Source of the DNA: Rhodoblastus acidophilus
GTDB taxonomy: Bacteria; Pseudomonadota; Alphaproteobacteria; Rhizobiales; Beijerinckiaceae
Direction of reading: 5' to 3'
Length of the DNA: 64,000 bases
Assembly: GCF_025961575.1 (NCBI RefSeq)
Contig: NZ_JAOQNX010000006.1
Coordinates: forward strand, 1-64,000
The notes under the pieces are model-generated. The model saw nothing but the letters and a program-made list of their open reading frames with translations. It had not been told where the DNA came from and made no database searches. The stretch's first letter is position 1; each line of letters starts with the position of its first letter. Position numbers and translations under genes: made by a program. Shown here piece by piece: positions 1-64,000 of this stretch.

Positions 1-92
1 ATGGGATTCCTCCCTCGCAATCACGAAGAAAGAATCGCATTGTTCAAGCCAGTTGGGAATCCCCCATTGAATCTGAAGCCGCCGAACGCGCT

Positions 93-872
93 CTAATCCG
101 CGCCCAGCGCCTGTCCGGAGGCGTCATCCACATTGCCCCGCCAGACCGGACTGTTGCCGCGGACGACGGCATAGCCCCATTTTCCCTTGCCGAGCCGATT
201 GCCGATGATCGACACGCCGCTGATGGGGCCGCCATTGAACTGGCCGTCGCTGTAGATCGCGTAGCCGCCTCCCAGGAGGCGATTGCCCTCGACGCTGATG
301 TTGGAGATGGGCTTGAAATAATTGTCGATCATCACCGCGGAGGTCTGATCGTGGTCGTTGACCACCGTGTTGTGGCTGATGACGACGTCGTGGCCGCCGT
401 CGATCTGGATGCCGTCGTAATGCGGCGAACCCGATGCGCGCAGGTCGTGGATGTAATTGTCCCGGATCACCGAGGGCCCCGTGATGTTGAGCCCGTTCTC
501 GACGTCATGAATGTTGTTGGCGAGGAAGGTTCCCTGGCCGTCGATGCCGTTCGAGCCTTCATTGTCGTCGCCGACGCCGTCGATCTCGGAACTTTTCACC
601 GTCGTTCCCGTCACGCCTTCGAGGATTTTCACGACGCTGAAGGTCGCCGCTGTGATCCGGCAATTGACGAGGGTGACATTGTTCGCCTTGACCGTCACCG
701 CGCCGCGAATGTCGAGACCGGAAATCATGGCTCCGGCTTCAGTGATCGTGAGGTCGCCGGAGGGTTTGAGAATGACGCCAGGGGGAACGCCGGTGTTGTG
801 TGCGTCCGGCCAGGTTTCGGCGAAGGCCGAGGTCGCCAGCGCGCAGGCGCAGAGGATCAACGCGCCCCTCAT
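93..872 (-). CDS. secreted right-handed parallel beta-helix protein
   Basis: Predicted 259-residue exported protein. The first ~20 residues (MRGALILCACALATSAFAE) are a clear Sec signal peptide. The rest shows the short periodic NNVTL / GVSIIGN / NISVEGN type strands of pectate-lyase-like beta-helices, as found in polysaccharide lyases and epimerases such as AlgG. The start is placed at 872, where ATGA overlaps the stop of the upstream glycosyltransferase; an in-frame ATG 18 bases upstream would spoil the signal peptide. It is the last gene of a two-gene unit at the edge of the polysaccharide locus, so a periplasmic or extracellular role in trimming or modifying the polymer is likely. No catalytic residues can be assigned from sequence alone, so the enzyme class remains unknown. 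Confidence 0.75.
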   Translation of the reverse strand: MRGALILCACALATSAFAETWPDAHNTGVPPGVILKPSGDLTITEAGAMISGLDIRGAVTVKANNVTLVNCRITAATFSVVKILEGVTGTTVKSSEIDGVGDDNEGSNGIDGQGTFLANNIHDVENGLNITGPSVIRDNYIHDLRASGSPHYDGIQIDGGHDVVISHNTVVNDHDQTSAVMIDNYFKPISNISVEGNRLLGGGYAIYSDGQFNGGPISGVSIIGNRLGKGKWGYAVVRGNSPVWRGNVDDASGQALGAD

Positions 873-1888
873 GAGCGCGACCGGCTCCACGCCGGGGCGC
901 CGGTCTCGCCGCGCAGGCCGGCCGCCAGGCCGGCGAGCGTCGCCGCGCTGGCGCCTGGCGCGCGATGAAGCAAAAAACGCAGCGCGAACAAAGCGGACAA
1001 GGCGATCCGCGCCGGCACGCTCCAGGGATGGTGCCGGCGCGCGAAATGAATGGCGTTGCGATGCTGCAGATAGACCGCGAGCCGCGACAGCGCCGCGCTG
1101 CGTCCGGCCGAGCCGGTGGTGGTGCCCCGCTTGTGCGCGACGACAGACGTGGGCGCATAGCCCAGCCCCAGTTTCTTGGCGCGCGCCCCCCAGTCGAGAT
1201 CCTCAAAGAACAGAAAATAGCTGTCGTCCATCAGGCCGATCTGCTCGATGCAGCGCCGGGTGACATACATCGAGGCGCCCGAGGGGCTTTCCATCGCCTG
1301 CTCGATAGCGGCGAGGTCGATGGGCGCGTCCAGGCGCTCACCGAGCCCAATGGCGACGCTTCGGGCCGACAGCCGCCGCCACTGAAGTCCGCCGCGAAAT
1401 CGCACCCGCTCGCCGTCGCCATTTTCGAGAATGGTGCTCCCGACCATGCTTTTGCCGCCGGTTTCGGCGCGGGCCACCAACGCGCCGAGCGCGTCCGGCG
1501 CCGGCTCGGCGTCGGGGTTGAGAATCCACACCCCCTTCCAGCCCTCCTGGCGCATGAGCGGGCGCAGCCAGGCGTTGACGCCCCCGGCATAGCCGAGATT
1601 GTCGTTGGCGCAGCCGATCAGGAGTGTCGTGCTCCGTCCACGCAAGGCCATGCGCTGCGCCGCGACAAAAGGCGGCGCGGAGTCGACTTTTACGGAGGCG
1701 CGGCACAGCTCCGCGTCGATCAGGCTTTCGACCAGCCGCTCGTAGGCGGCGCGCCCGCCGTTTTCACAGATGAACACATCGAAACGCGGGGCGGTCGCGG
1801 CGCGCGACAAGGCGGCGAGGCATTGAAGGATGTCTTCGCAATTGTTGTAGCCCACGATCACCACGACCGTGTCGGCGATGCCGCTCAT
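869..1888 (-). CDS. family 2 glycosyltransferase (rhamnosyltransferase-like)
   Basis: 339-residue GT-A fold transferase. N-terminal VVVIVGYNNCEDILQCL is the nucleotide-binding start of GT2 enzymes. It is followed by DNLGYAGGVNAWL, the metal-binding-type motif NPDAEP, and the C-terminal FLFFEDLDWGARAKKLG segment typical of WbbL/rhamnosyltransferase-like members. A strong AGGAGGAG lies just upstream of the ATG at 1888. It presumably adds one sugar from a nucleotide donor to the lipid-linked repeat unit at the cytoplasmic membrane; donor and acceptor cannot be predicted. The 3' end overlaps the beta-helix gene by ATGA, implying translational coupling. It diverges from the FkbM-like gene across an AT-rich gap. 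Confidence 0.88.
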   Translation of the reverse strand: MSGIADTVVVIVGYNNCEDILQCLAALSRAATAPRFDVFICENGGRAAYERLVESLIDAELCRASVKVDSAPPFVAAQRMALRGRSTTLLIGCANDNLGYAGGVNAWLRPLMRQEGWKGVWILNPDAEPAPDALGALVARAETGGKSMVGSTILENGDGERVRFRGGLQWRRLSARSVAIGLGERLDAPIDLAAIEQAMESPSGASMYVTRRCIEQIGLMDDSYFLFFEDLDWGARAKKLGLGYAPTSVVAHKRGTTTGSAGRSAALSRLAVYLQHRNAIHFARRHHPWSVPARIALSALFALRFLLHRAPGASAATLAGLAAGLRGETGAPAWSRSRS

Positions 1889-1965
1889 GATCTCCTCCTG
1901 GGGGCAAAATAGGCCTGTGTCTCGGCGGACATTTAATAATTAATAATTGCGCTCATTAAAATTAA
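1889..1965. promoter_or_regulatory. AT-rich divergent promoter gap
   Basis: The 77-bp gap separates the glycosyltransferase (minus) and FkbM-like gene (plus). From about 1931 it becomes almost pure A/T with TTTAATAATTAATAATT and ATTAAAATTAAATG words, in strong contrast with the GC-rich genes on both sides. The same vocabulary recurs in other gaps of this locus. No convincing -35/-10 pair was assigned. Confidence 0.5.
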
Positions 1966-2814
1966 ATGCAAGATTATTTTAAAGCCATCCTCGAGCGCGG
2001 CCTCCGAGCGCCGCGCCGTCCCTGTGACGGGAGTGCGTTCTTGCCAGTAAGCGCCAAAAAATTCGCGCGATCGGTTTCGCTGTTTTTTCCGGCGCTGCGG
2101 CAAAGACGGGTGGCGGCGCAGCTCGCGCTGATCGGGTGGACCCGGCGTCCCTGGCGCCCGGTCGAGGCTGTCGGCGGCCTCGTCGGCGCGGACCCAGTTA
2201 TCGTCGACGTCGGCGCGAGCCGGGGCTTGTCGGTCGCCAGCATGCTGATGATGAAACCCGCCGCGCGGATCGTCGCCTTCGAGCCGATCAAGGATCTCGC
2301 CGACGCGCTCCGCGCCAGGTTTCAGGGTCGGGGCGACGTCCGCGTCTTCGGCTGCGCCCTCAGCGATTCCGATGATGTGATGACCATCCACGTCCCGGTC
2401 TACCGGGGCTGTGTGATGGACACGCTGGCCGCGCTGAGGCGCGAGGACGCCGCGGACTGGATCAATCCGGAGCGCGTCTATTGGTTCGACCCGCGCGAAC
2501 TCACGGTGAAGCCGCAAAGGGTCGACGTCCTGCGCCTGGACGATCTGAATCTCGCGCCCGATATCCTGAAAATCTACGCGCAGTCCCATGAACCCGAAGT
2601 GATTGCGGGGGCGGAACAGACCATTCGTCGGCATGCGCCGGCGATCATGGCGCCCGCGCGGATACCACGGATCGACGCCAGCCTGAGAGACCTCGGCTAC
2701 GCGCGCTTCGCTTTTCGCGACAACACATTCCAGGCCGAAGGCGAGGGCGATTACACATCCTGGTATTTAAGGCCCGAGCACCGTGATCGCTTCATTTATC
2801 CCTGGCGAAAATAA
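1966..2814 (+). CDS. FkbM-like methyltransferase with altered motif
   Basis: 282 residues. VDVGASRGLSVASM (about 80-94) is the SAM-binding glycine motif and VAFEPIKD (about 103-110) the acidic motif II of FkbM/Methyltransf_21 proteins, which usually O-methylate sugars or polyketides. The C-terminal family signature (LKIDVEGAE followed by an E-ending strand) is replaced here by LKIYAQSHEPE (about 201-211), so the usual Asp and Glu are gone. The fold assignment is good, but catalytic activity on the classical substrate is doubtful. It lies in the polysaccharide locus, directly upstream of a GT4 gene, where a methylation of the repeat unit would be expected. The N-terminal 60 residues are Arg-rich and unlike the family core. 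Confidence 0.75.
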   Translation: MQDYFKAILERGLRAPRRPCDGSAFLPVSAKKFARSVSLFFPALRQRRVAAQLALIGWTRRPWRPVEAVGGLVGADPVIVDVGASRGLSVASMLMMKPAARIVAFEPIKDLADALRARFQGRGDVRVFGCALSDSDDVMTIHVPVYRGCVMDTLAALRREDAADWINPERVYWFDPRELTVKPQRVDVLRLDDLNLAPDILKIYAQSHEPEVIAGAEQTIRRHAPAIMAPARIPRIDASLRDLGYARFAFRDNTFQAEGEGDYTSWYLRPEHRDRFIYPWRK

Positions 2815-2827
2815 ATCGTGGAATAAA

Positions 2828-4303
2828 ATGAAACATGATGTTCGTTCGTTTCCTCGAGTGCAAACAGATCGGAGCAGCGGATTGAGCGATTTGGCGGCGA
2901 TGACCCTTGCGCGCGTCACCCGTCTGGCGCTGCTGGCGCAACGCCTGAGCTGGCCGGCGCCGCGCTTTGTCCGCGCGGCGGGCCGCAGGCTCCTGTCGCG
3001 TTTTGGTGATGACGAACAGCTTGTGCAGGACTGGTCCTCGCCGCTGATCCTGCGCGAGAGCGCGGGCAAGCGCGCCCTGCCGGGCCCCTTGCCCCGCCCA
3101 ATCTCACGCGCTGCGTCCATCTTCGCGAAGGCGCCGGACCTCACGTCCCGGCCGTTTCGCTGCCTGCTCGCGACCGGCGTGCTCGACGCCGGCGGCATGG
3201 ACGAATTCGTCGCCTTCCTCACCCGCCGGCTGGCGGCGCGCGGGGTCGCCGCTTCCGTGGTCGTGACCGATCGCGGGGCCGGCGGCGGGCAACTCGCCAA
3301 ATGTCTGCGCGACGAGGGGTTCGAGGTTTTCCATGACTCCATCGCATCGACGCGACGCTGGCTTGCGAAAAATCGCCCTGATGTCATCAGCGCGCACGGG
3401 CCGCCCGATTGGCTCCTCGAAGCGGCGGCCGGGCTTCGCATTCCCGTCGTCGAAACCCTCCACGGCGTGCCGACCCCGATGGCGACCGACTGGACCAGAG
3501 AAGGTCTTCGCAGCCGAGGCATCCATCGTTTCGTCGCCGTCAGTGACCTCGTGCGACGGCAATATTTGCGCGGCAATCCCGCCTTCGATCCAGAGGCGGT
3601 CGTCACCATTCCCAACGGTTACAACGACAGCCATCGCCACACGATCGACCGCGCGGCGGCGCGCAACTGGCTTGGTCTCGAAGACGAGTTCCTTTTCCTG
3701 TCGCTGGGCCGCCATGTCATGCAGAAGAACGCCTTCGGTCTGGTCTCGGCTTTCATCGAGGTCGCGCGCGCCAATCCGCGCGCGCATCTTCTGATCGCGG
3801 GGCGCATGGACGACGGAATCTACATGCGCCATGTGGCCGAGCTTCGCCGCCGCTCGCCCGCAACGGAGCGCATCCATTTGCGCAGCAATCTCGCCGATCC
3901 CTCCGTTCTGTTGAGCGCCGCGGATTGCTGCGTCATGAACCCCTTTTTCGAGGGCTGGCCGCTGGCGTCCATGGAAGCGCTTTGCGCGGGTCTGCCGACC
4001 ATCATGAGCGATGTCGGCGGCGCGCGCGAACAGCTCGCGGATGGCCGGTTCGGATTTCTGGTCCCCAACCCGGCCGGCGATCCGGAGACGGTGGATTGGG
4101 ACATGGCGGCGCGGGCGCGCTTTGCGCCGCAGCGCAACAAGCAGGCGCTGGTGGCGGCGATGAACGCCGTGATCGCGGACCAGGACACATGGCGCCTCTC
4201 GCGCGAGGCGCGCGCGAAAGACGCCGTTTCGCGGCTGGACGCGCGCAAATGCGTCGACCGCTATGTCGAGCTTCTCGGTCGCGCGGCGGCGGGTGCGCGA
4301 TGA
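2828..4303 (+). CDS. family 4 (GT-B) glycosyltransferase
   Basis: About 491 residues, with a GT-B fold. The N-terminal domain begins near residue 105 with FRCLLATGVLDAGGMDEF. The C-terminal donor-binding domain has FLSLGRHVMQKN, LLIAGRMDD and the EX7E-type signature FEGWPLASMEALCAGLPT, all typical of GT4 retaining transferases. The roughly 100-residue N-terminal extension is basic and has no counterpart in most family members. The ATG at 2828 was chosen because the alternative at 2783 would run into the preceding gene. The stop overlaps the start of the downstream O-antigen ligase-like gene by ATGA. It probably extends the repeat unit on the lipid carrier; the sugar is unknown. Confidence 0.88.
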   Translation: MKHDVRSFPRVQTDRSSGLSDLAAMTLARVTRLALLAQRLSWPAPRFVRAAGRRLLSRFGDDEQLVQDWSSPLILRESAGKRALPGPLPRPISRAASIFAKAPDLTSRPFRCLLATGVLDAGGMDEFVAFLTRRLAARGVAASVVVTDRGAGGGQLAKCLRDEGFEVFHDSIASTRRWLAKNRPDVISAHGPPDWLLEAAAGLRIPVVETLHGVPTPMATDWTREGLRSRGIHRFVAVSDLVRRQYLRGNPAFDPEAVVTIPNGYNDSHRHTIDRAAARNWLGLEDEFLFLSLGRHVMQKNAFGLVSAFIEVARANPRAHLLIAGRMDDGIYMRHVAELRRRSPATERIHLRSNLADPSVLLSAADCCVMNPFFEGWPLASMEALCAGLPTIMSDVGGAREQLADGRFGFLVPNPAGDPETVDWDMAARARFAPQRNKQALVAAMNAVIADQDTWRLSREARAKDAVSRLDARKCVDRYVELLGRAAAGAR

Positions 4304-5577
4304 GCGAGGAAAAGCACACTCCCAATCTCGCGACGCGCGCCCTATGCGTCATCGGCGCGTTGTTTCCCGGCGGCATTGTCACGATCAATGCGGGCGTGAA
4401 GCTTACGGTCGGCCGCATCGGCCTGCTGCTCCTGCTCGCGCCGGCGCTGGCGGCGCTCGCAAACTCATCCCGCCGCAAGATCGCTGCGGATCTCTGGGTG
4501 CTGGTCATCGCGCTATGGATGATCGGCGTCGCCGCCTATGCCGGTGGTTCCGAAAACTTGTCCTCCGCCGGCGCCCAGGCGCTCGAATTCTCAGGCGGCT
4601 ATTTTGTCGCGCGCGGGTTGTTTTCTGATCCTGCGGGGGCGCGCGCCTTGGTCGATGCGCTGAAGCCGATCCTCGTGGTCGTCGTTCTCCTTGCTTTGGT
4701 CGACACGGCGTCAGGGCGGCCGTTCGTGCACGAGACGCTTGCGCGCCTCGCCGGCGTCGGGCCGATGTTGACGCCCGACTTCCGCATGAACCTAGTGCGC
4801 GCCGTAGCGACCTTCGACCATCCCATCCTGCTGGGCTCGTTCTGCACCATCGCCGGCGTATTGTTCATGAATGCGGAACAGACGCGCGGCGGCTGGCTCC
4901 TCTGGGTCGGCCTCAGCGCCGCCGGCTGCTTTTTGGCGCTGTCCTCGGCGCCGATGTTGTCGCTGGTCATTGCGCTGGCGCTGTTCGCTTATAGCCGCGC
5001 CACGGAGCAACAGAGCTGGCGCTGGTCGCTGATCTGGTTCGTGCTCACCGTTTCAATCGCGACCATTTTTCTTGTGACCAACCACCCCGTGGGCTGGATC
5101 ATCTCCCACCTGACCTTCGATCCGGTGTCGGGCTATTTTCGCTTGATGATCTGGGACCGGGCGCTGCCGATGATCGGGGACCGGCCGATCACGGGCCACG
5201 CCTTCGCCCTGTTCAACGATTATATTCTCGACACCACCGTGGACAGCGTCTGGCTGGTCCTGGGCCTGCGCTATGGCGTTCCGCTGATCGTGCTGCTGGT
5301 TCTGGCGAATGTCGCGACCATGATGCCGACGCCGCGCCCGATCGAGTCGCTCGCCGACCGTCGCATGGCGACCGGCTTTTCGATGGCGCTGTTCCTGTTC
5401 ATGCTGACGGGGTTTACCGTGCACTACTGGCACTATCTCTGGATACTCTGGGGCCTGTGCCTTGGCGTGCGTGGTTCGTTGCGCGCGGATGCGCTGGCTC
5501 AGGCCGCCTCATCCGGCGTCAAGGTTTTTGCGGCGCCGATGGAATTGACGCGCGCGGTCAGGATTTCCGCGCGATGA
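4300..5577 (+). CDS. O-antigen ligase / polymerase-like membrane protein
   Basis: 425 residues with about ten hydrophobic segments (for example IGLLLLLAPALAALANS, VVVVLLALVD, SLVIALALFAYS, GLRYGVPLIVLLVLANVAT). A large extracytoplasmic loop is typical of the Wzy_C / O-antigen ligase superfamily. The ATG at 4300 overlaps the GT4 stop by ATGA, and the first residues MSEEKHTPN precede the first membrane segment. The frame is open upstream, but that stretch is a shadow of the GT4 gene. In this locus it is the best candidate for the polymerase (Wzy) that links repeat units in the periplasm; a ligase role cannot be excluded by sequence. Its 3' end overlaps the convergent downstream gene by 20 bp. 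Confidence 0.82.
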   Translation: MSEEKHTPNLATRALCVIGALFPGGIVTINAGVKLTVGRIGLLLLLAPALAALANSSRRKIAADLWVLVIALWMIGVAAYAGGSENLSSAGAQALEFSGGYFVARGLFSDPAGARALVDALKPILVVVVLLALVDTASGRPFVHETLARLAGVGPMLTPDFRMNLVRAVATFDHPILLGSFCTIAGVLFMNAEQTRGGWLLWVGLSAAGCFLALSSAPMLSLVIALALFAYSRATEQQSWRWSLIWFVLTVSIATIFLVTNHPVGWIISHLTFDPVSGYFRLMIWDRALPMIGDRPITGHAFALFNDYILDTTVDSVWLVLGLRYGVPLIVLLVLANVATMMPTPRPIESLADRRMATGFSMALFLFMLTGFTVHYWHYLWILWGLCLGVRGSLRADALAQAASSGVKVFAAPMELTRAVRISAR

Positions 5578-6973
5578 CGACGAGGTCCTGCGCTGGAACG
5601 AACCAGGGCTGACTCGCTGGCCGCCGAGCAACTTTCGTGACTTGGAGTCCGGCGCGCCCGCACCAGCGTCGCAACGTCCAGGCGGATGTCGGATGTACGC
5701 CGGTTTCGTCGAAGCCGCGCCACAGGCGCAGCGTCCGCCTGAGATAGCGCAGGCGCGGCAGGTTAGGCGCGCTGATGATCACTGCGCCGTCCGGCGCCAG
5801 CAGCGAAAGGAAGCGCCGGATCAGGTCCGCGGGCTCCTGCACGAATTCCAGCACGTCGAGGAACAGCAGAACGTCAAAAGTCGCGCCCTCCAGCGCGGTT
5901 TTGGCCGCAGCGAGATCACCCTCGACGATCGTGACGCCATTGTGCGCGAGCGCCTCGCCAAACACGGGGTCGAGCGGCAGCGCGGCGACGCTGCATTCCC
6001 GGTCGATCAGACGCCGCTCGGTCGCTCCTCGGGCGGCGCCGATCGAGAGGACTCGCGCGCGGCGCGGAACCGCCGCGACCACCTCGTCAATCGTCGGCGC
6101 GTAAAGATCCTTGGAGTGGCGCGCCTGCCAGAGCTTGCTGTCCGTCGTGAACAGCTTTCTTGCCTTGGGGCCGCCAATGCGCCGCAGCGTCTCCATCTGC
6201 CGATCCAATTCGGCCTGGCTCAGGCCGACTTTGCCGGCATATTTGTTGGAGAGGTGATGCACGACAAAATCGTTGAAACGGCTGATCGGGATCAGTTTGG
6301 TGAAGCCGCATTGCGTATAGGGGTCCGTGGAGGCGGCGCACAGCAGGTCATAGACCTCCTGGTGTGGCGTGACGTCGAAACCGCCGGAGGCGATCGCCCG
6401 CTTCAGCTGCGCGCGCGTCAAAACATAGCAGGCCGAATGCGCGTTGGTGAAATGCGCCAGCGTCAGCGAATCTCTTGTACGCACGGAGGCCGGATCCCAG
6501 CGGTAGCGCCAGTGGAAATCCGGATAGCTTCTGTGTCGCTCGGAATCCTCTTCGTATCTGACGAAACCGACGATCTCATCCTCGCGCAGGAGCGCCGAAA
6601 CCTCGAGAAACGCGCGCAGGTTTCGTTCGGTGATCAGAATGTCGTCTTCGGCATAGATGAAGAGGTCGTGCGTGTCGGCGCATGAGACGAACAGGCGCTT
6701 GTGCAGAAAGGGCAGGCTCCAGGGGTCTTTCACAGGCGGAGGCTCGACGCGCACGCTGACGTCGTCGCCGAGCTTTTTGGCGATGTTCGAGAACACCACA
6801 ATATCGACGACGAAAGGCATCGCGCGATAGGCCGCGATCACCCGTCGAAGATGGACGTCATTGGCGACGCCGTGACTGGCGATCGCCACAAGGATGCGCG
6901 GCGACGGCGGCGCGTGCGGATCCATCTGTGTCGTCCGCGCCGCGCGGCCCGACACTTCGAAGGAACAGTTCAT
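5558..6973 (-). CDS. glycosyltransferase-methyltransferase fusion
   Basis: 471 residues in two modules. Residues ~25-270 look like a GT-A-type transferase: ILVAIASHGVANDVHL, then the acidic FIYAEDDILITERNL and the Trp-rich FHWRYRWDPASVR segment. Residues ~300-470 are a class I SAM-dependent methyltransferase: VLSIGAARGATERRL, LPLDPVFGE, FDVLLFLDVLEFVQEP, and a final LVVIARKS. The SAM motif I reads IGAARG rather than GxGxG, which is acceptable. An in-frame ATG at 6925 (MDPHAPP) may be the true start. The fusion suggests that addition of a residue and its methylation, possibly capping, are carried out by one protein. It is followed by an 87-bp gap to the next minus-strand gene. Confidence 0.75.
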   Translation of the reverse strand: MNCSFEVSGRAARTTQMDPHAPPSPRILVAIASHGVANDVHLRRVIAAYRAMPFVVDIVVFSNIAKKLGDDVSVRVEPPPVKDPWSLPFLHKRLFVSCADTHDLFIYAEDDILITERNLRAFLEVSALLREDEIVGFVRYEEDSERHRSYPDFHWRYRWDPASVRTRDSLTLAHFTNAHSACYVLTRAQLKRAIASGGFDVTPHQEVYDLLCAASTDPYTQCGFTKLIPISRFNDFVVHHLSNKYAGKVGLSQAELDRQMETLRRIGGPKARKLFTTDSKLWQARHSKDLYAPTIDEVVAAVPRRARVLSIGAARGATERRLIDRECSVAALPLDPVFGEALAHNGVTIVEGDLAAAKTALEGATFDVLLFLDVLEFVQEPADLIRRFLSLLAPDGAVIISAPNLPRLRYLRRTLRLWRGFDETGVHPTSAWTLRRWCGRAGLQVTKVARRPASQPWFVPAQDLVVIARKS

Positions 6974-7060
6974 GTGGCGATCTCCAAAGCGGCTTAGCTG
7001 GCCGTAAAGCGCCGTGGCGTCGGACGCATGTTGCGTCGGTCCGAAAGCAATGTCCGCGCC

Positions 7061-8068
7061 TCAGGCGCGGGAGGGGGCGCTGAGCACCGCCGGTCTCGCC
7101 ACGCGCCTTCTGCGCTGGCGTTCGCCGACGGCATAGCGCACGGGCGCGAGCAGTTCGCTCAGCTTCATGAGGCTGGCTTCCTGCTCCGGTCGGTCGTGCC
7201 AAACGCTCGAAGCGTAACGCAGACAGTCGACCGCGCCGCGCAACTGCAGCCGCCGCAGCTTTTGATACGCCCACCAGATCCCGCGTTCGGCGAGACGTTG
7301 CGAGCACCGCCGCCGCAACGCGTCACAGTCGCGAATGCGTGGCGCCGCGTCCTGGAAGAACGACTCGAAGGCCCGCCGCAACTCGCGATCGTTCACCAGA
7401 AAATCGTGGAACCATGCGAAGTGCATGTTCACGTCATGAACGCGATAAAAAGCCTGGGCGCAGCTCAATTGGGCGACGTCGCCATGGGTCGCCAGCCGCA
7501 GCCACATCTCGAGGTCGCCGGAATGCGGGAGGTACGGTCGATAGCCGCCCACGGCTTTCTGGGCGGCGGTGCGGACGATGGCCGAGGGCGTCGAGATCGG
7601 ATTCCATACCTCCGCGCAGCAGCGCGCCAGATAGTCCTGACCGGCCCAGATCTTGACCTCGGGAGACGCTACGTCGGCGGCCTGCGGAAACGCGTCCCGG
7701 AACTGCGGCGAGTCCCCGCAGACCAGAACCACCTCCGGCTGGGCGTCGAGCACCGCGCAGGCGCGACGCAACGCCCCGGGCGCTAGCGCGTCGTCAGCCG
7801 AAAGCAGAAGGAAATAGTCGGACTGCGCCCAGGCGATGCCTTCGTTGAAGGTTGCGATATGGCCCCAATTGGTCCGATGCGCGATCACGGAGACTCTCGG
7901 GTCCTCTCGGGCGAGCCGTTCAGCGACCGCGACGGACTCGTCGGCGGAACAATCGTCGATGATGAGCACGCGAATATCGGTGACGGACTGGGTGAGGACG
8001 CTGCGCATGCATTGTTCGAGATAGCGGGCGTAATTGTGGCAGGGGACGAGAATATCGACTTTCGCCAT
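7061..8068 (-). CDS. family 2 glycosyltransferase
   Basis: 335 residues starting MAKVDILVPCHNYARYL, the classical beginning of GT2 enzymes. It has the donor-binding VLIIDDCSADES and the SADDALAPGA metal-site region. The frame stays open far upstream, but that is the antisense/alternate frame of the aminotransferase; the ATG at 8068 is the first codon consistent with the fold. It lies 20 bp downstream of the aminotransferase and epimerase genes. These probably make its donor sugar, so a transferase for an amino-sugar is a reasonable inference. The C-terminal 70 residues are basic and less conserved. Confidence 0.85.
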   Translation of the reverse strand: MAKVDILVPCHNYARYLEQCMRSVLTQSVTDIRVLIIDDCSADESVAVAERLAREDPRVSVIAHRTNWGHIATFNEGIAWAQSDYFLLLSADDALAPGALRRACAVLDAQPEVVLVCGDSPQFRDAFPQAADVASPEVKIWAGQDYLARCCAEVWNPISTPSAIVRTAAQKAVGGYRPYLPHSGDLEMWLRLATHGDVAQLSCAQAFYRVHDVNMHFAWFHDFLVNDRELRRAFESFFQDAAPRIRDCDALRRRCSQRLAERGIWWAYQKLRRLQLRGAVDCLRYASSVWHDRPEQEASLMKLSELLAPVRYAVGERQRRRRVARPAVLSAPSRA

Positions 8069-8088
8069 GACCTTGATCTCCGCTTCGC

Positions 8089-9222
8089 TCAGGATCGCAA
8101 GGCGTCCATCAGGGCCTCGGCGACGCGGTCCTGATCCGATTCGCTCATCTGCGCGTAGAGGGGCAACAGGATTGCGCGGTCCTGGGCGCGTTCGGACAGG
8201 GGCAGTCGCGCTCCGTCCTGGGCGTAGGGCGCCTCGCGATGCGCGCACATGATCCCGCGCCGGCTGGCGACGCCCCGGTCGAGTAGCTTCTGCATGATGT
8301 CGCGCTGATCGGCCCTGTCCGGCAGCCGCACACAAAAACTCTGCCAGTTCGAGCGCGCCCAGTCCGGCTCGCGGGGCAGATGCAGGCCGTCGAGATCGGC
8401 GAGCAGCTTGCCATAGCGCGCGGCGAGCGCGCGGCGCCTGGCGACCAGTTCCGGCAACCGCGCCAGCTGGCCGCGGCCGATCGCCGCCTGGATGTCGGTC
8501 ATCCGGTAATTGTAGCCGACGATCAGATAGTCCTCGATGATCACCTGCTTGGCGCCGTGCCGCACTGTGTCGGGGACGCTCATGCCATGTTGCCGCAACA
8601 GCCGGAATTTTTCGTCGAGCGCCGGATCGCGCGTGGTCAGCATGCCGCCTTCGCCGGTGGTGATGACCTTGCGCGGATGGAAGGAGAAGCAGGCGATATC
8701 GCCGCGCGGGCGGCCGATAGGCTCCCATGTCCCGTCAAAACGGATTTGGCTGCCTGCGGCGCAAGCGGCGTCCTCGACCAGCGCGATCCCGTGGCGCCGC
8801 GACAGCTCCGCGAGGGCGGCGAGATCGCAGGGCATGCCCATCTGGTGGACGGCGATGATGGCGCGCGTGCGCGGCGTGATCGCTTCCCCGACGCGTGCGG
8901 GATCGATGTTGTAGCCGTCGGGTTCGATGTCGACGAAAACGGGCTTGGCGCCGCAATAGCGAATGCAATTCACCGTCGCGATGAACGAGTGACTTGGCGC
9001 AATGACCTCGTCGCCTGGCCCGATGTCGAGAGCCTTGAGCGCCATGTGCAGGGCGGCGGTGCAGTTCGAGACGGCGCAGGCGTGGGGCGCGCCCACGAGC
9101 GCCGAAAAGTCGCGCTCGAAGGCCGCGACCTCGGGCCCCTGCGACACCCAGCCGGACAGCACGGCCGCGCGCGCCGCCTCGGCCTCCTGAGCGCCGAGCA
9201 GCGGCAGGGCGATGGGGATCAC
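8089..9222 (-). CDS. DegT/DnrJ/EryC1 sugar aminotransferase
   Basis: 377 residues. PLP-dependent, converting a keto-sugar nucleotide to the amino sugar with glutamate as usual donor. Visible family features are SNCTAALHMALKAL (cofactor phosphate binding), ALVEDAACAAGS (Asp-Ala-Ala motif) and the Schiff-base lysine in FSFHPRKVITTGEGG. The start is set at GTG 9222, giving a GTGA overlap with the stop of the upstream epimerase; an upstream ATG at 9279 would add 19 low-complexity Ala/Gly residues. With the adjacent SDR epimerase/dehydratase it forms a two-step module that feeds the GT2 immediately downstream. Whether the product is a 3- or 4-amino sugar is not readable from the sequence. Confidence 0.87.
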   Translation of the reverse strand: MIPIALPLLGAQEAEAARAAVLSGWVSQGPEVAAFERDFSALVGAPHACAVSNCTAALHMALKALDIGPGDEVIAPSHSFIATVNCIRYCGAKPVFVDIEPDGYNIDPARVGEAITPRTRAIIAVHQMGMPCDLAALAELSRRHGIALVEDAACAAGSQIRFDGTWEPIGRPRGDIACFSFHPRKVITTGEGGMLTTRDPALDEKFRLLRQHGMSVPDTVRHGAKQVIIEDYLIVGYNYRMTDIQAAIGRGQLARLPELVARRRALAARYGKLLADLDGLHLPREPDWARSNWQSFCVRLPDRADQRDIMQKLLDRGVASRRGIMCAHREAPYAQDGARLPLSERAQDRAILLPLYAQMSESDQDRVAEALMDALRS

Positions 9223-10220
9223 GACGCCACCGCCTGCGGCCGCGGCGCCGTCAGCTCCGGACGTTCCGCCCGCCACCACTTGACCAGATCGGCCAAGCCT
9301 TTTTCCAGACTGATCGTCGCGCGGAACCCCAACAGCCTCTCCGCCTTGCCCGTCGAGGCGAGCCGGCGCGGCACCGGATTGACCGAGCGCTCGGGCGCGA
9401 ATTCGGGAATCATGCCGGGCCGGCCCATCACCGAGGCGAGCGCGCGCGCCATTTGCAGCAGGCTGGTCTCCGTTCCGCTGGCGACATTGAACACTTCGTC
9501 GGTCGCCCGGGCCTTGGCCCCGAGAATATTGGCGCGCGCGACGTCGCGCACATGGACGAAATCCATGGTCTGTTCGCCGTCGCCGAAAATGACCGGGGGC
9601 AGGCCGGCCTCCAGCCGCTCCATCCAGCGGATCAGCACTTCCGTGTAGCGGCCGTGGATGTCCATGCGCTCGCCATAGACATTGAAATAGCGGAAAGCGA
9701 CGTAGTCGAGCCCGTACATGTCGTTGAAGGCGCGAAACAGCCCTTCGTTGAACACTTTTGCGGCCCCGTAGAGGGTGCGGTTGTTGTAAGGATTTTGGCG
9801 TTCAGTAGTAGGGAATTCCTCGGCGAGTCCGTAGACCGAGGCCGAGGAGGCCGCGACCAGCTTTTCCACATTGTGCTGGACGCACATCTCCAGCAGATCG
9901 AAGGTCGCTTGCGCCATCACCTCCATCGCCAGACGCGGTTCGGCGGCGCAATGGGTGATGCGCAACGCCGCCTGATGGAACACGATGTCGGCGGACCGGA
10001 CCAGCGAGTCCATCAGGCTCCGGTCGCGGATGTCGCCCTCGACCAGCCGCACCGGACCGCGCGCCAGCGCCCGCCTGAGGTTTTCCGGGCGTCCCCGCAC
10101 CATATTGTCGACGGCGACGATCTCGATGCAGCCCTCTTCGCACAATTGGTCGACGATATGGGAGCCGACGAAACCGGCGCCGCCGGTCACGAGAATTCGT
10201 TTGCCCTTCAGATTAGCCAC
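9219..10220 (-). CDS. NAD-dependent sugar-nucleotide epimerase/dehydratase
   Basis: 333-residue extended short-chain dehydrogenase. RILVTGGAGFVGSHIV is the Rossmann TGxxGxxG motif, ASSASVYG contributes the catalytic Ser, and YGAAKVFNE is the YxxxK pair. FRYFNVYG and GDGEQTMDFVHVRD are the substrate-binding stretches of UDP-glucose/UDP-GlcNAc 4-epimerases and related enzymes. It presumably acts on a UDP- or dTDP-sugar in the cytoplasm and is coupled to the downstream aminotransferase by GTGA. Distinguishing 4-epimerase from decarboxylase or dehydratase would need structure-based comparison. Confidence 0.87.
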   Translation of the reverse strand: MANLKGKRILVTGGAGFVGSHIVDQLCEEGCIEIVAVDNMVRGRPENLRRALARGPVRLVEGDIRDRSLMDSLVRSADIVFHQAALRITHCAAEPRLAMEVMAQATFDLLEMCVQHNVEKLVAASSASVYGLAEEFPTTERQNPYNNRTLYGAAKVFNEGLFRAFNDMYGLDYVAFRYFNVYGERMDIHGRYTEVLIRWMERLEAGLPPVIFGDGEQTMDFVHVRDVARANILGAKARATDEVFNVASGTETSLLQMARALASVMGRPGMIPEFAPERSVNPVPRRLASTGKAERLLGFRATISLEKGLADLVKWWRAERPELTAPRPQAVAS

Positions 10221-10269
10221 GGGTGTCTCCTCATGTCGAAACGCAGTTCTTTTGCGATGTCGCGACGGC

Positions 10270-11379
10270 CTATTGCGCCGCGGCCAGGGATGCGCCCGTC
10301 AGCAGCTGCGCCGCCTCGCTCGCGTGCTCCGGCTGCATCTCCGGATAGATCGGCAGCGACAGGAATTCCGCCGCCAGCCGTTCGGTCACGGGCAGGGCTC
10401 CCCTTGGGAAGCGTGAAGTTTCATAGGCCTTCTGCAGATGGACGGGGACGGGATAGTGGATGCCGACGCCCACGCCTGCGTCCTGCAGCGCCCTCAGCGC
10501 TTCGTCGCGGCGCGGATGGCGGATGGCGTAGACGTGATAGACATGGCGGCAGTGGCGGGGCGGCGTGGGCCGCCCGAGCCCGCTGTCCGCCAGCAGATGG
10601 TCATAGATGGCGGCGATCGCCCGCCGGGCGCGCGTCCAGGCGTCGATGTGGTTCATCTTGACGTCGAGGACGGCGCCCTGGAGCGCATCCATGCGGTAAT
10701 TGAAGCCCGCGACCACGTGCCGGTATTTCGCCTCCTGGCCCCAGTCGCGCAGCAGCGCGATTTTCCGCGCCAGTTCGGGATTGGAGGTCGTCACCGCGCC
10801 GCCCTCGCCATAGGCGCCGAGGTTTTTTCCGGGATAGAAGCTGAAGCAGCCGAGATCGCCGATCGAGCCGGCGCGCCGCCCCCGGTATTCCGCGCCATGC
10901 GCCTGCGCGGCGTCCTCGATCACCACGATGCCATGGCGCCGCGCGACCGCCATGATCGGGTCCATATCGGCCATCAAGCCATGCAAATGCACGGGCAGGA
11001 TGGCCTTGGTGCGCGGCGTGATCGCCTGCGGGATGCGCGCGGGTTCCATGGTCCAGGTGAGCGGATCGACATCGACAAAAACGGGACGCGCGCCGCATTG
11101 AAGAATGGCTGCGGCCGTCGCGACGAAGGTCATCGACACCGTGATGACTTCATCGCCAGGCCCGACGCCGGCGGCGAGCAGGGCGAGATGCAGGGCGGAG
11201 GATCCGCTGTTGACCGCCTTGCATTCGGTGGTCCCGCACCAGGCGGCGAAGCGCTTTTCGAAAGCCTCTACCTGGGGGCCGAGAACGTAATTGCCGCTGG
11301 CGATCACGCCCATCACGGCGGCGTCGATCTCGGGCTTGATCTGAGTGTATTGGGCTTTCAAATCAAGGAAGGGGATCAC
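10270..11379 (-). CDS. DegT-family UDP-sugar aminotransferase (WbpE-like)
   Basis: 369 residues. It starts MIPFLDLKAQYTQIKPEID, the signature opening of WbpE/WlbC-type aminotransferases that transaminate UDP-3-keto-GlcNAcA. It has VNSGSSALHLALLAAG, VVIEDAAQAHGA and the PLP lysine in FSFYPGKNLGAYGEGG. This opening and the PGKNLGAYGEGG motif separate it from the other aminotransferase at 8.1 kb. Family knowledge plus the neighbouring Gfo/Idh/MocA dehydrogenase (13.5 kb) and hexapeptide acetyltransferase (11.5 kb) place it in the 3-amino step of UDP-2,3-diacetamido-uronic acid synthesis. It has an AT-rich upstream gap of its own, so it may be transcribed separately from the acetyltransferase. 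Confidence 0.88.
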   Translation of the reverse strand: MIPFLDLKAQYTQIKPEIDAAVMGVIASGNYVLGPQVEAFEKRFAAWCGTTECKAVNSGSSALHLALLAAGVGPGDEVITVSMTFVATAAAILQCGARPVFVDVDPLTWTMEPARIPQAITPRTKAILPVHLHGLMADMDPIMAVARRHGIVVIEDAAQAHGAEYRGRRAGSIGDLGCFSFYPGKNLGAYGEGGAVTTSNPELARKIALLRDWGQEAKYRHVVAGFNYRMDALQGAVLDVKMNHIDAWTRARRAIAAIYDHLLADSGLGRPTPPRHCRHVYHVYAIRHPRRDEALRALQDAGVGVGIHYPVPVHLQKAYETSRFPRGALPVTERLAAEFLSLPIYPEMQPEHASEAAQLLTGASLAAAQ

Positions 11380-11522
11380 GGCGAGCCTCCGAAGGATGCT
11401 GTCAAATCAACAGCTTGGAAATTCCATATTTAATTCTATTTAAATTAAATCACAATAAAACGGAGAAAGAAATTAAATAATGCGGCGCCGCGCAAAAAAT
11501 GCAGCCTCTCCCTTGCCGCGCC
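11380..11522. promoter_or_regulatory. AT-rich gap upstream of the aminotransferase
   Basis: 143 bp between two same-strand genes. From 11427 to 11478 it is dominated by ATATTTAATTCTATTTAAAT, AATAAAAC and AAATTAAATAATG, unlike the coding DNA. Likely promoter/silencer DNA for the aminotransferase at 11379. No gene was seen. Confidence 0.5.
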
Positions 11523-12029
11523 TCATCCCGCCGGCGCCGCCGCCTCGGCGCGCGCGCGCGCCGGCCGCGGCGCGACGATCCGCGCGGGAACGCCGGCCAC
11601 GATCGCGCCCGCGGGCACATCGCGGGTGACCACCGACCCAGCGCCGACCAGCGCGCCGGCGCCGATCGTGACGCCGCAGAGAATGGTCGCGTTCGATCCG
11701 ATCGAGGCGCGTTTTCCGACATGGGTCGGCGCCACCGCCCAGTCTCCTGCGCTTTGGAGTTCGCCGCTCTGGGTCGTGGCGCGCGGAAATTTGTCGTTGG
11801 TGAACATCACGCCATGGCCGATAAAGACTTCGTCGTCGATGACCACGCCTTCGCAGACAAAACTGTGCGAGGAAATCTTGCAGCGCGCGCCGATGCGCGC
11901 GCCCGCCTGAATTTCGACAAAGGTCCCGATCCGCGTCTCGTCGCCGATCGAGCAGCCGTAGAGATTGACGAGATCGGGATGGAAGATTTTGACATCGCGC
12001 CCGAGCCGCGCATCATTCTTGATCGGCAT
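11523..12029 (-). CDS. left-handed beta-helix acetyltransferase (WbpD-like)
   Basis: 168-residue hexapeptide-repeat acyltransferase. Repeats such as IGDETRIGTFVEIQAGA, IDDEVFIGHGVMFTN and ASIGSNATILCGVTIGAGA run through the whole protein, and the segment from CKISSHSFVCEGV to GHGVMFTNDKFPRA matches the WbpD/WlbB group. These enzymes N-acetylate the 3-amino group of UDP-GlcNAc3NA using acetyl-CoA and act as trimers. The final ~15 residues are Ala/Arg-rich. It lies just 16 bp downstream of the flippase gene, in the run that also holds the 3-dehydrogenase. Confidence 0.87.
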   Translation of the reverse strand: MPIKNDARLGRDVKIFHPDLVNLYGCSIGDETRIGTFVEIQAGARIGARCKISSHSFVCEGVVIDDEVFIGHGVMFTNDKFPRATTQSGELQSAGDWAVAPTHVGKRASIGSNATILCGVTIGAGALVGAGSVVTRDVPAGAIVAGVPARIVAPRPARARAEAAAPAG

Positions 12030-12045
12030 TTCTGGTCTCCCGGTT

Positions 12046-13527
12046 TCAGCACAGGTCGCGCCGCGGCAAGGCGGCGGCGGGCGCGGCGCGTGGAAAAACG
12101 CTCCCGGCCCCGGATTTCAATTCGGCGAGCAAGGGATGATCGGTGGCGGCGAGCGCGCCTATCCAGGCGGCGACGATCAAAGCGCCGCTCACGGCGAGGC
12201 CCGGCAGAGGATCGAGCCAGCCGGCGTCGATCGCCGCCGCGCCGATCCCAGCTGCGCAGGCGCAGCAAAAGGCGACCGCCGCGCTCTTGCGCAGCGCCCG
12301 CGCCACATCGCGCGGTCCGAAACGCAGCCGCCGCCCGATGAAGGCAATCGCCACCGCCGCCTGGAACGGCAAGGTTGCGAGGCTGGCGATCGCCACGGCT
12401 TGCACGCCCCAAAAGCTTGCTGCGAAAATCATGGCGAGCGAGGGCGGCAGCGAGATCAGCGACGAGGTCAGCGCGTCGCGAACCCGTCCGGTCGCGACCA
12501 GGACCGGATAGCTGAGGCAGGCGGCGAACAAAGCGAGCGAGCCGAGGCAGAGCCAGCGCACCAGAGGCGCCGCCTCCATCCACGTGGGCCCAAGCCACAG
12601 GCGAATGATCGGCTCCGCCAGGATCGCGACGCTGAGCAGGAAGGGCCATTGCAGCGCGGCGAGCAGCGAGGCTGATTTCAAATAGACCTGTTTCAGATCG
12701 CCGCCGGCGCGCGTCTGCGCGGCGAAGGCCGGCATGATCACCGGATTGATCGCCTGGACCACCAGCCGGTCGAACATTTGCGTGAGGGTGAGCGCGCGGC
12801 TGTAGAGGCCCACGGCGGCAAAGCCGAGCACGCGCGCGAGAAAGACTTGCGGCGCGGTATTGTAGGCGAGATTGATCAGCGCGACGCCACTGGAGACGAG
12901 GCCGAAATGGATCACCTCGCGGCACCCCGCCAGCGATGGCTTCATGAAGCGAAAGTCGCGACGCGCCATCAGCAAAGCGGCGGTCAAGGCCGCGCTTCCG
13001 GCGACGGCGCCCCAGATCGGCGCCATGGCGCCGCCGCCATGCATCGCCAGCGCGATGGAGGTGGCGGCGGTCACCACGTTTCCCGCAAGATTGGCGAGCG
13101 ACAGAGCGCCGAACTTCAGGTCGCGTCGCAGCAGCGCGATCATGATCGACGAGAATGGCGTGACCGCGAAACCCAGGGCGGCGATCCTGACCCCCTCGGC
13201 CAAACCGGCCACCTGCATCCGCGCGTCCAAAACGCCGGCCAGGAGCCAGAGCCCGAGGCCCATGGCCAGCGACAAGAGCAAGGTGATGGTGAAGGCCGTG
13301 CGGATATTGGCGTCCGACAGCGACGTTTTCTGGATGATGTAATTGGCGCCGCCGAATTCCTGGGTCGAAACGGAAATGATCGTCGTGACCGCGCTCACCA
13401 CTGCATAGACGCCGAATTCCGCGGGGCTGAGCAGGCGCGCCAGAACCGCCGTGGACAGGAACAGAATCAGCAGACTGGCGTAGCGTTCGACCGCCGACAG
13501 CAGGAAGGAGCGTTGCACCGGGCTCAT
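12046..13527 (-). CDS. Wzx-like polysaccharide flippase (MATE/MOP fold)
   Basis: 493 residues with 12-14 predicted membrane helices. It begins MSPVQRSFLLSAVERYASLL and continues LARLLSPAEFGVYAV, a family hallmark. Members move undecaprenyl-diphosphate-linked repeat units from the inner to the outer face of the cytoplasmic membrane. The ATG at 13527 was chosen because upstream in-frame sequence encodes a charged, non-membrane stretch that overlaps the dehydrogenase gene. With the polymerase-like protein (4.3 kb), the Wzc-like kinase and the Wza-like lipoprotein it completes a Wzx/Wzy-dependent export set. Confidence 0.88.
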   Translation of the reverse strand: MSPVQRSFLLSAVERYASLLILFLSTAVLARLLSPAEFGVYAVVSAVTTIISVSTQEFGGANYIIQKTSLSDANIRTAFTITLLLSLAMGLGLWLLAGVLDARMQVAGLAEGVRIAALGFAVTPFSSIMIALLRRDLKFGALSLANLAGNVVTAATSIALAMHGGGAMAPIWGAVAGSAALTAALLMARRDFRFMKPSLAGCREVIHFGLVSSGVALINLAYNTAPQVFLARVLGFAAVGLYSRALTLTQMFDRLVVQAINPVIMPAFAAQTRAGGDLKQVYLKSASLLAALQWPFLLSVAILAEPIIRLWLGPTWMEAAPLVRWLCLGSLALFAACLSYPVLVATGRVRDALTSSLISLPPSLAMIFAASFWGVQAVAIASLATLPFQAAVAIAFIGRRLRFGPRDVARALRKSAAVAFCCACAAGIGAAAIDAGWLDPLPGLAVSGALIVAAWIGALAATDHPLLAELKSGAGSVFPRAAPAAALPRRDLC

Positions 13528-13544
13528 CGCGCGCAAGCCGCCCC

Positions 13545-14606
13545 CTAGGCCGTCGCGCGGCGCGCGTTGCGCGCCTGCGTCACGTTTCCAAGCATCACCG
13601 GCCGCCCCTGGCCGGCCATGGACCGCGTCGCGGCTTCGAGCGTCTCGACGACGCGCAGTCCCGACACGCCATCGCACAGCGGCGTCGCGCCATTGCGGAC
13701 GCAATCGACGAAATGTTCGACTTCGCTGGCGAGCGCCTCCCGGGTTGACAGATTGGGCGCCCACATGTCGCCGGCGCGATAGCCGATGCGCAACTGCTGG
13801 GCGATTTCCGGGGACGCGTCGACGGTCACTCCCTTGTCATAGACCTTGATCTTCTCGGTGGGCTCCATGTCGTCATAGACGATCATCTTCTTGCTGCCGC
13901 CGATCAGGGTTTTGCGCACTTTCACCGGCGACAGCCAGTTGACGTTCACCTGCGCCACGCAGGGGCTGTCGAAGAACAAGGTGATATGCGCCATGTTTTC
14001 CGGCGCGCCCTCGACATGGCTGCAGCCCGTGGCGGAAACGGCGACCGGCGGCTCGTCGATGAGATGGTCGACGATCGAGAGATCGTGGACCGCGAGGTCC
14101 CAGATCACGCTGACGTCGCTTTGGAACAGGCCGAGGCTGACGCGCGTGCTGTCGTAATAGTAGACGTCGCCGATCTCGCCCTTGCGCGCCAGTTCGCTGA
14201 TCTTGCGCACCGCCGGCGTGTAGAGAAAGGTGTGATCGACCATCAGCACCAGACCCCGGCGATCCGCCTCGTCGATCAGGCGGCGGGCCAGATCGGCGGT
14301 CGGCGCGAGCGGCTTTTCCACCAGCACATGTTTGCCGGCGCGCAGCGCCATCAGCGCCAGATCGTAATGCGAATGGGCCGGCGTCGCCACGGCGATCGCA
14401 TCTATGGCGGGGTCATCGAGCAGATCCTGATAACGCGCCGTCGCGGCGACGCCCGGATGATTTCGCGTCAGCGCGGCGAGGCGAAGCGGATCGCGGTCGG
14501 CGACGGCGACGACGCGCGCCGCCGTGCTTCCGGCGAAATTGCGCACGAGATTGGGACCCCAGTAGCCGTAACCCACGACCCCGACGCCAAGCTGGCTGCT
14601 GCGCAT
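13545..14606 (-). CDS. Gfo/Idh/MocA sugar-nucleotide dehydrogenase (WbpB-like)
   Basis: 353 residues. The N-terminal Rossmann domain reads GVVGYGYWGPNLVRNF and the conserved EKP motif is in HVLVEKPLAPTADLA. The C-terminal alpha/beta domain contains VSVIWDLAVHDLSIVDHL. Homologues (WbpB/WlbA) oxidise C3 of UDP-N-acetyl-glucuronic acid with NAD+. It is neighboured by wecC upstream and by aminotransferase and acetyltransferase genes downstream, so the 3-keto product would be passed to the WbpE-like enzyme. C3 specificity is inferred from context. Confidence 0.85.
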   Translation of the reverse strand: MRSSQLGVGVVGYGYWGPNLVRNFAGSTAARVVAVADRDPLRLAALTRNHPGVAATARYQDLLDDPAIDAIAVATPAHSHYDLALMALRAGKHVLVEKPLAPTADLARRLIDEADRRGLVLMVDHTFLYTPAVRKISELARKGEIGDVYYYDSTRVSLGLFQSDVSVIWDLAVHDLSIVDHLIDEPPVAVSATGCSHVEGAPENMAHITLFFDSPCVAQVNVNWLSPVKVRKTLIGGSKKMIVYDDMEPTEKIKVYDKGVTVDASPEIAQQLRIGYRAGDMWAPNLSTREALASEVEHFVDCVRNGATPLCDGVSGLRVVETLEAATRSMAGQGRPVMLGNVTQARNARRATA

Positions 14607-14636
14607 CTCAAATCCTTTCGCTTGGTGGTCCTGGGC

Positions 14637-15911
14637 TCAGGTGCGCGCCGGCATGTCCTGCCAAACACCGCGCGTGTCGATGACGTCGAGGTGGCGCCGC
14701 TCCGCGAGAGGCACGAGCTTGAACTCGTCGTGGTCGACGAGCAGGATGGCGATTTCGCAGGCGTGGATGGCTTCGTCGATATCCATGAATTCCGCACCGA
14801 GATCGGCGAGGTCGCGCGGCGGATTTCGCAGGTTCGGTTCGACGATTTTTATCCGTGAGCCATATTTGGCGACGAGATGCTGTGCGATCTCCATCGCCGG
14901 GCTCTCGCGGAGATCGTCGATATTGGCCTTGAAGGTCAGGCCGCAGCAGGCAATATTGGCATAAGGGTGATCGTCGATCAGCGCCTCTGCCTGCGCAATG
15001 ATCCGATGCGTCTTGTCATTGTTGACGTCGCGACTGGTGCGCATGACGCGCGCCAGGTCGGGCGCGGAATCGATGATGAACCAGGGATCGACCGCGATGC
15101 AATGGCCGCCGACGCCTGGTCCTGGCCGCAACACATTGACGCGCGGGTGGCGGTTGGCGAGGTCGATCACTTCCCAGACATTGATGTCGAAGCGATCGCA
15201 GATCATCGACAATTCGTTGGCGAAGGCGATATTGGTGTCGCGATAGGCGTTCTCGGTGAGCTTCACCAGTTCGGCGGCCCGCGCCGTGGTCGCCACGCAG
15301 GCGCCGCGCACAAAACTCTTGTAGAAGCGCTGGGCGCGGCGGGTGCAGGCCGGCGTCACGCCGCCGATGCAGCGGTCATTGTTGATGAGTTCGGTGAGAA
15401 TGCGTCCGGGCAGCACGCGCTCCGGACAATAGGCGACATTGATCGTGGCGTTGGCGTGTCCGTTGGCCTTGCCGTTCGAGCCCACATGAAGGTCCGGGCG
15501 CCGTTCGACGATCTGCGTCGCGACGCCCTCCGTCGTGCCGATGGGCGAGGTCGATTCGAGAATGACGAGATTGCCGGGCGCCAGCACATCCGCGATGCTG
15601 TCCACGGCGGCGCGCACCATGGAAAGGTCCGGCTTGTTGTCGCGGTCGATGGGCGTGGGCACGGCGATCATGAACACGTCGGCGGCCTGCGGTTTGGTCG
15701 CCGTCGTCAGCGTTCCGCTCGAAACCACTTTGGCCACGAGGCCGTCGAGATCCGGCTCGGAAATGTGGATGGTTCCGGCGGCGACGGTTTTGACGACGTC
15801 GTCTTTGGTGTCGACGCCGAGCACCTGGATGCCGCGGCTGGCGATCAGCGCCGCCGTGGGCAGGCCGATATAGCCGAGGCCCACGACACAGACTTTTTCA
15901 AATTCATGCAT
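14637..15911 (-). CDS. wecC: UDP-N-acetyl-mannosamine dehydrogenase (WecC-like)
   Basis: 424 residues, the usual length. KVCVVGLGYIGLPTAA is the NAD-binding start. TAAGTIHISEPDL-type sequence, VAYCPERVLPG, LTENAYRDTNIAFANEL, NRHPRVNVLRPGPGVGGHC (catalytic Cys in GGHC) and LTFKANIDDLRESPAMEI follow the order of E. coli WecC closely. It oxidises UDP-ManNAc, or UDP-GlcNAc in the WbpA branch, to the uronic acid in two NAD+-dependent steps. Its 5' end overlaps wecB by 8 bp. Because a 3-dehydrogenase, an aminotransferase and an acetyltransferase follow, the flux may go beyond ManNAcA to a diacetamido-uronic acid. Confidence 0.9.
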   Translation of the reverse strand: MHEFEKVCVVGLGYIGLPTAALIASRGIQVLGVDTKDDVVKTVAAGTIHISEPDLDGLVAKVVSSGTLTTATKPQAADVFMIAVPTPIDRDNKPDLSMVRAAVDSIADVLAPGNLVILESTSPIGTTEGVATQIVERRPDLHVGSNGKANGHANATINVAYCPERVLPGRILTELINNDRCIGGVTPACTRRAQRFYKSFVRGACVATTARAAELVKLTENAYRDTNIAFANELSMICDRFDINVWEVIDLANRHPRVNVLRPGPGVGGHCIAVDPWFIIDSAPDLARVMRTSRDVNNDKTHRIIAQAEALIDDHPYANIACCGLTFKANIDDLRESPAMEIAQHLVAKYGSRIKIVEPNLRNPPRDLADLGAEFMDIDEAIHACEIAILLVDHDEFKLVPLAERRHLDVIDTRGVWQDMPART

Positions 15912-17019
15912 GGAGAAGCACCTTCACTATGCGTTCACTGGCGTGTCCGTCGCCGAACGGATTGTGCGACCGGGCCATGGCCGCATAGGTCTCGTCATCG
16001 TCGAGCAGTTTGAAGGTTTCGCCGACGATGCGGTCGTAATCGGAGCCGACCAGGCGCGCGGTGCCCGCCTCGACGCCTTCGGGCCGCTCCGTCGTCTCGC
16101 GCATCACCAGGACGGGCTTGCCGAAGGTGGGCGCCTCCTCCTGCACGCCGCCGGAATCGGTCAGCACCAGATAGGACATGGAGAGCAGGCTGACGAAATC
16201 GGTGTATTCCTGCGGCGAGATCAACGCGACGCGCGGGTGGTTGGAAAACCGCGCCGAAAAGATGTCGCGAACATTGGGATTGGGATGCACAGGCAAAACG
16301 GCGGCGACGTCCTCGCGATTGAGGATCGTCTGGAGGGCGTTGACGATGTTCTCGACGCCGCCGCCGAAGTTTTCACGCCTGTGGCAGGTCACCAGAATGA
16401 TGCGCCGGTTGCCGTGTCTTTGCCTCAGGCCGTCCCAGCGACTGGCCATGGTTGGATCGGCCTCCACCTTCGCCTTGGCGAGGATGAGCGCGTCCACCAC
16501 GGTATTGCCGGTGACGTGGATGCGCTCCTGCGGCACGTTTTCCGCGCGCAAAGCCTGCGCGGCGCGCTGGGTTGGGGCGAAATGCTGGTCGGCGATGGAG
16601 CCGACGATCTTTCTGTTCACCTCCTCGGGGAAGGGGGCGAAAATGTCGCCGCTGCGCAGGCCCGCCTCCACATGCGAGACGGGGATGCGGTGATAGTAGG
16701 AGGCGAGCGCCCCGATCATCGCCGTCGCGGTGTCGCCTTGCACGACGACCCGCGTCGGCTTCACCTTTTCCAGCACAGCGCCAATGTCGTTGAGCAGCCG
16801 CGCCGAGAGCGCGTCGAGCGTCTGGTTGGGCGTCATCACATTCAAATCGACGTCGGGAACGACGTTCGCGAGTCTGAGCACCTGGTCCAGCATCTGGCGG
16901 TGTTGCGCGGTGGCGCAGACCGTCACCCCCACATTTTCCGCCTTGAGGCGATGAATGACCGGGAACAGTTTTATCGCTTCCGGGCGTGTGCCGAGGAGCA
17001 CGAGGATGCGCTGGTTCAC
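15904..17019 (-). CDS. wecB: UDP-GlcNAc 2-epimerase (non-hydrolysing)
   Basis: 371 residues. RILVLLGTRPEAIKLFPVIH, TAQHRQMLDQVLRL, VQGDTATAMIGALASYY, PVSHVEAGLRSGDIFAPFPE and HVTGNTVVDAL are the classical WecB/MnaA blocks, including the conserved Asp, Glu and His residues of the active site. It interconverts UDP-GlcNAc and UDP-ManNAc in the cytoplasm. It sits between wecC (8-bp overlap) and the WecG/TagA-type transferase (3-bp gap), giving a compact ManNAc(A) synthesis-and-transfer unit. In diacetamido-mannuronate pathways an enzyme of this fold (WbpI) acts last, so its exact substrate here is open. Confidence 0.92.
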   Translation of the reverse strand: MNQRILVLLGTRPEAIKLFPVIHRLKAENVGVTVCATAQHRQMLDQVLRLANVVPDVDLNVMTPNQTLDALSARLLNDIGAVLEKVKPTRVVVQGDTATAMIGALASYYHRIPVSHVEAGLRSGDIFAPFPEEVNRKIVGSIADQHFAPTQRAAQALRAENVPQERIHVTGNTVVDALILAKAKVEADPTMASRWDGLRQRHGNRRIILVTCHRRENFGGGVENIVNALQTILNREDVAAVLPVHPNPNVRDIFSARFSNHPRVALISPQEYTDFVSLLSMSYLVLTDSGGVQEEAPTFGKPVLVMRETTERPEGVEAGTARLVGSDYDRIVGETFKLLDDDETYAAMARSHNPFGDGHASERIVKVLLHA

Positions 17020-17022
17020 GGC

Positions 17023-17772
17023 TCACCCCCCCACGCCGATGCGCTGGCGCACGACCGCCTGCGCCAGAATCCCCGCGAACACGGTGTTGGTGCGTATGTA
17101 GCGCCAGGCCATGCGGCGCGGCTCCTGGTAGATGCGATACAGCCACTCCAGACCCACGCGCTGCATCGTCCGGGGCGCGCGCCGCACGGCGCCGGCGAGC
17201 ACGTCGAATGAGCCGCCGACGCCCATGATGAAGGGAACGCCGAGCTCGTCGCGATGGGCGGCCAGAAAACGTTCCTTGCGCGGCGTCGGCATGCCGATGA
17301 ACAGGCAGTCAGCCCCGCTGGCGCGAATGGCGAGAACGATTTCCGCTTCCTGCTCCCTTGAAAAATAGCCGTCGCGCAGGCCCGCGAATTGAAGGTTTGG
17401 ATGGCGTTGTCGCGTCGTCGCCGCGGCGCGCTCCAGCACGTTCGGCGCCGCGCCGAGGAAATAAGGCTTGAACCCTTCGCGGGCGCAAAGACCGAGCAAT
17501 TCGTTGAGCAGGTCGACGCCGGCGACGCGGTTGCTCACGGGAAGCCCGAGCGCGCGCGCGCCCCAGACGATCCCCATGCCGTCGATCCCGACGAGGTCGC
17601 TGTTGGCGACATCGGCGGCCAGCATCGGATCGGAGCGCATGTTCACCAGCTTGGCGACATTGAGTGCGACATGCTGCAGCCGTCGCCGGCTGACCATCGC
17701 CTCCCGCGCGCGAGCAACCGTCTCCGCCATGGAGAGGACGTCAATAGGGCATCCCAGAAACGACGCGCGCAT
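17023..17772 (-). CDS. WecG/TagA/CpsF family (GT26) glycosyltransferase
   Basis: 249 residues from ATG 17772, which has AGGAGGGG seven bases upstream; a longer frame to 17865 is poorly supported. Family features are VALNVAKLVNMRSDPML (WecG-type N-K-motif), ADVANSDLVGIDGMGIVW, RVAGVDLL, YFLGAAP, CLFIGMPTPRKERFL and MGVGGSFDVLAGAVRRAP. GT26 enzymes transfer ManNAc or ManNAcA to lipid-linked GlcNAc, which agrees with wecB and wecC lying immediately downstream in the same unit. Membrane association through the basic C-terminus is usual in the family. Confidence 0.9.
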   Translation of the reverse strand: MRASFLGCPIDVLSMAETVARAREAMVSRRRLQHVALNVAKLVNMRSDPMLAADVANSDLVGIDGMGIVWGARALGLPVSNRVAGVDLLNELLGLCAREGFKPYFLGAAPNVLERAAATTRQRHPNLQFAGLRDGYFSREQEAEIVLAIRASGADCLFIGMPTPRKERFLAAHRDELGVPFIMGVGGSFDVLAGAVRRAPRTMQRVGLEWLYRIYQEPRRMAWRYIRTNTVFAGILAQAVVRQRIGVGG

Positions 17773-17977
17773 GAAACCCCTCCTGATCGGCCGGATCGCC
17801 CGCCTGCGAGCTTCACCGCGCCTGTTCGATAAATGAGATAATAAGCAGTCGATATTTAATTGCAAGCGACTTTGATTTAATTTTTAATGTCAGAGTGGAG
17901 CTCGCACCCTGCTCACATTACTGTGGAATCCGGGGAAATGCTGATTTCCCTTTCTCAAGGGTTGGGAGGGTTTAAAA
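17773..17977. promoter_or_regulatory. AT-rich divergent promoter gap with small hairpin
   Basis: Separates the WecG-like gene (minus) and a GT2 gene (plus). Positions 17838-17888 contain ATATTTAATTGC and TTTGATTTAATTTTTAATG words. A perfect 7-bp stem with a 4-base loop (GGGAAAT-GCTG-ATTTCCC, 17933-17950, followed by TTT) lies in the leader of the + strand gene; it could be a weak terminator or a 5' structure. Confidence 0.45.
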
Positions 17978-18877
17978 ATGGAATTAAATAAAATGATGAT
18001 TTCAGTGATTATACCGCATTTGAACCAGCCGGAAGCGCTGGACGCCTGTCTGACGAGCCTGGACGTCCAGTCGTACGAGGGCGGGGTCGAGGTCATCGTC
18101 GTCGACAATGGCTCGCGCGCGCTTCCCGAGAATGTGATCGCGCGTCACCCGCGCGCCCGCCTGCTCAGCGAAACCCGGCCCGGCCCCGGCCCGGCGCGCA
18201 ATTGCGGCGTTGCGGCGGCGCGCGGCGACATCCTCGCCTTCATCGACGCGGACTGTCGCGCCGATCGCGACTGGTTGCGCAACATTGTTTCCGCGCTGGC
18301 GGCATCGGGACCGGGCGTGGCGCTCGGCGGCGACGTCCGCATCTGGCGCGCCGACGCAACCCGCGCCAGCGCGATCGAGGCTTATGAGAGCGTGTTCGCC
18401 TATCGCTTCAAGCTCTACATCGAGAAGCACGGCTATTCCGGCACGGGCAATCTCGCCATGCGCCGCGCCGACTTCGACCGTGTCGGACCCTTCGCCGGCA
18501 TCGAAATCGCCGAGGACATGGACTGGGGCAGGCGCGCCCTCGCGGCTGGCGTGCGCTGCCATTATGCGCCCGATATGGTGGTCTATCATCCCGCGCGCGG
18601 CTCGATGGAAGAGCTGTACGCCAAGTGGGATCGGCAGATCGCTCATTACCGCCGGATGGCGGAAGGCGAAAGGGCTTGGCGCCTGCGCTGGATCATTCGC
18701 GCTTTGCTGGTGCTGGCCTCGCCGCTCGCGGGCGCCGTCACGGTGATGACCAGCGACCGGGTCGCGGGCTCTGAACGTCTGACGGCCATCGCGGTGATGG
18801 TCGCGGTGCGGGTCCATCGCGCCGCGACCATGCTGTCGCTGCTGCGCCGCGAGCGCGAACTGGTCTGGAACCGCTGA
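17978..18877 (+). CDS. family 2 glycosyltransferase
   Basis: 299 residues. ISVIIPHLNQPEALDACL and VEVIVVDNGS form the nucleotide-binding domain, AFIDADCRADRDWLRN carries the DxD-like metal site, and IEIAEDMDWGRRALAAG is the acceptor-side acidic motif. GGGAGGG lies seven bases before the ATG at 17978, although in-frame ATGs at 17993 and 17996 begin nearer the domain. A hydrophobic stretch near the C-terminus (WIIRALLVLASPLAGAVTVM) suggests membrane anchoring. The stop codon abuts, with no gap, the end of the convergent 386-residue gene. Confidence 0.86.
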   Translation: MELNKMMISVIIPHLNQPEALDACLTSLDVQSYEGGVEVIVVDNGSRALPENVIARHPRARLLSETRPGPGPARNCGVAAARGDILAFIDADCRADRDWLRNIVSALAASGPGVALGGDVRIWRADATRASAIEAYESVFAYRFKLYIEKHGYSGTGNLAMRRADFDRVGPFAGIEIAEDMDWGRRALAAGVRCHYAPDMVVYHPARGSMEELYAKWDRQIAHYRRMAEGERAWRLRWIIRALLVLASPLAGAVTVMTSDRVAGSERLTAIAVMVAVRVHRAATMLSLLRRERELVWNR

Positions 18878-20038
18878 TTACAGGGAGAAGGCGTCGTTCT
18901 CCGTCAGTTGCGGGAGATCGACGCGCCGTCCGAACGACCAGAGAATCCAGCCGAGTTCATAGCTGCGGCATTCCAGGCGCAGCCCGAGTTTCTCCGGAGC
19001 GATCAAGCCCCCGGAGCGCCCGAGCAAAGCGTTGGAGATGGCGCGCGCCGCGCGCAAAACCTTGGCGTCGCCTTCGACTTTTCTGATCTGCGAGCGAATG
19101 GTCAGGCCGCCCGGCGCCAGCATCGGGCGCCCGAGCTGGTTTGCCCCAAAAACCCATTCAAAACCCTTGACCAGCGCTGCGGTGGCGCCGGGAATTTTTT
19201 CGCGTTCCGCCCATTCCAGCAGCGCCGGCGCCATGCCGTATTGGTGGACGGAATAGACTTCATAAAAATCGAGCACGCGGCCGCTGACGGCGTCGTAGAA
19301 CCAGGGCCATTCGCCCTGCGGCCCCTGAAGCGCCATCAGTTTCTCGACGCATTGCGACGCCAGCGTGGTCGCTGAGGGATCATCCATGACGTCGCCGTAA
19401 TGGTAGCAGGCGAGCGACAGATAGACCTGGGTGGCGAAGGAGGCGAACCGCCGCCGCAGGCCGGCTGGCGTGTCGCAGAACAGGCCGGATTCGCCCAGGA
19501 AACGCGCCTGCAGGAACCTGAACAGCGGCGCCGCGAATTCGCGCCAGGCGCTTTGACCGGCGCGCACCTGCGCGGCGACGCCGGTGAGCAGCATGCCGAG
19601 ATCCTGCGCATGGAAATCACGCCACGCATTCGGGTCTGAGAGCAGGATGCGCAACTCGCGTGCGCAATCCCCTGGCAGTTCCAGCCCCAGCTCGGCGCCC
19701 GCCCACAGGGCCATGCCGAACGCATATTTGCGAACCGGAAGCCGCGTGAGCTCCGAAGCATTGCGCGCGAAAATGCGGTTCACGTCCAACCCGTCCGGCG
19801 GCGCCGCTACGCGCGAAAGCCCGAGCAGAACGTTGAGCGTATAGAACACGTCACTACGGGGCAGAGACTCGTTCGGCGCAGCGCGGCCATCGAGATGATA
19901 GATGTGCGACCAGCGCTCCTGCTCGGGAAGCCAGCACTTCTCCAACCCGTGCAAGGCGTAATTCACCAGCCGCGCGTTTTGGGGGGCGACAGCGGCGTCG
20001 GCCGGCTGCGCGGGCAAATCCACAGGACGAATATTCAT
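18878..20038 (-). CDS. conserved hypothetical, alpha-helical, secretion-operon partner
   Basis: 386 residues; no family recognised with confidence. It lacks a signal peptide and membrane segments. The sequence is rich in amphipathic helices with repeated aromatic motifs (FATQVYLSLACYHYGDV, GEWPWFYDAVSGRVLDFYEV, YSVHQYGMAPALLEWAE), reminiscent of alpha/alpha-toroid enzymes such as unsaturated-glycan hydrolases or cyclases, but no catalytic residue can be named. It is the last gene of the presumed type I secretion operon, 12 bp after the HlyD-like adaptor, suggesting a job on the exported protein or on the polysaccharide. Confidence 0.6.
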   Translation of the reverse strand: MNIRPVDLPAQPADAAVAPQNARLVNYALHGLEKCWLPEQERWSHIYHLDGRAAPNESLPRSDVFYTLNVLLGLSRVAAPPDGLDVNRIFARNASELTRLPVRKYAFGMALWAGAELGLELPGDCARELRILLSDPNAWRDFHAQDLGMLLTGVAAQVRAGQSAWREFAAPLFRFLQARFLGESGLFCDTPAGLRRRFASFATQVYLSLACYHYGDVMDDPSATTLASQCVEKLMALQGPQGEWPWFYDAVSGRVLDFYEVYSVHQYGMAPALLEWAEREKIPGATAALVKGFEWVFGANQLGRPMLAPGGLTIRSQIRKVEGDAKVLRAARAISNALLGRSGGLIAPEKLGLRLECRSYELGWILWSFGRRVDLPQLTENDAFSL

Positions 20039-20050
20039 GGCGTCACCTCG

Positions 20051-21370
20051 TCAATATTCGCGAATGCTCTCGTCGAGACCCCGCAAGAGCGGGTATAGGA
20101 AATAGGACATCACGCTGCGCCGCCCGACCTTCAGTTCGGCGGTCACGGCCATGCCCGGAAGCAATTGTACGCGCGCGCCGGACTCGCGCAGACGCGCATC
20201 GGTCAGGTCGACGATCACCCGATAAAACGGCGCCTTCTTTTCTCCGCCCGCTTCCGCCTTCTCGGGCGTGAACGCGTCCTGGCTGATCACCCTGACGACG
20301 CCAGAGGCGGTCCCATATTTCTGAAATGGAAAGGCCTCCAGTTTCACGCGCGCGCCTTGGCCGAGTTCGACCTGACCGATGTCGCGCCCCTCGACATTCA
20401 CCTCGGCTTGCAGCGGCGAGTCGCTTGGCGCGAGCACGAACAGGGTTTCGGCCTCGCGCGCCACCGAACCGACGGTGCGGCTGCCGATTTCCAGCACCAC
20501 CGCGTCGGCGGGCGCGTGCAGCACGATGAGATTGCGGCGCAGCTCCGCCTTCTTCAGCTCCTCGGCGACGCCCGCGCGCTTGGCGAGATTCTCCACCAAA
20601 TCCTGATAGGCCGTGCGGCGAAAATCCTCGGCGAAAACCGCGCGGTCCGCGCGCGCCTTGTCGACCCGGTGCGCCTGATCCGCGATATTGCCGCGCACCC
20701 GCGCCAGATTGCTTTCGATCTCGAGCCGCGCATCGCGTGACAACAGCAGATTGAGCTTGGAGCCGACCTCCTTTGCGGCGAGCGCCTGGCGCATCGTCTC
20801 GATCGAACTCATGGTTTCCAAACGCTTGACCAGCACCGCTTCCTCGTCGCGTGCGGTCTTGAGATTGGCCTGGGCGGAGGCGATCTGCGCATCGTAATCC
20901 TGCATCTGCGCGTCGAAATGCGCCTTGCGCTGCACGAACACGTCGCGCTGCAAGCGTTCGTCGGCTCCGGCGGGGTCGGGCAAGCTTGCGCCCTCGAGTT
21001 CCGCCCGCAGCCGCGCGACGGTGGCGTCCAGAGCGGCCTGACGCTGGCGCAAAGCGTCGAGATCGGCTTGGGAAAAGGTGGGATCGAGCGTCGCCAGCGC
21101 GTCCCCTTTCGCCACGCGGTCGCCCACCCTCACATGCATGGTGCGGATGACCGAGGTTTCAAGCGGCTGCACCACAATGTTCGGGCTGGTGGTGATGAGC
21201 TTTCCCGGCGCCGCGACAATCGTGTCGATGCGCGAAAACGTCGCCCAGGTCAGAGCGGCCGCGATCAGCGCCAGCATAGCGTAGAGGGTGACGCGGGCGA
21301 GGCGCGGCGGCGGCCGCGTTTCGATCTCGGCCGCGTCCGACTGGAATTCGGCGACGGTTTGCGCGCTCAC
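20051..21370 (-). CDS. HlyD-family type I secretion adaptor
   Basis: 439 residues starting at GTG 21370, which forms a GTGA overlap with the stop of the ABC exporter; an ATG at 21418 lies deeper in the exporter gene. A single N-terminal membrane helix (VTLYAMLALIAAALTWATF) is followed by the lipoyl-like half motif (VVQPLETSVIRTMHVRVGDRV), a long coiled coil (about residues 95-285) and the returning beta-barrel half (LHAPADAVVLEIG) with a C-terminal LPGMAVTAELKVGRRSVMSY. This is the membrane-fusion protein linking the inner-membrane ABC exporter to a TolC-like outer channel; no TolC gene is in the window. Confidence 0.9.
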   Translation of the reverse strand: MSAQTVAEFQSDAAEIETRPPPRLARVTLYAMLALIAAALTWATFSRIDTIVAAPGKLITTSPNIVVQPLETSVIRTMHVRVGDRVAKGDALATLDPTFSQADLDALRQRQAALDATVARLRAELEGASLPDPAGADERLQRDVFVQRKAHFDAQMQDYDAQIASAQANLKTARDEEAVLVKRLETMSSIETMRQALAAKEVGSKLNLLLSRDARLEIESNLARVRGNIADQAHRVDKARADRAVFAEDFRRTAYQDLVENLAKRAGVAEELKKAELRRNLIVLHAPADAVVLEIGSRTVGSVAREAETLFVLAPSDSPLQAEVNVEGRDIGQVELGQGARVKLEAFPFQKYGTASGVVRVISQDAFTPEKAEAGGEKKAPFYRVIVDLTDARLRESGARVQLLPGMAVTAELKVGRRSVMSYFLYPLLRGLDESIREY

Positions 21371-23571
21371 AGGGCCTGCCTCGTCTGTTGGCTCCACAGT
21401 CGCCGATAGCCGGCGCATTGCGACAGAAGCTTGTCGTGCCGGTCGAGATCGACGATGCGGCCGCGTTCGATCACCAGGATCTTGTGGGCGTCGGCGAGCA
21501 TGGACAGGCGGTGGGAGACGATGATCACCGTGCGCCCCGCCGCGATCCGGCGCAGGTTGGTGCGCACGATCAGCTCGCTTTCCGAATCCAGCGCGCTGGT
21601 GGCCTCGTCGAGGATCAGGATGCGGGGATCGGTGACCAGCGCGCGGGCGATGGCGAGACGCTGCTTTTGGCCGCCGGAAAGGTTGCAGGCGTTCTCTTCC
21701 AGCAAAGTGTCAAAACCGCGCGGCAGCCGTTCGATGAATTCGTCGGCGCCGGCAAGCCGCGCGGCGCGCACAATTTCGGCGAAGCCGGCGCCGGGTTTCG
21801 CTCTCGCGATATTTTCGCGAACCGTGCCGCGAAACAGAAAATTGTCTTGCAGAACCATGCCGACGTTCTGGCGCAAATGCGCGAGATCGAGTTCGCGTGA
21901 ATCAAAACCGTCGATCCGCAGCACGCCGGCGGACGGCTTGCGCATACCGCAAATCAGGCGCGTCAGCGTAGTTTTGCCAGAGCCGCTGCGTCCAACAATT
22001 CCAAAGATTTCGCCGGGCGCGATGGCGAAGCAGATGTCGTCGAGCGCCAGAGCGCCCTCTTCGCCATAGCGGAACGACACGTTCTCGAACTCGATTCCGC
22101 CGGCGAAATCTGGGCGCAGACCTTCGCGCGCCGCGTCGCGTTCAGGCTGCTGGTTCATCACCTCGCCAAGCATTTTGACCGCGAGCGCCACCTCCTGATA
22201 TTCGTGCGCCATGGTCGTCATTTGCACCAGAGGTCCCGACACGCGTCCCGCCAGCATGTTGAAGGCGACCAGCGCGCCCACGGACAGCGCGCCGCTGAAC
22301 ACGTCGAGCGCGCCGAAGGCGATGATGCCGACGGTCATGAGCTTTTCGAGCAAGCCGGTCAGCGCCTGCGCGCCTGCGGAAATTTGTTCGACGCCGAACC
22401 GCATGGTGACGGCCTGGGCGCAGCGGTTGTTCCAGTCGCGGTTCTGCGCTGGCTCCATCGACAGCGCCTTGACGGTGGACATGCCGTGCACGGTTTCGAC
22501 AAGCTGCGCCTGGCGCGCGCCCTCGGCGCGATAAAGCGCGTCGAGACGGCGCCGGAACGGTCCCATCAGCGCCGCCACCACCGCGCCGCTCAGCGCCGTG
22601 AACGCGAGCACGATGAGGGTCAGCTTGACGCTGTAAAGCAGCAGCACGGGAATGAACACGATCAGCGACAGCGCGTCGAGCGTGGTCAGGAACAGGCGTC
22701 CGGTGAGGAACTCGCGGATGCGCGCCGCCTGCTGCATGTGTTTGACTAGAACGCCCGCCGAAATCTGCTCGAAAAACGCCACCGGGAGTCCCATCAGGTG
22801 GCCGAAGGTTTTTGTCGCGACGCGAATGTCAATCTTGTTGGTGGCGTAGAGCAGCAGGTAGCGCCGCAGGAAATTGAATAAGGCGTCGAAAGCCAGCGCC
22901 GCGATGGCGCCCGCGACCAGCACGTAAAGCGTGGCGAAACTCTCGTGCACCAGAACCTTGTCAATGACGAGCTGGAAGAAGATGGGGAGCGCCAAGCCCA
23001 GCGCATAGAGCATCAACGCCGCGATGGCGACATCGGCGAGCAGCCGCCATTGCCGCGCCAGTTCAGGCAGAAACCAGCGCAGTCCGAAAGCGGGGGCGCT
23101 GGCGGGCTGCGCGGCCGGCTTGACGAGAATGGCCTCGCCAGACCATCGCGCGCAAAACACGTCTTTGGTGACGACCAGCGGCTCATCCTGGCGTTCGGCC
23201 AGGGGGTCGATGACGCGAACGGCCTCCGCGCCCTCGGCGCCGGGCACAACGATCCAGTTGCCGTTGGCGAGGCGCAGCAGCGCCGGATAGGCTTCGCCGA
23301 GCCGGGTCAGCCGCGTCCAGTCGAGATGCGTTGTCCTCGCGCGCAAACCAGCGTCGGCGGCCATGCGCAGCAGCAGCGCCGCGTCGACGTCGCCGTCGAC
23401 CGCGTGGATATGGCGCAGGCGATCGGCGGAGAGCTCGACCCCATGCGCGCTGGCGACGCGCGCGAGACATTCGAGCGCTGTCCGGGTCGCATGGCCTGGA
23501 TCGGCGGGCTCGGGCGACGGGCCGCCTTCGGCCTCGCTTTCGCGCGCTTCAGCGGAAATTGGCTGAAGCAT
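21367..23571 (-). CDS. type I secretion ABC exporter with degenerate C39 domain
   Basis: About 734 residues from ATG 23571, which overlaps the preceding 105-residue gene. Residues ~25-150 resemble the C39 peptidase-like domain, but the usual catalytic His in PAI-HW context reads ANGNWIVV and no correctly placed Cys is visible, as in HlyB-type exporters whose domain only binds substrate. Six membrane helices follow (for example ALMLYALGLALPIFFQLVI). The ATPase has GIVGRSGSGKTTL (Walker A), NLSGGQKQRLAIARAL (signature), ILILDEATSALD (Walker B) and VIIVSHRL (H-loop). It would export an unprocessed protein with a C-terminal signal, most plausibly the 1553-residue product of the same operon. Confidence 0.9.
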   Translation of the reverse strand: MLQPISAEARESEAEGGPSPEPADPGHATRTALECLARVASAHGVELSADRLRHIHAVDGDVDAALLLRMAADAGLRARTTHLDWTRLTRLGEAYPALLRLANGNWIVVPGAEGAEAVRVIDPLAERQDEPLVVTKDVFCARWSGEAILVKPAAQPASAPAFGLRWFLPELARQWRLLADVAIAALMLYALGLALPIFFQLVIDKVLVHESFATLYVLVAGAIAALAFDALFNFLRRYLLLYATNKIDIRVATKTFGHLMGLPVAFFEQISAGVLVKHMQQAARIREFLTGRLFLTTLDALSLIVFIPVLLLYSVKLTLIVLAFTALSGAVVAALMGPFRRRLDALYRAEGARQAQLVETVHGMSTVKALSMEPAQNRDWNNRCAQAVTMRFGVEQISAGAQALTGLLEKLMTVGIIAFGALDVFSGALSVGALVAFNMLAGRVSGPLVQMTTMAHEYQEVALAVKMLGEVMNQQPERDAAREGLRPDFAGGIEFENVSFRYGEEGALALDDICFAIAPGEIFGIVGRSGSGKTTLTRLICGMRKPSAGVLRIDGFDSRELDLAHLRQNVGMVLQDNFLFRGTVRENIARAKPGAGFAEIVRAARLAGADEFIERLPRGFDTLLEENACNLSGGQKQRLAIARALVTDPRILILDEATSALDSESELIVRTNLRRIAAGRTVIIVSHRLSMLADAHKILVIERGRIVDLDRHDKLLSQCAGYRRLWSQQTRQAL

Positions 23572-23866
23572 TCGGCTTTCCCTTCGACCGCGCATGCAGC
23601 ATGCCGAGGTCTTCGCCCGTCGTGGCGCGCGGCTCCGGCGTCCGGCGCACGACGCCTGCGTCAACAAGACTTTGCAGCGCCTTCTGCATGACCTCGACGG
23701 AATTGGCGAAGGCTTCCACGGACAGGATCAGGCGCTGGCGCAGCACCCGTTTCGGCGCATTGTTCTCGTCGCGCTCGGTGGGCGACAGGCTGACCAGATC
23801 GATGCGGACGATCGAGCCGCTCACGGTGATTTCGTCGACGCCATCGGTATATAGTTCGGCATGCAT
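23549..23866 (-). CDS. small conserved hypothetical of the secretion operon
   Basis: 105 residues, not assigned to a named family. N-terminal MHAELYTDGVDEITVSGSIVRIDLVSLSPTE would form beta strands, then comes a helix (LILSVEAFANSVEVMQKALQSLVDAG) and a charged tail. It starts 12 bp after the giant secreted protein and overlaps the ABC exporter start by 23 bp, so the gene is likely translated together with both. Its place between cargo and exporter suggests a cytoplasmic accessory factor or chaperone for secretion; that is inference only. Confidence 0.65.
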   Translation of the reverse strand: MHAELYTDGVDEITVSGSIVRIDLVSLSPTERDENNAPKRVLRQRLILSVEAFANSVEVMQKALQSLVDAGVVRRTPEPRATTGEDLGMLHARSKGKPNASANFR

Positions 23867-23878
23867 ATGCGGCTCCTG

Positions 23879-26800
23879 TCACGCGAGTTGCGGCTTGAAG
23901 AGGACGTCGACGCCATAGCCGGAGGCGTTGTAGGTGTTCGCCGGGAACAGGCTTGTCGAGCCATAGGCATAGACGCCGTTGCCGCCGCTCGAGGCGGAGG
24001 AGGGGGCGGTGAGCGGCCCATTGCTGATCGAACTGGCGAACAGGTTCGGATCGACCGAATATTCGCCCGTATTGGTGTGGTAGGAGGCGATATAGGTCGT
24101 CCCCGGGGTGACCGTGACCGGCGTGGCGAAATTGACCTGCTGCCAGCCGCTCGCCGTCTCGTTGGTGAAGGTCGCAGAGGCGAGGAGGGCGCCTGTCGCG
24201 CTCCACAAATGGGCGACGTGGGTTCCGGTGTTCAGCGGCCCCTTGTAGAATTCGACGCCGGTGACCTGTCCGGCCTGCGAAGCCGTGAACTTGAAGCCGA
24301 GCTCCACGGCGAGGCTGTCGTTCTCCGTCACAATGGCCGGCGTCCATGTCGATGGGAACAGGCTGACCACGCTCGGGCTGGTCACGGACAGGCTGACATT
24401 CGCCGAGGCGGTTCCGCCCGCCGTGTCGGCGATGGAATAGGAAAAGCTCGCCGGTCCCGTGTAATTTGCATTCGGCGTGAAGGTCACGGTCTTCGCTTGC
24501 GCATTGTAGCTGACCGCGCCATTGGCGGCGTTGCTCACGCCGGTCACCGAAAGCGGCAGGCCATTGGGATCGGTGTCGTTGGCGAGCAATTGCGACGCAT
24601 TGATCGTGAGCGGCGTGTTCAGCGTGGCGACAAAACCGCTGTCATTTTTGGCCACCGGGGCCTGCGTCCCCGAGGATTTGGAATAGACGACGTCCACCCA
24701 ATAATTGCTCGCCTGATAGGTGTTGGTCGGAAAAGCGCTGCTCGCGCCATAGGCATAGACGCCATTGTTAGCCGCGGGCGCAGTGAGGTCGCCGCTGACC
24801 ACGTTCGAGGTGAAATAATTGCTGTTGGCGGAGTAATAGCCCGATGTGTGATACGAGGCCGTATAGGTCGTCCCCGCGGTGATCGCGATGGGGCTGGCGA
24901 AATTGACCTGCTGCCAGCCGCTCGCGGTCTCATTGGTGAAGGTTGCGGAGGCGAGCAGCGCCCCGCTCGAACTCCAGAGATCGGCGACATGGGCGCCGAT
25001 GTTCGAGGGACCCTTGTAGAAGCGAATTCCTGAGATCAGACCGTTCGCGGCGGCCATGAACCGCACGCCGAGCTCGACGGCGCTCGAGTCGTTTTCGGTG
25101 ATGATCGCCGGCGTTGCGCTGGAGGAGAACAGGCTCTGCGTGGCCGTCGCCGGGTTGACGTTCAGCGAGACATTGGCCGATGCGGTTCCGCCGGCGGAGT
25201 CCTTGATCGTGTAAGTGAACCCAGCCGCGCCGGTAAAATTGGCCGTGGGCGTGAAGGTCACCGTCTGCGTCGATGAATTATAGGCCACAGTTCCGTTGAC
25301 TGGCGCGCTGACGCTTGCGATCGACAGGGGCAAGCCGTTGGGATCGGTGTCGTTGGCGAGCAAGGCCGAGGCGGCGATGGGCAGCGCCGTATTGACCAGC
25401 GTCGTAAAGCCGCTGTCATTGGTGGCGACAGGGGGCTGCGCGCCCGACGATTTCGAATAGACGACGTCGACCCAATAATTGCTCGCCTGATAGGTGCTGG
25501 TGGGAAAGGCCCTGGTCGAGCTATAGGCATAGACGCCATTGTTTGACGCGGGCGCGGTGAGATCGCCGCTGACCAGATTGGCGGCGAAATAGTTTTCGTT
25601 GGCCGAGTAATAGCCCGAGCTGTGGTACGCCGCCGTATAGGTGGTTCCGGCGGTGATCGCGACGGGCGTGGAAAAATTCACCTGCTGCCAGCCGCTTGCG
25701 GTCTCGTTGGTAAAGGTGGCGGTGGCGAGCAGCGCGCCCGTGGAACTCCAGAGATCGGCGAAATGGGTTCCCGTGTTCGACGGCCCCTTATAGAAGCGGA
25801 TGCCGGAAATCAGGCCGTTGGCGGCGGCCGTGAACCTCACCCCCAGTTCGACGGGACTCGTGTCGTTGACGGTGACGGTCGCTGGCGTCGCGTTCGCGCT
25901 GAACAGGCTTTCCGTTCCCGCGGGATTGGTCACCGTCAGCGACACGCCGGCGGAACCGGTCCCGCCCTTGGCGTCGGTGATCGAATAGGTAAAACTCGCC
26001 GCCCCGACATAGCCTGTCGTGGGGGTGAAGGTGACGGTTTGCGCGGCGGAATTGTAGACCGCAGCGCCGCCGACCGGATTGCTGACGCCCTGGAAGATCA
26101 GCGGCAGTCCGTTCGGGTCGGTGTCATTGGCGAGCAGCGTCGCCACGGGAATGGTCAGAGCGGTTTTTGCGGTCGTCGTGAATCCGCTGTCATTATTGGC
26201 CTGGGGGGCGCCGCTTCCGCCGCTGGTGTCGTTGAAGACCAGATCCACCCAATAATTGGGGCTGGAGGCCAGATAGACGCTGCCCGGAAAGGTCGAAGTC
26301 GCGCCATAGGCGAAGACGCCGTTCATTCCGCCGCCGGTTGCGGTCAGCGAGCCGTGGGTGACGCCCGGGCTGACGAAGTAGAAATCGTCGGACGCGTAAT
26401 AGCCCGAATTGCCCCAATACGAGGCGGTATAGGTCGCGCCCGCCTGGATCTGGACCGGGCTGGCGAAATTGACCTGCTGCCAGCCGCTGGAGGTCTCGTT
26501 GGTGAAGGTCGCGCTCGCCAGCAGGCTTCCGGTCGAGGACCAGAGATCGCCGATATGCGTGCCGGTGTTCTGGGCGCCCTTGTAGAAACGGATGCCGGTG
26601 ACGAGGCCGGAGGTCGAAGACACGAATTGCACGCCCAGCTCCACGCCGGACTTGCCGCCGGCGTCGGCGACATTGGCGGCGACGGGGGTCGCCGTGGAGG
26701 ACCAGATCGACAGATTGGACGAGGGCGTGACTGTGTAGGCAGAGCCGCCGGTTGGTTTCTCCAGATTGATGCTGTCGTCGACCGCGCGACTCAGGACCGT

Positions 26801-28540
26801 GTAGGAGCCCGGGCCTTTGGTCGTGAACGTGTAGGACCAGGTCGCGGTCGCCGCGCCGACCGTGCTGGTGGCGGCGCGCCAGGTCTTGCCGCCGTCGCTG
26901 GACACCTCGACGCCGCCGATCACGCCGCCGCTATCGCTGGCGGTTCCCTTCACCGTGATGGCCTGTCCCTCGACGACGCTGGTTGCGGAAAGGCTGGTGA
27001 TCCTGGAGGTCGGCGCCGTGTGGTCCGTCGAAGCGGCGGCCAGCGCCAGGCTCGCCTGCAAGGTTTGCGGTTGCACCCCCATTTCCGCGAGGACATTGAC
27101 TGTCGCCTGCTGCACGCTCGGGTCGACCGGCTGCAGCGCGCCGTAATTGATGTCGTGGATGTCAGACAGGCCCCAGGACCAGAACACCGTGCCGGTGGAG
27201 AAAACCATCGCGCCGCTGACGGGATCGCGGAACTGGACCAGATTGTGGGTCGCGGTCCCCGGGCCGGTGGTGTTGCCATAGTCGAGCAGCAGCGTCTGCA
27301 CCTGAAGCGTGGTCGAGGACAGGTCGACAAGGCCTGCGGGACGGAAGGCGTCATTGGGCGAGGTGTCCCATTCGTAGCCGAGCAGGCCCGGCGCCAGCGA
27401 GGCCGTTCCCCCCGGCGCCGTCGAGGCGACCGCCGTGTTGCGCCAGATGCGCAATTGCGTTTGGCCATAGGGAATGGTGATCGTGTCGTAACGGTCGGAA
27501 TCGACCGAAAACACCTGACCGGTCAGGGAATTGGAGGGCACGCCGGCCAGCCCGCCCGATGAGGCGAAGCGCGCGTCCATGAACGTGCTGGTCGCCGTGC
27601 CCGAGGGATCGATCAGGGCATTGGCGTGGGTGTCCTTGTAATCAACGAGGGTGCGGTTGGGCGTGGCGCTGGCGTCAAGGCTGGGCGCGAGCCGGGTCTG
27701 CCAGTAAATCTCATTGCCGCTCAGGAACATCAGGCTGACGCCGGCGTGGCCGGCCGCCTGGACGTTCTTGTACTGGCTGTCGGTCCAGTATTCGTCGTGG
27801 CCGCTGTCCATATAGACCTTGTGGTTCAGCAGCAGCGAGCCATTGGTGGCGGCGTCGAGACCGGAGATATAGCTGACGTCGTAACCGTTCCGCTCCATCC
27901 AGTAGATGGTCGGAAACTCGGCCGAGAACACCATGTCGTTGGATGTGCCCAGCAGTCCGCCGTCGCGCGTGGTGATCGGGCGATTGTAGCTGACGGCATA
28001 GGCGGCGCCGCTGTCGCCTGGCCCATTGCCCTGGTAGAGATTGGCGCCGCCCCAGGGATTATAGGCCTGCCAGGTCTGATCGGCGGTCTGGAACACGATG
28101 TCGCTGGTCGACGCGTCATTGCGGACGATGAAGGGGATTTGGAAGACCTGCGCTCCATCGACAATATTGGCGATGTAGACGCCGGATGTCGCGCTCGTCG
28201 GCACTTTCCAGCTGTCAGTGACGCTCCAGTTGCCGGCGTCGACCTCGCCGGTGGTGGCGTTCCGGAGCGGCGCCGGTTGGACGACCGATGTCGTGTGCTG
28301 GAGCGAGGTGACAAAGGTCGCGCCGGCGCCGCCGTAATAGCCGAGGCGATAGATATTGATCGTGTAATTCGGATTGCCTGTCTGATTATTGACCTTGAAC
28401 TGCACGGTCCCGCCGAGGTTCGTGCTGATGCCGGTGGTAAACCCCTGGATTGTTGTGGAGTCCTGCCCGGGATCGACCCACCAGGCCGACATCGGCGCGC
28501 CCGCTTTCTGGTTCTCGAGCACGATGGCGTTGCTTGTCAT
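23879..28540 (-). CDS. giant type I-secreted protein: dimethylformamidase-like domain plus DUF4082 repeats
   Basis: 1553 residues without signal peptide. Residues ~15-480 resemble the C-terminal part of the N,N-dimethylformamidase large subunit: TADQTWQAYNPWGGANLY, VSYNRPITTRDGG, FPTIYWMERNGYDVSYISG and DSGHDEYWTDSQY. An Ig-like domain follows (ITVKGTASDSGGVIGG, ~520-600). Then come three DUF4082 plus cadherin-like/Ig units and a fourth DUF4082 (each with VELGVRF, GIRFYKG, LWSSTGALLA, NETASGWQQVNF; spacers with NDSGF and LLANDTDPNGLPL). The end is short and hydrophobic (YGVDVLFKPQLA), fitting a C-terminal type I signal. ABC and HlyD genes follow directly. It is probably a cell-surface or extracellular matrix protein; enzymatic activity is unproven. 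Confidence 0.85.
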   Translation of the reverse strand: MTSNAIVLENQKAGAPMSAWWVDPGQDSTTIQGFTTGISTNLGGTVQFKVNNQTGNPNYTINIYRLGYYGGAGATFVTSLQHTTSVVQPAPLRNATTGEVDAGNWSVTDSWKVPTSATSGVYIANIVDGAQVFQIPFIVRNDASTSDIVFQTADQTWQAYNPWGGANLYQGNGPGDSGAAYAVSYNRPITTRDGGLLGTSNDMVFSAEFPTIYWMERNGYDVSYISGLDAATNGSLLLNHKVYMDSGHDEYWTDSQYKNVQAAGHAGVSLMFLSGNEIYWQTRLAPSLDASATPNRTLVDYKDTHANALIDPSGTATSTFMDARFASSGGLAGVPSNSLTGQVFSVDSDRYDTITIPYGQTQLRIWRNTAVASTAPGGTASLAPGLLGYEWDTSPNDAFRPAGLVDLSSTTLQVQTLLLDYGNTTGPGTATHNLVQFRDPVSGAMVFSTGTVFWSWGLSDIHDINYGALQPVDPSVQQATVNVLAEMGVQPQTLQASLALAAASTDHTAPTSRITSLSATSVVEGQAITVKGTASDSGGVIGGVEVSSDGGKTWRAATSTVGAATATWSYTFTTKGPGSYTVLSRAVDDSINLEKPTGGSAYTVTPSSNLSIWSSTATPVAANVADAGGKSGVELGVQFVSSTSGLVTGIRFYKGAQNTGTHIGDLWSSTGSLLASATFTNETSSGWQQVNFASPVQIQAGATYTASYWGNSGYYASDDFYFVSPGVTHGSLTATGGGMNGVFAYGATSTFPGSVYLASSPNYWVDLVFNDTSGGSGAPQANNDSGFTTTAKTALTIPVATLLANDTDPNGLPLIFQGVSNPVGGAAVYNSAAQTVTFTPTTGYVGAASFTYSITDAKGGTGSAGVSLTVTNPAGTESLFSANATPATVTVNDTSPVELGVRFTAAANGLISGIRFYKGPSNTGTHFADLWSSTGALLATATFTNETASGWQQVNFSTPVAITAGTTYTAAYHSSGYYSANENYFAANLVSGDLTAPASNNGVYAYSSTRAFPTSTYQASNYWVDVVYSKSSGAQPPVATNDSGFTTLVNTALPIAASALLANDTDPNGLPLSIASVSAPVNGTVAYNSSTQTVTFTPTANFTGAAGFTYTIKDSAGGTASANVSLNVNPATATQSLFSSSATPAIITENDSSAVELGVRFMAAANGLISGIRFYKGPSNIGAHVADLWSSSGALLASATFTNETASGWQQVNFASPIAITAGTTYTASYHTSGYYSANSNYFTSNVVSGDLTAPAANNGVYAYGASSAFPTNTYQASNYWVDVVYSKSSGTQAPVAKNDSGFVATLNTPLTINASQLLANDTDPNGLPLSVTGVSNAANGAVSYNAQAKTVTFTPNANYTGPASFSYSIADTAGGTASANVSLSVTSPSVVSLFPSTWTPAIVTENDSLAVELGFKFTASQAGQVTGVEFYKGPLNTGTHVAHLWSATGALLASATFTNETASGWQQVNFATPVTVTPGTTYIASYHTNTGEYSVDPNLFASSISNGPLTAPSSASSGGNGVYAYGSTSLFPANTYNASGYGVDVLFKPQLA
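23882..26700 (-). repeat. tandem ~0.78 kb internal repeats (DUF4082/Ig units)
   Basis: The conserved block encoding GWQQVNF recurs at about 24131, 24902, 25676 and 26468, spacings of 771, 774 and 792 bp. DNA identity inside the blocks is high (for example the shared CCTGCTGCCAGCCGCT), so copy number could change by unequal recombination. Four DUF4082 copies and three intervening cadherin-like copies are present. Confidence 0.85.
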
Positions 28541-28776
28541 GGCGTGGCCTCCCCGGCGATGGCGCCTCCGGCGATCGCCGTGAACGGCGCCGAGGCGCGC
28601 CCCGAGACTTTGGTCGGCGCGGTCGTTCCGGGCGAGGCCGGGCTCGCCGGTGGCGGGGCTTGGTCAACGAGCGGCTCAACGCTCGACAGCAGAAAAAGCG
28701 CGGCGGCGCGCGGCGATGGTGAAAGAAAGCAGGCGGCCTCGCCCTGGCGTTCTGCCGGCATGGAGAGATTGATCAT
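28537..28776 (-). CDS. small protein leading the secretion operon
   Basis: 79 residues, Ala/Pro-rich, no recognised domain (MINLSMPAERQGEAACFLSP ... AGGAIAGEATP). It is supported by GAGGG five bases before its ATG and by an exact ATGA overlap with the start of the 1553-residue gene, an arrangement used for translational coupling. It may therefore serve as a leader peptide that sets expression of the giant protein. GC-rich chance reading is the alternative. Confidence 0.45.
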   Translation of the reverse strand: MINLSMPAERQGEAACFLSPSPRAAALFLLSSVEPLVDQAPPPASPASPGTTAPTKVSGRASAPFTAIAGGAIAGEATP

Positions 28777-29103
28777 GGCGACCCTCGCAAGCGGTGGGTG
28801 CGGCTTGAGCTGACGATTTAATATCGGGTTGGCGATCTCGTCAAATTAAATATTAAAAATGACACAAAATTACGGTGATAAAAACCATGAAAGCCATGCT
28901 TCCTCGAGGGTGTATGGCGTAAAACTTTGCAACACAAAGAAAAATAAATGACTTCAGCAGGGCGGGGCGTCGAGTCTGATTTAAGGTCGACATCGGCGTA
29001 TTTAATATATATATTTATTAAATCGAATTCAGGCCGCGGCGCGATCTCACCCTCCACCGGGGTCGAGCGCCGGCGGCGACAGGCCCGGCCGGAGAGGCGT
29101 CGC
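28777..29103. promoter_or_regulatory. long AT-rich divergent promoter region
   Basis: 327 bp between the type I secretion operon (minus) and the Wzc-like gene (plus). It holds several AT islands: 28815-28870 (ATTTAATAT, AAATTAAATATTAAAAATG), 28925-28950, and 28990-29025 (TATTTAATATATATATTTA). Its middle contains one short GC-rich stretch. No ORF with coding character is present; it probably carries both divergent promoters and silencer sites. Confidence 0.5.
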
Positions 29104-31419
29104 ATGCTTCAGAGCAATATGCCGCATATGGAGAGAGCCCAATCGCCGTTTTCGCCCGCGCAAAATGGCGGCGGCGCCGACGAGATGATCAGCATGGTTC
29201 TCAGCCTGCTGCGCCGCCAATATCTCGTCGTCGCCGTCACCGCCGCGCTGTCGATCGCTCTGGCTGTCGTCTATCTGCGCGTCACGCCGCCGACCTTTGT
29301 GGCGGAAGCGCAGATCCTGCTCAAGAACCCGAAGTCGCCTTCGGTGCGGCAGGATTCGCCGCTCTCCGAAACCTATTTCGACGCCGCCGAAATCGAGACG
29401 CACCTGCAATTGGTGCGATCCTCGGCGGTGGCCATCGCCGTCATCAGGCAATTGAATCTTTCGCAGGATGTCGACTTCGCCGCCTCGCGGGGACTGTTCG
29501 AGCGTCTCGGCGCCTTCCTCCGCGGCCGGTCGCCCGAGGCGCCGGAGACGTCGCCCACAGCGCGCGAAGAACCCCCGGAAGCGCTGATCGACGCCTTCCT
29601 GTCGCGGCTCCAGGCGCAGCGCGTCGGCATGAGCAACATCATCGAAATCTCTTACGGGTCGCGCTCGCCCGACCATGCCGCGGAGGTCATCAACGCGGTG
29701 GCGAGCGCCTACATCAAGGAGCAAATGAACGCCAAGTTCGAGGCCAGCCGCAGCGCCACCGCCTGGCTTCAGCAGCGGTTGCAGGAGCTTGGCGACCAGG
29801 CCCACGCCGAGGAGCAGGCGGTCGAGGCCTATAAGACGAGCCACAACATCGCCTCGAGCGGCGGCAAGCCCGTCGATGACCAGCAACTCACCGAATTGAA
29901 CACCCGCATCGTCGCCGCGCGCGCGCAGACGTCAGAAGCGCTGGCGCGACTGAATCGTTATGAGACCTTGCTGCGCGCCGACAGTACGACGGCTCCGTCG
30001 GAGGAATTGTCGGGCGCCCCGCTTTCTGACGCGCTCAACAGTCCGATCGTCAACGCGTTGCGCACGGAATATCTGCAGATGCAGAGGCGCGAGAGCGAAT
30101 GGTCGAACCGTTACGGCGACACCCATCAGGCGGTCCGGGACCTTCGCGCGCGCATGCAAGAAATTCGCGGCTCCATCAGGGATGAAGTGCGCCGGCTCGC
30201 GGCGACCAGCCGGAGCGACTACGAGATCGCCAAAAAACGCCAGCAGGAGATCGAGAAGCTTTACGGCGAGGCGGTGAAGGCGACGCGAACGACCAATTCG
30301 GCGGAGGTCGCCCTGCGCGACATGGAAAGCCGGGCGAGGAGCTATCGCACGCTCTACGAAACCTTCCAGCAACGCTATATGGGCGCCGTTCAGCAGGAGA
30401 GTTTTCCGATCACCGAAGCGCGGGTGATCTATCCGGCTCTGCCGCCGGACAGCCAGACCAAGCCGAAAAAAAAGCTGATCCTGGCGCTTGGCGCGCTGGG
30501 CGGATTGGCGTTGGGCGTGGGCGTCGCTTTGCTGCGCGACCTGCGCGACCGCGTCTTCCGCACGCCCGCGCAGATCGAGTCCCTGCTGCATCTACCCTGT
30601 TTTTCCGTGGTGCCGCGCATGGAGGCGCCGAACAGGCGCCGGCAGACGCCGCAGGAGGATGAGGCGCAGGGGGGGGGCGAGCGCGCCCTGGCGACTGTCC
30701 ACACCATCGATTCCACGGTGGTCGGCATGCCGCTGTCGCGTTTTGCCGAAACCATCCGCTCCGCCAAGATCGGCATCGACCTCAACCCGAACAAGACGCC
30801 GAACCGGGTCATCGGCGTGACTTCCGCGCTGCCGGACGAGGGCAAGAGCACGATCGCCGCGTCGCTCGCCCGGCTGATCGCCCACAGCGGCCGTAGCGTG
30901 ATCCTGGTCGATTGCGACTTGCGCCATCCCTCGCTGTCGACCCAGCTCGCGCCCGACGCCAGTTTCGGCCTGATCGAGGTGATTTATGGCGCGCGCGCGC
31001 TCGAGGAGGCGATCTGGCGCGACCCACAAACCCATTTTTCCGTGCTGCCCACGGTAAGGCGACGGCCGCTGTTCCACAGCAGCGAAATGCTGGCCTCCGA
31101 GGCGACGCGGAAATTGTTCGACCATCTGCGGGACGCCTTCGACTATGTGATCGTCGATCTGCCGCCGCTGGCGCCGCTGGTCGACGCGCGCGCCACCGCC
31201 TCCTTCATCGATTGCCATCTGCTCGTGGTCGAGTGGGGCCGAACCAAGATCGACGTGGTCAAGCGCGCGCTGCATGAGGCGCCAAATGTCTACGAAAACA
31301 TCGTCGGCGCCGTGCTCAACAAGACCGATCTCAAGCGTATGGCGGATTATGACCGCATCTGCCACGATTACTATGATGAAAAATACCTTTCCCGCTATGC
31401 TTCCGCCAGGGATGAGTGA
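29104..31419 (+). CDS. Wzc-like polysaccharide co-polymerase / tyrosine autokinase
   Basis: 771 residues from ATG 29104, preceded by GGAGAGG. N-terminal Wzz domain: a membrane helix (YLVVAVTAALSIALAVVYL), a periplasmic part with coiled coil (~150-440) and a second helix after the Pro-rich motif (LILALGALGGLALGVGVALL). The cytoplasmic BY-kinase domain has Walker A SALPDEGKSTIAASLA, A' VILVDCDLRHPSL and B YVIVDLPPL. The C-terminus is Tyr-rich (ADYDRICHDYYDEKYLSRY), the normal autophosphorylation cluster. Such proteins control chain length and couple to the Wza-type outer-membrane channel, whose gene follows. The kinase is fused to the Wzz part as in Proteobacteria. Confidence 0.93.
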   Translation: MLQSNMPHMERAQSPFSPAQNGGGADEMISMVLSLLRRQYLVVAVTAALSIALAVVYLRVTPPTFVAEAQILLKNPKSPSVRQDSPLSETYFDAAEIETHLQLVRSSAVAIAVIRQLNLSQDVDFAASRGLFERLGAFLRGRSPEAPETSPTAREEPPEALIDAFLSRLQAQRVGMSNIIEISYGSRSPDHAAEVINAVASAYIKEQMNAKFEASRSATAWLQQRLQELGDQAHAEEQAVEAYKTSHNIASSGGKPVDDQQLTELNTRIVAARAQTSEALARLNRYETLLRADSTTAPSEELSGAPLSDALNSPIVNALRTEYLQMQRRESEWSNRYGDTHQAVRDLRARMQEIRGSIRDEVRRLAATSRSDYEIAKKRQQEIEKLYGEAVKATRTTNSAEVALRDMESRARSYRTLYETFQQRYMGAVQQESFPITEARVIYPALPPDSQTKPKKKLILALGALGGLALGVGVALLRDLRDRVFRTPAQIESLLHLPCFSVVPRMEAPNRRRQTPQEDEAQGGGERALATVHTIDSTVVGMPLSRFAETIRSAKIGIDLNPNKTPNRVIGVTSALPDEGKSTIAASLARLIAHSGRSVILVDCDLRHPSLSTQLAPDASFGLIEVIYGARALEEAIWRDPQTHFSVLPTVRRRPLFHSSEMLASEATRKLFDHLRDAFDYVIVDLPPLAPLVDARATASFIDCHLLVVEWGRTKIDVVKRALHEAPNVYENIVGAVLNKTDLKRMADYDRICHDYYDEKYLSRYASARDE

Positions 31420-31540
31420 AGCGGTCGTGGCGTTTCAGCAAAAAAGGTCTGTCTTTGCTTTAGCTTGGCCATAGGTTGTGGCGGAGATGCAACAGCATTG
31501 GCGATAATATATTGCAAAATAACTATTCTCTGGCCTGCGA

Positions 31541-32845
31541 ATGACGGAGATGGCAGGTTCGGGAAAACATTCAGTTCATATGGGGGTTCCCCTGATTTCC
31601 GTATCGCAAAAATTTGCAGGGATGATCGCCGGACTTCTGGCCCTGTCGTGTTCCGCCTGCACGATCATGCCGGTCAGCGGGCCTCAGGCGGTCGACGTCA
31701 CCGCGGACCCGCAAAGCGTGCAGGCGCGGATTCTGCCTTACACGCTCGTGCCCGTGACCCCCGCCGTCGTCGAGGTTCTCGGCCGTCACGTGCCCAGGCT
31801 GTCGGGCGCCTTTCTCGCGCGCACGCCGCCCAAGGCGTTCCGCTTCGGCAAGAACGACCTCGTCAGCGTCACGATCTTCGAAGCCGCCGCGGGCGGACTT
31901 TTCACCTCCAATGCCGGCGTGCGCGCCGGCAATTACATCACGGTGCCAAACCAGGCCGTTGATGAGAACGGCAACATCACGGTCCCCTACGGCGGCGAAA
32001 TCCGCGCCGCTGGCCGCACCCCGGTCGAGATTCAGAACGACATCACCGCGCGCCTCAAGGCGCGGGCGCTCGAGCCGCAGGTCATCGTCGCGCTCGCGGA
32101 GCAGCGCACAGCCCTCTACAGCGTGCTCGGCGACGTCCACAATGCCGGTCGTTTCCCCGCGCAGCCCGGGGGCGAGCGCGTCCTCGACGGCATCGCGCGC
32201 GCCGGCGGGCCCGTCAGCCAGGGCTATGATGTCTGGGTCTCGCTCGAACGCAACGGACGCCGCGCCAGCGCGCCCATGGGCGCGCTCCTCGACACGCCTG
32301 CCGAGAACATCTACCTGCTGCCTAACGACGTGGTCTTCCTCTACAGCCAGCCGCAGACCTTTGTCGCCTTCGGCGCATCGGGACAGCAGGGCCAATTCAA
32401 GTTCGAGGCCTGGCGGCTCTCGCTCGCGGAGGCGCTGGCGAAGCAGGGCGGCCTCAACGATTCCCAGGCCGATCCGGCCTCCGTCTTCCTCTACCGCGGA
32501 GAGCCCCGCGCGGTTGCTCTCCAACTGGGCGTCGATGTCGCGCAATTCCCCGGTCCGGTTGTTCCTGTGATCTATCAGGTGAACCTGCGCGATCCCTCAG
32601 GCTATTTCCTCGCGCAGAAATTTCCCATGCGCAACAAGGACGTGATCTACAGCTCCAATGCGCCCTCGGTTGAAGCGACGAAATTCCTGAGCTTCGTCCG
32701 CACCGTGCTGGCCACGGTCAACGATCCTCTCATCTACGCCACCAATGGCTATGGGCTGGTCAATGTGGCCAAGGGCGGCGCCTCGACGGTGATCACGACG
32801 CCCACGCCGATCACCACGACCACGACCGTGGTGGTGCCCCAATAA
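31541..32845 (+). CDS. Wza-like polysaccharide export lipoprotein
   Basis: 434 residues. An N-terminal hydrophobic stretch ends in LLALSCSAC, an acceptable lipobox with Cys at about residue 40. The Poly_export domain follows (KNDLVSVTIFEAAAGGLF, VDENGNITVPYGGEI, AAGRTPVEIQNDI), then SLBB-like domains (YSVLGDVHNAGRFPAQPGGERVLD, GYDVWVSLERNGR). It is likely the outer-membrane export channel paired with the upstream co-polymerase. Several ATGs near the start are possible (31541, 31550, 31580). The end is a Thr/Val-rich low-complexity tail. A strong hairpin follows the stop. Confidence 0.9.
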   Translation: MTEMAGSGKHSVHMGVPLISVSQKFAGMIAGLLALSCSACTIMPVSGPQAVDVTADPQSVQARILPYTLVPVTPAVVEVLGRHVPRLSGAFLARTPPKAFRFGKNDLVSVTIFEAAAGGLFTSNAGVRAGNYITVPNQAVDENGNITVPYGGEIRAAGRTPVEIQNDITARLKARALEPQVIVALAEQRTALYSVLGDVHNAGRFPAQPGGERVLDGIARAGGPVSQGYDVWVSLERNGRRASAPMGALLDTPAENIYLLPNDVVFLYSQPQTFVAFGASGQQGQFKFEAWRLSLAEALAKQGGLNDSQADPASVFLYRGEPRAVALQLGVDVAQFPGPVVPVIYQVNLRDPSGYFLAQKFPMRNKDVIYSSNAPSVEATKFLSFVRTVLATVNDPLIYATNGYGLVNVAKGGASTVITTPTPITTTTTVVVPQ

Positions 32846-32850
32846 CGCCA

Positions 32851-32882
32851 AGCCGGCGCGGCCTCACGGGGCCGCGCCGGCT
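32851..32882 (+). terminator. 13-bp GC-rich inverted repeat after the export gene
   Basis: AGCCGGCGCGGCC and its exact reverse complement are separated by a 6-base loop, 5 bases after the stop codon. The T-tract is poor (GTGATTTAAAT follows), so it is a terminator-like hairpin that may stop or only attenuate transcription, or protect the mRNA end. Confidence 0.65.
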
Positions 32883-32982
32883 GTGATTTAAATATGCTCT
32901 CATTTAATTGATTATTTAATTCTTGTTTTTTTGTCGCGCATTTGTTCAATTGAGCCGCCATCCCATTCATGCGCGGTTTTTC
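32883..32982. promoter_or_regulatory. AT-rich gap before the initiating transferase
   Basis: ATTTAAATATG, CATTTAATTGATTATTTAATTC and a T7 run follow the hairpin, the same AT vocabulary as the other gaps in the locus. It likely contains the promoter of the sugar transferase. Confidence 0.45.
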
Positions 32983-34440
32983 ATGAACGCCATCGACCGA
33001 ACCTATGCCGTCGCGACCCGGGTCGAGCCGGGTTCGCCCCCTCCGGAGCACGGCGGCCGGAGGCGGTGGCCGATCCGCTTTCAGGCGATCGAACCGCTGG
33101 CCATGGCGGCCGACGTCATCGTCATTCTGATGTCCTGCCTGCTCGCCGGCGCCCTCAGCGGCGCCGACAGCCACGCCTTCGGCAAGGCGTTCGGCGCGGC
33201 GATCGTGATCGCGGCCCTGTTCGTCGGTCTGATGAAGATGCGCGAGCTCTATCGTCCCCTGGAGCTTCTGGCGCTGCGCAACCAGATGCGCGCCGTAACA
33301 GGCGCCTGGGTTCAGGTGTTCGTGCTGCTGGCGGCGGCCGTCGGGGCGCTCGGCATGGGGCACAACATCCTGCGCGGCGCCAGCCTGCTGGCTGTGATCG
33401 GCCTTGGCGCCCTGGTCCTGCTGCGCGTCGGCCTCAAGCGGACGCTGGTCAAGGGCTTGAACGGCCGCAAGTTCGCCGGACGAACAGTGGTGCTGATCAC
33501 CGACCAGCCGAAATCTTCGACAACTGGCCTGGAGCATATGCTGGCGACGCTTGGCTTCACCGTCGCCCGACGTTTTTCGCTGCCGTCGGCGGAGGCGGGA
33601 CTGGGGTACCGCAAGCGCCTCTGCGCCAGTGTGATCGACCATGTCAGCGGCTCCGACGTCGACGAGATTTTCATCGAAGCGGACCTCAAGCGCTGGCCCG
33701 AATTGCGGGCGCTTGCGGGCGAGCTGCGCGTGTTGCCGTCGCACATCAGTTTTGCGCCCGCGGGTCCCGCCGCGGAGATTCTGAGGCGCCCGGGGCGCGC
33801 GCTGGGCGGCGAAGTCTGCATCGAGTTCCAGCGCGGCCCGCACACACGGCTTGAATATGCGGCCAAGCGGACGCTCGACATCTTTGGCGCAAGTCTCGCG
33901 CTCGCCCTGCTTGCGCCGCTGCTGGCGGCGGCGGCGGTCGCGATCAAGCTGGACTCTCCGGGTCCGGTGCTGTTTCGCCAGCAGCGCTGCGGCTTCAACC
34001 GCCGGAATTTTGCCATCCGCAAGTTCCGCACCATGCGCGTGCTTGAGGATGGCGAGAACGTGGTCCAGGCGCTGCCGGTCGACAAAAGAGTGACCAGGGT
34101 GGGGAAATGGCTGCGGCGCGCCAGCATCGATGAGTTGCCGCAACTCCTCAACGTCCTTGACGGCAGCATGAGCCTCGTCGGCCCGCGCCCCCATGCGTTG
34201 GCGCATGAGAACCAGTTCGACAAGGCCGTGCGCAACTACGCCTTTCGCCGCCGCGTCAAACCGGGGCTGACAGGATGGGCGCAGGTCCACGGCTGTCGCG
34301 GACCTACGCCGACGCTGGCGGCGATCGAGCGCCGGGTCGAATACGACCTCTGGTACATCGACAACTGGAGCCTGCGGCTCGACCTGGCGATCCTGCTGCA
34401 GACGCCTCTCGAAGTCTTGCGCGGGCGAAACGCCTGCTAG
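32983..34440 (+). CDS. undecaprenyl-phosphate sugar-1-phosphate transferase (initiating enzyme)
   Basis: 485 residues from ATG 32983, the first ATG of the frame. The N-terminal ~170 residues hold four or five membrane helices, then a CoA-binding-like Rossmann segment (RTVVLITDQPKSS), a further helix, and the catalytic bacterial sugar transferase domain: FRQQRCGFNRRNFAIRKFRTM, RRASIDELPQLLNVLDG, SMSLVGPRPHA, VKPGLTGWAQVHGCRG. Members transfer a hexose- or HexNAc-1-phosphate from a UDP-sugar to undecaprenyl phosphate, the first step of repeat-unit assembly. The stop is the TAG of CTAG, shared with the convergent H-NS-like gene. Confidence 0.92.
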   Translation: MNAIDRTYAVATRVEPGSPPPEHGGRRRWPIRFQAIEPLAMAADVIVILMSCLLAGALSGADSHAFGKAFGAAIVIAALFVGLMKMRELYRPLELLALRNQMRAVTGAWVQVFVLLAAAVGALGMGHNILRGASLLAVIGLGALVLLRVGLKRTLVKGLNGRKFAGRTVVLITDQPKSSTTGLEHMLATLGFTVARRFSLPSAEAGLGYRKRLCASVIDHVSGSDVDEIFIEADLKRWPELRALAGELRVLPSHISFAPAGPAAEILRRPGRALGGEVCIEFQRGPHTRLEYAAKRTLDIFGASLALALLAPLLAAAAVAIKLDSPGPVLFRQQRCGFNRRNFAIRKFRTMRVLEDGENVVQALPVDKRVTRVGKWLRRASIDELPQLLNVLDGSMSLVGPRPHALAHENQFDKAVRNYAFRRRVKPGLTGWAQVHGCRGPTPTLAAIERRVEYDLWYIDNWSLRLDLAILLQTPLEVLRGRNAC

Positions 34441-34814
34441 CGGCGCGCGTCCTTGCTTTTCGCCGTCTCCCGGAGGGGAGGCGGGGCGCTGATGAGAAAC
34501 TCATCCATGGCGCGACCGGCCTTCATCGCCGCCGCCATCCAGCGCGGCAGCTTGCCGCGGCCGGACCAGGTTTCGGAGGTTTCCGGGTTCCGATAACGCG
34601 GGACCACCACCGGATAGGCGCGGCGCGGCTTGCCGGAGGCGGCCGGCGCCGTGTCGCGGATGGCGCCGACGCCGCGGTTCAGAATGGCGAGACGCTTCTC
34701 CAGTTCCCGCTTTTCCTCCTCAATGCGGGCGGACAGCATCGCGCTGATCTCTTCGTGGAGCGACCAGAGCTCGTCCACCGACATGGAGCTGAAGTCAAAT
34801 TTTTCCGCCACCAT
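34437..34814 (-). CDS. H-NS-like nucleoid-associated protein 1
   Basis: 125 residues from ATG 34814, preceded by GAGGG. N-terminal coiled-coil oligomerisation part (SVDELWSLHEEISAMLSARI...LEKRLAIL) and C-terminal DNA-binding H-NS motif (VVPRYRNPETSETWSGRGKLPRWM). Members bind AT-rich DNA and silence transcription. A frame to 34916 exists but lacks a good ribosome site. It lies at the end of the polysaccharide locus, ends on the same CTAG as the initiating transferase, and is divergent from a second paralogue at 35.3 kb. Regulation of the locus by these proteins is inferred. Confidence 0.9.
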   Translation of the reverse strand: MVAEKFDFSSMSVDELWSLHEEISAMLSARIEEEKRELEKRLAILNRGVGAIRDTAPAASGKPRRAYPVVVPRYRNPETSETWSGRGKLPRWMAAAMKAGRAMDEFLISAPPPLRETAKSKDARR

Positions 34815-35284
34815 ATTTTCCCTCGTGGCTTGGCTATTATTCCATCGCTTAAGCCGCATGTTTAATGCGGGCGCAGGAATCCTTTTTAGCAAGCCGCGAT
34901 CCGGGTCGCCACCCATTTTCTCAACCTATTAATACGGAAACGCAATTTTCTGTGAATTTCGCCACGCTGCACGCCTCGCACACGATGGTTGCATCTAAGT
35001 ACATGTTTTTAAATACGCTTGCATGCCCGGGCGGCGGGCGGCAGGCTTCCCATGATAAAAGCTTGAGCACGACGACGCGATTCCACCGGCCGCGGGTCAA
35101 CGCGCGAGCATTTTTTTATTCATTTTTTATCTGGGTTGAATTTACATATATGTAGATTTAATATTAAATAAAATAAAATTAGTTTGGAAACCTCGAACCC
35201 GCCTCTGCACAGCCTCGGGTTCTGGCGACCGGCGCCGGCAAAACTGGTCGATCCCGTCGTTCCCCTTCATTTCGTGAGACTCAC
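34815..35284. promoter_or_regulatory. AT-rich intergenic between two H-NS-like genes
   Basis: 470 bp without a plausible gene. The segment 35108-35185 is extremely AT-rich (T-runs, TTTACATATATGTAG, TTTAATATTAAATAAAAT) and 34895-34960 moderately so. Its position between two divergent silencer genes suggests autoregulation. A short + strand frame at 35184-35543 overlaps the second gene and is a shadow. Confidence 0.5.
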
Positions 35285-35611
35285 ATGCGTATTTCCGACA
35301 TCGAAGCCATGGACTTCGAAGAGCTCTGGCGTCTGCACGAGGAACTCACGCGGGTCCTCGCGGAAAAAATCGTTGCGGAAAAGCGCGAACTGGAAAAACG
35401 GCTGGCGCAGCTGGTCGGCGGCGAGGCTGGCGGCGACGCGGCGCCAGCGCGCAAATATCCGAAGGTTGTTCCAAAATACCGCAATCCCGCATCGCCTGAC
35501 GAGACCTGGTCAGGACGCGGCAAGCGGCCGAAATGGCTGGTGAAGGCGCTTGCCGCCGGCCACACGCTGGACGAATTCAAGATCGATGCGGGGGGATCGG
35601 AGCGACCGTGA
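35285..35611 (+). CDS. H-NS-like nucleoid-associated protein 2
   Basis: 108 residues, paralogue of the gene at 34.4 kb. The two share a DFxxLWxLHEEL-type helical start, KRELEKRLA, and the DNA-binding motif (VVPKYRNPASPDETWSGRGKRPKWL). It is shorter at the C-terminus. The pair points back to back across a 470-bp AT-rich region. Two closely linked copies could form hetero-oligomers or be differentially expressed; inference. Confidence 0.9.
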   Translation: MRISDIEAMDFEELWRLHEELTRVLAEKIVAEKRELEKRLAQLVGGEAGGDAAPARKYPKVVPKYRNPASPDETWSGRGKRPKWLVKALAAGHTLDEFKIDAGGSERP

Positions 35612-35706
35612 GGGATGAAGCGGGGAGGGCGACGCCGATGGGCGGGGCGATCGGCCCCTCCGGCGGCTTTACGCCCGCCGCCTAACGCGGTCGTGCAAAT
35701 TGACCT

Positions 35707-35958
35707 TTAATGTCTGGATTCGCGCGAGCTTGCGAGGAGAGAGGTGGAGCGGCTCCTGAGGTCCTTCGCTAGTCGCCTGCGCACGCCGGAAATTTCCCAC
35801 AGCAGCCGGTCGTAAAGTCTTATGCGGGAAGCCAAATCCGCCGGCGTGGCGGCGGTCGTGCCGAGATCGCCAAGTTGGCCATGGGCATTCCTGATCGAAT
35901 CTATGGACTGACCGAGATCGGTGACGAGGGTTTGGTTGGATTGATCGGCTTTCTCCAT
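35707..35958 (-). CDS. small hypothetical protein
   Basis: 83 residues from ATG 35958 (MEKADQSNQTLVTD), which has GGAG seven bases before it; a longer frame reaches 35979. Predicted helical (LASRIRLYDRLLWEISGVRRRLAKDL), basic C-terminus, no recognised domain. It lies between the H-NS pair and an AT-rich gap. It may be a small structural or regulatory protein; evidence is limited to the ribosome site and its position. Confidence 0.45.
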   Translation of the reverse strand: MEKADQSNQTLVTDLGQSIDSIRNAHGQLGDLGTTAATPADLASRIRLYDRLLWEISGVRRRLAKDLRSRSTSLLASSRESRH

Positions 35959-36392
35959 CGGCTCACTCCGGACACGCACTGGGGCGCGAAAACGCGCGCC
36001 TTGAAGATTGCTGGTCGATCAGTGAAGCGCCACGTCCGATCCCAAACGGGTCCAGCATAGCGTCACATGGATATTCACGATTGCATATGAATGCAGCGCA
36101 AAACAAGCGTGGAAAAATCGGTAAATTCACCGACACTACGGAAAGCAAAACAATTTTTATTGCTGCGGCTCAGTCGGAATAGGCGTATGATGGAATTCTT
36201 GCGAGCTCTTGGATGCAACCTGAGGGCAGTTCCGAATTTGTGCGCAGGGAAGGGCGGTGATCGCATCGCGGCCGCTCGACGGGTGAGTTTTTGCGCCGGC
36301 CAAGGGCGGCTTTCCGGCGAAACAATCCGCTCGCCTTGTTGCCGCCGGATTGTTCGGCAAATAAACTACGGCCAAGATTGTCGAGACCTCGC
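35959..36392. other. intergenic region, no supported gene
   Basis: 434 bp with short overlapping frames on both strands, none with a plausible start plus coding character. The stretch 36066-36170 is AT-richer than its surroundings (CATATGAATGC, CAATTTTTATTGC) and probably holds the promoter of the outer-membrane protein at 36393. Confidence 0.4.
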
Positions 36393-37010
36393 ATGAAATA
36401 CCTCGCGCCGCTCGTCGCATTGCTGTCCGCCGCGCCTGTTCAGGCGCAAGAACTTCTGCCGTTTTTCGCCAATGACGCGACCCTGTCGGTCAAGTCCCCC
36501 TGGAACAGCCGCGGCAACGACGATTCGCGGCGCTGGGAAGGCCTGACCATGGGGACCGAGGTTTTCGCAGGCTCCGGGGTCGGCAAGGGGGGACGCGGCG
36601 GCTTTGGCGGCGCATTGAATATCGGTTATTCCAAGGAGTTCACCAACAATGTCGTGGTCGGCGTCGGCGCGACTGCCGGCTATGCGCCGTCGTTCAGCAC
36701 CTACTGGCCGCGAGGGTACAATTTCGGGCTCGCCAGCGTGTCGGTCGGCTATGACATGGGCCGGTTCCTCCCCTATGTCACCGTCGGTCTGGGCACGACC
36801 AACGCCAATCCCTACGGGGCGGGCTGGCAGGGCCTCGACAGCCTCAACGGGCTGTTCGGACCCAACAATGCGACGCTGGCCACGGTCGGCGCGGGCTTCA
36901 CTTACGAGGTCAACGAGCATTTACGCATCGGCGCGGAAATCAACGCCACGCAGGTGCGCGGCGCCGGATTCGGCCCCGTGCTGATCCCCCAGCCGGGCGC
37001 GCTGCCTTAA
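36393..37010 (+). CDS. outer-membrane beta-barrel-like protein
   Basis: 205 residues. Signal peptide MKYLAPLVALLSAAPVQAQ, then alternating strand-like segments rich in Gly and aromatics (GGFGGALNIGYSKEFTNN, FGLASVSVGYDMGRFLPYVTVGLG, TVGAGFTYEVNEHLRIGAEI), as in 8-stranded OmpA/OmpW-type or Rhizobiales surface-antigen barrels. The C-terminus ends PGALP rather than the usual terminal aromatic, so the insertion signal is unusual. Function unknown. Confidence 0.7.
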   Translation: MKYLAPLVALLSAAPVQAQELLPFFANDATLSVKSPWNSRGNDDSRRWEGLTMGTEVFAGSGVGKGGRGGFGGALNIGYSKEFTNNVVVGVGATAGYAPSFSTYWPRGYNFGLASVSVGYDMGRFLPYVTVGLGTTNANPYGAGWQGLDSLNGLFGPNNATLATVGAGFTYEVNEHLRIGAEINATQVRGAGFGPVLIPQPGALP

Positions 37011-37052
37011 GTCTGACTTCCGCCTCGTCGCCCGCCCGCCTATAAGCGCGCC

Positions 37053-38045
37053 ATGACCGTCCAAGCCCGCACCCTCGACATTTCCGCCCTCGCCGACAAA
37101 CTGCGCGGCGGAGACCGCGCCGCCCTGGCGCGCGCCATTACGCTCGTCGAGAGCGTGAAGCCCGAACACCAGGCGCAGGCCCGCGAACTCGTTCAGAAGC
37201 TCCTGCCGCACACCGGCAAGGCGATGCGCGTCGGCATCACCGGCGTTCCCGGCGTCGGCAAATCCACCACCATCGACACGCTCGGCTCCAACCTCGTCCA
37301 GGCCGGGCAGAAGGTCGCGGTGCTCGCCGTCGATCCGTCCTCGACGCGCACCGGCGGCTCGATCCTGGGCGACAAGACCCGCATGGTCCGGCTGTCCGCG
37401 GAGCGCAACGCCTTCATCCGGCCCTCGCCATCCTCCGGCACGCTCGGCGGCGTCGCGGCGAAAACCCGGGAAACCATGCTGTTGTGCGAGGCGGCCGGCT
37501 TTGATGTGGTGGTCGTCGAAACCGTGGGCATCGGCCAGTCGGAGACGACGGTGGCCGACATGACTGATTTTTTCCTGGTGCTGATGCTTCCCGGCGCCGG
37601 CGACGAATTGCAGGGCATCAAGAAGGGGGTGCTCGAAATCGCCGACATGATCGCCATCAACAAATCGGAAGGCGAGGGGCGCAATCGGGCGGTCGCGGCC
37701 GCCGGCGAATATCGCGCGGCGCTGCACATCATGCAGCCGGCCTCGCCCAACTGGTCGCCGCCGGTCGTGCTGATTTCCGGCCTCGACAATATCGGGCTGG
37801 ACGAGATGTGGGCCAAGGTGGTCGAGCATCGCCGCTGTTTCGAGGCCTCCGGCGAATTTGCGCAAAAGCGCCGGGCGCAGCAGGTCAAGTGGATGTGGAC
37901 CATGCTGGAGGAGCGCCTGCACGGTCGGCTGCGCAGGGACCCGCAGGTCAAGTCCCGCCTGCATGAACTCGAAGCCCGGGTGGCCGAGGGCGCGCTGTCG
38001 CCGACTCTCGCCGTCGAGGATATTTCGACGCTGCTCGGCCTATGA
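37053..38045 (+). CDS. meaB: methylmalonyl-CoA mutase-associated GTPase MeaB
   Basis: 330 residues, the normal length. GITGVPGVGKSTTIDTLG (P-loop), LAVDPSSTRTGGSILGDKTRM, VVVETVGIGQSE (Walker B/switch) and INKSEGEGRN (NKxD-type) are family signatures of the G3E GTPases MeaB/ArgK. It protects and reloads the B12-dependent methylmalonyl-CoA mutase; the mutase is not in this window. The stop overlaps the start of the next gene (ATGA). Confidence 0.93.
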   Translation: MTVQARTLDISALADKLRGGDRAALARAITLVESVKPEHQAQARELVQKLLPHTGKAMRVGITGVPGVGKSTTIDTLGSNLVQAGQKVAVLAVDPSSTRTGGSILGDKTRMVRLSAERNAFIRPSPSSGTLGGVAAKTRETMLLCEAAGFDVVVVETVGIGQSETTVADMTDFFLVLMLPGAGDELQGIKKGVLEIADMIAINKSEGEGRNRAVAAAGEYRAALHIMQPASPNWSPPVVLISGLDNIGLDEMWAKVVEHRRCFEASGEFAQKRRAQQVKWMWTMLEERLHGRLRRDPQVKSRLHELEARVAEGALSPTLAVEDISTLLGL

Positions 38046-38629
38046 GCCGCAAGTCGCTCCTGGTCGCGGGTTTCGGCGCCTTTCCAGGCCAGCGGATCAA
38101 TCCGGCGCAAATCGCGGTCGAGGCCCTCGCCCGCAGGCGCGCGGCCTGCGCGTTGTCCGGCATCGACCTGCACACCGCGGTTCTGCCAGTCGATCATGCC
38201 GAATTGCCTCCGCGCCTGACAAGACTGTTTGCGGAAACCTCGCCCGACGTGGTCCTGCTGCTGGGCGTGGCGGCGCGCCGCAAAGCCCTTTCCATCGAGA
38301 CGCGCGCAAGGAATCGCGTCACGCTTTTGCGCGCGGACGCCGCCAGGCGACTCGCGTGGAGCCGAGAGATCGCCCACGGCGCCCCTGACCCCTTAACAAG
38401 CCCAGCGCCCGTCGAACGGCTCGCGGCGGCGGCGCGCGCCTGCGGCGTCCCGGCGCAAGCTTCCCGCGACGCCGGCGCCTATCTCTGCAACGAAGCCTAT
38501 TATTTGTCCTTGCTGATGGACCGGCGCGCCGTCTTCGTCCATTTGCCGGACTGGCGGCGCGCCGAGGTGGCGCGCGCCCTGCCGGCGCTCGAAAGTCTGG
38601 CGAAGGCGCTGACCTTCATGCAAGACTGA
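38042..38629 (+). CDS. pcp: pyroglutamyl-peptidase I (C15) family protein
   Basis: 195 residues. SLLVAGFGAFPGQRINP is the oligopeptide-binding start. The catalytic triad positions can be matched to Glu86 (LSIETRARN), Cys149 (DAGAYLCNEAYY) and His167 (AVFVHLP), so the enzyme is probably active in removing N-terminal pyroglutamate. It is translationally coupled to meaB by an ATGA overlap, with no obvious metabolic link. The protein is slightly shorter than average (~215), losing loops. Confidence 0.82.
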   Translation: MSRKSLLVAGFGAFPGQRINPAQIAVEALARRRAACALSGIDLHTAVLPVDHAELPPRLTRLFAETSPDVVLLLGVAARRKALSIETRARNRVTLLRADAARRLAWSREIAHGAPDPLTSPAPVERLAAAARACGVPAQASRDAGAYLCNEAYYLSLLMDRRAVFVHLPDWRRAEVARALPALESLAKALTFMQD

Positions 38630-38645
38630 AGGGGGAGGGGCGCGG

Positions 38646-39329
38646 ATGGAGCTGGATCTGACAATCGCGGCGATCGAGATGGTCTGGCTGACGCTGATGC
38701 TGGCGGGCGACGGCGGCATGACGCTGGCGCTGGCGACTCGTGCGCTTCCCGAGCGGCGCCGCCGCCTGGGCGTCAATCTCGGCGGCCTGCTGCTCATGGC
38801 GATGCGCGCCGCCAGTCTTGCCGCCGCGCTCGCCTGCGCGCCCCTGCCGGGTTTCGGCTTTTTCTGCGCCGCCGCGCTGATTTTCGCCGCCTGGCTGACG
38901 GCGCGACGGGGCGAAGCCGGCCCCCCGCCGCCGCCAACCTCCGTCAGTGGGCTCGGCGCTTTGCTTCTGGCGGTTGCGGCGCAGGACGCCCCGGTCGCCT
39001 TGACCAACATGCTGGCGGCGCAGGCGGCGGCGCAGGGGAGCCATCCGCTGGCGTGGCTGGGGCTGGCGCTGTCGCTGCCGATGCTGGCGCTGGGCGCCTC
39101 GCCGGTCGTTTCGCTGCTGCGCCGGCCGCCGCTGATCTGGGTCGGCGTCCTCCTGCTCGGCTGGCTGGCCGGGCGATCTGCCGCCGCGGATTCAGCGCTC
39201 GCATTGACGGCCATGCCGCCGGAGCTGATGGGCGATCTGGCGCCTCCGATAGGGGCGACGCTGGCGCTTCTGGTGGTTTACATTGCTCAGCGCCGTGAGA
39301 AATTCCAGCGTTTGCCTGAAGAAGACTAG
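38646..39329 (+). CDS. TerC/YjbE-like membrane protein, altered metal motifs
   Basis: 227 residues, six or seven helices. Overall order follows TerC/YjbE: a first helix MVWLTLMLAGDGGMTLALATRALP, then VNLGGLLLMAMRAASLAAALA, and a second half with LGALLLAVAAQDAPVALTNML and LLLGWLAGRSAA. In family members both halves carry a D-N pair (AGDN, SLDN) that is thought to line the ion path; here they read AGDG and AQDAP, so Asn is lost in both. It may be a diverged transporter. A Pro-rich loop (EAGPPPPPTSV) separates the halves. Confidence 0.62.
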   Translation: MELDLTIAAIEMVWLTLMLAGDGGMTLALATRALPERRRRLGVNLGGLLLMAMRAASLAAALACAPLPGFGFFCAAALIFAAWLTARRGEAGPPPPPTSVSGLGALLLAVAAQDAPVALTNMLAAQAAAQGSHPLAWLGLALSLPMLALGASPVVSLLRRPPLIWVGVLLLGWLAGRSAAADSALALTAMPPELMGDLAPPIGATLALLVVYIAQRREKFQRLPEED

Positions 39330-39338
39330 GAGGCTCCG

Positions 39339-39803
39339 ATGTTGCGCCATATTGCTTTCAGCGCCGCTCTCTTGCTTGCCGTTTCGCCCGCTCTGGCGGG
39401 CGGCGTCGAGGTTTCACAGGCCTGGAGCCGCGCGACGGTGCGCGGCGCCAGCGTCGCCGCCGGCTATCTCACGGTCGACAACCAGGGCGGCGCGGCGGAC
39501 GTGCTCAAAGGCGGCGTCAGCGACCGCGCGGATCGGATCGAAATCCATCAATCCCGCGAGGAAAACGGGATCATGACCATGCGCGCGGTTCCCAAGGGAA
39601 TCGAGATCAAGCCGGGCCAGCAGCTGGTGCTCAAACCCGGCGGCTATCATCTGATGCTGATCGGCCTGAAATCGGCGTTCCTGCCCGGCGAAACCGTGCG
39701 CGTGACCCTGCAGTTCGAAAAGGCGGGCGATGTGGGCGCCGATTTCAAAGTGGTCGGCTTCGGCGCCACGGGGCCAGAGGGCGCCAAACCGGCGGAGAAA
39801 TAG
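39339..39803 (+). CDS. periplasmic copper chaperone PCu(A)C
   Basis: 154 residues. Signal peptide MLRHIAFSAALLLAVSPALA, then VEVSQAWSRATVRGASVAAG and the copper site His70 (IEIHQS), Met79/Met81 (GIMTMR), His104 and Met106 (YHLMLIGL), spaced as in the H-x10-M-x~21-H-x-M motif. It delivers Cu(I) to the CuA centre of cytochrome oxidase. It follows the TerC-like gene by 9 bp (an AGGAG lies in between). No Sco gene is adjacent. Confidence 0.88.
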   Translation: MLRHIAFSAALLLAVSPALAGGVEVSQAWSRATVRGASVAAGYLTVDNQGGAADVLKGGVSDRADRIEIHQSREENGIMTMRAVPKGIEIKPGQQLVLKPGGYHLMLIGLKSAFLPGETVRVTLQFEKAGDVGADFKVVGFGATGPEGAKPAEK

Positions 39804-39813
39804 CGGCCGCGTT

Positions 39814-40086
39814 TTACTGCAGCCTGGGCAAATTGAAGAAATGGGCCGGCGGCGCGCCGAGCGCATGGGCGATCCGCCGGAGATGTTCGGCGGGCGTGCG
39901 CTTTCGCCCGGCTTCATAGTCCGCGATCAGGGCCCGCGTGATCTCCGTGGCCTGCGCCAGCTGATCGTGCGTCATCTCGCACGCGACTCGGCGCCGATGG
40001 ATCGCGCCGCCGACCAGGCGATCGACGGCGCTCGCGGTCCGATCGCCTCGCGCGATGGCATGGGAGAGAAGGCAAAGGCGCGTCAT
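39814..40086 (-). CDS. XRE-family helix-turn-helix regulator
   Basis: 90 residues. HTH_3 domain at ~25-85: IHRRRVACEMTHDQLAQATEITRALIADYEAGRKRTPAEHLRRIAHALG, shown here only as the family's typical order of helices. It is coupled by ATGA to the small gene upstream and ends 10 bp from the convergent copper chaperone gene. It may mark the left part of the phage-like element, though a chromosomal origin cannot be excluded. Confidence 0.75.
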   Translation of the reverse strand: MTRLCLLSHAIARGDRTASAVDRLVGGAIHRRRVACEMTHDQLAQATEITRALIADYEAGRKRTPAEHLRRIAHALGAPPAHFFNLPRLQ

Positions 40087-40346
40087 TTCGAACGAGCCGT
40101 GAGCGTTTCGCCGGGGGCTCTGGCGACGAGACCCTTTTCGGGAACGTCGAAATGAATGCCGGTTTCAACCTCATAAATCGAGATTTCGCTGCTCGGCATG
40201 AATTTGACGAAGACGCGCGCCTGGTCCGCCGCCGCCGCGAATGTCGACTGATGCGAAAGAGGGTAACCGCCAGCGCAGACAATGAATCTGTCGGAAAGTG
40301 CAGTTCTGGTCGATGACTCGAATTCCGCGGCGCCGCAATCGCGCAT
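40083..40346 (-). CDS. small hypothetical paired with the XRE regulator
   Basis: 87 residues from ATG 40346, with GGAGGG nine bases before it; the frame is open to 40481. No known domain (RFIVCAGGYPLSHQSTFAAA, EISIYEVETGIHFDVPEKG). It overlaps the XRE gene by ATGA. A toxin-like role was considered because of the pairing, but the sequence does not match HigB, RelE or similar toxins. Confidence 0.5.
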   Translation of the reverse strand: MRDCGAAEFESSTRTALSDRFIVCAGGYPLSHQSTFAAAADQARVFVKFMPSSEISIYEVETGIHFDVPEKGLVARAPGETLTARSK

Positions 40347-40470
40347 GATTTCATTCCCTCCGATTTCCGCAGAAGTGATCACGGCAAAGGGCGCTGCGCC
40401 TCTCCCATTTGGCAGAGGAGGCGCCGCCATCATCGCCGCCCCCGCTGCGCCGAATTGTCGCGGCCCGATC

Positions 40471-41154
40471 TCACGGCGCATCCCCCGCGGCGATCATCCG
40501 ATAATGTCGCGCCAGGGCGAAAAGGCCCCGGCGCAGGATGAACAATGCGACGGCCCCGGCCATTTTGGCGTCGCGATAAGCGCCGATCTCCCGCCCGACG
40601 TCGACGATTTCCCGGTCCTCGAGAACGATGGCGGCCAGAGGCGCTCGAAAATCCTCGGGGATCGCGTCGCGCGCGGCCCAAAACCTTTGCAGCGCTTCCA
40701 GTTGCGACTCGCTGCGCCACATGGCGCCCGGCGCATAGTCGGCGCCAACCTCCCGGGTCGGGTCCAGCGAATGTAGCGGATCGAGTCCGGAGCGAAAGAA
40801 CATGTGCCGGTATTTTTCGCCCGCCAGCGCCAGCGCCCAGTTGCGCGCCTTGTCGTCGCGGTCGAGTTGCCCCCGGTCGCGCAGCCGCGCCAGCGGCCCG
40901 TCGTCAATGCGCATGCGGACGAAATCCACCGCCACCGCCTCGAACGTGTCGCCGCGCGCCACCTCCACCACTTCGGAAAATCTTTCGATATGCGCGGCGT
41001 CGCCGGCCCGCAGGAGGCGCTCGACGCTGGGCCCTTCCACGGCGCGGGATCCGGCGCGATGAAAGGCTTTGAGCATTTTGCGCGCCCCCGCGCCGGTCTC
41101 GTCGAGACAGGAGAGTTTGGGCAGCGACACCTTGGTCTTGCGCGGTCTGGCCAT
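40471..41154 (-). CDS. hypothetical protein under the phage repressor region
   Basis: 227 residues from ATG 41154, with AAGGA eight bases before it; the longer upstream frame is a shadow. Not recognised. It is helical and acidic/basic mixed (LERFSEVVEVARGDTFEA-like central part, DKARNWALALAGEKYRHMFF, PLAAIVLEDREIVDVGREIG). It lies 11 bp downstream of another unknown gene and both are transcribed away from the S24 repressor, where early or lysogenic-control phage genes are expected. Confidence 0.6.
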   Translation of the reverse strand: MARPRKTKVSLPKLSCLDETGAGARKMLKAFHRAGSRAVEGPSVERLLRAGDAAHIERFSEVVEVARGDTFEAVAVDFVRMRIDDGPLARLRDRGQLDRDDKARNWALALAGEKYRHMFFRSGLDPLHSLDPTREVGADYAPGAMWRSESQLEALQRFWAARDAIPEDFRAPLAAIVLEDREIVDVGREIGAYRDAKMAGAVALFILRRGLFALARHYRMIAAGDAP

Positions 41155-41165
41155 GGCGACATCCT

Positions 41166-41675
41166 TCAGGGCGCGGCGAATTCGGTGAGGGTGAGAGCCA
41201 GCTCGCCGCCAAGCCCGCCATAGCTGACCGAAAACCGATCGGGCGAAAGACCGTGGGTGATCACCCGGCAGCGCGTCAGCAGTTCGATCAAAGGCCGCTC
41301 CAGCACGCCGAAATGGCGGGTGCGCGCGGTGCGGGGCGCGACGATTTCGAGCGCATAGGCGCCGGACATCCGCCCCGGCTTTTGCGCGATCACCCGCCGC
41401 GCCGCCTCGTCCAGCCATTGCTCGAAGGCCTCGGAGCGGACATAGCTCGCGCCATTATGCACATAGAGCTGCGCGGCGGCGGGCGGCGGCGGCGTCTTGA
41501 TCTCGATCTTGCGCGCCACGGGGCGCGGCTCGGCGGCGAGGCCGAAACGCCCGGTTTTCGGCGCGGCGGCGCGCGGCTTGGCCTTTTCGACCGTCACCGG
41601 CCGCGCGCCGGGGCGCGGCGTGAACACGTTCGCGGCGGAAAGGGCGAAACTGCTGAACGGAACGACATTTGTCAT
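41166..41675 (-). CDS. hypothetical protein divergent from the repressor
   Basis: 169 residues from ATG 41675. The first 60 residues are basic, Ala/Pro-rich and probably disordered. The C-terminal ~75 residues (GAYALEIVAPRTARTRHFGVL..., LIELLTRCRVITHG, GELALTLTEF) faintly recall RusA-type Holliday-junction nucleases in strand order, but the catalytic aspartates are absent, so this is not claimed as an assignment. Transcription would start from the promoter at 41722-41750, next to an operator-like site, so this is a likely direct target of the repressor. Confidence 0.6.
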   Translation of the reverse strand: MTNVVPFSSFALSAANVFTPRPGARPVTVEKAKPRAAAPKTGRFGLAAEPRPVARKIEIKTPPPPAAAQLYVHNGASYVRSEAFEQWLDEAARRVIAQKPGRMSGAYALEIVAPRTARTRHFGVLERPLIELLTRCRVITHGLSPDRFSVSYGGLGGELALTLTEFAAP

Positions 41676-41721
41676 GGAGGAACTCGCGGTGGGGGGAATT
41701 CGCCTTGCAACTGGAGCTAGA

Positions 41722-41750
41722 ACATAATAAGAACACGGTTGTAGCGTCAA
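41722..41750 (-). promoter_or_regulatory. leftward promoter with repressor-site-35 composite
   Basis: On the minus strand TTGACG (41750-41745) is followed by TATTAT 15 bp (or TATGTT 18 bp) further on. The sequence immediately before TTGACG is CCCA, the end of the operator-like site, giving CCCATTGACG, exactly as at the rightward promoter. Confidence 0.55.
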
Positions 41751-41764
41751 TGGGAATCTGCCCA
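41751..41764. promoter_or_regulatory. operator-like site O1 (TGGG-N6-CCCA)
   Basis: TGGGAATCTGCCCA abuts the -35 of the leftward promoter. Near-palindromic with TGGG/CCCA arms. Expected binding site of the adjacent repressor. Confidence 0.6.
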
Positions 41765-41785
41765 CTAGACGTCTTAACGTAAACA

Positions 41786-41799
41786 TGGGAATTATCCCA
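41786..41799. promoter_or_regulatory. operator-like site O2 (perfect palindrome)
   Basis: TGGGAATTATCCCA, extendable to ATGGGA...TCCCAT, ends 2 bases before the repressor ATG. It covers the ribosome-binding region, so binding would be autoregulatory. It lies 35 bp from O1. Confidence 0.65.
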
Positions 41800-41801
41800 T
41801 C

Positions 41802-42536
41802 ATGGACGACCAGTGGAAAAGCCGGCTCGAAGCCGAGATGGCGCGCCAGGGCCTCGACATGAAGGCCCTTTCGGTGCGCGCCGGTCTGGGCGAAACCTAT
41901 GTCCGCGACGCGCTCAAGCGCGGTCGCGGCGGTTCGCTGCCCGCGCTCAACAAGCTCGCCGGCGCTCTGGGGCGCTCGCTCGACTGGCTCATTGCGGGCA
42001 AGGAGACCGAGCGTGAGCCGCCGACCACGCGCCGCTTCGACACCAGCGTCGACCGCCGCCTCGTGGACAACAAGGAGACGCAGACCTCGACCATTTTCGA
42101 GGTCGACGTCCGCGCCGGCGCCGGCGGCGGCGGCGTCCCGATCGAGGCCTACGTCCACGACGAGAGCGGCAATTCCTATGCCGCTGCCGCGGTCGCCGCC
42201 GAATGGACTCTGCCGGAGACCATCGTCCAGGGCGTGCTGCATTCCGCGCCGCGCCACATCAGGGTTTTTGAGGTGATCGGCGATTCCATGGAGCCGCGCC
42301 TCTATGAAGGCGACCGCGTCTTCATCGACCTGCGCTACACCGTCCCGAGCCCCGAGGGCATTTTTGCCTTGTGGGACGGCTATGGCCTGGTGATCAAGCG
42401 CCTGCAGATCGTGATGGGCGCAGATCCCATGCGCGTCCGCATCATCTCGGTCAATTCCTCCTATGCGCCCTATGAAGCGGGCGCCGACGAAATCCGCATT
42501 GTCGGCCGCTTCGCCGGCCGTTTCACGGTCAACTGA
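41802..42536 (+). CDS. LexA/CI-like S24 phage repressor
   Basis: 244 residues. N-terminal XRE-type HTH (LEAEMARQGLDMKALSVRAG, ETYVRDALKRG), linker, and C-terminal S24 domain with nucleophile Ser162 (VIGDSMEP) and base Lys199 (GLVIKRL), 37 residues apart as in LexA. A potential self-cleavage Ala-Gly bond is in VDVRAGAGG (A105-G106). It would hold the element silent until RecA-stimulated cleavage. The gene is flanked by TGGG-N6-CCCA sites and by two outward promoters, so it is the likely master switch. No ribosome site is seen; O2 takes that space. Confidence 0.9.
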   Translation: MDDQWKSRLEAEMARQGLDMKALSVRAGLGETYVRDALKRGRGGSLPALNKLAGALGRSLDWLIAGKETEREPPTTRRFDTSVDRRLVDNKETQTSTIFEVDVRAGAGGGGVPIEAYVHDESGNSYAAAAVAAEWTLPETIVQGVLHSAPRHIRVFEVIGDSMEPRLYEGDRVFIDLRYTVPSPEGIFALWDGYGLVIKRLQIVMGADPMRVRIISVNSSYAPYEAGADEIRIVGRFAGRFTVN

Positions 42537-42634
42537 GCACGTGGCCGGCATGGCGGGCTGGTCCCGGCCATCCACGCCAAGACATTGCTATAGCGTAATA
42601 AAATCGAGCCGCCGCCCATCCGTTCCTGCCAAAA

Positions 42635-42648
42635 TGGGCAATAGCCCA
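42635..42648. promoter_or_regulatory. operator-like site O3 (perfect palindrome)
   Basis: TGGGCAATAGCCCA, arms TGGGC/GCCCA, in the gap between repressor and terminase genes. It overlaps a second inverted repeat, TGCCAAAATGGGCA (42627-42640). Confidence 0.6.
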
Positions 42649-42663
42649 AAAAAAATCACAAAA

Positions 42664-42677
42664 TCCCATTTTGCCCA
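42664..42677. promoter_or_regulatory. operator-like half-site array O4
   Basis: TCCCATTTTGCCCA directly precedes TTGACG. Only its right arm (CCCA) matches the palindromic consensus; its left arm is TCCC. It lies 29 bp from O3. Confidence 0.45.
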
Positions 42678-42706
42678 TTGACGGGTCGACTGACTTCCGC
42701 TACAAA
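42678..42706 (+). promoter_or_regulatory. rightward structural-operon promoter
   Basis: TTGACG (42678-42683), 17-bp spacer, TACAAA (42701-42706). The composite CCCATTGACG is identical to that of the leftward promoter. It would start transcription near 42713, giving a leader of about 100 bases to the terminase small subunit if ATG 42817 is used. Confidence 0.6.
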
Positions 42707-42816
42707 TATCCATGTTGAAGATTTGCGCCCGGCGGCGCTTCGTCCCCAAACGAAGCGCCCCGGGCTTTGCTTTGCCCGGTCCTTCGGGCCGAGGCCGAGC
42801 GGGAAATGGATGGACC

Positions 42817-43299
42817 ATGGCGTCGGCTCCCCGCGGAAGAACAACCACAAGGCAGAAGGCGCAAGCTCCGGAACACCCCCTCGACCGCGTCAGCCGCGAC
42901 CTCGCCATTCTCAACATGCGCCTCCACGGGCTCACCTTTTTCGAGATCGCCAGAAAACTCCCGGAGGCCGGTTTTAAGCGCGTCTCGGTGAGCCGCGTCT
43001 ACGCCATTGTCGCCAAGGCGCTGCGCTCCAGCCCGCACGCCCCCGCCCGCGACCTGCGCGATCTCGAACTGATGCGCCTCGACCAGTTGCAGACCGCCCA
43101 TTACAAACAGGCGCTGAAGGGCGACGCCGCCGCCGCCCAGCGCGTGCTGGCCATCATCGACCGCCGCGCCAAACTCCTCGGCCTCGACGCGAGCCTTGAG
43201 GCCGAAACCTCGCTCGAGGACGCGCGGAAAACCCTGATTCAGAAACTCGAGCATCTCGCGCGCGGCCAGGGCCAAAAAGCCAAAAACGCCAAGAGTTAA
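42817..43299 (+). CDS. terminase small subunit-like protein
   Basis: 160 residues from ATG 42817; an in-frame ATG at 42712 would lie on the promoter start point and is less likely. A homeodomain-type HTH (RLHGLTFFEIARKLPEAGFKRVSVSRVYAIVAKAL, of which the core is LTFFEIARKL) is followed by a helical tail (ALKGDAAAAQRVLAIIDRRAKLLGL), as in small terminases of GTA-like phages. It lies 9 bp before the large terminase. It likely recognises packaging DNA. Confidence 0.72.
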   Translation: MASAPRGRTTTRQKAQAPEHPLDRVSRDLAILNMRLHGLTFFEIARKLPEAGFKRVSVSRVYAIVAKALRSSPHAPARDLRDLELMRLDQLQTAHYKQALKGDAAAAQRVLAIIDRRAKLLGLDASLEAETSLEDARKTLIQKLEHLARGQGQKAKNAKS

Positions 43300-43308
43300 G
43301 TCTGCGCC

Positions 43309-44739
43309 ATGCGTCCCCTCCCAACGCATGCGCGTGAGCTGGCGCGCCTCACCCCCCGTGAGCGCGCCCTTTTTTTTGACAGCCTCGACGCGGACGAGCT
43401 GGAATCGCTCAAAACCCTTTGGCCGTTTTGGGCGCGTCCGGAGCAGCTCATTCCCGAAGGCGATTGGGTCTATTGGCTTCCGCTCGCCGGTCGCGGCTGG
43501 GGCAAAACGAGGGTTGGGGCCGAAACCGTGCGCCAATGGGCGCGTGAGTTCGGCATGGTCAACCTGATCGGCGCGACCGCCGATGATGTGCGCGACGTAA
43601 TGGTTGAAGGCGAATCCGGCGTGCTGGCGTCCTGCCCGCGCGACGAACGCCCTCGCTACGTCGCGCACAGACGCAGGCTCGAATGGCCCAATGGCGCCAA
43701 GAGTCTCTTGTTTTCCGCCGAGGAGCCCGAGCGCCTCAGAGGCAAGCAGCATCAAAAACTCTGGTGCGACGAAATCGCGGCCTGGCGATATCCCGAGGCT
43801 TGGGATCAGGCACTGTTCGGCCTGCGCCTGGGAACAAAACCGCAGGCCATCCTCACCACCACGCCGCGCCCGACAAAGCTGATGCGCGACCTCTTGGCCG
43901 ACCCGCTGACGCATTCCACCCGCCACTCCACCTTCGAAAACATCGGCAATCTCGCCGAAAATTTTCTGGACCGCGTGGTGCGCAAATACGAGGGCACGCG
44001 TCTCGGCCGCCAGGAATTGCATGCTGAAATGCTCCTGGACGTTCCCGGCGCGCTCTGGACGCGCGCCCTGCTCGAACAGGCGCAAATCGGCTACCCACCC
44101 CCCCGTCCTGAAGAGTCTGTTCAGCAAGCGTCGAGAAGCCCTCATCCTGAGGAGCCGCCGCAGGCGGCGTCTCGAAGGACGAGGACGCAACTCACCCGCA
44201 TCGTCGTCGCCATCGATCCGCCCGCCACCTCCGGGGAGAACGCCGACGAATGCGGAATGGTCGTTGCGGGTCTCGACGAGACCCGCAACGTTCATATCCT
44301 CGCCGACCTCTCGCGCCAGGGCGAAACCCCGCTGGGCTGGGCTACCCGCGCCGTCGAAGCTTTTAGAAATTTCGAAGCCGATTGCATCGTCGCCGAAGTC
44401 AACAATGGCGGCGAGATGATCGAAACGCTGTTGCGCCAGATCGACGCCAACATTCCTTACCGCGCGGTCCGCGCCAGCCGAGGCAAATTCGCCCGCGCCG
44501 AACCGGTCGCCGCCCTTTACGAACAGGGTCGTGTCAAACATTGCGGCGTCTTTGCAAAACTCGAAGACCAGATGTGCGCCATGACGCCCGATTTTGATCG
44601 GACGCGAACCGGCTATTCCCCCGACCGCGTCGACGCCCTGGTCTGGGCGGTCACGGCGCTGGCGCTCAGCCAGGAAAGCGGCGGCGCTGTCTTCGAATTC
44701 TACCGCACCCTGGCGGGAGAACAGAGTGGCGTGGGATGA
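43309..44739 (+). CDS. terminase large subunit
   Basis: 476 residues. ATPase domain: Walker A LAGRGWGKTRVG (~59-70), Walker B LWCDEIAAW (~151-159), coupling motif TTTPRPTKLM. RNase H-like nuclease domain from about residue 300 with IVVAIDPPAT, AEVNNGGEMIE and YSPDRVDALVWAV (third acidic site). It packages DNA into the capsid. Residues ~265-293 (PRPEESVQQASR, PHPEEPPQAASR) are two tandem copies of a palindromic repeat translated in frame, placed precisely in the linker between both domains; see the repeat feature. It is GTA/HK97-group like. Confidence 0.9.
   Translation: MRPLPTHARELARLTPRERALFFDSLDADELESLKTLWPFWARPEQLIPEGDWVYWLPLAGRGWGKTRVGAETVRQWAREFGMVNLIGATADDVRDVMVEGESGVLASCPRDERPRYVAHRRRLEWPNGAKSLLFSAEEPERLRGKQHQKLWCDEIAAWRYPEAWDQALFGLRLGTKPQAILTTTPRPTKLMRDLLADPLTHSTRHSTFENIGNLAENFLDRVVRKYEGTRLGRQELHAEMLLDVPGALWTRALLEQAQIGYPPPRPEESVQQASRSPHPEEPPQAASRRTRTQLTRIVVAIDPPATSGENADECGMVVAGLDETRNVHILADLSRQGETPLGWATRAVEAFRNFEADCIVAEVNNGGEMIETLLRQIDANIPYRAVRASRGKFARAEPVAALYEQGRVKHCGVFAKLEDQMCAMTPDFDRTRTGYSPDRVDALVWAVTALALSQESGGAVFEFYRTLAGEQSGVG
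44104..44186 (+). repeat. two tandem palindromic repeats inserted in the terminase gene
   Basis: Copy A (44104-44137, CGTCCTGAAGAG...CGTCGAGAAG) and copy B (44139-44186) share the layout TCCTGARGAG-core-GCGTCxxGAAG. Copy B has complementary ends, CCTCATCCT and AGGACGAGG. The length keeps the reading frame and encodes PEE-QASR twice. Confidence 0.7.
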
Positions 44740-44758
44740 TCGCGCCGCTCTGAATCAG

Positions 44759-44806
44759 CCCTCATCCTGAGGAGCCCGCGCAAGCGAGCGTCTCGAAGGA
44801 TGAGGG
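44759..44806 (+). repeat. palindromic repeat between terminase and portal
   Basis: 48-bp element with perfect ends CCCTCATCCT / AGGATGAGGG, 20 bp after the terminase stop. It matches copy B inside the terminase gene almost base for base. Repeats of this type are dispersed in many Hyphomicrobiales chromosomes (established knowledge, not verified here). Confidence 0.72.
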
Positions 44807-44864
44807 CGGTCCACGCATCCGCGCCACTCGAGCGCGTCGATCGACTCAATACCTGGAGACTCCC

Positions 44865-46220
44865 ATGACCGAACGCGGCGCGGGCTTGCCACGCTGGTCC
44901 CTTTCGCCTGCGGAATTTTCCGCCCGCGCCAAAGCGAGCGCGCAGGCGCCCGACGACTGGTTCGGCCCCTCCACCCCACAAAATCCTGGCGCCCCGAGCG
45001 ATGTCGCCGGCCGCCAGTGGGATTTCCCGGCCGGCTACAACCTTTCCATACGCGCGAGAGGCTATGAGTCGATCTCCTTCGCCGACTTGCGCGCGCTGGC
45101 CGACGCTTACGACCTGTTGCGCCTCGTCATCGAGACGCGCAAGGACCAGGTCGAGCGCATGAATTGGACGGTTCGCGCAAAAGCCGGCCGCCACGCCGAC
45201 CCCGCCGAACTCGCCCGCGTCGAAACTTTTTTGCAGAGCCCCGATGGCGCCCATGACTGGAACGCCTGGCTGCGCATGATCCTCGAAGACCTGTTTGTCA
45301 TCGACGCCCCCGCGCTCTGGTGCGAGCGCGACCGCGCCGGCAATTTGTTGGGCCTGCACCCGCTCGACGGCGCCACCATCAAACCGGTGCTCGATTTCTG
45401 GGGCCGCACCCCGCGCCTCTTCACCGAAAACGGCAAAACCGTCCACCCCGTCGCCTACCAGCAAATTCTAAAAGGCCTGCCGGCGGTCGACTATACCGCG
45501 CGCGACATCATCTATCGCCCGCGAAATGTCCGCAGCCATCGCGCCTACGGTTTTTCCCCGGTCGAACAAATCATCGCCACGGTCAACATCGGCCTGAAGC
45601 GGCAACTGCACCAACTCAACTATTACACCGAGGGCAACATCCCTGAGAGCCTGATTGGCGTCCCCGACAGCTGGACCCCCGACCAGATCAAGAATTTCCA
45701 GGACTATTGGGACCTCTATTTCGATGGCGACTTGGCGAGGCGCCGGCGGGCAAAATTCGTCCCCGGCGGCGTCGCCAAGACTTTTATTCAGACCCGCGAG
45801 CCCGAGCTGAAAAACGCGTTCGACGAATGGATCGCCCGCGTGGTCTGCTTCGCCTTTTCGGTGTCGCCGCAACCCTTCATCAACCAGATGAACCGCTCGA
45901 CCAGCGAGACGCAGACGCAAATGTCCAGCGAGGAGGGCCTGCAACCCATCCTCGCCTGGATCAAGCGCCTCTGCGACTCCATCATCACGCAACTCGGCGC
46001 GCCAAACCTTGAATTCGCCTGGCGCACGGACGCCGTGGTCGACCCCACGGTCCAGCGTGAAAACCTGGTCGCTTTGGTCAATGCGGGAATGATGACCCGC
46101 CGCCGCGCCGCCCAAATTTTGGGAGAAACACTCCCCAACGATCCCATGGCCGACGTCCTGACGGTCACGACAGGGCAGGGCGCCAAGCCGCTCGCGGGCT
46201 CAGCCGAGAATGTCCCTTAG
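44865..46220 (+). CDS. phage portal protein
   Basis: 451 residues. ADAYDLLRLVIETRKDQVE and LRMILEDLFVIDAPALWCERD are characteristic of DUF935/GTA-type portals. IIYRPRNVRSHRAYGFSPVEQI and FVPGGVAKTFIQ, then MNRSTSETQTQMSSEEGLQP follow. Twelve copies would form the DNA-entry ring. The gene starts 125 bp after the terminase, with the palindromic repeat in between, and its last 21 bp overlap the convergent hisC. Confidence 0.85.
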   Translation: MTERGAGLPRWSLSPAEFSARAKASAQAPDDWFGPSTPQNPGAPSDVAGRQWDFPAGYNLSIRARGYESISFADLRALADAYDLLRLVIETRKDQVERMNWTVRAKAGRHADPAELARVETFLQSPDGAHDWNAWLRMILEDLFVIDAPALWCERDRAGNLLGLHPLDGATIKPVLDFWGRTPRLFTENGKTVHPVAYQQILKGLPAVDYTARDIIYRPRNVRSHRAYGFSPVEQIIATVNIGLKRQLHQLNYYTEGNIPESLIGVPDSWTPDQIKNFQDYWDLYFDGDLARRRRAKFVPGGVAKTFIQTREPELKNAFDEWIARVVCFAFSVSPQPFINQMNRSTSETQTQMSSEEGLQPILAWIKRLCDSIITQLGAPNLEFAWRTDAVVDPTVQRENLVALVNAGMMTRRRAAQILGETLPNDPMADVLTVTTGQGAKPLAGSAENVP

Positions 46221-47258
46221 CCCCCCGATCAAGCGATCGGTCTGCTCCGCGGTCCCGACAGTAATCCGCAGATAGTCGGCGATGCGCGGGGCATCGAAAC
46301 GCCGCACCAGCACCGCCCGCTCGCGCAACCCTTGCGCCAACGCGGCGCCGCCCACCGCCCGGTGCCGCGCGAACACAAAATTCGCGCTCGACGGTAACAC
46401 CTCGAAACCAAGCTCCACCAGCGCCGCAGTCATCCGCCCGCGCTCAGCCACAATCGTCGCCAACCCCGCCTGAAAATATGCATCATCCTCGACCGATGCG
46501 ATGGCCCCGGCCTGGGCGATGCGCCCGACCGGATAGGAATTGAAACAGTTTTTCACACGAGAAAGCGCCTCGATCAGCCCGGCGTCGCCAATCGCATAGC
46601 CAACCCGCAACCCCGCCAGCGCCCGCGATTTAGAAAACGTCCGCACCACCAGCAAATTCGGGAACTGCGATATCAGCGGAGTCGCGGTCTCGCCGCCGAA
46701 ATCGACATAAGCCTCGTCCACCACCACGGGAATGGAAGGATTGGCCGAAACCATCCGCGCCACCTCGTCGCGCGACAGGGCGATGCCGGTGGGCGCATTG
46801 GGATTGGCGAACACGATGGCCCCCGCCGAATTCCGGCAGAAATCGTCCACCCGAATCCGCATGCCCTCATCGACCGCCGCCGTCTCATAGGCGACATCAT
46901 AAAGCTTCGCCCAAACCGGATAGAACGAGTAGGTCACATCGGGCGCAAGCAAGGGACGGTCATGCTTCAGCAGCGCGACGAACACATGCGCCAAAACCTC
47001 GTCGGAACTGTTGCCGACAAACACATTTGACGGCGCCACTCCATGATAGCGGGCGAGCGTCTCCCGCAAGGCGACTGACTCGGGATCGGGATAAAGCCGC
47101 AGCGAATCCGCAGCCGCCTCGCGCATGGCCTCGACCGCGCGCGGTGAGGGCGGAAGCGGCGATTCATTGGTGTTGAGTTTTACAAGCCCCTCAATGCGCG
47201 GCTGTTCGCCGGGCGTGTAGGGGCTCAAACCGCGCGCCTTGTCGCTCCAGAAATCCAT
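46200..47258 (-). CDS. hisC: histidinol-phosphate aminotransferase, antisense in phage operon
   Basis: 352 residues, full length. LVKLNTNESPLPPSP (start motif), YPDPESVALRETLA, VFVGNSSDEVL, FANPNAPTGIALS (Asn), VVVDEAYVDF (Asp/Tyr) and RTFSKSRALAGLRVGYAIG with PLP lysine Lys210 are all intact, so it is likely functional in histidine synthesis (imidazole-acetol phosphate to histidinol phosphate). It is transcribed against the structural genes, overlapping the portal by 21 bp and 99 bp from the protease start. No phage capsid function is known for this family; it is presumably a cargo gene. Confidence 0.92.
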   Translation of the reverse strand: MDFWSDKARGLSPYTPGEQPRIEGLVKLNTNESPLPPSPRAVEAMREAAADSLRLYPDPESVALRETLARYHGVAPSNVFVGNSSDEVLAHVFVALLKHDRPLLAPDVTYSFYPVWAKLYDVAYETAAVDEGMRIRVDDFCRNSAGAIVFANPNAPTGIALSRDEVARMVSANPSIPVVVDEAYVDFGGETATPLISQFPNLLVVRTFSKSRALAGLRVGYAIGDAGLIEALSRVKNCFNSYPVGRIAQAGAIASVEDDAYFQAGLATIVAERGRMTAALVELGFEVLPSSANFVFARHRAVGGAALAQGLRERAVLVRRFDAPRIADYLRITVGTAEQTDRLIGGLRDILG

Positions 47259-47357
47259 CGTCCCGTCCCGTCACGCCGCGAGGAAAGCGGCGACGCCCTC
47301 CGTTTAGAAAAAATGCCCGGCCTCGTCAAAGGCGCGGCGAAAGCCAAAGGAGCCAAA

Positions 47358-48350
47358 GTGTCGGATCGACTGCAAATCTTCATCCCCCTCCGGAAAGCCG
47401 ACGCCGCCCAGCGCCTGGTCTACGGCTATGCGACGGCGGAATCCCCCGACCGCGCCGGCGAAATCTGCGATTACGCCAGCACCAAGCCGCAATACCAGGC
47501 CTGGTCGAAAACTTTCGCCAAGGCCACCGACGGCAGGAGCCTTGGCAATGTCCGCGCCATGCACGGCGCGGTGGCCGCCGGCAAGATCGCCTCGATTCGC
47601 TTCAACGATGCGGAAAAACGCATCGAAATCGCCGCGAAAATCATCGACGACGACGAATGGCGTAAGGTGGAGGAGGGGGTCTATACCGGCTTCTCCCAGG
47701 GCGGCGTCTATCTGAAACGCTGGCCCGACCCCGAAAACCCCGACCTCGTTCGCTACACCGCAAAACCCAGCGAAATCTCGCTGGTCGATCTCCCCTGCCT
47801 GCCGGAAGCCAGTTTCGAGCTGGTCAAGGCCGACGGCGCCTGCGAAACCCGCGCCTTCGCCCACAAAACCCCGAACGCGCTGCGCGACTGGCTGACGGGC
47901 AACATCGAAAACGGCGCCCCGGCCGCCGAGATCATCGGCGATTTCTTCGACGCCATCGCCCACGACATCAACGCCGACCCCATTCATGACGAACACATTT
48001 CGGTGCTGCTGTCGCGCCTGAAGAGCAAAGTGGTCGCCGCCATGCAGCCGCGTCCCGCGCAAAAATTCGCCGCCGACCCCCGCGTGGAGAAACTGAGCGC
48101 AGAGACGGATGCGTTGCGAAAGCTCACGGCGGATCTGCGCCCGAAACTGGCGGATCTCGCCGCCCGCATCGAGGCGCTGGAGCAGACGCCCGCGCCGCCG
48201 CCGCTCATTCCTGGTTACGCCGCAGTCTCCAAGTCGAGCGAAAGCGGCGGTCTCGAAGCGCTTGCAGCGGAACTCGCCCGCCTGTCGCCTGCCAAAGCCT
48301 CGCTGGTCCTCATCAAGGCCGCCCAGTCCCAGCCGAAGCGTTTCGGCTGA
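47358..48350 (+). CDS. XkdF-like prohead protease with C-terminal scaffold-like part
   Basis: 330 residues from GTG 47358, which has AAGGAG five bases before it; an ATG at 47313 without a ribosome site is an alternative. Residues 15-175 resemble XkdF-type prohead serine proteases: VRAMHGAVAAGKI (His), GVYTGFSQGGVYL (Ser), PSEISLVDLPCLPEASFELV. The remaining part is helical (VEKLSAETDALRKLTADLRPKLADLAARIEALE, coiled coil) and may act as scaffold. The capsid gene follows 34 bp later. Confidence 0.82.
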   Translation: MSDRLQIFIPLRKADAAQRLVYGYATAESPDRAGEICDYASTKPQYQAWSKTFAKATDGRSLGNVRAMHGAVAAGKIASIRFNDAEKRIEIAAKIIDDDEWRKVEEGVYTGFSQGGVYLKRWPDPENPDLVRYTAKPSEISLVDLPCLPEASFELVKADGACETRAFAHKTPNALRDWLTGNIENGAPAAEIIGDFFDAIAHDINADPIHDEHISVLLSRLKSKVVAAMQPRPAQKFAADPRVEKLSAETDALRKLTADLRPKLADLAARIEALEQTPAPPPLIPGYAAVSKSSESGGLEALAAELARLSPAKASLVLIKAAQSQPKRFG

Positions 48351-48384
48351 TCGTCCAAAATTTCGCAACAGAGAAAGCAAGTCC

Positions 48385-49893
48385 ATGACCGCTGTTCAGA
48401 ATGCGCTCGAATTGAAGGAAGCGATCCGCAAGTCGCAGATGAACCCGCTGAACGATCCGCGCTTCGCCAGTCTGGAAAAATCCACCTTCGCCGAGAGCGC
48501 CTCGGCGACCACCGGACTCACCTATTACGACCTGGAAGCCGGGGCCAAACTGCTGTTCCCGGTGCTGACGCCGCTGCGCAATTCGATCCCGCGCGTGTCC
48601 GGCAAGGGCGGCGTCCAGGCCGCTTGGCGCGCCATCACCTCGGTCAATTCCGCGGGCCTGCGCATCGGCGTCTCCGGCGGCAACCGCGGCGGCGTCGCCG
48701 CGATGACCACCAAGGACTATATCGCCAACTACAAGGGCCTGGGCATCGAAACCAGCGTCGATTTCGAAGCTCAATACGCCGGCCAGGGTTTTGATGACCT
48801 GCGCGCCCTGGCCGCGCAGACCGGCTTGGAAGCCCTGATGATCGGCGAAGAGGCGATGATCCTCGGTGGCAACGGCTCGCTGGCGCTGGGCACGACGGGA
48901 ACGCCGACGCTCGCCGCCGCGACCACCGGCGGTTCGCTCGCCACCTCCACGCTCTCGGTGATCGCCGTCGCCCTGACCCACGAAGGCCTGATCAACGCCT
49001 CCGTCAGCGGCGGCATCCAGGCGCAGATCACCCGCACCAACGCGGACGGAAGTTCCGACTCCTTCGGCGGCGGCGCGGCGCGGAAGTCGGCCAACGCCAC
49101 CGTCAGCGTCACCGGTCCGACCGGCGCCGTCACCGCCTCCGTCACCGTCAAGTCCGGCGCTGCGGGATATGCGTGGTTTTGGGGCGCGGCGGGCTCCGAA
49201 CTGCTCGGCGCCATCACCACCATCAATTCCGTGGTCATCACCGCGACCGCGACGGGGACGCAGACTGCCGCCTCGCTGCCGGCCGCGGACTGGTCGGTCA
49301 ACGCGCTCGCTTTCGACGGCCTGCTGACCCAGGCTTTCACCACTGGCTCGGGCTCGCTGATCGTGACGCAACCGGACGGCGTCGCCGGAACCGGCACGCC
49401 GCTGACCGCCGACGGCGCCGGCGGCATCGTCGAAATCGAGAACGTGCTCAAGAGCAATTGGGACAATTTCCGCCTGTCACCCGACGAAGTCTGGGTGTCC
49501 TCGCAGGAGGCGATGAACATTTCGAAAAAGGTGTTGTCCGCCGGCTCCAACGCGGCGCAGCGCTTCCTGTTCGACGCGCGCAACGACGCCTTCGCCGGCG
49601 GCGTGATGGCGACGACCTACAAGAACAAATATTCGATGGCCGGCGCCAAGTCGCTCGACATCAAGATTCACCCCAACATGCCCGCGGGAACCATGCTGTT
49701 CCTCACGCGCCAGCTGCCCTATCCGCTGGCCAATGTCGGCAACGTCATCCAGATGCGCACCCGCCAGGACTACTATCAGATCGAATGGCCGCTGCGCGCG
49801 CGCCGCTACGAATATGGCGTCTATGCCGACGAAGTGCTTCAGCACTATTTCCCGCCGTCCATTTCGGTGATCACCAATATCGGCAACGGCTGA
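48385..49893 (+). CDS. major capsid protein
   Basis: 502 residues from ATG 48385. SATTGLTYYDLEAGAKLLFPVLTPLR, GGNRGGVAAMTTKDYIAN, then GFDDLRALAAQTGLEALMIGEEAMILGG, and DIKIHPNMPAGTMLFLTRQLPYP are typical of this class of HK97-fold capsids. A central Thr/Ser/Ala-rich, beta-predicted insertion (~170-330: ATVSVTGPTGAVTASVTVKSG) looks like an Ig-like decoration domain within the capsid fold. It is the strongest expressed gene by position and is followed by a canonical terminator. Confidence 0.86.
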   Translation: MTAVQNALELKEAIRKSQMNPLNDPRFASLEKSTFAESASATTGLTYYDLEAGAKLLFPVLTPLRNSIPRVSGKGGVQAAWRAITSVNSAGLRIGVSGGNRGGVAAMTTKDYIANYKGLGIETSVDFEAQYAGQGFDDLRALAAQTGLEALMIGEEAMILGGNGSLALGTTGTPTLAAATTGGSLATSTLSVIAVALTHEGLINASVSGGIQAQITRTNADGSSDSFGGGAARKSANATVSVTGPTGAVTASVTVKSGAAGYAWFWGAAGSELLGAITTINSVVITATATGTQTAASLPAADWSVNALAFDGLLTQAFTTGSGSLIVTQPDGVAGTGTPLTADGAGGIVEIENVLKSNWDNFRLSPDEVWVSSQEAMNISKKVLSAGSNAAQRFLFDARNDAFAGGVMATTYKNKYSMAGAKSLDIKIHPNMPAGTMLFLTRQLPYPLANVGNVIQMRTRQDYYQIEWPLRARRYEYGVYADEVLQHYFPPSISVITNIGNG

Positions 49894-49905
49894 TTTCTTC
49901 GCCAC

Positions 49906-49935
49906 CGCCGTCCCGCGTCAACGGGACGGCGTTTT
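49906..49935 (+). terminator. Rho-independent terminator after capsid gene
   Basis: CGCCGTCCCG-CGTCAA-CGGGACGGCG-TTTT: 10-bp perfect stem, 6-base loop and T4, 12 bases past the capsid stop. It may reduce transcription of downstream tail genes relative to capsid. Confidence 0.8.
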
Positions 49936-49963
49936 CGCCCCGCGCCTTTCACAGGATGCCCCC

Positions 49964-50152
49964 ATGAAATTTCAGGCTCCTCCCGGGGTCACCGCGCTCT
50001 CCAGCGCGGGCGAGGAAATCATTCCCGACGCCCAAGGATATTTCGAGGCCGACGAAACGCGCGCGAGCGCCCTTCTCGCCCATGGCTGCATTCCCGCGCC
50101 GGACGTCGAACCGCCGCCGGCGAAAAGCAAGAACAAGCGGAAAGTAGATTGA
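49964..50152 (+). CDS. small hypothetical head protein
   Basis: 62 residues, MKFQAPPGVTALSSAGEEIIPDAQ, then FEADETRASALLAHGCIPAPD and a basic tail. It has the length and position of small head proteins found between capsid and connector in siphophages; no detailed function. It ends 3 bases before the connector gene. Confidence 0.65.
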   Translation: MKFQAPPGVTALSSAGEEIIPDAQGYFEADETRASALLAHGCIPAPDVEPPPAKSKNKRKVD

Positions 50153-50154
50153 CC

Positions 50155-50964
50155 ATGGCGCGAGGCGATCTCGTTTCCCTGAGCGCGCTCAAAGCTCATC
50201 TCGGCATCCAATCCAGCGCCGACGACATTTTGTTGTCGAGCATGATCAGCCAGATCAGCCGAGCGATCTGCACCTGGCTCAATCGCGCCTTCCTCTGGCC
50301 GCGCGATGTCACCGACATTTTCGACGGCAACGGCCGCAACCGCATCCAGTTGCGCAACTGGCCCGTCGTGTCCGTCGCCTCGGTGAGCATCGACGGACAG
50401 AAGATTCCACAATCCAGCGATGGCCAAAGTTCTGGCTGGGTGCTCGAACCTGGCGACGACGAACCGCCGGGCGCCATGCAGATGGTCATGCTGCGCGGCG
50501 GCGTTTTTTCGCGCGGCTGGCAAAATGTCGCCATCGCCTATCGCGCCGGCTACCAGATCAGCAAGGAGCAGCAGACGGTCCCGGCCGCGGGGGCGCGGAT
50601 CGCCGCCCTGCAGCCCTACGGCCCCTTCGCGGTCGATTGCGGCGTCGCCTATGCGTCCGGCGCCGCCCTCACGCCGGTCGCCGCCAATCCGGCGCGCGGC
50701 CAATATGTGGTCGACAGTTTTGGCGACTACGCTTTCGCGGCCGCAGACGCGGGCGCACAGGTGCTCCTCACCTACGGCTACGTGCCCCACGATCTCGCCG
50801 CCTGCGCCCTCGAATGGGCGGCTGATCGCTACCGTCACCGCGACCGGATCGGCATGGTGTCAAAAAGTCTGGGTGGGCAGGAAACCGCCGCCTATCGCAT
50901 CACCGCCATGCCGGATTTTGTGCAGCAAAGCCTGCGCAACTTCGGCCGCATCATCGCGAATTGA
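50155..50964 (+). CDS. head-tail connector protein
   Basis: 269 residues from ATG 50155. LSALKAHLGIQSSADDILLSSMISQISRAICTWLNR begins like the gp6/YqbG-type connector (phage_QLRG domain), with AALEWAADRYRHRDRIGM near the end. The central part (50-190) is beta-rich and larger than usual. It presumably joins the portal to the tail. It follows the small 62-residue gene and precedes the gp10-like gene by 1 base. Confidence 0.75.
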   Translation: MARGDLVSLSALKAHLGIQSSADDILLSSMISQISRAICTWLNRAFLWPRDVTDIFDGNGRNRIQLRNWPVVSVASVSIDGQKIPQSSDGQSSGWVLEPGDDEPPGAMQMVMLRGGVFSRGWQNVAIAYRAGYQISKEQQTVPAAGARIAALQPYGPFAVDCGVAYASGAALTPVAANPARGQYVVDSFGDYAFAAADAGAQVLLTYGYVPHDLAACALEWAADRYRHRDRIGMVSKSLGGQETAAYRITAMPDFVQQSLRNFGRIIAN

Positions 50965-50965
50965 C

Positions 50966-51466
50966 ATGCTGGACTTCAGCCTCGAAGGCGCCGCCGATCT
51001 GTCCGCCAGACTGGCCGCGCTTCCCGACGACCTGCGCGTCGCGCTCGCGGAAAAGATGGACGCGCTGGCGCAAGAGATTTACGCGCAGGTCGTCGGCGTA
51101 AACTTGAGCGGCGGCGTGCTGAACACGCGCAGCGGCGTTTTGCGCAATTCCATCCAGTTGCGCCGCGCCGACCAGGACAATGTGGTGTCCGTCGAGATCG
51201 CCAGCGATGGCGGCGCGCCGTACGATGCGATCCACGAATATGGCGGCAAGACCTCCGCCCATGAAATCATCCCGGACAAGGCGAAAGTCCTCGCCTTCAT
51301 GTTCAACGGCAAGCAGACTTTCGCGCGCCGCGTCAACCATCCGGGATCGCAGATCCCTGAGCGCTCCTACCTGCGCAGCGCGCTTGCGGACAAAAGCGCC
51401 GATATCCGGCGGGCCATCGCCGACGCTGTCGCCGAGGCCGCGAGCCGAGCAAAGGACGGGTCATGA
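50966..51466 (+). CDS. HK97 gp10-like tail-completion protein
   Basis: 166 residues from ATG 50966. EGAADLSARLAALPDDLRVALAEKMDALAQEI (helical start), TRSGVLRNSI and DAIHEYGGKTSAHEIIPDK (the GG-turn of gp10 family), then PERSYLRSALADKSADIRR. Proteins of this family seal the head-tail joint. Its stop overlaps the start of the next gene by 4 bases (51463-51466, ATGA). Confidence 0.85.
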   Translation: MLDFSLEGAADLSARLAALPDDLRVALAEKMDALAQEIYAQVVGVNLSGGVLNTRSGVLRNSIQLRRADQDNVVSVEIASDGGAPYDAIHEYGGKTSAHEIIPDKAKVLAFMFNGKQTFARRVNHPGSQIPERSYLRSALADKSADIRRAIADAVAEAASRAKDGS

Positions 51467-51921
51467 ACGCGCGCGAAACCATCATGGAAGCCCTGTGCGC
51501 GCAATTGGCGCAGGCCCGGTTTTCGGCGCCGATCAACGCCAACGACACCTGGGCGATGCTGTCGCGCCGTCTGAGATTGTGGAGCGATGTGTCGGCGGCC
51601 GATCAGCCCGCGCTGTTCGTCACCGAGCATGCGGAAAACATCGCCTTCGCCTCGGAGACCCTACCGGGCAAAACCACGCTCAACGTCGATCTGTTTGTCT
51701 ACATTTCGTCGGGCCAGGACCCGCAAACCATTCCCGCGCGCGATCTCAACATCGCGCTCGATGCGCTGACGGAAGCGCTCGCGCCGCCCCCCGGGTCCGA
51801 CCGCCAGACCCTCGGCGGCCTCGTCTATCACTGCCGCATCGAGGGCCGCATCGTGAAGGACCCCGGCGACCTCGACGGCCAGGGCCTCGCGCTGGTCCCG
51901 CTCAAAATCCTCGCGCCCTGA
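51463..51921 (+). CDS. tail-terminator-like protein
   Basis: 152 residues. NARETIMEALCAQLAQARF, PALFVTEHAENIAFASETLPGK and a beta-strand core (LNVDLFVYISSGQD) match the general layout of tail-terminator proteins (gpU-like) located between gp10 and major tail protein. It sets the tail length. The assignment rests on position and layout. Confidence 0.7.
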   Translation: MNARETIMEALCAQLAQARFSAPINANDTWAMLSRRLRLWSDVSAADQPALFVTEHAENIAFASETLPGKTTLNVDLFVYISSGQDPQTIPARDLNIALDALTEALAPPPGSDRQTLGGLVYHCRIEGRIVKDPGDLDGQGLALVPLKILAP

Positions 51922-51945
51922 GCGCCACCACAAGGAGCCATGTTC

Positions 51946-52704
51946 ATGCCAAGCACAACTTCCGTCGCTTTCGGCTCGGGCGTTCTCATCGCCACGCCGT
52001 CGGGCGCCAATGCGACGCCGGTGCAGTTCGGCGCGCTCCAGGACGTCACGCTCGATTTCAGCTTTTCGTCGAAACAATTGTTCGGCCAGTACCAATTCCC
52101 CATCGCCTTCGCGCGCGGCGAGGGCAAGATCAGCGGCAAGGCGAAATTCGCCAATATCGACGGCCCTCTCTACAATTCCTGCTTTTTCGGCCAGACGCTC
52201 GCGGCCGGGCAAAAACTCTGGTCCTATAACGAGGCTGGCGCGGTCGCCTCGTCCTCGCCCTATACCTATGCGACGGCCAACGCCTCCGCCTTCGACGCCG
52301 ATCTCGGCGTGGTCTATGCGTCGAGCGGCCTCGCCCTCACGCGCGTCGCCACCGCCCCCGCCGTCGGCCAGTACACGCTTGCCGCCGGCGTCTACACTTT
52401 CAATTCGGGCGATTCTGGCAAGGCCATTCTGGTTTCCTATTCCTACACCCAGACCGCCGCCGGCTCCGGCACGCGCGCGGTTCTGTCCAATAAGCTGATG
52501 GGCGCCGCCCCGACCTTTCAGATTGATTTCTATCAGAGCAACGCCAACGCCACGGCCGGGCAATGGTCGCTGCGCCTCTACAATTGCGTGTCGACCAAAC
52601 TGACGGTGGCGACGAAAATTCAGGATTTCGGCATTCCCGAGCTCGACTTCGAGGCCTTCGCCAATGCGGCGAACAATCTCGGCGAAATCAACACGGCGAT
52701 CTGA
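51946..52704 (+). CDS. major tail tube protein
   Basis: 252 residues from ATG 51946, eight bases after AAGGAG; an ATG at 51940 is only two bases after the site. Beta-rich protein with FGALQDVTLDFSFSSKQLFGQ (typical start of GTA/TP901-type tube proteins) and GKISGKAKFANIDGPLYN. An inner repeat-like region (YTLAAGVYTFNSGDSGKAILVSY) resembles an Ig-type addition. It stacks to build the tail tube. Confidence 0.8.
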   Translation: MPSTTSVAFGSGVLIATPSGANATPVQFGALQDVTLDFSFSSKQLFGQYQFPIAFARGEGKISGKAKFANIDGPLYNSCFFGQTLAAGQKLWSYNEAGAVASSSPYTYATANASAFDADLGVVYASSGLALTRVATAPAVGQYTLAAGVYTFNSGDSGKAILVSYSYTQTAAGSGTRAVLSNKLMGAAPTFQIDFYQSNANATAGQWSLRLYNCVSTKLTVATKIQDFGIPELDFEAFANAANNLGEINTAI

Positions 52705-52705
52705 C

Positions 52706-53086
52706 ATGCGCGCTGATCCCAAAATCGATTGCGCCAAGGCGCCGGTCGCCGCCCTGGGCGGCCAGGAATTCTTCATTCCCCCGCTGTCGCTGCGCCAGGC
52801 GCGCGTGGTCGTGCCCGGCTTGCTCAAACTGCTGCCGCGTCTCAACGCCATCCAGGCGCGCATCGGCGCCGGCGATCCTCTCGCGGCGGCGGAAATGGAA
52901 CAGGACGATTTCGACCTGATGATCGATGTCGTTCACGCCGGCCTGTCGCGCGCCCATCCGGATTTCACCCGCGACGATCTGCTCGATCTCGAAGCCGGTT
53001 TTGTCGATCTCGCCGGCGCCCTCGCGATCATCGCCAGGCAGACCGGCTTGTTCACGCCAGGCGAGGCCGCCACGCCGGGGGAGTAG
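52706..53086 (+). CDS. tail assembly chaperone, upstream frame
   Basis: 126 residues from ATG 52706. DCAKAPVAALGGQEFFIPPLSLRQARVVVPGLLKLLPRL, then DDFDLMIDVVHAGLSRAHPDFTRDDLLDLEAGF, closely reminiscent of gpG-like chaperones in GTA-like tails. Near its end it runs into a G5 run (53077-53081) and a TAG two codons later, while the -1 frame continues in conserved-looking sequence. Confidence 0.75.
   Translation: MRADPKIDCAKAPVAALGGQEFFIPPLSLRQARVVVPGLLKLLPRLNAIQARIGAGDPLAAAEMEQDDFDLMIDVVHAGLSRAHPDFTRDDLLDLEAGFVDLAGALAIIARQTGLFTPGEAATPGE
53077..53086 (+). other. probable -1 frameshift site
   Basis: GGGGGAGTAG: zero-frame reading CCG GGG GAG TAG; slippage by -1 on the G5 run reads GGG GGA GTA and enters the downstream frame. 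It is not a perfect X-XXY-YYZ heptamer because the A-site codon is GAG. The downstream frame has no start codon until 53134. Confidence 0.55.
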
Positions 53087-53340
53087 GCGAGGGCGCGCCG
53101 GACTTCGACCGGATCGTCGCCCATTACTGCCAGATGTCCGGCGAAGCCTGGACGGACGCGCTGGAAGACGAGCTCACGTTTGCGCGCATTTTCGCCCGTA
53201 AGGCCTATTGGCGCGAGAATCCGCCGCCCGCCATGCTGCTGGCGATGGTCGCCGCCGGCATGGGCGTCTGGCGCCCAGAAAAGCAGCCGGAGAAAGATTT
53301 GAGCGCCCTGCGCGCGCTGTTCCCGTCGGGTCGCTTCTAA
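53083..53340 (+). CDS. tail assembly chaperone, frameshifted C-terminal part
   Basis: About 85 residues read in the -1 frame: GEGAPDFDRIVAHYCQMSGEAW, LTFARIFARKAYWRENPPPAML, GVWRPEKQ. The first ATG is at 53134, inside the apparently conserved helix, so independent initiation would cut off the segment PDFDRIVAHYCQ. Joined with the upstream gene it makes a gpG-GT type fusion, which recruits the tube protein around the tape measure. Ends 15 bp before the tape measure gene. Confidence 0.65.
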   Translation, partial: VGEGAPDFDRIVAHYCQMSGEAWTDALEDELTFARIFARKAYWRENPPPAMLLAMVAAGMGVWRPEKQPEKDLSALRALFPSGRF

Positions 53341-53355
53341 AATTTCGGGTGAACC

Positions 53356-54513
53356 ATGGCCGATTCAAATGTTTCGATTTCCTTCGGCGCCGATGTCTCC
53401 GGCTTCCTCGGCGGCATTGCGCGCGTCTCGGCCGCCCTCCAGCAATTGCCCTCCGTCGCCAGCACGGCGCAGCAGGAAATCGCCCGCGCCAGTCTGGTCG
53501 CGATCAACGGCGAGATTGCCGCGGAGCGCGCCGGGTTCAGCCAGAAGGAGGCGCTCTACCGGGAGCTGACCAAGCTCAAGATCATGAGCGGCGGCGAGCG
53601 CGTCGCCGCGACCCAGGCGGCGCTCGACGCCGAATATGCCGCCGAGCGGGCGCTGCTGCAGAAGGAATTGCAGATCGACAATCTGCGTCTGCCGCAGCGC
53701 CAGGCGGTGCTCAGCCGCATGCTGCTGCTCGACCAGCAATATGCGGCGAATAGCCAGCGTCTGATGCTGCAATCTGTCCAGCAGACTGTCGCGCCCTGGA
53801 GCCACATGATCGACGCCATGTCGTCATCCATGTCTTCGTCGCTCGCCGGCATGATCATGGGGACGAAAAATTTTCAACAGGCGATGCGCGGGGTCACGAC
53901 GGCTTTGGTCAACCAATTCGTCAGGATGGGCGTCGACATGGTCGCGGACTGGACGAAGAAGCAGCTCGCCATGGCGGTGCTGGCGGTGTCCGTGGAAGGC
54001 CAGAAGACGGCGGCGGCCAGCGCCGGCGCCGCCGCGCGCGTCGGCATATCGGCAGGCGAAGCCGCAGCCGGTCAGGCGACGATCTTTTCGTCGGTCTTGC
54101 GCAGCATCGTCGCCTCCGCCTCTGAGACCTTTGCTGGCGTGTTCGGCTTCCTGTCGCCGATCATGGGCCCGGCCGCCGCAGGCCCTGCCGCCGCCGCGCA
54201 GGGCGCAGTCATGTCGGTCGCCGCTTTCGATATCGGCGCCTGGTCGATCCCGCACGACCAACTCGCCATGGTCCACCAGAACGAGCTCATCATGCCCGCT
54301 GCTGAGGCCAGCGCCTTCCGTTCGATGCTCTCCGGCCAGACCGGCGGCGCGGCGGCGCAAGGTGGCCCGAGCAGCGTCCACCTCAACGTCAGCGCGCTCG
54401 ACGCCAACTCTGTCAGGAACTGGCTTGGCGCCAATTCGCGGCAGATCATGAAGGCGATGGACCAGGCCGTGCGCAACGGCGATCATCTCGGTCTGCGTCG
54501 TCTGGCGCGCTGA
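53356..54513 (+). CDS. short tape-measure-like tail protein
   Basis: 385 residues. A coiled-coil N-terminal half (ALDAEYAAERALLQKELQIDNLRL, LLLDQQYAANSQRLMLQ), a hydrophobic segment (AAAGPAAAAQGAVMSV), and the recurrent tape-measure end FDIGAWSIPHDQLAMVHQNELIMP. Known rule for tape measures is about 0.15 nm per residue, implying a tail of roughly 55-60 nm if the whole length is used (inference). In position between chaperones and tail-tip genes. Confidence 0.8.
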   Translation: MADSNVSISFGADVSGFLGGIARVSAALQQLPSVASTAQQEIARASLVAINGEIAAERAGFSQKEALYRELTKLKIMSGGERVAATQAALDAEYAAERALLQKELQIDNLRLPQRQAVLSRMLLLDQQYAANSQRLMLQSVQQTVAPWSHMIDAMSSSMSSSLAGMIMGTKNFQQAMRGVTTALVNQFVRMGVDMVADWTKKQLAMAVLAVSVEGQKTAAASAGAAARVGISAGEAAAGQATIFSSVLRSIVASASETFAGVFGFLSPIMGPAAAGPAAAAQGAVMSVAAFDIGAWSIPHDQLAMVHQNELIMPAAEASAFRSMLSGQTGGAAAQGGPSSVHLNVSALDANSVRNWLGANSRQIMKAMDQAVRNGDHLGLRRLAR

Positions 54514-54516
54514 GCC

Positions 54517-56997
54517 ATGGCGCAAGTTTTTGGCGTTTGCCTGCTCCCGGCCACGGGCGAGTTCACCTATGACACGCTGCCGGCGCAGGGCAAGAAATCC
54601 ACGGCGAGCGCTTATTCGCCCATCAACGCCTACCTCGTCCCCAATGGGACGAAATCGGATTATTCCTACGCGCTCGACCAGCTCGCGGCGGCGCATCCGG
54701 AATGCCAGACGGTGGCTCTGGTCTGCGCCTGGTTCGGCGATTCCACCGACGCTGCGACCTGCAAGATCTATCCCGCGACGAATTACATCGGCGGCGCCTT
54801 CCAGATTTGCGTCAACAATGTCTGGTCCGCGTCGAACTGGAACGTGTCCGGCCTGACGCAAACCTCGTCCGGCCTCATTCCGATCTCGACCGACAGCGGC
54901 TCCGCGGTCTATGGCGGCACGCCTTCCGATCAAAGCGTCGTGCGCTGTATCCGCGATCTGCGCGCCAGAGGCTATCGCGTCGTCTTCTACCCGTTCATCC
55001 TGATGGATGCGCCGGGAAAGCCCTGGCGCGGCCGCATCGGCCTCGCCACGGACCTGAGCGCCACGACAACGCAAGCCATCCAAAAATTCCTCGGCGCGGC
55101 GACCGCAACGCAATTCACGCGCGACGCCACGAACCTGACGGTCGCCTATAGCGGCTCGCCGACTGACTTCACCTATCGCCGCTTCATCCTGCACTATGCA
55201 AATCTTTGCGCAGTCGCGGGCGGCGTCGATCTCTTCCTGATCGGCTCGGAATTGCGCGGCCTCGAAATCTTGCGCGGGCCGAATTGGACGCCCGCCGGAA
55301 CCACCGACGCCAACGGTCGCGCCCAATGGGATTATCCATTCGTCGCCGGCCTGACCCAACTCGCGGCCGATGTGCGCGCCATCTTCGACGGCGCGGGTTT
55401 GTCGCGCGACACGACCAACCATAAGAACCTGATCGCCTATTCCCCAGACTGGTCGACCTGGAACGGTTGCCAGCACCCTGGCGCCAACGGGCAATGGCCG
55501 CATCTCGACCAATTGTTCGCATCCCCAAACATCGATCTGGTCGCCTTCGACAATTACCTGCCGCTGTCCGACTGGACGCTCGGCGATGGCGGCCTCGACT
55601 GCCATAACTGGAGCGCGCCCGCGCCAAAAACCTGGCCGCCGGCGCCTGCGGAAATGAACGGCCTCGCTCTGCCCGGCCAACCCACGCTGCGCAACGCCCA
55701 TTATCTCGCCGCCAATATCGAGGGGGGCGAGGGCTTCAACTGGTTTTATTATAGCAGCGACACGAACGGCGTCGGCCTCGACCCGCTTGGCACCGACCAG
55801 CGCTGCACCCGCCCCAGCGGCGATCGCCTCACACAGACGCGTCACGCCTTTGCCGCCAATCAGCAATTGCTGATGCGAAAAGGCCTGCGCTGGTGGTGGA
55901 ACAACACGCATCACGCCGTCTACGACAACGGCGATGGAACCGGCTGGAGCCCGCATGGACCGGCGACGGCTTGGGTTCCTCAGTCAAAACCAATCGTCTT
56001 CGCCGAATACGGCTTTGCCAGCGTGGACCGTTGCACCAACCAGCCCAACGTTTTCTACGATGCGAGATCAAGCGAAAGCGCTACGCCGTTCTGGTCGCTG
56101 TGGAGCGGCGCGATCGGCATCGGATGGAAGCCCCTTCGCGATGACGCCCTCGCCGATCTCGCCCTGCAAACCGTTTACGATTACTGGAGCGCGAACAACG
56201 CAACGTCCTCGGCGGGCGTCCCGATGCTCCTCACATCGTTCTGCTGCGCCTGGAACTGGGACGCGCGCCCGTTCCCGGCCTTTCCGCTCGACACGGACGT
56301 TTGGGGCGACGGCGGCAACTGGGCGACAGGCAATTGGATTGCAGGCAAGGGGCCGTCGTCCGCGCCGCCAACGCCCGACGCTCCGCCCGCGCCGAAAAAC
56401 GTCGTCGCCTTTCCCATTCTCAGGGGGCAGGGCTGGAACGCGAAATACAGGCCCTATTTCATCACCCGAGTCCACGCGCATACGAGCGGCCGGGAAGTGC
56501 GCGCCGCGCGCCGCATCAATCCGCTGTACGACATCGAGCTGACCTTCGATCTGCTGCGCGGTGACGCCGCCAATGCGGAGATGCAGGCGGTCATCGCCTT
56601 CATCGCCGCCCACGCTGGCCAAGCAGAGGCCTTCCTGTTCGCTCCGCCCCAAAACCTCGGCCAAGTCGCAAGCGCCACGGTCGGCGTTGGCGACGGGGTC
56701 ACCAAAACCTTTGTTTTGACCCGGGGCGTCAGCGGCTTCACCGAAACCGTCCAGGCGCTGATCGGTTCGCCGACGGTCTACATCGACGGCGTCGTACAGT
56801 CTGCCGGCGCCTACGCCCTGTCGATTCTGCCGGCGACGCTCACCTTTGTCATCCCCCCCGCGCCCGGCGCCGCCGTGACGGCGGATTTCACCGCCGCGCA
56901 TCTCGCGCGCTTCGTCGATGACGCCTTGGAGCTCGAGCAATTCATGACCGATCTCTGGGAAACAAAGACCCTCAAACTGGAAACGGTGCGCGCGTGA
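54517..56997 (+). CDS. GTA TIM-barrel protein fused to DUF2460
   Basis: 826 residues. Residues ~1-610 are a GTA_TIM-type glycoside-hydrolase-like barrel: FLIGSELRGLEILRG (~245), LIAYSPDWSTWNGCQHPGA, VAFDNYLPLSDWTLG and KPIVFAEYGFASVDRC (~490-505), with acidic residues at strand ends as in hydrolases. From ~627 a DUF2460 domain begins (VVAFPILRGQGWNAKYRPYF, HAHTSGREVRAARRINPLY, QFMTDLWETKTLKLE). In RcGTA these are separate proteins (gp15 N-terminus and gp12). The stop overlaps the next gene, itself a DUF2460, by 4 bases. It may digest surface glycans. Confidence 0.85.
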   Translation: MAQVFGVCLLPATGEFTYDTLPAQGKKSTASAYSPINAYLVPNGTKSDYSYALDQLAAAHPECQTVALVCAWFGDSTDAATCKIYPATNYIGGAFQICVNNVWSASNWNVSGLTQTSSGLIPISTDSGSAVYGGTPSDQSVVRCIRDLRARGYRVVFYPFILMDAPGKPWRGRIGLATDLSATTTQAIQKFLGAATATQFTRDATNLTVAYSGSPTDFTYRRFILHYANLCAVAGGVDLFLIGSELRGLEILRGPNWTPAGTTDANGRAQWDYPFVAGLTQLAADVRAIFDGAGLSRDTTNHKNLIAYSPDWSTWNGCQHPGANGQWPHLDQLFASPNIDLVAFDNYLPLSDWTLGDGGLDCHNWSAPAPKTWPPAPAEMNGLALPGQPTLRNAHYLAANIEGGEGFNWFYYSSDTNGVGLDPLGTDQRCTRPSGDRLTQTRHAFAANQQLLMRKGLRWWWNNTHHAVYDNGDGTGWSPHGPATAWVPQSKPIVFAEYGFASVDRCTNQPNVFYDARSSESATPFWSLWSGAIGIGWKPLRDDALADLALQTVYDYWSANNATSSAGVPMLLTSFCCAWNWDARPFPAFPLDTDVWGDGGNWATGNWIAGKGPSSAPPTPDAPPAPKNVVAFPILRGQGWNAKYRPYFITRVHAHTSGREVRAARRINPLYDIELTFDLLRGDAANAEMQAVIAFIAAHAGQAEAFLFAPPQNLGQVASATVGVGDGVTKTFVLTRGVSGFTETVQALIGSPTVYIDGVVQSAGAYALSILPATLTFVIPPAPGAAVTADFTAAHLARFVDDALELEQFMTDLWETKTLKLETVRA

Positions 56998-57596
56998 GCC
57001 CTCCCATCTTCCCGACCCTCCCCGGCCAGGGCTGGAGCATCAAGAAGACGCCGAGCTTTTCGACCCGCGTCGCCTCGCACGCCTCTGGACGCGAGGTGCG
57101 CGCGTCGCTCTATGCTCATGCGCTCTACCAGTTCGAGTTGTCCTTCGACGCCCTGGACTCCAGCGGCGCCAACGCCAGCCTGCAAGCCAAATCGCTGCAA
57201 ACGCTCATGGGGTTTTGGCTGACCTGCGGCGGCCAGCAGGGAACCTTTCTCTACGTCGACCCGACCGACAATGTGGTCTCCGCCCAGGTCATCGGCACGG
57301 GCGACGGCGTGAGCAAGCGCTTCACCTTCGGTCGCTCGATCGGCGGCTATTTCGAGCCGGTGAGCTACGTCACTGCGGTCAGCAGCGTGACAACCGCCGG
57401 CGCGGCGACTTCCGCCTACACGCTCACGGCGCCGAACCTGATCGACTTCTCAACGGCCCCTGCGAATGGCGCGCCGATCGCCGCCAGTTTCGCTTACGCC
57501 TTCCAGTGCCGGTTCCTCGAAGACCAGGCCGAATTCGAAAACTTCGCCTCCGGTCTCTGGAAGATCGACGGCCTGAAATTCCGTCAGGTGCGCTGA
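56994..57596 (+). CDS. DUF2460 tail protein (GTA gp12-like)
   Basis: 200 residues. IFPTLPGQGWSIKKTPSF, RVASHASGREVRASLYAHAL and EFENFASGLWKIDGLKFRQVR define the family; members form the distal tail ring. It is paralogous to the C-terminal domain of the preceding gene (shared GQGW, SGREVRA, final K-L motif). The GTG start overlaps that gene's stop. Confidence 0.88.
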   Translation: MSPPIFPTLPGQGWSIKKTPSFSTRVASHASGREVRASLYAHALYQFELSFDALDSSGANASLQAKSLQTLMGFWLTCGGQQGTFLYVDPTDNVVSAQVIGTGDGVSKRFTFGRSIGGYFEPVSYVTAVSSVTTAGAATSAYTLTAPNLIDFSTAPANGAPIAASFAYAFQCRFLEDQAEFENFASGLWKIDGLKFRQVR

Positions 57597-58505
57597 ATGA
57601 AATCCGCTCCCGCCGCCCTCATCACCTACCTCAACGGCTTGCGCCCGACATCGGACGCCCCGCTGCTCACGGCCGAATGTTTTACAATCTGGCTGTCGAC
57701 GGGCGCGATCCTGACCTACACCGATCTCGACACCTCCGTTGCGCTGAACGGTTTCACCTATCTCGCCAACTCAGTTCTGATCTCCGGTCTGAAATACAAG
57801 GCGAGCTGCGGCGTCAACGTCGACAGCCAGCAGGTGATGATGTTTGCAAGACCGACCGACACGATCGGCGGCATCCCGTTTCTCCAGGCGGTGCAGCAGG
57901 GCGTGCTCGATGGCGCCGCGATCCAGCGCGAAAAAGTGTTTTTCAGCGATTGGAGCACGCCGATCGGCTCCGTCATCCTGTTCAAGGGACGCGTTGCCCA
58001 GATTGACGCGATCGGCCGCGTCAGCGCCCAGGTCACCGTCGCCTCGGACATGGTGCTGCTGGATATCGACATGCCCCGCAACGTTTACCAGGCCGACTGC
58101 CAGCACGTCCTCTACGATGCGCAATGCGGCCTCGCGGCGGGAACCTATTCAACGGCGGGCGCGGTCGGCGCGGGATCGACACAGACCGCCATCATGTGGA
58201 GCGCCGCCGCTCCGGAATACCAGCAGGGCACCATCGCCTTCACTTCCGGCGCCAACACGGGCGCCAATTTGACGATCAAGTCCGCCGGTGAAGGCCGTCT
58301 GGTCCTATCCTATCCGCTGCCCTATCCGCCGGCGACAGGCGACGCCTTCGTCGCCACTTACGGCTGCGACCGCACCATGGGCACATGCAAGGATCGCTTC
58401 AACAATCTTTGCAAGTTCAGAGGGTTTCCGTTCGTGCCGCCGCCGCAGATCGTCACGGGACCGCTGTCGTCGGTCACCAGCGGCAGCGCCAAGGGCGGAA
58501 AGTAA
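57597..58505 (+). CDS. DUF2163 tail hub protein (GTA gp13-like)
   Basis: 302 residues starting at ATG 57597, directly after the previous stop. Family features: FTIWLSTGAILTYTDLD, DSQQVMMFARPTD, VILFKGRVAQIDAIGR and the Cys-rich tail GCDRTMGTCKDRFNNLCKFRGFPFVP (BR0599 C-terminal domain), which probably binds an iron-sulfur cluster or metal in gp13. Together with NlpC/P60 and gp15 it forms the baseplate. Confidence 0.9.
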   Translation: MKSAPAALITYLNGLRPTSDAPLLTAECFTIWLSTGAILTYTDLDTSVALNGFTYLANSVLISGLKYKASCGVNVDSQQVMMFARPTDTIGGIPFLQAVQQGVLDGAAIQREKVFFSDWSTPIGSVILFKGRVAQIDAIGRVSAQVTVASDMVLLDIDMPRNVYQADCQHVLYDAQCGLAAGTYSTAGAVGAGSTQTAIMWSAAAPEYQQGTIAFTSGANTGANLTIKSAGEGRLVLSYPLPYPPATGDAFVATYGCDRTMGTCKDRFNNLCKFRGFPFVPPPQIVTGPLSSVTSGSAKGGK

Positions 58506-58524
58506 CGGCGGAAGGAGGACGCTC

Positions 58525-58980
58525 ATGCCCCAAGCCCATGAGCGCCAAAGCGTTGTCGCCGAGGCGCGCAAATGGCTGCTCACGCCCTATCGCCACGCCG
58601 CCGATATTCGCGGCGTCGGCGTCGATTGCGGCATGTTCATCGTGCGCGTGTTCGTGGATCTCGGCCTCACCCCGCCCTTCGATCCGCGTCCTTACGCGCC
58701 CGACTGGATGATCCATCGTAACGAAGAGAAATACCTCGAATTCTTCAATCGCCGTTGCAGGCGCGTTCAAGAACCGCGGCCCGGCGACATCGTCCTGTTC
58801 CGCTATGGCCGCAGCTATTCGCACGGCGGCATCGTGAGCGAGGCCGACCCGCTCGCGATCATCCACGCCTATCACGACGCTGGCTGCGTCGTCGAGGAAA
58901 GGCTGTCGCAAAATCCCGCCCTGACCGATCCCCGGCGCAAGCTCGCCTGGTTCTCGATCTGGCCCCAACCGGAGTTCTAG
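58525..58980 (+). CDS. NlpC/P60 cell-wall peptidase (GTA gp14-like)
   Basis: 151 residues from ATG 58525, preceded by GAAGGAGGAC. Catalytic Cys35 (GVDCGMFIVRVF), His101 (SYSHGGIV) and a downstream polar residue make up the papain-like triad. Member of the GTA gp14 group, which cleaves peptide cross-links of peptidoglycan during DNA entry. It stops 3 bases before the tail hub gene. Confidence 0.9.
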   Translation: MPQAHERQSVVAEARKWLLTPYRHAADIRGVGVDCGMFIVRVFVDLGLTPPFDPRPYAPDWMIHRNEEKYLEFFNRRCRRVQEPRPGDIVLFRYGRSYSHGGIVSEADPLAIIHAYHDAGCVVEERLSQNPALTDPRRKLAWFSIWPQPEF

Positions 58981-58983
58981 CCG

Positions 58984-61092
58984 ATGGGCTTTCTCGGCGC
59001 CGGAAACGTCAACACCCAGATCACCAAATATTCTGGCCTCCAGGTCCAGACGACGTCGAGCTGCGTGCCCGTGCCCATCGTCTACGGCGCCAATGTGCTC
59101 GCGCCCAATTGCTTCTGGTACGAGAACTTCAGGGCTTTCGCGCAAAGCGCAGGCCGCAAGGGTGGGAAAGGCGGAGCGAAGGGATATAATTACGCCTGCT
59201 CCATCATGATGGGCATTTGCGAGGGGCCGATCGCCGGCATAGGCCAGGTCTGGCAAACCTCCAGCACGACAACCAGTCTGATCTCGCTCGGACTCAGTCT
59301 GTTCAAGGGCGTCTCTCCCCAGGCCGTCTGGTCGTATCTTGCTACCGCCTTTCCGAGCCAGGCCCTGACCTATCCCGGCGTCGCTTATGTCGCCAGCGCC
59401 AACTACAATCTCGGCGCTTCCGCGAGCATCGGCGACAACAATTTCGAGGTGCACGGCGTTCTCTACGGCTCCGGCGTCAACGGCGTTGACGCGGATCCGG
59501 CGCAGGTCATTTCCGATTTCCTCACCAATCCGCAATATGGCGTAGGCTTCCCCGCCGCTTCCATCGACGCGACTTCGCTTTACGCGAATGCGGGCGACAG
59601 CTCCTTCCAGACCTATTGCTGGGCCAATTATCTCGCCATTAGTCCGGTCCTCAACATGCCGGAGACCGCATCGTCCATCCTGACGCGCTGGCTCAAGCTG
59701 ACCAATGCGACGGCGGTGTGGTCTGGCGGCTTGCTGAAGATCATCCCATACGGCGATAGCCCCGTGACCGGCGGCTCCGCGACGTCGCAAAAAACCTGGA
59801 CGCCGAACCTCGTTCCCATCTACGACTTGGGCGACGAGGACTTCCTCAACGTCGAGGGCGAGGATCCCGTCAAAATCACGCGCTCCGACCCTTACGCTAC
59901 ATACAACCAGCAAGCCATTGAAATTCAGGCTCGCTCGGATTCCTACAACACGGGCCCCATCGTCGCTTTCGACCAGGGCGCCATCAACCGCTACGGTCGA
60001 CGCATCGGCTCGACCGTCGCCGCTCACGAAATTTGCGACGCGGTAACGGCGCAGACCTCGGCGCAACTGATTCTCCAGCGCGGACTCTACATTCGCAACA
60101 CATTCAGCTTCAAACTGTCCATGGAGTTCTGCCTCCTCGAACCCATGGACCTCGTCACACTGACCGACGCGGCTTTGGGGTTGAATGCAACCGTGGTGCG
60201 GATTGTCGAGATCGAAGAGGATTCCGAAGGCGCGCTCACGATCACCGCGGAGGAATTCCCGCAAGGCGTGGCCACGGCCACGCGCTATCCGACCCAAGTT
60301 CGAACCAATGGCGCGCCCGACGCCAATGCGGCCGCGCCGCCCATCAACACGCCGCTCATTATCGAACCGCCGCCATCTCTCACCGGCGGCGTCGTGCAGG
60401 TATGGATTGGCGCCAGCGGCCGGAATGGCGATCCGAACTGGGGTGGATGTTACGTGTGGGCGTCGCTCGACGGCGCCTCGTACACCCGCGTCGCCACTGT
60501 TTCTTCTCCGGCGTCGCAGGGCGTTCTCCTCGCCAGCCTGCCGGCCTATGGCGGCGCAAATCCCGATGCCGCCAATTTGCTCAACGTCGATCTGTCGCAA
60601 AGCGTCGGCGTTTTGGACTCAGTTTCCGCGACGGCTGCGGCGGCAGGGGTCACGCTTTGCTACGTCGATAGCGAATACCTCAGTTTCGCCACAGCGACGC
60701 TCACGGGGCCGGATCAGTTCCGCCTCTCGCAGCTCTATCGCGGTCTCGCGACTCTTCCGGCCGGCGCGCACGCCGCGGGCTCAGCCTTTTGCGCCCTGGA
60801 TTCGGCGATCCTTCGCTATGACCTCTCGCCTTCGCAGATCGGCCAAACCATTTACCTGAAGTTTCAAAGCTACAACATCTTCGGCGGCGGCCTTCAGGAC
60901 CTGGCCACCTGTGTCGCCTACAGCCACAAGATCACGGGCGTCGGCGCCATCGGGCCCGTCACGGCCAGCCTGTCGGTCGGCGCGCCTCTGGACTTCGGAC
61001 TGGTCGTCCAGCCTATCGCAGAGACGGACGACTTCGGCGACTTGTCCTCGCAGGTCAACGCGCTGATCGATCTCGGAACGCTTTCCAACTGA
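58984..61092 (+). CDS. tail tip/baseplate hub protein (gp15/TipJ-like)
   Basis: 702 residues. MGFLGAGNVNTQITKYSGLQVQTTSSCVPVPIVYGANVLAPNCFWY and the central YNQQAIEIQARSDSYNTGPIVAF, VTAQTSAQLILQRGLYIRNTF are the hub features of GTA gp15 C-terminal/phage J-type proteins (cited in order, in short parts). The C-terminal 230 residues are beta-rich (VQVWIGASGRNGDPNWGG, YVDSEYLSFATATL), probably fibre-type domains. The host-recognition complex anchors here. Confidence 0.82.
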   Translation: MGFLGAGNVNTQITKYSGLQVQTTSSCVPVPIVYGANVLAPNCFWYENFRAFAQSAGRKGGKGGAKGYNYACSIMMGICEGPIAGIGQVWQTSSTTTSLISLGLSLFKGVSPQAVWSYLATAFPSQALTYPGVAYVASANYNLGASASIGDNNFEVHGVLYGSGVNGVDADPAQVISDFLTNPQYGVGFPAASIDATSLYANAGDSSFQTYCWANYLAISPVLNMPETASSILTRWLKLTNATAVWSGGLLKIIPYGDSPVTGGSATSQKTWTPNLVPIYDLGDEDFLNVEGEDPVKITRSDPYATYNQQAIEIQARSDSYNTGPIVAFDQGAINRYGRRIGSTVAAHEICDAVTAQTSAQLILQRGLYIRNTFSFKLSMEFCLLEPMDLVTLTDAALGLNATVVRIVEIEEDSEGALTITAEEFPQGVATATRYPTQVRTNGAPDANAAAPPINTPLIIEPPPSLTGGVVQVWIGASGRNGDPNWGGCYVWASLDGASYTRVATVSSPASQGVLLASLPAYGGANPDAANLLNVDLSQSVGVLDSVSATAAAAGVTLCYVDSEYLSFATATLTGPDQFRLSQLYRGLATLPAGAHAAGSAFCALDSAILRYDLSPSQIGQTIYLKFQSYNIFGGGLQDLATCVAYSHKITGVGAIGPVTASLSVGAPLDFGLVVQPIAETDDFGDLSSQVNALIDLGTLSN

Positions 61093-61106
61093 GTCAGGGA
61101 AACCAG

Positions 61107-62675
61107 ATGTCCGTTCAATTGAAGCGCCGCCGCGACACGGCGGCGAATGTCGCCGCTTTCACCGGCGCGCAGGGCGAACTGATTGTCGATACCACCAACA
61201 ATCGCCTGACGGTCCACGATGGCGTGACCCCTGGCGGCTGGCCGTTGGCGAAATTGTCTGACGTCGGCGCGGGGACCTTGACGACTCGCTCGACGGTCGC
61301 CGACGCGAATTACGTCATTGTCACCACGGATCGGATGATCGGCATCTCCGCGCTTTCAGCGTCGCGCACCCTGACGCTGCCATCTGCGGCGAGTTTTCCG
61401 ATTGGCGTCACCCTCGGCGTGTTCGACGAAAGCGGCGCGGCCTCGTCGACGATCACGGCGACCATCGCAGCCAGCGGCTCCGACAAGATCGACGGCGCTA
61501 CGTCTGTCGCCATCAATTCGCCTTACGGGTTCGTCCAGCTGCAGAGCGACGGATCGGCGAAATGGACGCTTGTTTCGCGCGCGGCGTCAAGTCTTCCGGC
61601 GGTTGGCGTCGGGACCCCGGCCGATGCGAGCAACCCTCTGTCCGTCTACGGCGCCTCCGCACTGTTCAACGGGACAAGCTTCAATTTCACGATCAACAAG
61701 TCTGCCCCGACCAACACGGCTTCCATTCTCTTCCAGGATGCATTCTCGGGGCGCGCGCAAATCGGCCTCGCCGGCGACGACAACCTGCATGTTAAAGTTT
61801 CGGCGAACGGGTCGACTTGGACGGAAGCCTTCGTCGTCAACGCCGCCACCGGTCAGCCGAGCTTCCCGCAGGGCATAGCCGCCGGCGCCCCTGCCGGTTT
61901 TCGCAATCGCCTGCGCAACGCCAGTTTCGCCATCAACCAGCGCGCCGTCTCGGGGACCGTGACCCTCGCCGCCGGAGCCTATGGCCATGACGGAGTCAAG
62001 GCGGGCGCAAGCGGCGTCACTTACATCTTCGCTGCGAGTGGCGTCGATACGTCGATCACCGTAACGTCAGGCTCGCTTATCCTGCCTATCGAGCCGACGC
62101 TGATCGAAGGCGGCGCCTACATGCTGTCCCACGCGGGGACCGCCCAGGCCCGCGTCTGGCAAGGCACGGGAAACACGGGGACGGGGAATTACGCCAGCGC
62201 GCCGTTCGCCGCGACGGGCCTGACGGCGGCAAGCCAGACCAACGTCGAGTTTTCGAATGGAACGATCTTGCGACCGCAATTCGAGCCGGGAAGCGTCGCT
62301 ACGGCGTTTGAGCGCCGGCCGCCCAGCGTCGAACTCGCGATCTGCCAGCGCTATTTCCAGACGAGCTATGGGCCTGGGGTGGCGCCAGGGACAGCCAACG
62401 CGATCACGCCCTACGCTCACTGTATGGACGCAACGCAGTCATACGGTACCGTGAACGTCGCGCTGCCTGTATCCATGAGGTCTATTCCAAGCATAACAAT
62501 ATACAGCCCGCATTCCGGGTATATTGGGTACGTTTATAATGGCAATTCTGGGGTCGATGTTGTCGCATTTGCAGGATCGGTGACGCAGAATGGTTTGATG
62601 ATCACAGTGAATGGGGTGTCTGTTCCGACCTCAAATTCGTTGTATGCGTCGTTTATAGCCAGCGCGGAGCTTTGA
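61107..62675 (+). CDS. tail fibre with Mtd-like N-terminus
   Basis: 522 residues. N-terminal SVQLKRRRDTAANVAAFTGA and GELIVDTTNNRLTVHDG are the hallmark of hyaluronidase/Mtd-type prism-forming fibre starts. A beta-rich shaft follows. Residues 270-450 include RNRLRNASFAINQRA and PQFEPGSVATAFERR, common in fibres that end as carbohydrate-binding tips. The last ~80 codons (from about 62435) turn AT-rich with ATA and AGG codons. It is the likely receptor-binding protein. Confidence 0.8.
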   Translation: MSVQLKRRRDTAANVAAFTGAQGELIVDTTNNRLTVHDGVTPGGWPLAKLSDVGAGTLTTRSTVADANYVIVTTDRMIGISALSASRTLTLPSAASFPIGVTLGVFDESGAASSTITATIAASGSDKIDGATSVAINSPYGFVQLQSDGSAKWTLVSRAASSLPAVGVGTPADASNPLSVYGASALFNGTSFNFTINKSAPTNTASILFQDAFSGRAQIGLAGDDNLHVKVSANGSTWTEAFVVNAATGQPSFPQGIAAGAPAGFRNRLRNASFAINQRAVSGTVTLAAGAYGHDGVKAGASGVTYIFAASGVDTSITVTSGSLILPIEPTLIEGGAYMLSHAGTAQARVWQGTGNTGTGNYASAPFAATGLTAASQTNVEFSNGTILRPQFEPGSVATAFERRPPSVELAICQRYFQTSYGPGVAPGTANAITPYAHCMDATQSYGTVNVALPVSMRSIPSITIYSPHSGYIGYVYNGNSGVDVVAFAGSVTQNGLMITVNGVSVPTSNSLYASFIASAEL

Positions 62676-62678
62676 TCC

Positions 62679-63134
62679 ATGTTTATGTACACGCTCACCA
62701 GCGCCGCGCTCGCCGCCGACGCGCAATCCATTCTCAGGTCGGACGGGGCCTATATACCGCCCGATCCGGCGAACTCTGATTTCGCCGCGTATCTTGCGTG
62801 GCTCGCCGTCGGCAATGCGCCCACCCCATATGCGCCGCCCCCGCCACCCGTTCCTTCGCAGGTGACGCGAAAGCAATTCTTTCAAGCTGCAGCTCAAACA
62901 CAGATCATCACGCAGGATGAAGCGCTCGCCGTGCTGGCGACCGGAACCGTTCCCACGCGTCTTGGCGCCGCGATAGCCACACTTCCAGTCCCGGAACAGT
63001 TCGCGGCGAAGATGGCGATCCTCGGTGATCCCGTTTTCTATCGCACCGACGCCAAGCTGAGCGCGCTCGGCACGGCAATCGGCAAGTCGAGCGCCGATAT
63101 CGACGACTTGTTCACGTTGGCCGCCACGCTCTGA
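62679..63134 (+). CDS. fibre-associated protein, possibly assembly chaperone
   Basis: 151 residues. MFMYTLTSAALAADAQSILRSDGAYIPPDPANSDFAAYLAWLAVGN, cited by its parts, resembles the short N-terminal domain of tail-fibre assembly proteins. It is followed by a Pro-rich linker (APPPPPVPSQ) and a helical end (RKQFFQAAAQTQIITQDEAL). It lies 3 bases after the fibre gene, the normal place for a dedicated chaperone. Confidence 0.6.
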   Translation: MFMYTLTSAALAADAQSILRSDGAYIPPDPANSDFAAYLAWLAVGNAPTPYAPPPPPVPSQVTRKQFFQAAAQTQIITQDEALAVLATGTVPTRLGAAIATLPVPEQFAAKMAILGDPVFYRTDAKLSALGTAIGKSSADIDDLFTLAATL

Positions 63135-63171
63135 ACGACAACGCGGCGCGGCAAAATATTCGGAGCCTCTC

Positions 63172-64000
63172 ATGGAATGGAAAAACCCGGACGGGTCAGT
63201 CACCCGCGGCATTGTCATCGAAGACGGCGCCGGCAACAAGGTCACGAATTTTAGCGGTGGAGGCGGTGGCGGCTCCAACGCGAGCGTGGGAGCCGCCGGC
63301 TCAGCCGCGCCGACCAGCGCCACCGAGATCGGCTTCGTCAATGCCCTCGGCAACCTCGCCGCGGTCGCCTCCGCGAACCCTTTGCCCGTCACTTTTAGCG
63401 CCGGCGTGACCACCACCGACAGTGGCGCGGCGATCACCGGCGCCGTCATGCCGACGGGCGGTTCTGGCCTCACGGGATGGCTCTCCGCCATTTGGTCGAA
63501 ACTGTCGGGGACGCTGAGCGTCAGCGGCGCCGTTTCAGTTTCGAATCTCCCGTCCTCTCAGACGGTCGCCTGGTCAGGTCAAAGCGTCTCGCTGAGCGGA
63601 ACGCTGCCGGCTTTCGCGACGACGCCAACTTTCAACATCGCCAATGCGATTCCCGCCGGCGCCAATGTCATCGGCTCGGTCAATCTCGCGCTTGGCGGCG
63701 CCGCGATCTCCTCGACCAATCCGGTCGCGACCACTGAAACCTACGCAAATCTCGCTACAGGCCAGATCAGCATTGCGAGTTCGGCGACGCAGATCGTTCC
63801 CGCGCGCGCCGGCCGCAAGGAAGTCACCATCGCCAATCACGGGACGACCGCCGTCTACATCGGCGGCGCCGCGGTCACGGCCGCAACCGGCCTGTTCCTT
63901 GCGGGTGTGCAGGGCCAGGGCATCACCATCACCGGCGGCGGCGCCGTCTATGCGATCACCGCTTCGGGCTCCCAGACCGTTTCATTTCTTGAGGTCTACT
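63172..64000 (+). CDS. tail fibre-like protein, cut by window end
   Basis: Partial, at least 276 residues, open to the last base. It starts MEWKNPDGSVTRGIVIEDG with GGAG about six bases before the ATG at 63172. The sequence is Gly/Ala/Ser/Thr-rich and beta-predicted (SGGGGGGSNASVG, SVSNLPSSQTVAWSGQSVSLSG, VTIANHGTTAVYIGG), a phage virion fibre or decoration type. The middle repeats strand-like units of about 15 residues. No catalytic motif is visible; the end lies outside. Confidence 0.75.
   Translation, partial: MEWKNPDGSVTRGIVIEDGAGNKVTNFSGGGGGGSNASVGAAGSAAPTSATEIGFVNALGNLAAVASANPLPVTFSAGVTTTDSGAAITGAVMPTGGSGLTGWLSAIWSKLSGTLSVSGAVSVSNLPSSQTVAWSGQSVSLSGTLPAFATTPTFNIANAIPAGANVIGSVNLALGGAAISSTNPVATTETYANLATGQISIASSATQIVPARAGRKEVTIANHGTTAVYIGGAAVTAATGLFLAGVQGQGITITGGGAVYAITASGSQTVSFLEVY

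Follow-up and report, generated by a model that had tools for sequence, protein, structure and literature searches.

MuF proteins are encoded next to the portal gene and carry toxin tips, as described in the available parts of three papers (PMC5576092, PMC3482391, PMC11699363), which make no mention of portal-fused tips accompanied by orphan portal cassettes. Nor did we find, among the literature matches listed (titles and abstract beginnings, mostly of open-access papers), any description of a hisC gene in a Rhodoblastus phage head cluster, which is not proof that none has been published. Here we analyze the window, a 64,000-nucleotide stretch of contig C6 of a 4.91-Mb Rhodoblastus genome (G000), in which hisC is read antisense to the head genes of a phage-like element (Table 1), and compare it with related loci in the same genus, in other genera of the family, and in viral contigs.

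Table 1. Features of the phage-like element and of the hisC junctions in the window (., no strand; numbers after family names are E values unless stated otherwise)
Feature	Position	Strand	Evidence
Conserved gene, left element edge	40471..41418	-	Weak DUF6456 similarity below cut-off
CI/LexA-like repressor with S24 peptidase domain	41802..42536	+	Peptidase_S24 2.9e-12; phrog_4 9.5e-32
Conserved gene before terL, possibly small-terminase-like (by position only)	42712..43299	+	phrog_645 2.1e-21
Terminase large subunit (terL)	43309..44739	+	Terminase_6N 6.5e-22; Terminase_6C 7.1e-22
Portal, 451 aa, without C-terminal toxin tip	44865..46220	+	Phage_portal PF04860 2.5e-17; phrog_2662 (portal) 1.5e-68
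Tail-to-tail portal/hisC overlap, 21 bp, cassette-free junction	46200..46220	.	ORF coordinates; similar overlap in L105 and L125
hisC, histidinol-phosphate aminotransferase	46200..47258	-	TIGR01141; PDB matches; invariant active-site residues
Divergent gap between hisC and protease starts, 54 bp	47259..47312	.	ORF coordinates
Head maturation protease-like	47313..48350	+	phrog_9427 (head maturation protease) 1.8e-8
Probable major capsid (from position)	48388..49893	+	phrog_13692 6.6e-136, unknown function
Head-tail connector	50149..50964	+	PF05135 2.3e-6; phrog_442 2.1e-22
Probable tail tube (from position)	51940..52704	+	phrog_8234 7.6e-56, unknown function
Short tape measure, 385 aa	53356..54513	+	phrog_12798 (tail length tape measure) 7.7e-15
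GTA TIM-barrel and DUF2460 tail protein	54517..56997	+	PF13547 1.5e-95; PF09343 1.2e-27
Second DUF2460 tail protein	56994..57596	+	PF09343 2.7e-38
Baseplate hub (Gp84_N and BR0599)	57597..58505	+	PF09931 3.6e-31; PF09356 4.3e-24
Rcc01698-like tail protein	58984..61092	+	PF13550 1.5e-33; PF23666 3.3e-15
Tail fibre with Mtd_N domain	61107..62675	+	PF18454 1.1e-12; phrog_4492 1.1e-24

The hisC gene is an open reading frame of 352 aa on the minus strand (46200-47258, ATG start and TGA stop) that scores 285.7 bits against the NCBIfam hisC equivalog TIGR01141, above the cut-off of 276.55, and solved histidinol-phosphate aminotransferases match its product over nearly the full length (best match 3hdo, E value 2.7e-52). 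Seven residues (Y56, N154, D181, Y184, K210, R218, and R331), which we take to be the expected PLP- and substrate-site positions of HisC, K210 presumably being the PLP lysine, are invariant in all 12 Rhodoblastus copies compared. By score, length, and active-site residues, the predicted product is an intact member of the HisC family, and the gene most likely makes a histidine-synthesis enzyme. The original prediction of a full-length, intact hisC with all catalytic residues present, lying antisense between portal and protease genes and overlapping portal by 21 bp (46200-46220 by ORF coordinates), was thus confirmed in each of these respects. In GC content hisC (0.631) is similar to its neighbours (0.634 to 0.657). 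Its predicted promoter would have to lie within or adjoin the 54-bp divergent gap; no sigma-70-like (consensus) promoter site for hisC was found between positions 45800 and 47700.

Around hisC, the protease gene has its best match in phrog_21715 (1.7e-17), which bears no function label, and neither this gene nor the tape measure gene has a Pfam match. The gene upstream of terL is conserved in relatives; the family that it matches, phrog_645, carries the PHROGs label "Rnase E." The closest portal among phage records, from a Brevundimonas phage, is 51% identical, and one phage record is annotated as a "portal and MuF-like fusion protein." A search confined to integrases of the tyrosine type returned 16 matches in the window genome, none of them on contig C6.

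The locus-type hisC is carried by all 11 Rhodoblastus genomes (73 to 100% identity), in 10 of them on the same contig as portal; in the remaining genome, G007, the two genes lie on separate contigs, each of which stops within the portal-hisC interval, so that their adjacency cannot be read there. From IMG/VR, 26 portal loci and 17 hisC loci were retrieved, and the 15 portal loci with at least 76% identity all contain hisC. Six viral contigs that repeat a counted genome (L104, L106, L113, L126, L127, and, nearly so, L115) were dropped, and neither G007, because of its contig break, nor L145, whose hisC is only partial at the end of its contig, was included, giving 19 distinct elements (10 genomes and 9 viral contigs) that each show portal, hisC, and protease. 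All 19 have the order portal-hisC(-)-protease and also possess a capsid gene, that of L110 being cut by the contig end. The gap between hisC and protease, extrapolated to protease residue 1, measures 53 to 84 bp in these elements, 74 bp in G007, and 185 bp in a second copy found in G009. This second copy lies on another contig and adjoins part of a protease gene, indicating that the segment has moved or been duplicated at least once; the element of G009 has itself lost the connector-to-tape-measure genes. The GTA_TIM domain occurs once in 9 of the 11 genomes, on the element contig in 8 of these and on another contig in G005; it is in two pieces in G003 and missing in G010, the element contig of which ends early. 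A search for a second GTA cluster by means of GTA_TIM across the 11 genomes returned nothing beyond these occurrences.

Within the family, the locus type of hisC (at least 54% identity) was found in 25 of 248 genomes and 8 of 43 genera, the 11 Rhodoblastus genomes included. It is the sole TIGR01141 match above about 110 bits in six of the latter (G002, G004, G006, G007, G008, and G010), while the other five, the window's own among them, possess a second strong hisC-like gene. In G000 this gene lies on contig C10, scores 272.6 bits (just under the cut-off), and is fused to a dual-specificity phosphatase domain; in G003, where it lies on contig C61, it scores 306.3 bits versus 305.3 for the locus copy, which is the top-scoring one in all other genomes of the genus. 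The histidine pathway appears to be present in the genus, as hisD was detected in 10 of the 11 genomes (the exception being MAG G007). A sole host copy with phage genes inserted around it in this strain only, the situation that had been named as contradicting the original prediction, applies in its first part, as regards the sole strong copy, to 6 of the 11 genomes and fails in its second: phage genes surround hisC in 10 of the 11 genomes, so that the insertion is not specific to one strain.

In a 38-row tree, the locus copies group with those of G026 and G058, the order's usual hisC forms a clade of 14 rows, none of them from Rhodoblastus, and the second strong copies of G000, G001, G003, and G005 make up a third clade; no hisC of the type usual in the family was detected in any of the 11 Rhodoblastus genomes. 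A second tree, to which 12 more locus-type sequences were added (26 in total, plus four outgroup rows), did not separate the Rhodoblastus copies, as a single clade, from G168 and G195. The phylogeny thus sets the locus copy apart from the usual hisC but does not return a single Rhodoblastus clade, so that it is the common position and the near-constant distance between hisC and protease, and not the tree, that speak for a single insertion. In G026, 100% complete by estimate, nothing but the locus type matches the window protein strongly, and the gene there has an ordinary chromosomal setting. A sole copy of this kind, together with the missing usual type, is the pattern that a foreign hisC replacing the resident one would leave. 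No conserved neighbour of the locus hisC type was noticed outside the element in 16 short loci (L162, L167 to L179, L028, and L029). In the phage collection, the best hisC matches (52%) were two records labelled Acinetobacter phage MD-2021a, labels that are doubtful, followed by unannotated faecal contigs.

Related portals were identified in 48 of the 248 family genomes and in 9 of the 43 genera. Stretches around 26 of the 37 non-Rhodoblastus portals were read (6 of 60 kb and 20 of 6 to 20 kb, several of them ending at contig edges), and none of the 26 contained hisC on either strand; the protease gene was within the stretch in 20 and missing in 6. It follows portal after 44 to 261 bp in 10 of the 26, with a longer gap or a contig end in others. 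The uninterrupted portal-protease pair is likely the older state, and its occurrence in these outside stretches, where hisC was not found, suggests that hisC entered the element and not that the element assembled around hisC. The six 60-kb stretches contain neither imuB nor dnaE2, indicating that these elements sit at other chromosomal places. Internal deletions affect several related elements of other genera, and some hisC-free ones (G094, G068, and G239) are without capsid or protease in their 60-kb stretches; portal, protease, and capsid are all retained in at least 10 hisC-free elements. In G061, G127, and G168, a locus-type hisC and a related portal are both present, on different contigs.

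The interval between portal and hisC ranges from an overlap to 4.4 kb in the 19 Rhodoblastus elements and is no longer than 180 bp in five (the window, L105, L125, L074, and L072). The portal ORF is longer in many relatives and has a variable tip. In R. acidophilus DSM 137 (L068) the tip is a papain-fold Gln_amidase followed by an Imm35 gene, and DSM 142 (L067) has a Gln_amidase/Imm35 pair with a split toxin-like frame; this was the only toxin type recognised inside Rhodoblastus. Tips outside the genus include Tox-REase-5 (L120), CdiA-CT RNase A (L119), DUF6883 (L124), and Mu F (L123), the last being the one tip in which a Mu F domain was detected. In L117 a full portal is accompanied by three orphan genes, with tips matching DUF6883, CdiA_C, and Tox-REase-5; Pfam recognises portal pieces in the first two, the match in the second falling under the cut-off, and tblastn alone shows the piece in the third. 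No family beyond the portal ones was found in 6 of the 10 portal ORFs of one scan (L069, L110, L111, L114, L117, and L121) or in the portal ORFs of L070 and L073, so that most tips in the genus appear to be without a recognised family. The small genes downstream of portal are, Imm35 excepted, immunity-like by position only. Portal fragments occur in the interval in 8 of the 19 elements (L069, L071, L072, L108, L109, L111, L114, and L155); in four of the 19 (L071, L072, L114, and L155) a fragment stops right at the 3′ end of hisC or no more than about 30 bp from it. Judging from these arrangements, the portal-protease junction is a cassette hot spot in this phage family. The premise that core head operons are normally uninterrupted has to be qualified for this family accordingly.

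L105, a near relative of the window, and L125, an element from a metagenome, share with the window the overlapped, cassette-free form, and deletion via recombination between portal repeats would be the simplest account of it. A breakpoint in the window portal was sought by windowed divergence in 13 pairs. Divergence rises at codons 401 to 450 in most of them; being general, this rise is not decisive and does not prove recombination in the window.

Purifying selection acts on hisC, with dN/dS values of 0.08 to 0.18 in 11 pairs, and the gene diverges in step with the head genes, its identity tracking that of capsid, portal, and protease with r values of 0.95, 0.97, and 0.97 (105 pairs, 15 elements). 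In the same 11 pairs, dN/dS is 0.10 to 0.16 for portal and 0.05 to 0.16 for capsid; being as constrained as hisC, these genes suggest that the element itself is under selection. Between G008 and G004, G003, or G009, hisC identity (75 to 76%) lies within the 65 to 87% of the left-flank host proteins. The right flank is imuB in seven genomes (G000, G001, G002, G004, G006, G008, and G009; in the other four the stretch or contig ends earlier), with dnaE2 also found in six of them, the stretch of G008 ending before dnaE2. The left flank is common to G008, G004, G003, and G009 over about ten genes and to G006 for the nearest gene only, and it differs in G000 and G001, pointing to rearrangement. The imuB border in seven genomes and the lack of a tyrosine integrase on the contig give the element a domesticated look and, on its genes and location, it is best called a domesticated, GTA-like prophage.

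We therefore favour, with a probability of roughly 0.77, a reading in which this hisC is the housekeeping hisC of Rhodoblastus, housed inside a domesticated, vertically inherited GTA-like prophage. A foreign, horizontally spreading type of hisC would have inserted antisense between portal and head protease, at a site used by polymorphic-toxin cassettes, most likely once and before the genus radiated; it would then have displaced the family's usual hisC, become the presumptive source of HisC activity for the host, and, along with the head genes, been passed down at a single place in the chromosome. In most relatives, portal and hisC are separated by extended portal ends, toxin tips, and small genes resembling immunity genes; in the window, on the simplest account, the portal 3′ repeats would have recombined and the cassettes been lost, leaving the 21-bp overlap. 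The gene would be transcribed from a promoter of its own in or near the 54-bp gap, for which the consensus site was not found, and an active late operon would read through it from the opposite side. The element presumably makes GTA-like particles.

The original prediction had offered a metabolic cargo gene (moron) and a domesticated element under host selection as alternatives, and it is the latter that agrees with retention in 11 of 11 genomes, the low dN/dS, and the sole copy in 6 of 11. As a moron, hisC would travel between strains with an active temperate phage and boost the histidine supply of the lysogen; a lone gene running against the late operon amid phage genes would look like this, as would the two copies of G009, both adjoining protease sequence. 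A mobile cargo gene nevertheless fits poorly with a hisC that is never missing in the 11 genomes or the 19 elements of the genus and was seen in none of the 26 outside stretches, that is the sole strong HisC in six genomes, that has diverged as expected of vertical descent, and whose contig lacks an integrase of the tyrosine type (the only type searched). We consider the moron decidedly improbable, and recent phage cargo is rejected on the counts of 19/19 and 0/26. A misassembly or contamination at the junctions is very unlikely, its chance being close to nil: 18 other distinct elements from isolates, MAGs, and IMG/VR contigs have the order seen in the window, making 19 in all, that of G006 lies within a 4.13-Mb contig, and nothing was found that speaks for an artifact.

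Another possibility, which we regard as real if doubtful, is that hisC is an accidental hitch-hiker in a decaying prophage, kept only because it works, with the surrounding phage genes having neither a role nor any link to it. The internal deletions in G009 and in several elements of other genera agree with decay, and locus-type hisC genes also sit in ordinary places elsewhere; portal and capsid dN/dS values as low as those of hisC in the 11 pairs argue instead that the element is selected. Alternatively, hisC might act as an anchor: if needed for growth, its location inside the head operon would make portal-to-capsid deletions lethal and so protect the element, toxin cassettes included, from loss. 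All 19 hisC-bearing elements have portal, protease, and capsid, while hisC-free G094, G068, and G239 are short of capsid or protease in their 60-kb stretches. These retention counts are raw ones, uncorrected for kinship, several of the 26 outside stretches end at contig edges, and at least 10 hisC-free elements keep the same three genes; we regard such anchoring as unlikely. A broader version, in which a domesticated phage found throughout the genus can no longer easily be deleted because its head operon captured the main or only HisC beside a portal-borne toxin array, with particles delivering the portal-fused toxins and hisC guarding against repeat-driven deletions, strikes us as a long shot.

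If the housekeeping reading is true, the genus relies for a core biosynthetic step on a gene lying antisense in a phage head operon, which would give a domesticated prophage a concrete and testable means of resisting loss. Late-operon transcription would pass over hisC, so that making particles and making histidine could get in each other's way on the same DNA. The portal-fused toxin array widens the MuF theme to the portal protein and raises the question of whether such particles would carry toxins.

Compared with known systems, the window HisC resembles other TIGR01141 proteins in its full length, its score above the curated cut-off, and its conserved active site, and differs in that, in 10 of the 11 Rhodoblastus genomes, the window-type gene lies antisense among phage head genes, and in not being of the family's usual hisC type. 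With morons and auxiliary metabolic genes it has in common that a single metabolic gene lies in opposite orientation in a phage cluster; instead of being variably present and spreading with phages, it is kept genus-wide (19/19 in the genus, 0/26 outside) and is often the only strong host copy. RcGTA-type GTAs share with the element the GTA_TIM, DUF2460, BR0599, Rcc01698, and Phage-tail_3 tail families, a single chromosomal locus, and the lack of a tyrosine integrase on the contig. Like them, the element bears the marks of vertical inheritance at a fixed locus (imuB in seven genomes, a left flank common to four, and divergence matching that of flanking host proteins); unlike them, it has a metabolic gene and toxin cassettes among its head genes. 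The MuF polymorphic toxins of temperate phages are similar in having variable C-terminal toxins on a head protein and adjacent immunity genes within the packaging module, and the toxins and immunity genes of these loci likewise appear interchangeable (Gln_amidase/Imm35, Tox-REase-5, CdiA-CT RNase A, and CdiA_C). The Mu F domain that carries the toxins in that system is absent from all seven portal ORFs scanned in other Rhodoblastus genomes (L068, L069, L070, L073, L110, L111, and L114), and what distinguishes the loci read here is that the tips are borne by the portal itself, with orphan portal-fragment genes bearing other tips.

A second hisC of G009, another Rhodoblastus genome, was found on a 3.9-kb contig (C139, L162); it is of the same type as the locus copy, i.e., the hisC inside the element's head genes, to which it has 88% DNA identity, and the start of the protease gene lies near it. 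A gene resembling a serine recombinase was also noted in its vicinity. Contig C10 of the window's own genome encodes another HisC-like aminotransferase, which has a dual-specificity phosphatase domain fused to its N-terminus. By eye, the ORFs adjoining this fusion resemble a sensor kinase and a LysR-type regulator, and its counterparts in two other Rhodoblastus genomes, G001 and G005, likewise lie in long frames.

Locations of the features discussed
Feature	Coordinates
terL-portal site, R. acidophilus DSM 137	L068:7411-9851
ORF at this site	L068:7411-8484
terL-portal site, Rhodoblastus element	L070:5551-9775
ORFs at this site	L070:5551-6771; L070:6768-7154
Phosphatase/HisC-like fusion	L010:1012-2565
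RSPHPEEPPQAASR stretch, inside terL	window, about 44130-44220
Portal and orphan portal-fragment genes, L117	L117:2178-9959
imuB and dnaE2	L147:9295-14240
Tail-gene gap	window, 58505-58984

In some relatives, the terL-portal interval holds another cassette-like site, where small ORFs look repeated; Pfam gave zero matches for the three ORFs tabulated. The window terminase is about 15 aa longer than the one from R. acidophilus DSM 142, and the RSPHPEEPPQAASR stretch between its two domains is perhaps an inserted repeat. The portal protein bears interchangeable toxin tips at L117, in related elements outside Rhodoblastus (L119, L120, L123, and L124), and in L068 and the Rhodoblastus element L108, with other tips on orphan portal-fragment genes. 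Likely immunity genes accompany these.

At the right border, the element, which itself encodes an S24-type repressor, is adjoined by an SOS mutagenesis cassette (imuB and dnaE2). The tail-gene gap has no clear open frame, and similarity across this stretch is present in the G009 element (L074). In GTA-type tails, the matching position is occupied by a peptidase gene.
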